IMG/VR virus record: IMGVR_UViG_3300033150_001930
Coordinates: 1-20,171 of that record
Length of the DNA stretch: 20,171 nt
Source: a virus
Direction: 5' to 3' (one strand)
Part shown: positions 1-20,171 of the stretch, piece by piece
How the letters are laid out: each line of letters opens with the position of its first letter
How positions within the stretch are numbered: position 1 is the first letter of the stretch
Position numbers and translations under genes: made by a program
Notes under the pieces: generated by a model
Told to the model about the DNA's origin: nothing
Database searches by the model: none
The model's input: only the letters and a program-made list of their open reading frames with translations

Positions 1-896
1 TTCAATATCTTACTGGTGGAACAGTTTTAGCTGCAACTACTGCGGATTGGACTGCGGCCCTTCTAAAATTAGAAGATTATGATTTAAATGATATTATATG
101 TATGTCTGGAAGTGAAACTATTCATTTATTAGTACAAGATCATGTTGACAGAATGAACGCTGTAAAGATAAAAAAATATAGACAAGCTGGATTTGGTTCT
201 GGTAGTGCTATAAATACAAAATCTTTAAGAATTGCAGAAATGAAGTCTTTAAATTCTGCTTATATAGAATATTGTGTAAGTCCTTTTAAGAGATTTGATT
301 ATGTTAACAATGAGGTCCCAACTTCAGATTTTTCTCCGTATTATTTATATCCAATGGTTGCAGGTCTTAGATATGCAAATAATGTCGGAATGGATGTAGT
401 CTTTAAATATTTAAATGTTCTTTCTACTCCTGAGATTAAAAAGAGAGATCAAGAAGATTACGCAGCTGCTGGAGCAACTTTAATTCAAAAAACAACAAAT
501 GTAAATAATATTACTCAATTTGAAATTAAGGTAAATAATACTTCTTATCAAGGAAGTCAAATAACAAGAACTAATCCTTCAGTTGTTTATGAAATAAATG
601 TTCTTACAAAAGATTTAGAAGAACAAATTACTGAACAAGTTAGAAGTTTAGATTCTGTGGCAAACTCTGTAATTATTTCTAAAATACAGAGCTGGATAAC
701 AACTTTCTTATTTCCTGATTATAGAGATAATAAGGGATGGATTACAGATGGTCCTGATGGTCAAAAAGCATTTGATAATGTTTCGTTTGAACAATCAGGT
801 GAACAATTTATAGTAACTGCAACATTAACAATGAGTGTTACACCAAGATTTAGTTTTAATTTCTTGACCTTCATTGTTCCTGGGCAAAATGTATAA
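1..896 (+). CDS. Tail sheath protein, C-terminal part (5' end outside window)
   Basis: The frame is open from base 3 with no start in view, so the gene begins upstream; about 297 C-terminal residues are visible. The sheath is the contractile outer tube of a myovirus tail. The visible part has the family layout: a segment with NTKSLRIAEMKSLNSAYIEY and the PMVAGLRYANNVG stretch, a variable middle, then a C-terminal domain with NPSVVYEINVLTKDLEEQI, an internal ISKIQSWITTF helix and an all-beta ending (VTATLTMSVTPRFSFNFLTF). An internal ATG at 102 could be mistaken for the start, but the reading frame and sheath-like sequence continue before it. The tail tube gene follows after 16 bp with a GGAGG ribosome binding site, the usual sheath-tube order. 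The call rests on recognised sequence pattern and gene order; a homology search was not possible. Confidence 0.85.
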   Translation, partial: QYLTGGTVLAATTADWTAALLKLEDYDLNDIICMSGSETIHLLVQDHVDRMNAVKIKKYRQAGFGSGSAINTKSLRIAEMKSLNSAYIEYCVSPFKRFDYVNNEVPTSDFSPYYLYPMVAGLRYANNVGMDVVFKYLNVLSTPEIKKRDQEDYAAAGATLIQKTTNVNNITQFEIKVNNTSYQGSQITRTNPSVVYEINVLTKDLEEQITEQVRSLDSVANSVIISKIQSWITTFLFPDYRDNKGWITDGPDGQKAFDNVSFEQSGEQFIVTATLTMSVTPRFSFNFLTFIVPGQNV

Positions 897-912
897 ACGG
901 AGGATTTGAAAA

Positions 913-1371
913 ATGGCTTTTAGAGAAGCAGGAGAACCACAAGGACCAGTTGGCTCTGGTATAGATTGTTTTTTAATGCAAGATAACACCATACTTGCAT
1001 ATAGTACAGATTTAAATATCTCCGAAGATTACATGTTGGACGGAATACAGACTCTTGGATATTACGGTTTTAAAGATTTATTGTCTCTAGGTTATGACTG
1101 TAATATGACAATGGGGACATTCTTACTCAGGGGAGCAGATATCGCAGGAAGTGTTAGTCTTCCTGGTTGGCAACCGGACGGAAATAACAATATAAATAGT
1201 GCTGGACTTTATACATTTACTGGTTTAGACGTTCACACCCTAACAGTTTTATTCACGGCTTTAGGATGTAAATATGGTGGTGGAGACTTAACAATTGCAC
1301 AAGGAAGTTTGATGACTCGCCAGACAAGATGGAGAGCACGTCAACTTTTGCCAGGGCTTCAAACTAGTTAA
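913..1371 (+). CDS. Tail tube protein
   Basis: This 152-aa protein is of the size expected for the inner tail tube subunit, which polymerises as hexameric rings around the tape measure and inside the sheath. It starts at ATG 913 after a clear ACGGAGGA site. The sequence is rich in beta-prone and glycine residues. It has GSGIDCFLMQDN near the N-terminus, then LDGIQTLGYYGFKDLLSLGYDCNM, a pattern typical of tube proteins in which a loop carrying GIQTLG is followed by beta strands. The C-terminus ends in basic residues (TRQTRWRARQLLPG). Its position directly after the sheath and before the chaperones matches the standard myovirus order. Identification combines size, order and sequence look; the exact family was not checked. 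Confidence 0.8.
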   Translation: MAFREAGEPQGPVGSGIDCFLMQDNTILAYSTDLNISEDYMLDGIQTLGYYGFKDLLSLGYDCNMTMGTFLLRGADIAGSVSLPGWQPDGNNNINSAGLYTFTGLDVHTLTVLFTALGCKYGGGDLTIAQGSLMTRQTRWRARQLLPGLQTS

Positions 1372-1411
1372 ATTTAGACATAAAATTTTATATAAAAAAG
1401 GTGAAAAGACA

Positions 1412-1768
1412 ATGAATCTATTGAATCTTGAAGACGAAAAGTTAAAACACATTAATGTAAAAGGATATAAGTTTAAGATTAGATATACTACTCCTTTGGA
1501 TAGGGTTCAAATCATCCAGAGGAGAATGAATCTACAGAACGGTCATCCCGTAGAGGCGATGACTGAAGCTGAATATCTTTATTTTGAAAATATTGCAATA
1601 GTTGATATCTGCATAGAAGAAATGCCTGATGACTTTAAAGATAATGAATCCTGTCTCAAATGGGAGGATATAGAACTGATCAACATGGTCGCAGAAGAAA
1701 TAAGAAAACATACAGAAGACATTCAGTCTAAATTAAAAAAAAATAAACCTATTGTTGGAAGCAACTAA
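1412..1768 (+). CDS. Tail assembly chaperone, short (G-like) product
   Basis: This 118-aa protein sits between tube and tape measure, where long-tailed phages encode tail assembly chaperones. These bind the tape measure and recruit tube subunits during assembly and are absent from the finished tail. The sequence is mixed helix and strand (NVKGYKFKIRYTTPLDRVQIIQRR; then a helical acidic second half, MVAEEIRKHTEDIQSKLKK). It starts at ATG 1412 with an AAGGTG site upstream. Its last ten codons overlap the open +1 frame of the next gene, and the overlap begins in a run of nine A (1735-1743). That suggests part of the translation slips into the next frame to make a longer fusion. Role is inferred from position, size and frameshift layout rather than from a recognised motif. 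Confidence 0.72.
   Translation: MNLLNLEDEKLKHINVKGYKFKIRYTTPLDRVQIIQRRMNLQNGHPVEAMTEAEYLYFENIAIVDICIEEMPDDFKDNESCLKWEDIELINMVAEEIRKHTEDIQSKLKKNKPIVGSN
1735..1743 (+). promoter_or_regulatory. Candidate programmed frameshift site (nine A run)
   Basis: The sequence TTAAAAAAAAATAAACC carries nine A at 1735-1743. The upstream gene reads it as TTA AAA AAA AAT; the downstream frame reads AAA AAA ATA from 1737. Moving from the first to the second frame needs a -2 or a +1 shift. After reading AAA at 1739-1741, both a -2 slip (to 1737-1739) and a +1 slip (to 1740-1742) keep full codon pairing. A -2 shift between tail chaperone genes is known for phage Mu; most others use -1. I did not identify a clear stimulatory hairpin just downstream. 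Confidence 0.6.
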
Positions 1769-2213
1769 ATATGAATATTTTATTGATGGATTTTTATTAA
1801 AACATTTTGGGGTGTGGCCCACAACAATGGACAAAAATAATCTTTTTGAGGAGCAAAAAATATTTATAGTTAACTTAATGGGAATAATTCCAGATAAAGA
1901 AAATTGGTCTTTGCAAACTGAATATAGAAAAAAACTTGAAGAAATAAATAAAATTACAAAAATTAAGTTAACACAAACTGATATTGATCTGGTAAAATTA
2001 CAAAATAGAAATATTGAACTTATTAAAAAAGAAAGATTATTTGAAGAAAAAAGAAAGAAGATAAGAGAATTGAAAGAAAAATATCATATATTCGAAGAAA
2101 AAGAAAATAAAGAAAAAGATATTTATAAAGATTTTGTAAAAGATCAAGAACCAAAAAAAGATCAAAATGGAAAATTATGGGATATCCTACAAGGTAAAGG
2201 GATAATTAAATAA
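1737..2213 (+). CDS. Tail assembly chaperone, frameshifted (T-like) extension
   Basis: This frame is open from 1737, just after a TAA at 1734, to the stop at 2211-2213. It lacks a convincing start: TTG at 1752 has no Shine-Dalgarno sequence, and the first ATG (1827) has only a weak one. The simplest reading is that it is made as the C-terminal part of a fusion of about 266-267 aa with the preceding chaperone, by slippage on the nine-A run. The protein begins with a hydrophobic patch (IDGFLLKHFGVWPTTM, then KIFIVNLMGIIP) and continues as a long, highly charged Lys/Glu-rich helical segment, probably coiled coil. In the lambda-type system the T domain binds tube subunits. Separate expression from TTG cannot be excluded. 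No motif beyond layout supports the call. Confidence 0.65.
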   Translation, partial: KKINLLLEATKYEYFIDGFLLKHFGVWPTTMDKNNLFEEQKIFIVNLMGIIPDKENWSLQTEYRKKLEEINKITKIKLTQTDIDLVKLQNRNIELIKKERLFEEKRKKIRELKEKYHIFEEKENKEKDIYKDFVKDQEPKKDQNGKLWDILQGKGIIK

Positions 2214-2214
2214 G

Positions 2215-3846
2215 ATGCCAGATTATAAAATTAAATTTGAATATGAGGGTTTAGGGAAAAAAGCCTCAGCTGGTCGTCAAAATGCTTTACAGGCTCAAAA
2301 AAAATCAATGGGTCTTCCTGAAATAAGTAAACCTTTATCAAAAAAAGGTATTTCAACTCAACAGGGTTTTGGAAAAGAGACTGTTTCTTCTATAAAAGTT
2401 TTAAATAAATCAATTAAAAAATTAATATCATCAAATGAATCTCTTGCTAAAAATATTAAAGGTAGTTCTGCTCTTGGTAGGGGTGGTTCAGGTGGAGGTT
2501 TAGGCGCAGGTGGAGCCGGTATTGGTAGAATCGGTGCATCTATTCCTATATTGGGTGCAGCAATTGCAGCTATTGGATTTTCTGTTCAAAAAATAAATCA
2601 AATTGGAAATGCATACATTGAAAAAGCTAGCCAGCAATTAGGGAATGTTGGGATCGGTGGATTCAGAAGAGGAGAAGGCGTTTATAATGCTGCTCAAATG
2701 GGAGCAGGAATGAAAGCCTATGGGATGGGAGCAGGCCAATTTGCTACTGGAGCAACACCAAATAAAACGGCTCTACAGATGGGTGGAGTATTTGGATTGT
2801 CAGCTGAGGAAACACTTAGAACAGCCGGACAATTTAAAAGAGCAGGAGCAAATTATCAACAAGCCGCATATACTGGAGCAGGTGCAGGAATTCAAACAGA
2901 ACTTCCAATGTTACTCACTGGAATGGCTGATATTTTAACAGAAGCTATTCGTGATGGTGTTAACACTAGTGATATGTCAAAAGATCTTGCAAAAGAAGTA
3001 TCTGCTTTAACAATGCGTACACCTGGAAAAAGCGTAGAGGCTGCTTTAAATATTGTTAGAAGTTTTCAAGGCGTGCAAAAAGGTCTAGCTGGCGGTAAAA
3101 TGGGAACTGCTCAAGGATTATTTGCAGCTAAAGCCAGTCAACAGATGCTAATGGAACGCATAACTGGAAAAGGTGGTAAAGAATATATAAAGTCCTTAGA
3201 AGATCAGGGATTTATTAGTGCTAAACAGGCAAAAGCCATGGGTGGATTAGAAAAAGGAACTGGATTTGAAAAATTCTTAGAGACTTCTCCGAGTGCTGCC
3301 TATTCACTTCTTAGAAAGTTTACAGCTGAGGCAAGTCCTGCAATGCTTCAGAAAAGAACTATTGGAATTATGAAAAGTAAATTTGGAGATACCCCTGAGG
3401 GCAGACAGAGAGCTTATGATTTTGCACTCAGTCAAGGTTTTTCAGAAAATCAGGCTCAATTAGAGACATTAATGCAACCAGGACAAGATATAGGTAAGAA
3501 AACAACTGAAGCAGGAAGAAGGGTTTTAGCTGGAAAATCGAAGCAAGTTGAAAGAAGTGAAGCTGGTATGACTGTTCAAAGACAACGGGTTAGGGAAAAT
3601 TTAATCTTTAAATATGGAAATGAATTTGCAAAATCATCTTTAAAAATGGAAAAAGCAATGATTAGTCTTGCAGAAGGAGTAATGCCAGTAGCCTCTGCTG
3701 CAATTAGTAAATTAGGAGAAGTTACTGCTGAAGCTTCAAAATCAATTAGTACTTCAATTGAAAATTTCGGTAAATTGAATAAAAAAATGTCAAACATGAA
3801 AATTAGTTCTGATCCATTTTCAAATCTTTATGAGTTAGCGAAATAA
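2215..3846 (+). CDS. Tail tape measure protein
   Basis: This 543-aa protein is the likely tape measure, which fills the tail tube, sets its length and is ejected ahead of DNA. It is placed right after the chaperones. A Gly-rich stretch at residues about 88-104 leads into a hydrophobic segment at about 105-123 (IGASIPILGAAIAAIGF) able to cross a membrane, typical of tape measures. The rest is Ala/Gly/Gln-rich, mainly helical, with a helical C-terminus (KAMISLAEGVMPVASAAISKLGEV). By the rule of about 1.5 angstrom per residue it predicts a tail of roughly 80 nm, short for a myovirus. ATG 2215 follows the previous stop by one base; the AAAGGG site lies about 14 bases upstream, so translation may be coupled. 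No lytic transglycosylase or peptidase motif was seen. Confidence 0.75.
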   Translation: MPDYKIKFEYEGLGKKASAGRQNALQAQKKSMGLPEISKPLSKKGISTQQGFGKETVSSIKVLNKSIKKLISSNESLAKNIKGSSALGRGGSGGGLGAGGAGIGRIGASIPILGAAIAAIGFSVQKINQIGNAYIEKASQQLGNVGIGGFRRGEGVYNAAQMGAGMKAYGMGAGQFATGATPNKTALQMGGVFGLSAEETLRTAGQFKRAGANYQQAAYTGAGAGIQTELPMLLTGMADILTEAIRDGVNTSDMSKDLAKEVSALTMRTPGKSVEAALNIVRSFQGVQKGLAGGKMGTAQGLFAAKASQQMLMERITGKGGKEYIKSLEDQGFISAKQAKAMGGLEKGTGFEKFLETSPSAAYSLLRKFTAEASPAMLQKRTIGIMKSKFGDTPEGRQRAYDFALSQGFSENQAQLETLMQPGQDIGKKTTEAGRRVLAGKSKQVERSEAGMTVQRQRVRENLIFKYGNEFAKSSLKMEKAMISLAEGVMPVASAAISKLGEVTAEASKSISTSIENFGKLNKKMSNMKISSDPFSNLYELAK

Positions 3847-3850
3847 ATAA

Positions 3851-5626
3851 ATGGAATTTTTTAAAAATACAATAATAGGACAAGCTGCATCAGGAGATAA
3901 AAAGATTGTCTTCAATGCTGGATATGAAGCTAGCTTAGAATATGCAGAGCCAAAAACAGTTATTACTCCTAAGATACAACTTTTATTTTCTCCTTATGGA
4001 TTACCATTTGTTCCTATAGAGATAATTGGAACAAATATTAACAAAATTCTAACGAATTTTCAGTGGACAAAAGATAGAACAAATCCTGGTGGAATGCTTC
4101 AATTTACAATTGTACCTGATTCAAGAACTATTCAAGACATAGTAGATATTTTAAATAAATTTTCTTTTAATTTTTACTCAAAGATATGGGGAGAACTTGG
4201 TGTTGACTTAGAAGATTTATTTAAGCCAATGACTCTTTGTCAGTTATGGATAGATGGTTATCATGTAATGACTGGCACAGTTCGAGGTTGTTCAAGATCC
4301 TCTAGTGCTGAAAATGAGGATAGACAAATAAGTTATAGCGTAACCATTGAAGAACTTGGAAATATTTATAATATGGGAACGACTAGTTTGGATTATATCT
4401 TACTCGATGGGATGCAGACTCAAATAGCTGATTCCATGAAATTTGCACTAGGTTTATCCTCTAATTTAAAAGGAGTTTCTGTAGCAACTGGATTAAATGC
4501 TATTTTAAATGCTTTTATTGCTACAAATCTTACAGAAGATGTAACTCTTTCAGATGGATTTCCTCTTGCTTTTAGATTGTTTGCAAAACCAAATCCTTTT
4601 GGAGCAATTGCAAATTCTTCAATTGCTTCATATATGACCATGGATTCTTCTCTATATGAACTTAATTCAGCCGGATCTTCTCAATCGGTATGGTCTTTTA
4701 TGCAATCATTTATTCCAAATCCATGGATGGAATTTTTTACAGAAAGTGGTGGAAGAACTATGGTTGTAGATGGATTAGGTGTTCCATCTGTATTGTTACC
4801 AGGAGCAAATTATGTTGTGGCGAGAACTGCACCATATTCAAATCCTATGCTTGGAACTGTTAATCCTGCATATTTTGCTCAGAATTTATTATTTGATTTA
4901 TCTTTTATTCAAATGCTTGTTGGAGGAGATTTTATAATAATTACAGATGATATGATTTCTGAAAAAAATCTAGGATTTGATAGTGTAAACCAATCAACTG
5001 TATTTAGAACTTCATATACTTCAAAAGCAGTTAGCGCAGGAGTTGCAGATTTAAGAGATAAAGGAATTAAATCTGCCGGTCCTTTAAATCCTTTCGCAAG
5101 TGGAGGGATTCCAACTTTTGGAATTAGGGAAATGACACAAACGATTGACTGCACATCTCTAATTGGTCTTGGCTCTACTGCAAGTTATGTAGAAAGAATT
5201 GCTAAAAACTTATTAGGAATTTCTGGAATAATGCCTTCTAAAAATCATTTAAGTAATTTATTATCGACATGGTTTAGAAATCAATCTAGATTTAGAGAAG
5301 GAACAGTAACTTGTAAAAATATTCCTTATGCTCGACCAGGTATGTATTGTTTATATCTTCCCTCAAATTCAGGAAAAAAAGTTGAAAATTTAAGAGATAT
5401 AGGAATTTATTATATAGATTCATTAAGTCACGAATATGGATTAAGCAATGAAGATATGAGTTTTACAACAACTCTTAATCTCATACGAGGGGTACCACTT
5501 CCTACAAGTGTTGCTCAAACCGCTATGTTATTATTTGATTTTGAGGTATTGCCTCCAGAGGCAGGATTAGGAGATGGAGAATATACAGTTTTAAAAAATT
5601 TAAGAAAAGCATCATCGGTATTATAA
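3851..5626 (+). CDS. Baseplate hub protein (gp27/gpD-like)
   Basis: This 591-aa protein is the likely hub, a trimeric ring joining the tail tube to the spike. The N-terminal part is beta-rich (residues about 57-180, including FQWTKDRTNPGGMLQFTIVP and LWIDGYHVMTGTVRG). The C-terminal part, about 488-550, has the family ending: YARPGMYCLYLPSNSG, then YYIDSLSHEYG, then FTTTLNLIRGVPL, resembling the XkdQ / late-control D pattern of a final loop, a His-Tyr segment and a strand ending in Arg-Gly. The middle (about 195-470) is longer than in small relatives and unassigned. The start ATG 3851 has almost no Shine-Dalgarno sequence and lies four bases after the tape measure stop, suggesting coupled translation. 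The stop overlaps the next start by one base. Function follows from order and the C-terminal pattern. Confidence 0.75.
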   Translation: MEFFKNTIIGQAASGDKKIVFNAGYEASLEYAEPKTVITPKIQLLFSPYGLPFVPIEIIGTNINKILTNFQWTKDRTNPGGMLQFTIVPDSRTIQDIVDILNKFSFNFYSKIWGELGVDLEDLFKPMTLCQLWIDGYHVMTGTVRGCSRSSSAENEDRQISYSVTIEELGNIYNMGTTSLDYILLDGMQTQIADSMKFALGLSSNLKGVSVATGLNAILNAFIATNLTEDVTLSDGFPLAFRLFAKPNPFGAIANSSIASYMTMDSSLYELNSAGSSQSVWSFMQSFIPNPWMEFFTESGGRTMVVDGLGVPSVLLPGANYVVARTAPYSNPMLGTVNPAYFAQNLLFDLSFIQMLVGGDFIIITDDMISEKNLGFDSVNQSTVFRTSYTSKAVSAGVADLRDKGIKSAGPLNPFASGGIPTFGIREMTQTIDCTSLIGLGSTASYVERIAKNLLGISGIMPSKNHLSNLLSTWFRNQSRFREGTVTCKNIPYARPGMYCLYLPSNSGKKVENLRDIGIYYIDSLSHEYGLSNEDMSFTTTLNLIRGVPLPTSVAQTAMLLFDFEVLPPEAGLGDGEYTVLKNLRKASSVL

Positions 5627-6360
5627 TGAATAGACAAAGAAAATTGGACTTAAATTTAGGTAAAGATACTCACGCCAGACAATATCAGGCGAATATTTTT
5701 AAGCAACAAAGTACGAGTACTTTCCAAATGTTGGCTGGAGAAGTGCTAATTACAGAACCTGAGCCTCTTTTTAAGCAAAATATGGTCACGGTTGCTCTTG
5801 CTAGAGGTGGGAATATAACAAGTGTTGCTTATCCTGGAGCTTTTGTGGAGCCAGTATCAGGAAATATTCATGGTACTTATGAGGGTCCAATTCCTGGACA
5901 AATGGTAATGGTAGGCTTTGAAAATGGAAATTCAGGAACACCTTTTGTAGTAAATAGATATCCTTATCAAGGAAACGGAAATACCTTAACGGAGCTAGCA
6001 TATACTAATCCACTAACACGGGCTCTTTATGATTCTACAGATGTGATTATGGGTCATTTTTCAGGATCTTATATTTCTTTAAATACAGGAATTTTAAGTG
6101 GACAACTACCAGGAAGTATTACAGTTGGAGCAGTGACTGATCTTAACTTAAATGCTAATACAAATATTGCTTTAAATTCTTTATTTGGATTAGTTTCTAT
6201 AAACTCTGCGACTCAAAATATGAAAACTTTAGTTGATGCCTTCCTTGATATTCTCACGAATTTCGGAACAACTGGATCGCCTACTAATCATGTAACAAAT
6301 GCTGCAACTAAAGCTTTAATTGCAGCTGAAAAAGTAAAATGGGCACTTTTATTACTTTAA
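5626..6360 (+). CDS. Baseplate spike protein with OB-fold (gp5/gpV-like)
   Basis: This 244-aa protein is the probable membrane-piercing central spike. Residues about 38-115 form an OB-fold pattern known from gpV/gp45/gp5 N-terminal domains: MVTVALARGGNIT, YPGAFVEPVSGNIHGTYEGP, PGQMVMVGFENGN, TPFVVNRYPY. Residues about 140-200 have alternating hydrophobic and Asn/Ser/Thr residues (ITVGAVTDLNLNANTNIALNS) as expected for the intertwined beta-helix of a trimeric spike. The end is a helix-prone tail (about 200-244). No lysozyme domain is inserted, unlike T4 gp5, and no His-x-His metal-binding tip motif was seen. ATG 5626 overlaps the hub stop (TAATG), so coupling is likely. Hub and spike normally assemble together. 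Confidence 0.82.
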   Translation: MNRQRKLDLNLGKDTHARQYQANIFKQQSTSTFQMLAGEVLITEPEPLFKQNMVTVALARGGNITSVAYPGAFVEPVSGNIHGTYEGPIPGQMVMVGFENGNSGTPFVVNRYPYQGNGNTLTELAYTNPLTRALYDSTDVIMGHFSGSYISLNTGILSGQLPGSITVGAVTDLNLNANTNIALNSLFGLVSINSATQNMKTLVDAFLDILTNFGTTGSPTNHVTNAATKALIAAEKVKWALLLL

Positions 6361-6369
6361 GGAGAAAAA

Positions 6370-6591
6370 ATGTCATTAAATAAAGCACAATTAATAATAG
6401 ATTTAACAAGTGCTTACAATCAAGCGAAAACAGTTGAGACAACTGAGGCTCAATTTGCAATATCGATAGCAGATGCTATTGATGCATTTGTAAAAACTGG
6501 AACAGTTACAACTCCAATTGGAGTCGCAGTTGCAACTCCAAATACATTTGTTGGAACAACAACAGCTCCTGGGATAGGAGTTATCTCTTAA
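6370..6591 (+). CDS. Small conserved baseplate-region protein
   Basis: This 73-aa protein follows the spike gene by nine bases with a strong AAGGAG site before ATG 6370. The first two thirds is helical (LNKAQLIIDLTSAYNQAKTV and AQFAISIADAIDAFVKTG). The last third is a Thr/Val/Gly/Pro-rich tail (TVTTPIGVAVATPNTFVGTT) ending in a glycine-rich GIGVIS. Similar short proteins, with an acidic helical pair then a TPxG-rich tail, occur near spike and baseplate genes in many contractile phages, but I do not know their function. No PAAR-like pattern of His/Cys residues is present, so a spike tip is not supported. It is the last gene before the candidate promoter at 6603. Confidence 0.7.
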   Translation: MSLNKAQLIIDLTSAYNQAKTVETTEAQFAISIADAIDAFVKTGTVTTPIGVAVATPNTFVGTTTAPGIGVIS

Positions 6592-6602
6592 AATTTTATT
6601 CG

Positions 6603-6631
6603 TTGACAAAAAGAGTTATTTTTTTTATTCT
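6603..6631 (+). promoter_or_regulatory. Candidate sigma70-type promoter within the tail module
   Basis: A perfect -35 box TTGACA (6603-6608) is followed by a 17-bp spacer and TATTCT (6626-6631; 4 of 6 matches to TATAAT). It lies in the only sizeable gap (about 100 bp) of the tail module, between the 73-aa gene and the wedge genes, so it could give separate transcription of 6694-13733. The -10 box is weak and the region is AT-rich, so chance is possible. No terminator hairpin was seen upstream. Confidence 0.45.
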
Positions 6632-6693
6632 ATAAGAGACTAGCCATTTAATAAGGCATTGAAATAACAAAAAAGGAAAAATATTATATTGTT

Positions 6694-8475
6694 ATGAATT
6701 TGCCTCTACTCATACAGCAACTATATGGAGAATTTCAGTTTACTGGTCTATATTCTTTTGAGTTTGTAGATAGAAACAGAAATACCATTACAGAAGTATT
6801 TTTTATGTGTCCACCAAAGGGAAAAACAGTTTCAGAACCTACACGTTCCAGCACTATTCCCACTCTGGGTGGAAATTATAATGTTGATGGTGGAAATGCC
6901 ACGAAAATGATTACTCTTTCAGGTGATTTATATTTTCCCTATATTGGAAGTCCAGATAATCCTATCGCAAGAAATAATAATAATTTAGAAAATACTCTTT
7001 CTGGATTAGAAGAATTTTTAAAATTACGTTGGATGTTAATTCGTTATCGAGATTATACAATAACAACTAATTCAAAAATTAGTATTCCTTCTAGTATAAT
7101 CGGAGTTAGTAAAGAAATAAATGCTCTATATAAAAAAGTTTCAAAACAAGTTAAGGAACAGTCCGGAGCTTTATTAGATGAAATAAAATTAATCTTTCAT
7201 GATTACGATATGGATGATCATTTCTATTGTAGAATTGATAATTTTACAAGTACTCAATCAGATGCAAAATATATCGCTATAGATTATAATATTTCAATTG
7301 AATGTTATGAGCCTGATGATATCCAATCAACATTACAGATGAATCTAAGAAAACAAACAACAAATGAAAGCTTAGATATTTCATCAAAACAATTGGAATT
7401 AATTCAATATGATGAAGCTTATGATGATATTCAGGCTGAAATAGGTTCTAATTCATCCTTTATAGCAGTTGCTTCTACTGTAGAATTAGCAATTGATAAT
7501 ATTATAGAAGAAAATGAAAACATTCAAGCCGGAAAATCTACAGCTTCATCATTTTTACCCATATATAATTCTACTCTTTTAGCAAGTACAGAATCAGCAC
7601 TTGATTTTTTTATTAATACTTTTCTAACAAGTAGTCAAAAGACTGACTATGAAGTCGGTGATATTACAATTGATGATTTTATTGATAAAGACTTATTAGT
7701 TTTTTATAATATATTACAAAAAATAAAATTACAGGCAGAATCTATTCAAGGAATTTTGAATTCAATTCCTAAATTTGAAGATATCCGTTATTCTGTAAAT
7801 GCAGATGATTATACCTTAACGGAAGAACAATTTGACTCAGATGATGCTAGCAAAGTTGAGAATACTGCTAATTTTTATTATTATACTGTATTAGAAGGCG
7901 ATACTTCAAGAATAATAGCTCTAAGAGAATTAAACGATCAAGAAAAATTTGTTAATATTTTAAAAATAAATAATATAACCGAAAATAATTTTATAGATGG
8001 AGAAATTGTTGGAGAACAAATAAAAATACCTATTGATAAAAGTGTTGTTACAAGAGGTGATGATAATTTAGTTTATGAAACAGATCTTGACAATATTGAG
8101 AATTTTATTTTTGGCAAAGATATAAATGTGTCTTTGAATAAAGAGTTAGTCGCCTCTGCAACTGGTGATTTGTTGGCATTAGATGGAATAGAAAATGCTT
8201 ATAAAAATATAGAGAATAGAATAGATAGTAATAAAGGAAGTTTAAATGTTTTTAATCCTAATTATGGTACAATTTCTATAGATGAAAGCAATGCTCCTCT
8301 ATATGTAAAAATTGATAGGTATTTAACTGATATAGTTTCTCAGATTCAATCAGATCCACGGGTTTCAAGTGTACAGCTTGACCTGAAATCATTGCAATGG
8401 GTTAAAGATTCGGTTTCTGTTTCCACAAAAATATTCTTTATAGGAAATGAAAATGCAAGGGAGGTTACAGTCTAA
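6694..8475 (+). CDS. Baseplate wedge fusion: N-terminal tail domain + LysM (gp53-like) + gp25-like domain
   Basis: This 593-aa protein looks like a fusion of parts usually encoded separately. Residues about 15-85 (TGLYSFEFVDRNR, TIPTLGGNYNV, MITLSGDLYFP) resemble the beta-rich N-terminal domain of circularisation-protein-like or Dit-like tail proteins. Residues about 396-447 are a LysM-like module (YYTVLEGDTSRIIALRELN, KILKINNIT, GEQIKIPI), as in T4 gp53 and XkdP. Residues about 473-593 match the gp25/XkdS wedge family: ATGDLLALDGIENAYKNIENRI, NPNYGT, then DPRVSSVQLD, equivalent to the conserved EPR/DPR segment. The middle (about 215-390) is acidic and helical. Wedge proteins connect hub and outer baseplate. 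The start is uncertain: ATG 6694 lies 16 bases from the AAAGGA site, and ATT 6688 would be better spaced. The stop overlaps the next start (TAATG). Confidence 0.78.
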   Translation: MNLPLLIQQLYGEFQFTGLYSFEFVDRNRNTITEVFFMCPPKGKTVSEPTRSSTIPTLGGNYNVDGGNATKMITLSGDLYFPYIGSPDNPIARNNNNLENTLSGLEEFLKLRWMLIRYRDYTITTNSKISIPSSIIGVSKEINALYKKVSKQVKEQSGALLDEIKLIFHDYDMDDHFYCRIDNFTSTQSDAKYIAIDYNISIECYEPDDIQSTLQMNLRKQTTNESLDISSKQLELIQYDEAYDDIQAEIGSNSSFIAVASTVELAIDNIIEENENIQAGKSTASSFLPIYNSTLLASTESALDFFINTFLTSSQKTDYEVGDITIDDFIDKDLLVFYNILQKIKLQAESIQGILNSIPKFEDIRYSVNADDYTLTEEQFDSDDASKVENTANFYYYTVLEGDTSRIIALRELNDQEKFVNILKINNITENNFIDGEIVGEQIKIPIDKSVVTRGDDNLVYETDLDNIENFIFGKDINVSLNKELVASATGDLLALDGIENAYKNIENRIDSNKGSLNVFNPNYGTISIDESNAPLYVKIDRYLTDIVSQIQSDPRVSSVQLDLKSLQWVKDSVSVSTKIFFIGNENAREVTV

Positions 8476-9896
8476 TGGCTGATATAATAAAAATCTATAC
8501 GGCTGAACAGCTTTATGCTATATATAGAAATTATTTATTATCTAAAAATGTTGGTTTAACAGATTTTAATTCAGGTTCAAAAATAAGATCATTAATTGAA
8601 TCAAATTCAGAGGTTATTTCAAGTATTTCAATGGATTTTAAAGAATCAATATATAAATCTATTCCTGTAGCTTTATATGAAGGATTTAGATTTCAAAAGA
8701 CAGCTGCTATAAAATCAACAGGATTCATACGTCCATATCGAAAGCCAGCCTTTTTCATAACTTATACCGGAGCTGGAACTTCTGCTAAAATAACTTCTAC
8801 TGCTACAGATATTTTATCCGCAGTAACTGGAGCACCTACTGATGCTTTTAGTTTTGATTATACCACATATAACACAATTGGATCAGTAGTTTCTGCAATT
8901 GATGCCTTAATAAATTGGAGCGCTACTTTAGTCTTAGACACTTCTTTAGAGTCGATAATTCTTTATCAGTATGCAGCAAAAGAAGCCTTAAATGCTTCAA
9001 ATTATTTAGATACAGATGGATTAGATATAATGCTCAATACAGCTATTGAAATCGCTATTCCAACTGGATATTCAGTAAGTATAGATCAATTAACATTTCT
9101 ATCTATCATAGATGGTACAATATCGGCTGGAAATTCAGGTGTTCAATTAAATTCTCAGGCATCATTGGCTGGAGTAGACGGAAATATTTTGGCAGGATCA
9201 ATTGATACTTTAAATGGAAAAGGATTCATAAACTCTTCCATAGAAGGAATTGAACAAGTTATAAATGATGCCTCTTTTTCGGGGGGAGCTGCTGGAGAAT
9301 CTGACGATGCACGTAAAACTAGATTTGCTGAAACTGTAAACTCCCTAAATGCAGGTACTGCTACAGGTATAATTGCTGCAATAAAAAGTATTACGGGAGT
9401 AAGAAGTGTAGGAATAAGAGAATCCTATCCTTTCAAGGGTACAAACACTATTATTGTAGATGATGGAACTGGGATTATTAGTACAGAACTACAAGCTGAA
9501 GTTGAAAAAGTTCTTTATGGCGATCCAAGTGATATTATAAATTTTCCAGGAAAAAATGCAGAAGGAATTGGATATAATATTGTGGCGCCAACAATTGTAG
9601 ATGTAAGTATAGGTCTTACAGCATATAGACTTCCAAATGTAAATGTAGATTTAAGCGAAATAACTGAAGATGTTCAAACAGCTGTAGAACAATATATAAA
9701 CACTAGAGGACTAGGAGAGGATGTTGTCTTAAGTGAAGCCAATAGAGTAGGTAAAAATTCTAATGCAGCAGTTTATGATTTAGTTGTGACCAGTCCAAGT
9801 TCAAATGTAACAATAGATGAGAATCAATTTTCAAAAACAGGGCCAGGGACAACTGGTGTTATCACAGTTACGGCAGTAATAGCGGCAAGTGTATAG
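8475..9896 (+). CDS. Baseplate wedge protein J (gp6-like)
   Basis: This 473-aa protein matches the Baseplate_J family, the wedge that forms the ring around the hub and switches during contraction. Landmarks are FNSGSKIRSLIESNSEVISSIS and the LYEGFRFQKTAAIKSTG segment (about 30-83), then IPTGYSVSIDQLTF (195-208), QASLAGVDGNILAGSIDTL (228-246), GGAAGESDDARKTRFAETVNSL (270-291, the hallmark E-S-D-D-x-R-R/K-x-R-F region) and the domain SITGVRSVGIRES followed by IIVDDGTG. Between about 92 and 188 there is an extra domain of about 100 residues not present in compact relatives. A GGGAGG site lies ten bases before ATG 8475, inside the end of the upstream gene, and the start overlaps that stop. Confidence 0.88.
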   Translation: MADIIKIYTAEQLYAIYRNYLLSKNVGLTDFNSGSKIRSLIESNSEVISSISMDFKESIYKSIPVALYEGFRFQKTAAIKSTGFIRPYRKPAFFITYTGAGTSAKITSTATDILSAVTGAPTDAFSFDYTTYNTIGSVVSAIDALINWSATLVLDTSLESIILYQYAAKEALNASNYLDTDGLDIMLNTAIEIAIPTGYSVSIDQLTFLSIIDGTISAGNSGVQLNSQASLAGVDGNILAGSIDTLNGKGFINSSIEGIEQVINDASFSGGAAGESDDARKTRFAETVNSLNAGTATGIIAAIKSITGVRSVGIRESYPFKGTNTIIVDDGTGIISTELQAEVEKVLYGDPSDIINFPGKNAEGIGYNIVAPTIVDVSIGLTAYRLPNVNVDLSEITEDVQTAVEQYINTRGLGEDVVLSEANRVGKNSNAAVYDLVVTSPSSNVTIDENQFSKTGPGTTGVITVTAVIAASV

Positions 9897-9899
9897 AAA

Positions 9900-11453
9900 A
9901 TGAGTATAACGGATAGAATAAATAGTAATTTACAAACAGTTTACAACATTGAAGATCCTAAATACAAGGCCCTAATCTGTGATAAAGATGGAACTAATCC
10001 TGATACAATAACAAAACCTACAGATATCGATTTAGGAGTTATCACAAGTCAAATAGAATTTCTAAGAAGATTATCCATAGATTTATTAAAACAAATTTAT
10101 ATTGATCAAGCATCGGGTGAATTTTTAAAATTTCAATTAAATGAATTTTTTGATAGTTTAAGACTTGAAGATGAAACAGATACTGAATGGGTTCAAAGAA
10201 CAATTGCAACTGTTTTAGGACAAAAAGTTTCCAGAGCTTCAATTATATATGCACTAAGACCATATTCAAGTCAAGAACCTGAAATAACTACAACTTTACA
10301 AGAAAGTGCTTTTGCAGATTTTTCTTTTGCAGATGCATATACAACAGAAACATTTACTGAAATAACAACAATTATTGATAATTATTTTAATTGGACTTCA
10401 ATAACGCAACCTGAAACAAATTCATGGCAAAATACTGCATATGGTAATGGAGTATTTATTACAGTTGCAACTAATGGAACAAACAGAATAATGAGATCTG
10501 AAGATGATGGATTAACATGGTCAGCTGTTTCAGCTTCTGGTGTTAATTCATGGCAAGGTATTGCATATGGCAATGGTGTTTTTGTTGCTGTTGCATATAA
10601 TGGAACAAACAGAATAATGAGATCTGAAGATGATGGACTGACATGGACATCTATAACAGAACCTGAAACAAATGGATGGATGAATGTTGCTTATGGCAAT
10701 GGTGTTTTTATAGCTGTTTCTGGAGGTCCTGGAGCAAATAGTATAATGAGATCTGAAGATGATGGACTGACATGGTCAGCTGTTCCTCCTTCAGATACAA
10801 ATACATGGCAAGGTATTGCATATGGTAATGGAGTATTTATTACAGTTGCAACTAATGGAACAAACAGAATAATGAGATCTGAAGATAACGGTTTAACATG
10901 GGTTTCAGTAGTTGGTTATGATTCAGTTGCATGGCAAAATATTGCATATGGCGATGGTGTCTTTATAGCTATTGGCCCTAATAGCATAATGCGTTCTGAA
11001 GATGATGGATTAACATGGGAAAATATTACTTCTCCAGAAAATAATATATGGATAAATATATCATATAATCAAAGCAATAATACTTTTATTTCTGTTTCTG
11101 GATCTGGATCAAATAGAATTATGATTTCTGAAACAAATGGGTTAACATGGTCTTTAGCTACAGCACCTGAAAATAACAGTTGGATTGGATTAGCAAATAA
11201 TAGTAATGGACTTTTTATAGCTACATCTGGAGATGGAACAAATCGTATAATGAGATCTTATCATGATAGCTTCACAACTTCTGAAATAATTTATGTACTG
11301 CCTGCATTAGCTGGAAGTATACTTAATTCTCTTTTTACAGTAAAAGTAACTTTATACGATACATCAAGAGAAGATATCTGGACTGTTCAAAATATTTTAA
11401 GAAAAATATTAGCAGCCGGAATTTCATATATTTTAGAGATAATATATACATAA
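9900..11453 (+). CDS. Baseplate/tail wedge-like protein with inserted seven-bladed Asp-box beta-propeller
   Basis: This 517-aa protein occupies the gpI/gp7 position after J. Residues 1-160 (ASGEFLKFQLNEFFDSLRLE, WVQRTIATVLGQKVSRASII, FADFSFADAYT) and 461-517 (FTVKVTLYDTSREDIWTVQN, ILRKILAAGISYILEIIY) read like two halves of one tail protein family. Between them, residues 165-456 hold seven repeats of 39-44 residues, each with a Trp (176, 218, 260, 303, 345, 384, 428), a YGNGVFIAV strand, and in most an Asp-box SEDDGLTW (S-x-D-x-G-x-T-W). There are six full GLTW strands plus W165 at the start, the pattern of a propeller closed by its N-terminal strand. Asp-box propellers often bind glycans, so receptor contact is a reasonable inference. 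No sialidase arginine triad was apparent. The start lacks a good ribosome binding site and sits three bases after J. Confidence 0.75.
   Translation: MSITDRINSNLQTVYNIEDPKYKALICDKDGTNPDTITKPTDIDLGVITSQIEFLRRLSIDLLKQIYIDQASGEFLKFQLNEFFDSLRLEDETDTEWVQRTIATVLGQKVSRASIIYALRPYSSQEPEITTTLQESAFADFSFADAYTTETFTEITTIIDNYFNWTSITQPETNSWQNTAYGNGVFITVATNGTNRIMRSEDDGLTWSAVSASGVNSWQGIAYGNGVFVAVAYNGTNRIMRSEDDGLTWTSITEPETNGWMNVAYGNGVFIAVSGGPGANSIMRSEDDGLTWSAVPPSDTNTWQGIAYGNGVFITVATNGTNRIMRSEDNGLTWVSVVGYDSVAWQNIAYGDGVFIAIGPNSIMRSEDDGLTWENITSPENNIWINISYNQSNNTFISVSGSGSNRIMISETNGLTWSLATAPENNSWIGLANNSNGLFIATSGDGTNRIMRSYHDSFTTSEIIYVLPALAGSILNSLFTVKVTLYDTSREDIWTVQNILRKILAAGISYILEIIYT
10437..10505 (+). repeat. 69-bp perfect direct repeat, copy 1 (propeller blade 1)
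   Basis: Bases 10437-10505 are identical to 10818-10886. The copies are 381 bp apart, exactly 127 codons or three blades, and in the same reading frame. Other blades carry shorter near-identical pieces. Recombination between copies would delete or duplicate three blades without breaking the frame. Confidence 0.9.
10818..10886 (+). repeat. 69-bp perfect direct repeat, copy 2 (propeller blade 4)
   Basis: Second copy of the repeat at 10437-10505, checked base by base. It ends where blade 4 changes from GATGATGG to GATAACGG (SEDDG to SEDNG). Perfect identity over 69 bp, while neighbouring blades have diverged, suggests recent blade duplication or gene conversion. Confidence 0.9.
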
Positions 11454-11466
11454 TAAGGATAAAAAA

Positions 11467-13527
11467 ATGCGTGATATAAGAACATTAAATATGTCTGAAG
11501 GTCAGAAAATAGAATCTGATCTTGTAACAAAAAGAATTGGAGATTTATCTTATCGAAATTTAGGCACATTTATGAAATCTTCTTTATTTGATTCTGGAAA
11601 AGCTTTAATTGTTGGAAATGGATTAAGAGTCGAGCCTAGTTCAGGAATGACTATTAATGTTCCTTCTGGAAGTGTTTTTCAACGATTTAATGATGTAATT
11701 CCATGTATTCAAATTGAAGATCAAACCGTGACACTAGAAGCTGCAACAGGAGTCGCAAGAACAGATATAATAGAGGCCCAGGTTCAAAAAATTGCAGATA
11801 AAAACGATTATTCGCAAGTTGCAACTATTGCAAGTGGATCAGCTATTTCAATTACAAATGAATTAATAAAAAGAGATATAAAATATTATTTATCTGTAAG
11901 AAGACAAACAGATACAACAGATTCTACAGTCGCAATAGCTGGAGTTTTAACCGGAACAATTGCAATTCCAGGAACAATTGATTTATCTACAGAATATTTA
12001 TTAAATATTTCAGATGGAGAAGATGGATCTTTTCAAGAAATAGATTGTCGTGGAGCAACTCCAATTGCAACAACACCTACTGAAATTATAAATGCTATAA
12101 ATGCAGCTGTTGGAAGAACAATGGCCTCAATTGGAGCAGGTGATGTAATTGTTTTAACTGGAAATGGAGAAGGAGAATCAAGTTATTTCGAGATAAAACC
12201 TCCAGCAACAGATACAGATAAAGATTGTTTGCAAATAGTTTTTGGCGTATCTATTGGTGGAGCATATAGATATGTTTATGAGGGAACAAATGAATGGTTT
12301 AAGCTAGCTGAATTTGATGTCGGAACAACAACTACAGTAATAACTACTGGATTAATTAGAAATATAGATCAAAAGAATACTTGGGCGAGTGAATCAAGTG
12401 ATATTGTAGTTCAAAGTCACCTATATGATCATGTAACTATAACAAATGATGGAAATATGGGATTAGGATTAATTGATTCTGGATTAGTCAGTAATTCTTT
12501 AGTTAGTGGTCCGTTTTTTGCTTTAGGTGATACCGATACAGGAATCGGTCAAGACGGAACTGATATATTAGATATTTGGACTGGTGGTGTTAGACGTGTT
12601 ACGGTTGACAATGCGGGTAATATAGGAATAGGGATCAATTCTCCTTCATTTAATTTTCAACTTAATAGTGATACAGTTGTAAGTTATTTTCATATAACAA
12701 ATGATGATTCTGGAACAACAACGTCTGATGGATTAGTTTTAGGACTTTTAAACGAAGTAGCTATTTTAAATGTAAGAAGTGATTGGCCTTTAACTATTTT
12801 AACAAATGATTCAGAAAGAATAAGAATTTCGAATGATGGAATGATTTCAACAGGAGGCGAAACTGAACCAGACATTTTAGCTCATGGTATATGTACGAAA
12901 ACAGATGGAAATGGAAATACTTTTACACATAAACGCTCTTCGATTACACATGGGTTTTCTTCTATAGCTGAAGTAGATACTTTTTTAGAAATAGAAGATA
13001 TTGCAAATGGTAGAACAATTATCTCAACATATTCAACAAATTCTTCTACCAATTCTTTAGTTTTAAATTGTTATGCAGATGTGGGTTCTTCAGCAGATGG
13101 AGCATGTACTATTTCAGGGTTTAAACGATCTGGAACTAATATATCATCTTTAGGGGCAGGAGAAGGTATTTTTCAAGTCGCAAATGCTGGGACAACTAAA
13201 CTAAGAGTTTACGGGAATGGAGATACAAAATCATCTACTGGTTCATTTACTATTTTTGATGATGAAGAAGACTTGCAATTAGTTAGAACTCTTAATGCCA
13301 TGTTTTATGATGGACCGAATAAAAGAGAACTTTATCCAAAAATAATAAAAAAATATGGTAAGAAGTTAGAGAACTTAGGTATAATTGAAAATGGTTTTAG
13401 ATCCCATGATAATAGCTGGGCTTTGAATTTAGGAGCAATTGGTCAATTGTTTAATATAGTAAAAAATATTGGTAAAAAATTGAATTTATCCGAAGAGCAA
13501 TTATTAGAATTTTCAAAAGATTACTAA
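11467..13527 (+). CDS. Tail fibre / receptor-binding protein
   Basis: This 686-aa protein ends the main tail operon, where host-range fibres usually lie. ATG 11467 follows an AAGGAT site. Residues 1-145 look like a baseplate-attachment and shaft domain (GNGLRVEPSSGMTINVPSGSVFQ). Residues about 160-260 form a small domain (YLLNISDGEDG, PTEIINAINAA, GDVIVLTGNGEGESSYFEI) resembling the flagellin hook-IN pattern. Residues about 350-460 have repeated shaft motifs common in fibres (LGDTDTGIGQDGTDIL, GGVRRVTVDNAGNIGIGINS, SERIRISNDGMI). The last 90 residues (597-686: DDEEDLQLVRTLNAMF, KKYGKKLENLGII, LNLGAIGQLFNIVKNIGKKL) form a helical ending in place of a typical S74 chaperone domain. No catalytic depolymerase motif was recognised. 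Receptor binding is inferred from position and repeats. Confidence 0.72.
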   Translation: MRDIRTLNMSEGQKIESDLVTKRIGDLSYRNLGTFMKSSLFDSGKALIVGNGLRVEPSSGMTINVPSGSVFQRFNDVIPCIQIEDQTVTLEAATGVARTDIIEAQVQKIADKNDYSQVATIASGSAISITNELIKRDIKYYLSVRRQTDTTDSTVAIAGVLTGTIAIPGTIDLSTEYLLNISDGEDGSFQEIDCRGATPIATTPTEIINAINAAVGRTMASIGAGDVIVLTGNGEGESSYFEIKPPATDTDKDCLQIVFGVSIGGAYRYVYEGTNEWFKLAEFDVGTTTTVITTGLIRNIDQKNTWASESSDIVVQSHLYDHVTITNDGNMGLGLIDSGLVSNSLVSGPFFALGDTDTGIGQDGTDILDIWTGGVRRVTVDNAGNIGIGINSPSFNFQLNSDTVVSYFHITNDDSGTTTSDGLVLGLLNEVAILNVRSDWPLTILTNDSERIRISNDGMISTGGETEPDILAHGICTKTDGNGNTFTHKRSSITHGFSSIAEVDTFLEIEDIANGRTIISTYSTNSSTNSLVLNCYADVGSSADGACTISGFKRSGTNISSLGAGEGIFQVANAGTTKLRVYGNGDTKSSTGSFTIFDDEEDLQLVRTLNAMFYDGPNKRELYPKIIKKYGKKLENLGIIENGFRSHDNSWALNLGAIGQLFNIVKNIGKKLNLSEEQLLEFSKDY

Positions 13528-13547
13528 TAAAAATAAAAGAGGAAAGA

Positions 13548-13733
13548 ATGAATAATACAGAAAACATTTTAATAAAAGAAAAGTATCAAATATCCAGTAA
13601 AATATTACAAGATTTATTATTATATTTAAACAATAAGCCTTATGGAGAAGTGAATTTTTTATTTGCTAGTTTAATAAAAAGGATTCAAGAAGAAAATTCT
13701 TTAGAAATTTCTAAAGAAAAATTAGAAAAATAG
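13548..13733 (+). CDS. Small conserved protein following the tail fibre
   Basis: This 61-aa protein starts at ATG 13548 with an AGAGGAAAG site, 20 bases after the fibre stop. It is helical and charged: KYQISSKILQDLLLYLNNKP, then YGEVNFLFASLIKRIQEENS. Short proteins with a YLxxxPYxEV core are often seen next to tail fibre genes in phages, but their role is unknown to me; a fibre assembly or trimerisation helper is only a guess from position. It is the last gene before the bidirectional terminator. Confidence 0.65.
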   Translation: MNNTENILIKEKYQISSKILQDLLLYLNNKPYGEVNFLFASLIKRIQEENSLEISKEKLEK

Positions 13734-13740
13734 ATCTTAA

Positions 13741-13782
13741 AATACAAATATTAAGAAGTTATAATTTCTTAATATTTGTATT
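13741..13782 (+). terminator. Bidirectional intrinsic terminator between convergent genes
   Basis: A perfect 17-bp stem, AATACAAATATTAAGAA (13741-13757) paired with TTCTTAATATTTGTATT (13766-13782), encloses an 8-base loop. It lies between the end of the tail operon (+) and the end of the astacin gene (-). On + the stem is followed by GATTTTCT, on - by TTTTAAGAT, so it can stop transcription from both sides. The stem is AT-rich and therefore weaker than usual, but its length compensates. Confidence 0.75.
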
Positions 13783-13797
13783 GATTTTCTATATATA

Positions 13798-14442
13798 TTA
13801 TTTTCCATAAATAATATATATTTTTTGAATATCTAACTCACTAGGCTTTGAACTATAATTTAATTCCTTTTTTGAATTTAATATTTCTAATGACGGTCCA
13901 TCTCCATTGCTACAAGTATAATAATCATAATGCATTATAGAGCTATAATCATATTCTAAAGATTCCTCTCTATATAACGGATTGTCTAATATTTGAAAAT
14001 TATTTTGAAATCCTTCTAATATATTTTCAAAATTAATTATAACATAATCATCTCGATCTGGTCTTTGATGTTCATGTGTCAATCCTAAGACATGACCTAA
14101 TTCATGTGTAATACATTTTTTAGTGTAAATATTTACATTTCCTAGTTGCATAAAGGAATTTTTACTTCTTCCAATTATAGATTTATAATTATTTGTATTT
14201 ATACTTCTAAGGATATTGACAGAATATTCTTGATCTTTCTTTTCAGTAAATATTATGTTTGTCTTAGCTGTCCATTCTTTCATACAATCTTCTATAATTT
14301 TTTTTTCTTTTTGTGTAAATTCATCTTGATAATTATAATAAACTATTCCATCTTCCCATTTATCAATTTTTAGAACTGTTTCTTCTTCAATAATGCATGA
14401 AGTAAAAAGAAGTGATAAGATTATTGTTATTATTGTTTTCAT
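13798..14442 (-). CDS. Astacin-family (M12A) zinc metalloprotease, predicted lipoprotein
   Basis: This 214-aa protein has the full astacin signature. HELGHVLGLTHE (113-124) supplies three zinc-binding histidines (H113, H117, H123) and the catalytic E114, continuing into HQRPDRDDYVII. SIMHY (168-172) is the Met-turn with the family tyrosine. The start of the domain (KWEDGIVYYNY, then an EWTAKTNIIF helix-strand) and the end (SELDIQKIYIIYG) are also canonical, so the domain is complete, with no long propeptide. Residues 1-15 are a short signal peptide and FTSC suggests a lipobox with lipidated C16, although F at -3 is unusual. The tail after C16 is acidic (IIEEE). ATG 14442 has an AAGGGAG site. 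It has its own promoter and a terminator and reads against the tail operon, as expected of a moron. Likely role: modifying the host surface or outside proteins; the substrate is unknown. Confidence 0.85.
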   Translation of the reverse strand: MKTIITIILSLLFTSCIIEEETVLKIDKWEDGIVYYNYQDEFTQKEKKIIEDCMKEWTAKTNIIFTEKKDQEYSVNILRSINTNNYKSIIGRSKNSFMQLGNVNIYTKKCITHELGHVLGLTHEHQRPDRDDYVIINFENILEGFQNNFQILDNPLYREESLEYDYSSIMHYDYYTCSNGDGPSLEILNSKKELNYSSKPSELDIQKIYIIYGK

Positions 14443-14452
14443 AAAAATACTC

Positions 14453-14502
14453 CCTTATTCTTTACTTTATATTAATAAATATACAAAAAGTAAAGAATAA
14501 GG
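14453..14502 (-). promoter_or_regulatory. 16-bp perfect inverted repeat around the astacin promoter and ribosome binding site
   Basis: Arms CCTTATTCTTTACTTT (14453-14468) and AAAGTAAAGAATAAGG (14487-14502) are perfect complements with an 18-base loop. On the - strand the first arm covers the end of the -35 box and the spacer, the -10 box lies in the loop, and the second arm ends in AAGG of the astacin Shine-Dalgarno. RNA reading through from DUF669 could form the hairpin and hide the ribosome binding site, or terminate at the following TATTTTTA. RNA starting at about 14471 lacks the first arm. It could instead be an operator. Confidence 0.7.
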
Positions 14503-14506
14503 TCAA
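14478..14506 (-). promoter_or_regulatory. Sigma70-type promoter of the astacin gene
   Basis: On the - strand TTGACC (14506-14501; 5 of 6) is followed by a 17-bp spacer and TATATT (14483-14478; 5 of 6). The expected start is near 14471, about 30 bases before the ATG. A-tracts directly upstream could act as an UP element. Spacing and boxes make this one of the best promoters in the window. Confidence 0.7.
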
Positions 14507-14508
14507 GT

Positions 14509-14533
14509 ATTTTTTTATTTTTTTATTTTTTTA
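14509..14533 (-). repeat. T(A7T)3 25-bp element upstream of the astacin promoter
   Basis: On the - strand three runs of seven A, separated by single T at an 8-bp period, end two bases before the -35 box. The element is identical base for base to 16494-16518. Its position fits an UP-element-like A-tract. It begins just after the stop codon of the DUF669 gene. Confidence 0.8.
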
Positions 14534-14535
14534 TT

Positions 14536-15003
14536 CTATTTTGCCCAAACTGGCTTTGGATTTCCATTTTCAGAACCTTGAGTCGTTACAGATGGTGAAG
14601 TCTCAACTTTTGAGGTATTACTTTCTTTTATAGGCAAAACTTTATTTATTTTATTTGGAAAATCTTCATCTCCAGTCATCTTAATATCAATAAGAAGTGG
14701 TTTATTATGTAGAATTTCAGTATCAGTCAATTCATTCAAATCCAATGCATCAAGAACAAAATTCATTTGTTTTTTCCCTATATTTTCTGCAACTTTATTC
14801 TCATGTTTAGCATTAATAAATTGATTAATCTTTCTTCCATTTAATGGTCCATCTATAATTTGATATTTAAGAACAAGTACCATTCCAGTCCCTTTAGAAT
14901 TATCTTTGTATTCTGTTTCATAGATAATTGCTGAATATAACCCTGCTGGTATCGCTGGAAATTCGTCTTTAATTTCTTCTTTTACATAATTTACTCTAGG
15001 CAT
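14536..15003 (-). CDS. DUF669 family protein, probable ssDNA-binding recombination partner
   Basis: This 155-aa protein fits DUF669: IPAGLYSAIIYETEYKDNSK, GTGMVLVLKYQIIDGPLNGR, INQFINAKHENKVAENIGKK and a low-complexity tail ending in NPKPVWAK. Members have an OB-like fold and are found next to Sak4-type ATPases, where an SSB-like role is proposed. Here it follows the Sak4-like gene by two bases with an AAGGAGA site before ATG 15003, so the two are co-transcribed. The tail is Ser/Thr/Asn-rich and ends in a basic residue rather than the acidic tip of classical SSB. Function is inferred from family and neighbour. Confidence 0.75.
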   Translation of the reverse strand: MPRVNYVKEEIKDEFPAIPAGLYSAIIYETEYKDNSKGTGMVLVLKYQIIDGPLNGRKINQFINAKHENKVAENIGKKQMNFVLDALDLNELTDTEILHNKPLLIDIKMTGDEDFPNKINKVLPIKESNTSKVETSPSVTTQGSENGNPKPVWAK

Positions 15004-15005
15004 AA

Positions 15006-15848
15006 TTATTCTCCTTTTTTATTAGTTTTATTAGTTTTATTAGTTTTATTAGTTTTGTTGTTATTTTCTGTCAATAACCATTCCATTATATCGGAACAGT
15101 GTTCTAGAGAAACATTAATATCACCAAGTCCAAAACTGTTCCCATTCATCATAGATGGTTTTTCTCCAGCAAGGTTCAATACTCTTTTTTCAGATGAAAA
15201 AGCTTTTCCTTTTTTACTTAAATCATTTTTATCAGGTGTTTTGATAAACACTTCTTGATCATAAAAAGCAATAATATCTGCCCATTCCTCTACAATAGCT
15301 AAGGCGTGTTTATCTATCTTCATAACAAATTTATCATAAGGGTCCATGGTTGGAAGATTAACAGTAATCGTTTGAGAATGAGCTATTGCGATTATATTAT
15401 AGCCTGCTGCTCTTAAAATATCACAGTTCTGAAAAAAGATCTTCCAACCTGCGACAGCGTGGTATTTTAATCCTTTTTGGAAGCCTGTTTCTTTGCTGTG
15501 ATCATCAGTTAGAGATTTAATTTCTTTAGAACTTTGATCATTTAATTTTTTTAAAACAACTTCATGAATTATTGGCTCTAACCAATCCAAACTATCAATT
15601 ATAATTGTTTTAAAATCATGTTTTCCAGAAAGAATGAAGTCAAACCATCCCATCAATTCGCTATAAGTTTTAACCAATGGGGCTTTTTCTGTATCAATAT
15701 GATCGACACGATCTTCAGTAGGAATTAAAAAAGAATTCTTTGTTGATGCAGCAAGCGTAGTCTTTCCTAGTTTAGGTGGACCATAAATTACAATTTTTCG
15801 AGGCATTTTTTTTACGCCTTTTTGAATATTTTTTAAACTAAATTCCAT
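15006..15848 (-). CDS. Sak4-like RecA-fold ATPase (phage AAA_24-type)
   Basis: This 280-aa protein has a P-loop GPPKLGKT (23-30), Walker B TIIIDSLDWLE (81-91) and a sensor-like IIAIAHSQT (152-160), the layout of phage Sak4/AAA_24 ATPases. These are RecA-core proteins that promote single-strand annealing together with an SSB-like partner, in this case the DUF669 gene next to it. It lacks the RecA N- and C-terminal domains, as in that group. ATG 15848 has an AAAGGAG site nine bases upstream; the core begins at MPRKIVIYG (residue 15). The C-terminus carries four NKT repeats encoded by a 9-bp tandem repeat. The gene follows the 125-aa protein by about 20 bases. Confidence 0.8.
   Translation of the reverse strand: MEFSLKNIQKGVKKMPRKIVIYGPPKLGKTTLAASTKNSFLIPTEDRVDHIDTEKAPLVKTYSELMGWFDFILSGKHDFKTIIIDSLDWLEPIIHEVVLKKLNDQSSKEIKSLTDDHSKETGFQKGLKYHAVAGWKIFFQNCDILRAAGYNIIAIAHSQTITVNLPTMDPYDKFVMKIDKHALAIVEEWADIIAFYDQEVFIKTPDKNDLSKKGKAFSSEKRVLNLAGEKPSMMNGNSFGLGDINVSLEHCSDIMEWLLTENNNKTNKTNKTNKTNKKGE
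15021..15056 (-). repeat. 9-bp tandem repeat, four copies, encoding NKT
   Basis: Four perfect copies of ATTAGTTTT on the + strand (AAAACTAAT on -) lie at the 3' end of the Sak4-like gene and encode Asn-Lys-Thr repeats. Being a multiple of three, a change in copy number by slippage would alter length without shifting the frame. Confidence 0.85.
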
Positions 15849-15867
15849 TAAATATTACTCCTTTGTT

Positions 15868-16245
15868 TTAAATTTTTTCTACCGTTATTGTAGATTTATT
15901 TTCTTTAAACTCTACACAATCAGAAATTTTTTTATAGATAAGATCTTCATTTTCCTTTAAATATTCAAAACCTTTTAAATCAAGACTAAAAGAAATTTTC
16001 TCAGGTCTGAAATTTTCTGGAATTTCTTGTCTAATTAAAATCCACTGTTTTTCATTTAATTTATAAACAACATTTTTCTTTATGTTTATACTAAACTTTT
16101 CCTCTTTAAAGGTTTTAGATTTTTCATCAGGATTTAATTTATATTGATCTTGGATTTGTTCCTCAATCTTCAAACGATTTTGCTTTGCCTTATTTTCGGC
16201 TTTTTTAAGTTTCAACCATTCCTTTAATAAACTTTCTTTATCCAT
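15868..16245 (-). CDS. Conserved phage protein, charged, upstream of the Sak4-like gene
   Basis: This 125-aa protein begins at ATG 16245, preceded by AAGGA at suitable spacing. A TTG at 16263 would add six residues but has no ribosome binding site, so I reject it. The first half is a Lys/Glu-rich helix (EWLKLKKAENKAKQNRLKIE); the second is strand-rich (FKEEKFSINIKKNVVYKLN, KISFSLDLKGFEYL). Proteins with a W...K..E...A...R..IE..I opening are common just upstream of Sak4/DUF669 gene pairs, and I believe they belong to a DUF of unknown function (possibly DUF7173). The start overlaps the end of the 54-aa gene by eight bases, so translation is probably coupled. Function unknown. Confidence 0.7.
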   Translation of the reverse strand: MDKESLLKEWLKLKKAENKAKQNRLKIEEQIQDQYKLNPDEKSKTFKEEKFSINIKKNVVYKLNEKQWILIRQEIPENFRPEKISFSLDLKGFEYLKENEDLIYKKISDCVEFKENKSTITVEKI

Positions 16246-16402
16246 TCTTGTTTCCTTTTTCAAATTCTCGTAAGCCTAGTTCCATAATTTTTATGTACCC
16301 TTCTTGAACTTTGTCAATATTATGTTTATTTATAGAACTCTTCACTTTTCTTCTAAATTCTCTACTACAAATAATATTAATTCTAGCTTGATCATCAGAC
16401 AT
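16238..16402 (-). CDS. 54-aa ribbon-helix-helix-like DNA-binding protein
   Basis: A short gene from ATG 16402 to TAA 16238 with the strongest ribosome binding site of the strand (AAAGGAGG five bases upstream). The protein starts MSDDQARINIICSREFRRK, then VKSSINKHNIDKVQEGYIKI and MELGLREFEKG. This fits the ribbon-helix-helix (Arc/CopG) plan: a short beta strand (ARINIICS, about 6-13), helix one (REFRRKVKSSINKHN), a turn, and helix two ending in the typical I-x-x-G-L-x-x-F/E. Such proteins are dimeric repressors. As the first gene after the divergent promoters it may regulate them and itself. The match is by pattern on a short sequence and could be wrong in function, although the gene itself is well supported. 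Confidence 0.65.
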   Translation of the reverse strand: MSDDQARINIICSREFRRKVKSSINKHNIDKVQEGYIKIMELGLREFEKGNKNG

Positions 16403-16463
16403 TATAACCTCCTTTAAATAGTTTTACTGCTTTATTTTGTTAATTCTTACTAATTTACATAAA

Positions 16464-16492
16464 AAATATAAATAAATATTCAATTTGTCAAC
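16464..16492 (-). promoter_or_regulatory. Candidate leftward promoter for the 54-aa/Sak4/DUF669 operon
   Basis: On the - strand a perfect TTGACA (16492-16487) is followed by a 17-bp spacer and TATTTT (16469-16464; 4 of 6). TATATT at 15-bp spacing (16471-16466) is an alternative. It is back-to-back with the rightward promoter and lies about 60 bp before the ATG at 16402. Confidence 0.5.
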
Positions 16493-16493
16493 T

Positions 16494-16518
16494 AAAAAAA
16501 ATAAAAAAATAAAAAAAT
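16494..16518 (+). repeat. T(A7T)3 25-bp element upstream of the rightward promoter
   Basis: T at 16494, 16502, 16510 and 16518 separate three runs of exactly seven A. It is identical to the element at 14509-14533 (read on the - strand), in the same orientation relative to its promoter. The gap to the -35 box is 11 bases here against two there. Confidence 0.8.
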
Positions 16519-16529
16519 ATGAAAATAAC

Positions 16530-16558
16530 TTGACAACTTTAGAAATATCTTTTATCTT
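16530..16558 (+). promoter_or_regulatory. Candidate rightward promoter for the helicase/nuclease operon
   Basis: A perfect TTGACA (16530-16535) with a 17-bp spacer leads to TATCTT (16553-16558; 4 of 6 matches). The upstream A-tract element would compensate for the weak -10. The first gene starts at 16612, about 47 bases after the expected transcription start. Confidence 0.55.
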
Positions 16559-16611
16559 TTGTCATATAGGAAAAAATAGAAAGAAACATAAAAAAGTATG
16601 AAGAGGGTGTT

Positions 16612-16944
16612 ATGATTTCATTTACCAATTTACGTAAAGGATATGTAATAGGAATTATTGATTATTATGGTTGTGTTCATTCTAAATTTTTTAAATTAAA
16701 CGAAGAACATAGTCATGGAAATACTTTTCAAGGAAGTAGCTTTAAGCGATGGAGATGGTATGCCTATAAAGATATACAGATATCCCCTTTTTCCTCTACA
16801 TTTGATATAGAAGAAATTGATAAAGTTAGAAGACATTTAACAAAAAAATACCGAATAAAATTTACAGAAAATGGAGCCCCAGATCTTCAATTTTTTAAAA
16901 GAAAAGTTGAAGAAGAAAAGATAGAGGAGTCTAAAAATGTTTAA
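16612..16944 (+). CDS. Conserved phage early-type protein, unknown function
   Basis: First gene of the rightward operon, 110 aa, starting at ATG 16612 after a GAAGAGGGTG site. The sequence has MISFTNLRKGYVIGIIDYYG, HSKFFKLNEEHSHGNTFQG, a conserved basic aromatic cluster FKRWRWYAYKDIQIS, and IDKVRRHLTKKYRIKF. I have the impression of similar short proteins (start N-F-x-x-L-K-x-G-x-V-I-G, then H...F...RWRW, then HL.KK) recurring in early regions of other phages, but no function is known to me. The last 15 residues are Lys/Glu-rich and the stop overlaps the start of the next small gene by eight bases. Confidence 0.65.
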   Translation: MISFTNLRKGYVIGIIDYYGCVHSKFFKLNEEHSHGNTFQGSSFKRWRWYAYKDIQISPFSSTFDIEEIDKVRRHLTKKYRIKFTENGAPDLQFFKRKVEEEKIEESKNV

Positions 16945-17080
16945 CATTGATTCAGAAATTTTATTTATTATCTTTTGGATTTTTTATTCCATTTTTATTC
17001 TTATTCAATTATTTAAGAAAAAAATATTTTTGGCTTTGTTAAAAGAAAGTCTTACCGTAACCAAGGAGGAAAAAGAATGA
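16937..17080 (+). CDS. 47-aa single-pass membrane protein
   Basis: ATG 16937 overlaps the preceding gene's end and has a GAGGAG site upstream; the stop TGA is at 17078-17080. The protein has one strongly hydrophobic segment (residues about 8-26: ILFIIFWIFYSIFILIQLF), then a basic KKK and an amphipathic, charged C-terminus (LALLKESLTVTKEEKE). This predicts an N-out, C-in inner-membrane peptide by the positive-inside rule. It is too short for a transporter. A role in host takeover, superinfection exclusion or holin control is possible, but nothing in the sequence decides. The ATGA overlap couples it to the next gene. Confidence 0.6.
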   Translation: MFNIDSEILFIIFWIFYSIFILIQLFKKKIFLALLKESLTVTKEEKE

Positions 17081-17160
17081 AGATTAATTGGATTCTTATT
17101 GCTGTATTAGGATTTCTTATGGCTTTCTGGATTGGAATATTATATTTAACTTTAGGATAA
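17077..17160 (+). CDS. 27-aa membrane micropeptide
   Basis: ATG 17077 shares ATGA with the stop of the 47-aa gene and has a perfect AAGGAGG site inside it, so expression looks deliberate. The product MKINWILIAVLGFLMAFWIG plus ILYLTLG is a single hydrophobic helix with one Lys near the N-terminus. The stop at 17158-17160 is followed by the AAGGAG of the nuclease gene. Function unknown; it may act with the preceding membrane peptide. Confidence 0.55.
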   Translation: MKINWILIAVLGFLMAFWIGILYLTLG

Positions 17161-17175
17161 AAAGGAGAATAAATA

Positions 17176-18345
17176 ATGGCTAAAATACCAAAAATCATTA
17201 AATTTGATGAAACACTTATGAAAGTAGATAAAAAATTAGAAGAAAAACAAAGGCTAGAAGGTCCAAGAAATTATCTGGGGATGTCTCAGATAGGCGAGGA
17301 GTGTTGGAGAAAACTTTTTTACTCCTTTAGAGGCTGTAAAAAAAGAGAAATTGCTGCTTCTGGAATTAAAGCTATAGAAGACGGGTTTAAGCAAGAAGAC
17401 ATTATGGCTGAAAGACTCCGACTTCTTTCTTATATAGAATTACATACTATGGACCCGAATAATCCAAAGGAACAAATAGGTTTTAAAACACTTCTTGATC
17501 ATTTTAGAGGACATTGTGATGGAATGATTAAGTATATAAAAGAAGCTCCCCAGAGTTGGCATGTCTGGGAGAATAAATCTGTAAATGAAATTAAATTTAA
17601 AAAAATGTTGAAATTCCGAGAAGAGCTTGGAGAAAAAAATGCATTAAGGGAATGGGATGAAATATATTATGCTCAAGCGCAACTCTACATGCATTGTGCA
17701 ACTGTAGAGAGACATTATCTTACGATCCAAACTCCAGGGGGAAGAGCTTATCTTTCAGTCAGAACTAATTACAATGCAAAACAAGCCGAAGCTTTAATAG
17801 AAAAAGCTAAAGTAATCATTTTTGATAATTTTTCTATTCCTGCTAAGCTATCTGAGAAGAGAGAATTCTATAAATGCAAGTGGTGTGAATTTCAAGAAAT
17901 TTGTCATGACGGTGATTTCCCAGAAGTAAACTGTAAGACATGTAAATTCTCGGAACCAACTAAAAATGGCCTTAGATTGTGTCATAAAAAAAATGAAACC
18001 CTTGATAATAATAAATTATTTCTTAATAATTGTACCAGTCATCTCTATAATCCTGCTCTTATCTCAGCGGATGTAATAGATGAACAAGAAGATTGTTTCT
18101 TATATAGAACAGCATCAGGATTTATCTTCGCCAATTGTACCAGTTCCGGAATGCCAGCTGCTAATGAAAATATCAATATTGAATCAATTCTTCCAAGCCT
18201 AGAGCTATTCGAAAAAATAAGGAGTGTTAATAACTTTTCAAAAGAAGCTTTAACTATTCAAAAAACTTTTGATGGTGATATTTTAGGATCAAAAGAAAAG
18301 ACTCAAAAGGCATGGGAATCAAATAATAAGTTAAAAGGGATATGA
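17176..18345 (+). CDS. Cas4-like PD-(D/E)XK exonuclease with predicted Fe-S cluster
   Basis: This 389-aa protein has the RecB/Cas4 nuclease motifs: GHCDGMI with D115, WENKS with E132 and K134 (the D...E-x-K core), and AQAQLYM with Q167 and Y171. C43 (in GEECWRKLFYSF) and the late trio C234, C237 and C243 (CKWCEFQEIC) form the one-plus-three cysteine arrangement of the 4Fe-4S cluster of Cas4 and AddB. A second set (C253, C256, C269, C286, H289) could bind zinc or belong to an added finger. Such phage nucleases process DNA ends for replication and recombination, which fits the neighbouring helicase and the divergent Sak4-like ATPase. ATG 17176 has an AAAGGAG site. The C-terminal 100 residues are unassigned. 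Catalytic residues appear intact. Confidence 0.82.
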   Translation: MAKIPKIIKFDETLMKVDKKLEEKQRLEGPRNYLGMSQIGEECWRKLFYSFRGCKKREIAASGIKAIEDGFKQEDIMAERLRLLSYIELHTMDPNNPKEQIGFKTLLDHFRGHCDGMIKYIKEAPQSWHVWENKSVNEIKFKKMLKFREELGEKNALREWDEIYYAQAQLYMHCATVERHYLTIQTPGGRAYLSVRTNYNAKQAEALIEKAKVIIFDNFSIPAKLSEKREFYKCKWCEFQEICHDGDFPEVNCKTCKFSEPTKNGLRLCHKKNETLDNNKLFLNNCTSHLYNPALISADVIDEQEDCFLYRTASGFIFANCTSSGMPAANENINIESILPSLELFEKIRSVNNFSKEALTIQKTFDGDILGSKEKTQKAWESNNKLKGI

Positions 18346-18347
18346 AG

Positions 18348-19010
18348 ATGAAAAAGATATTATTTGAGGTAAAATTACCTTATAATGTAGAAGTAAATGA
18401 AGAACAATTTAAAATTCTTAATAAATATTTTAACATAGAATACAAATCAGAAGAGCATTTTAAATTATCATCATATGACGATAAATACAAAGAAATGAAT
18501 GAAGATGAATGCGAGCAATATAAAAAAGATAAATACAAAGAATATTTAGCTAAAGAGTTCAAAGAAATAGTTAAAAATGAGAATAAAGCTGTTGTAGACT
18601 TAATTTTATGTGCAGAAGAGTGTACTTTTGTTTCTTTAGAGATACTTAAAAAAGTTGAAATTGAATTTGAGTCAAAAATAACCGATTTTTCTGAAATTGT
18701 TGAACGATTTGAAAAAGTAATTTCTAAAATACCAGAGAATACTTTTAATAGTCAATGTGATGTGCATATAGGTGGAAGTCTTTTAATGAATGTTAATGAC
18801 TTAAAATTATTAGAAGACTGCTGTACAGATAAAGTGCAGGAAGAATTAAATAAAGGTTGGCGAATAGTCTCTTGTTGTGTTCAACCAGATGGAAGAAGAC
18901 CAGATTACATTCTAGGGAGATACGAAGACGTTCAAAAAATGTTAGATATTTCTGGTTATATCGGAATATTTTTAAAAAAGAGTATGAGGAGCAATAGTAA
19001 TTTATGTTAA
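18348..19010 (+). CDS. Unknown protein with C-terminal GWRIVSC...RPDYILGR motif
   Basis: I chose ATG 18348, which is eight bases from AAGGGA; ATG 18342, overlapping the nuclease stop, is too close to that site. The product is 220 aa. The N-terminal two thirds is acidic and Lys-rich, with little homology I can recognise (VKLPYNVEVNEEQFKILNKY; then a charged helical part). Near the C-terminus, about residues 167-190, is KVQEELNKGWRIVSCCVQPD followed by GRRPDYILGRY, a small module seen in various phage proteins whose role I do not know. The 3' end overlaps the helicase start by eight bases. Likely part of the replication module by position only. Confidence 0.6.
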   Translation: MKKILFEVKLPYNVEVNEEQFKILNKYFNIEYKSEEHFKLSSYDDKYKEMNEDECEQYKKDKYKEYLAKEFKEIVKNENKAVVDLILCAEECTFVSLEILKKVEIEFESKITDFSEIVERFEKVISKIPENTFNSQCDVHIGGSLLMNVNDLKLLEDCCTDKVQEELNKGWRIVSCCVQPDGRRPDYILGRYEDVQKMLDISGYIGIFLKKSMRSNSNLC

Positions 19011-20171
19011 CACCAAGATATTATCAGCAACAAGCAATTGACGCCTTTTTCGATTATGCCTCAAATAATTATGGGAAGCATCCAATAATTGTTCTCCCAA
19101 CGGGAAGTGGAAAATCTCTGGTCCAGGCTAATATTATAAAAAAGATATTAGAGTATGAACACACTAGAGTTTTAATGCTTACTCATCAAAAAGAACTCAT
19201 TAAGCAAAATGTTGGAGAATTAATAGAAAATTTAGATAATGATTTGTTTCTTGATGTAGGGATATATAGCGCAGGCTTGAAAAAAAAAGAAATAGGAAAT
19301 CGTGTGACTTTCGCTGGCATTCAATCCGTATGGAAAAAGGCGTGGGAAATGGGATGGTACGATGTAATCTTGATTGACGAATGCCATTTAATAAATGATA
19401 AAAATACTGGAATGTATCGTACATTTTTATCTGAATCTGAAAAAATAAATAAAAATATCTTAATAGTCGGTTTGTCCGCAACTCCATTTAGAATGAAGAG
19501 TGGTTTACTTACAGATGGAGAAGAAGCTTTATTCAATGATATCTGTCATGAAACGTCTGTGAAAGAACTTATTGAGCCAAATCATCATAATAATTTAGAC
19601 AAAAAGCAATATCTTTGTAGACTAATTTCTAAAGGAGCTGTAAATAAAGCAGATTTATCAAATGTTCATCTTAGAGGCGGAGAATATATCCCTAAAGAAA
19701 TGCAGGAAGCTTTTCAAGCTAAAGGATTAATTGTAAAATCTGTTCAAGAATTATTAACATATACATCCGATAGAAAGAAAATACTTATCTTCGCAGCTGG
19801 CATTAAGCATGGCGAAGAAGTCCTTGAAGAGTTTAGAAAATTAGGTGTTCTAGCTGAAATAGTTCATTCCGAAAAAACAAATGATGAAAATGATTTAAAT
19901 ATTTTAAATTTCAAAAGAGGAGCCTTTAAATATCTTATCAATATTAATTCTTTAACAACTGGCTTTAATGTAAAATCTATAGATTGTATCGCATTATTGA
20001 GATCAACTAAATCACCAGGTCTTTATAGTCAAATGGTTGGTAGAGGATTAAGAATCCATCCAGACAAAGAAGACTGTTTAATTCTAGATTTTGGTTCAAA
20101 TATAGTTCTGCATGGCCCAATTGATAAAATAGAAATAATTTCAAAAAAAGATGGAACTAGAGAAATCTCTT
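19003..20171 (+). CDS. SF2 DNA helicase (3' end outside window)
   Basis: The frame opens at ATG 19003 and continues without a stop to the window edge (389 codons). Motifs occur in SF2 order: Q-like YYQQQAIDAFF (residues about 6-16), motif I LPTGSGKS, motif Ia LTHQKEL, motif II VILIDECH (a DECH box), motif III VGLSATPFR, motif V-like INSLTTGFNVKSID, and motif VI SQMVGRGLRI. This is the DEAH/Res-type helicase architecture of phage replication or branch-migration helicases (UvsW-like function is an inference). It overlaps the preceding gene by eight bases; the GAGGAG site is 12 bases upstream, a little far. An A9 run near 19278 is read in frame. The C-terminal part, needed to assign a subfamily, is missing. 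Confidence 0.85.

Follow-up and report, generated by a model that had tools for sequence, protein, structure and literature searches.

A predicted lipid-anchored astacin is encoded at 13798-14442 on the minus strand of a 20,171-nt viral DNA (IMG/VR record IMGVR_UViG_3300033150_001930, positions 1 to 20,171; this whole stretch is referred to as the window), and short lipoprotein astacins of this kind were found in at least nine distinct phages, that of the window included. None of the nine phages' astacins appears to have been described before. The window astacin had no match in PHROGs; INPHARED yielded no phage astacin, and whole-window megablast and tblastn against it gave nothing; in BFVD, a reovirus astacin and distant matrixin-like proteins were the only finds, with no phage astacin among them. 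A protein-pattern search for close relatives returned none for the astacin and none for the baseplate protein of the window, no phage astacin was found in the open-access full-text literature on astacins and phages, and nothing relevant was found in the literature on viral M12A peptidases as auxiliary genes. An earlier note on this DNA, made from the sequence alone, had remarked that astacins have no known standard phage role. PHROGs, INPHARED and BFVD bear this out, as does a 2023 review that restricts viral astacins to a single one, of Lutzomyia reovirus 2 (PMC9848320).

Genomic setting and predicted fold of the astacin

The window is a myophage fragment, in which the astacin gene sits between a tail-fibre gene and a recombination module:

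8475-9896, plus strand: baseplate J-like protein (PF04865, 2.3e-17)
11467-13527, plus strand: tail-fibre-like gene, convergent neighbour of the astacin gene (phrog_9942, E 7.5e-5; 56-57% identity to relatives L008 and L002)
13548-13733, plus strand: 61-aa ORF at the end of the tail module (ORF call)
13798-14442, minus strand: lipoprotein astacin gene, 214 aa, ATG start (Pfam, AlphaFold2, Foldseek)
14536-15003, minus strand: DUF669/ssDNA-binding protein, upstream of the astacin gene on the same strand (profile matches)
15006-15848, minus strand: Sak4-like ssDNA annealing ATPase (profile matches)
17176-18345, plus strand: Cas4-domain exonuclease (phrog_1990, 3.4e-58)
19004-20170, plus strand: ResIII/DEAD helicase, cut by the window end (profile match)

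The earlier note had placed the gene at exactly this position and on this strand, antisense between tail and replication modules. The gene is indeed antisense to the tail genes on its tail side, but the module on its far side is mainly one of recombination (Sak4, DUF669/SSB, Cas4-type exonuclease, helicase). Neither an integrase nor a lysis module was found in the 20-kb record. At 9900-11453, a baseplate-side protein carries several BNR/Asp-box-like repeats that are inserted relative to its shorter orthologue (213 aa) in L008.

The Pfam Astacin profile (PF01400) covers residues 28-212 of the product (profile positions 1-186 of 189, E 1.5e-36), with a score of 126.3 bits versus a curated cut-off of 22.5 bits. 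Two elements carry the catalytic residues:

14053-14106, minus strand: zinc-binding and family motif HELGHVLGLTHEHQRPDR, H113-R130, then D131 (sequence, invariant alignment columns)
13927-13941, minus strand: SIMHY Met-turn and tyrosine ligand, residues 168-172 (sequence, alignment)

The zinc motif HELGHVLGLTHEHQRPDRD contributes H113, E114, H117, H123 and E124, and residues 113-131 read HELGHVLGLTH-E-HQRPDRD, matching HExxHxxGxxH, the family E and xxRxDRD in turn. The zinc ligands are invariant in the alignment, in which the Met-turn reads SILHY in three homologues; in the window astacin the catalytic Glu, the family Glu, the zinc ligands and SIMHY are all intact. An AlphaFold2 model built from 26 homologues (mean pLDDT 90.9, pTM 0.85) had BMP1, hatching enzymes and crayfish astacin as top Foldseek matches (E down to 3.4e-18; TM 0.77/0.82 for 1ast), and the top PDB sequence matches were tolloid-like 1 (E 1.1e-20) and BMP1 (E 3.3e-20). 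The structure prediction that the earlier note had proposed thus returned an astacin fold and, with the PF01400 match and the intact motifs, bears out its description of a complete astacin catalytic domain. The product of 13798-14442 is predicted to be a zinc endopeptidase of the astacin catalytic type.

A lipoprotein-type signal without proenzyme features

The N-terminus carries one further element:

14395-14442, minus strand: lipoprotein-type signal, codons 1-16, lipobox LFTSC with Cys16 (hydrophobicity, Cys16 conservation)

By inspection and a simple rule, this signal, MKTIITIILSLLFTSC, consists of an n-region Lys, a hydrophobic stretch and the lipobox Cys. No other N-terminus in the window comes near its hydrophobicity (12-mer mean 2.7, next best 1.66), and among the window proteins the astacin alone is clearly exported, as judged by predicted signals. 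Cys16 is invariant in all ten aligned viral proteins, and we infer that it is lipidated. From Cys16, 12 residues lead to Trp29, where the catalytic domain starts without a propeptide, and the zinc-blocking Asp motif FxGD is absent from this intervening sequence. The signal peptide ending in FTSC and the lack of a long propeptide, both read from the sequence in the earlier note, are confirmed by these data. That note had also named closer similarity to an intracellular or virion-associated peptidase family among the outcomes that would speak against it; such outcomes did not appear, and an identity as intracellular or virion peptidase gained no support, the closest relatives being predicted exported lipoproteins.

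In the review, astacins are characterised by a prodomain, by two disulfides and by an N-terminus that is both free and buried (PMC9848320). The cysteines of the window astacin lie at positions 16, 53, 110 and 177, so that the disulfides C42-C198 and C64-C84 have no counterpart, and Cys16 alone is conserved in the viral set. The family Glu124 is present, and the mature N-terminus would be the predicted lipid-bearing Cys. Because the propeptide, FxGD and the conserved disulfide cysteines are absent, the protein is classed by its sequence as an astacin-domain, lipoprotein variant and not as a full member of the proenzyme architecture.

Recurrence among phages and an accessory slot

A degenerate motif scan (HExxHxxGxxHEHxR) of IMG/VR returned 41 stretches. 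Short lipoprotein astacins were present on ten viral contigs including the window, equivalent to nine distinct phages, as L026 and L041 are identical in the astacin gene and were counted as one. The ten aligned viral proteins are 33-42% identical to the window astacin. In a tree, the window protein and L023 were joined (98/85) and L008 was joined weakly (80/80); a clade of other bacterial astacins was separate with good support (95/94), and the viral genes grouped with lone spirochaete genes with weak support. GC-rich viral matches (L007, L011, L040 and others) were left out of the family as distant and with borderline Pfam scores. They belong to a second, mostly GC-rich viral group with the astacin-like motif HETGHTLGFPHEHMR (L007, L010, L011, L013, L014, L020, L021, L027, L029-L032, L036, L037, L039, L040, L042, L045-L047), which shares a block SKYWGxxGVxLTVGFMExTP and has no obvious signal; two members tested scored 23-27 bits with Pfam Astacin, which is borderline.

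In five phages, the window, L008, L128 (L023), L130 (L033) and L133 (L044), the astacin gene is convergent to, and adjoins or lies near, the baseplate/fibre module. L008 is a close relative of the window phage, with baseplate proteins 69% identical, and its astacin gene likewise lies beside DUF669. L002 and L004 are related to the window by Sak4, Cas4 and helicase (52-59% identical) and lack the astacin gene at the same slot, where the gap from DUF669 to the next gene is 38 bp and 34 bp, respectively. Presence in the window and L008 and absence from this slot in L002 and L004 define an accessory gene, and in this sense the moron-like character proposed in the earlier note stands. L002 and L004 carry tyrosine recombinases.

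Several other features of these contigs were observed. Among the tail-fibre genes of L002 lie an outer-membrane phospholipase A1 gene (14104-14868; PF02253, 5.9e-38) and, at 14907-15410, a gene for another small protein, which starts with a signal-like sequence and matched nothing in Pfam; predicted envelope-acting enzymes, such as this phospholipase, thus recur among fibre genes. The L002 helicase (1184-3769) has a large, intein-like in-frame insert (861 aa versus 579 in L004). L131, a 99.9-kb phage contig, encodes two lipo-astacins, 41% identical and about 4 kb apart. The astacin-bearing L128 contains an adenylosuccinate-synthetase-like gene (3358-4440; PF00709, 6.7e-45), which might be of the PurZ type, for modified DNA.

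A promoter buried in an inverted repeat

Predicted control elements flank the astacin gene:

14478-14506, minus strand: sigma-70-like promoter TTGACC-17-TATATT (10/12 consensus match)
14453-14502, minus strand: perfect 16-bp inverted repeat, loop 18 (repeat search; RNA fold z -7.5)
14450-14456, minus strand: Shine-Dalgarno-like AAGGGAG (predicted paired in read-through RNA)
13741-13782, minus strand: perfect 17-bp inverted repeat, probable terminator between the convergent genes (repeat search, RNA fold)

These are the only two repeats in the window with arms of at least 14 bp, one on each side of the gene, which would make it an insulated cassette; perfect arms of at least 14 bp did not occur in any of 20 Markov shuffles. 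Promoter-like sites as such were no rarer in shuffled sequence. For the promoter claimed in the earlier note there is the promoter-like 10/12 match, and for the terminator a strong 3' hairpin (RNA fold z -6.5), but this hairpin is A+T-rich and a standard terminator scan (at least three G-C pairs, loop 3-8) found none. That the predicted promoter lies within a perfect inverted repeat had escaped the note. The 5' arm overlaps the -35 end and occupies most of the -35/-10 spacer, the -10 element sits in the loop, and the 3' arm falls within the 5' UTR, covering part of the Shine-Dalgarno sequence. The predicted probability of this sequence being unpaired is 0.00-0.18 in a read-through model versus 0.11-0.83 for RNA from the predicted own start.

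The layout also occurs in L008 and L026 with unrelated sequences, that is, in three of nine distinct phages. In the own transcript of L008 the Shine-Dalgarno sequence is predicted to stay paired, and the L023 astacin gene, which overlaps the ORF before it, seems to be driven as part of an operon. The dyad was dropped as a general trait of these phages, most homologues being without it. That the repeat serves as a repressor operator or as a terminator of the upstream operon, instead of as an RNA translation switch, has a substantial if less than even chance: promoter-spanning dyads are classic operators, and in the window the hairpin is preceded by an A-tract and followed by a U-tract. However, the three phages share the layout but not the arm sequences, and in L008 and L026 no U-tract follows the stem.

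A probable spirochaete host

Among the best eight genome matches of the astacin, six were Spirochaetes MAGs (L048, L050, L052-L055), one was SAR324 and one another bacterium. The host comparison was made on whole phyla; three single genomes used as a control were uninformative. Astacin matches were found in 31 of 296 Spirochaetota genomes, the best covering the full length including the signal (181 bits), and in 27 of 296 Bacteroidota genomes, the best (125 bits) with an alignment that begins past the signal. The nearest spirochaete homologues have lipobox-like signals. The Cas4 profile matched 2/296 Spirochaetota versus 0/296 Bacteroidota genomes. Because both matches adjoin an integrase-like gene, an XRE-like regulator (by inspection), DUF669 and a helicase related to that of the window (40-42% identical), these two loci look like integrated prophages. 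Homologues of the tail module lie on another Spirochaetota contig. A Mu-like prophage region in a Spirochaetes MAG (L097; Gam 1.1e-30, GemA 1.7e-10) has an astacin gene after GemA; the first strand is missing from the product of this gene, which may be degenerate. The evidence supports, without proving, a host in the Spirochaetota, and the window phage is probably temperate, as judged from its relatives, namely the tyrosine recombinases of L002 and L004 and the spirochaete prophages that look integrated and share its recombination module. Phages of spirochaetes are poorly known.

In L048, L049-L054, L150 and L151, a chromosomal lipo-astacin gene is followed by genes for a ~400-aa protein, a CxxCH cytochrome-like protein and a ~182-aa protein, a set conserved in Spirochaetes and SAR324.

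Possible roles of the tethered protease

An envelope role is supported by the predicted tether, the gene position, the recurrence and the accessory slot; the proximity to fibre genes hints at a role connected with adsorption without establishing it. Our preferred reading, held tentatively and at a little under an even chance, is that a moron of a probably temperate spirochaete myophage encodes an astacin-type zinc endopeptidase that would be exported and fixed in the envelope by a lipid on Cys16 and a tether of 12 residues, there being no propeptide whose activation is needed. The gene would be transcribed from its own promoter; transcripts starting in the hairpin loop would leave the ribosome site largely free, and read-through RNA from the recombination operon would fold this site into a stem and be poorly translated. 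The enzyme, presumably active at the surface, would trim host envelope proteins, and the most likely benefit would be that proteins used as receptors by rival phages are altered or removed (superinfection exclusion or surface conversion). A strong host-type promoter does not by itself establish expression in the lysogen, which the earlier note had envisaged beside expression late in infection.

The main rival, possible but in our view unlikely, is a helper in lysis or release: as infection ends, the anchored protease would weaken the envelope, perhaps by cleaving proteins of the outer membrane or proteins linked to the cell wall, and would thereby let virions out or strip debris of receptors. 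In Listeria, the phage-derived metzincin Mtz and the lipoprotein Tim raise phage-lysin sensitivity and virion release (PMC8235301), the relative L002 encodes an outer-membrane phospholipase, and the hairpin arrangement is shared with the T4 lysozyme gene, which it keeps from causing premature lysis (PMC3014915). However, no holin, endolysin or spanin was recognised beside the astacin in the annotated loci, the promoter is host sigma-70-like and not evidently a late one, and the gene is accessory in close relatives. It is likewise rather doubtful that the protease acts in lysogenic conversion for host fitness, digesting environmental or competitor proteins as chromosomal spirochaete lipo-astacins might, with no effect on other phages. 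The nearest bacterial relatives are indeed chromosomal short lipo-astacins of Spirochaetes and SAR324, and the spirochaete protein pallilysin is a surface lipoprotein metalloprotease (PMC3406077), yet in the main chromosomal clade the astacin gene shares an operon with a cytochrome-like gene and two more genes that are absent from the phages, and the recurrent tail-fibre adjacency suggests a phage-centred role. A virion-associated protease digesting the surface during entry would fit a gene that adjoins tail-fibre genes in several phages, but is very improbable, as the gene is antisense to the tail operon with its own predicted promoter and the lipoprotein signal is conserved in all aligned viral proteins.

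Astacins count as a family of animal enzymes to which bacteria contribute scattered members and viruses just one (PMC9848320); phage astacins that recur and are tethered to the envelope would provide one more way, a proteolytic one, for phages to remodel the host surface. The phage lipo-astacin would also be a small, testable enzyme that seemingly needs no propeptide, and its gene suggests that, in phages other than T4 too, a promoter within a hairpin may control an envelope enzyme with the potential for harm. In a broader and more speculative proposal, to which we give only a small chance, lipid-anchored astacins in several spirochaete phage lineages would form a new class of exclusion factors that cut receptor proteins, some of them silenced in read-through RNA by a promoter-in-hairpin switch.

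Comparison with known systems

The window protein shares with MEROPS M12A/PF01400 members (crayfish astacin, BMP1, meprins, flavastacin, myroilysin) the catalytic domain, HExxHxxGxxHE-xxRxDRD, SIMHY and the fold. It differs in being phage-borne, in lacking the propeptide, the FxGD switch and the conserved Cys for two disulfides, and in an N-terminus that is placed on a predicted lipid anchor and is not free and buried. LegP (NF045530), a Dot/Icm effector, is also a bacterial astacin (E 1.5e-27), but the window protein reaches 96.7 bits versus the curated equivalog cut-off of 300 and shows no sign of an injected effector. The chromosomal short lipo-astacins of spirochaetes and SAR324 (L048-L055, L147, L150-L152) are similar in size, carry an N-terminal lipobox-like signal and are 26-42% identical; unlike the phage gene, most belong to a conserved operon of the chromosome that includes a cytochrome-like gene, and no adjoining phage genes were recognised.

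Superinfection-exclusion proteins of the Ltp type are not known to be proteases. Ltp of phage TP-J34, a superinfection-exclusion lipoprotein (PMC3952083), resembles the window protein as a phage-encoded envelope lipoprotein. In the control region, the likeness is to T4 genes e and soc, with gene e as the documented precedent for a hairpin that encloses the promoter and, in longer transcripts, masks the ribosome site (PMC3014915); the T4 promoters are late promoters, whereas that of the window looks host sigma-70-like, as predicted from sequence. Listeria Mtz differs in that it has not been reported to be an astacin (its Met-turn reads AIMLD) and acts with the TIMP-like lipoprotein Tim, a kind of partner not seen in the window; as a phage-linked, exported metzincin at the envelope, Mtz with Tim is nevertheless the nearest functional precedent (PMC8235301).
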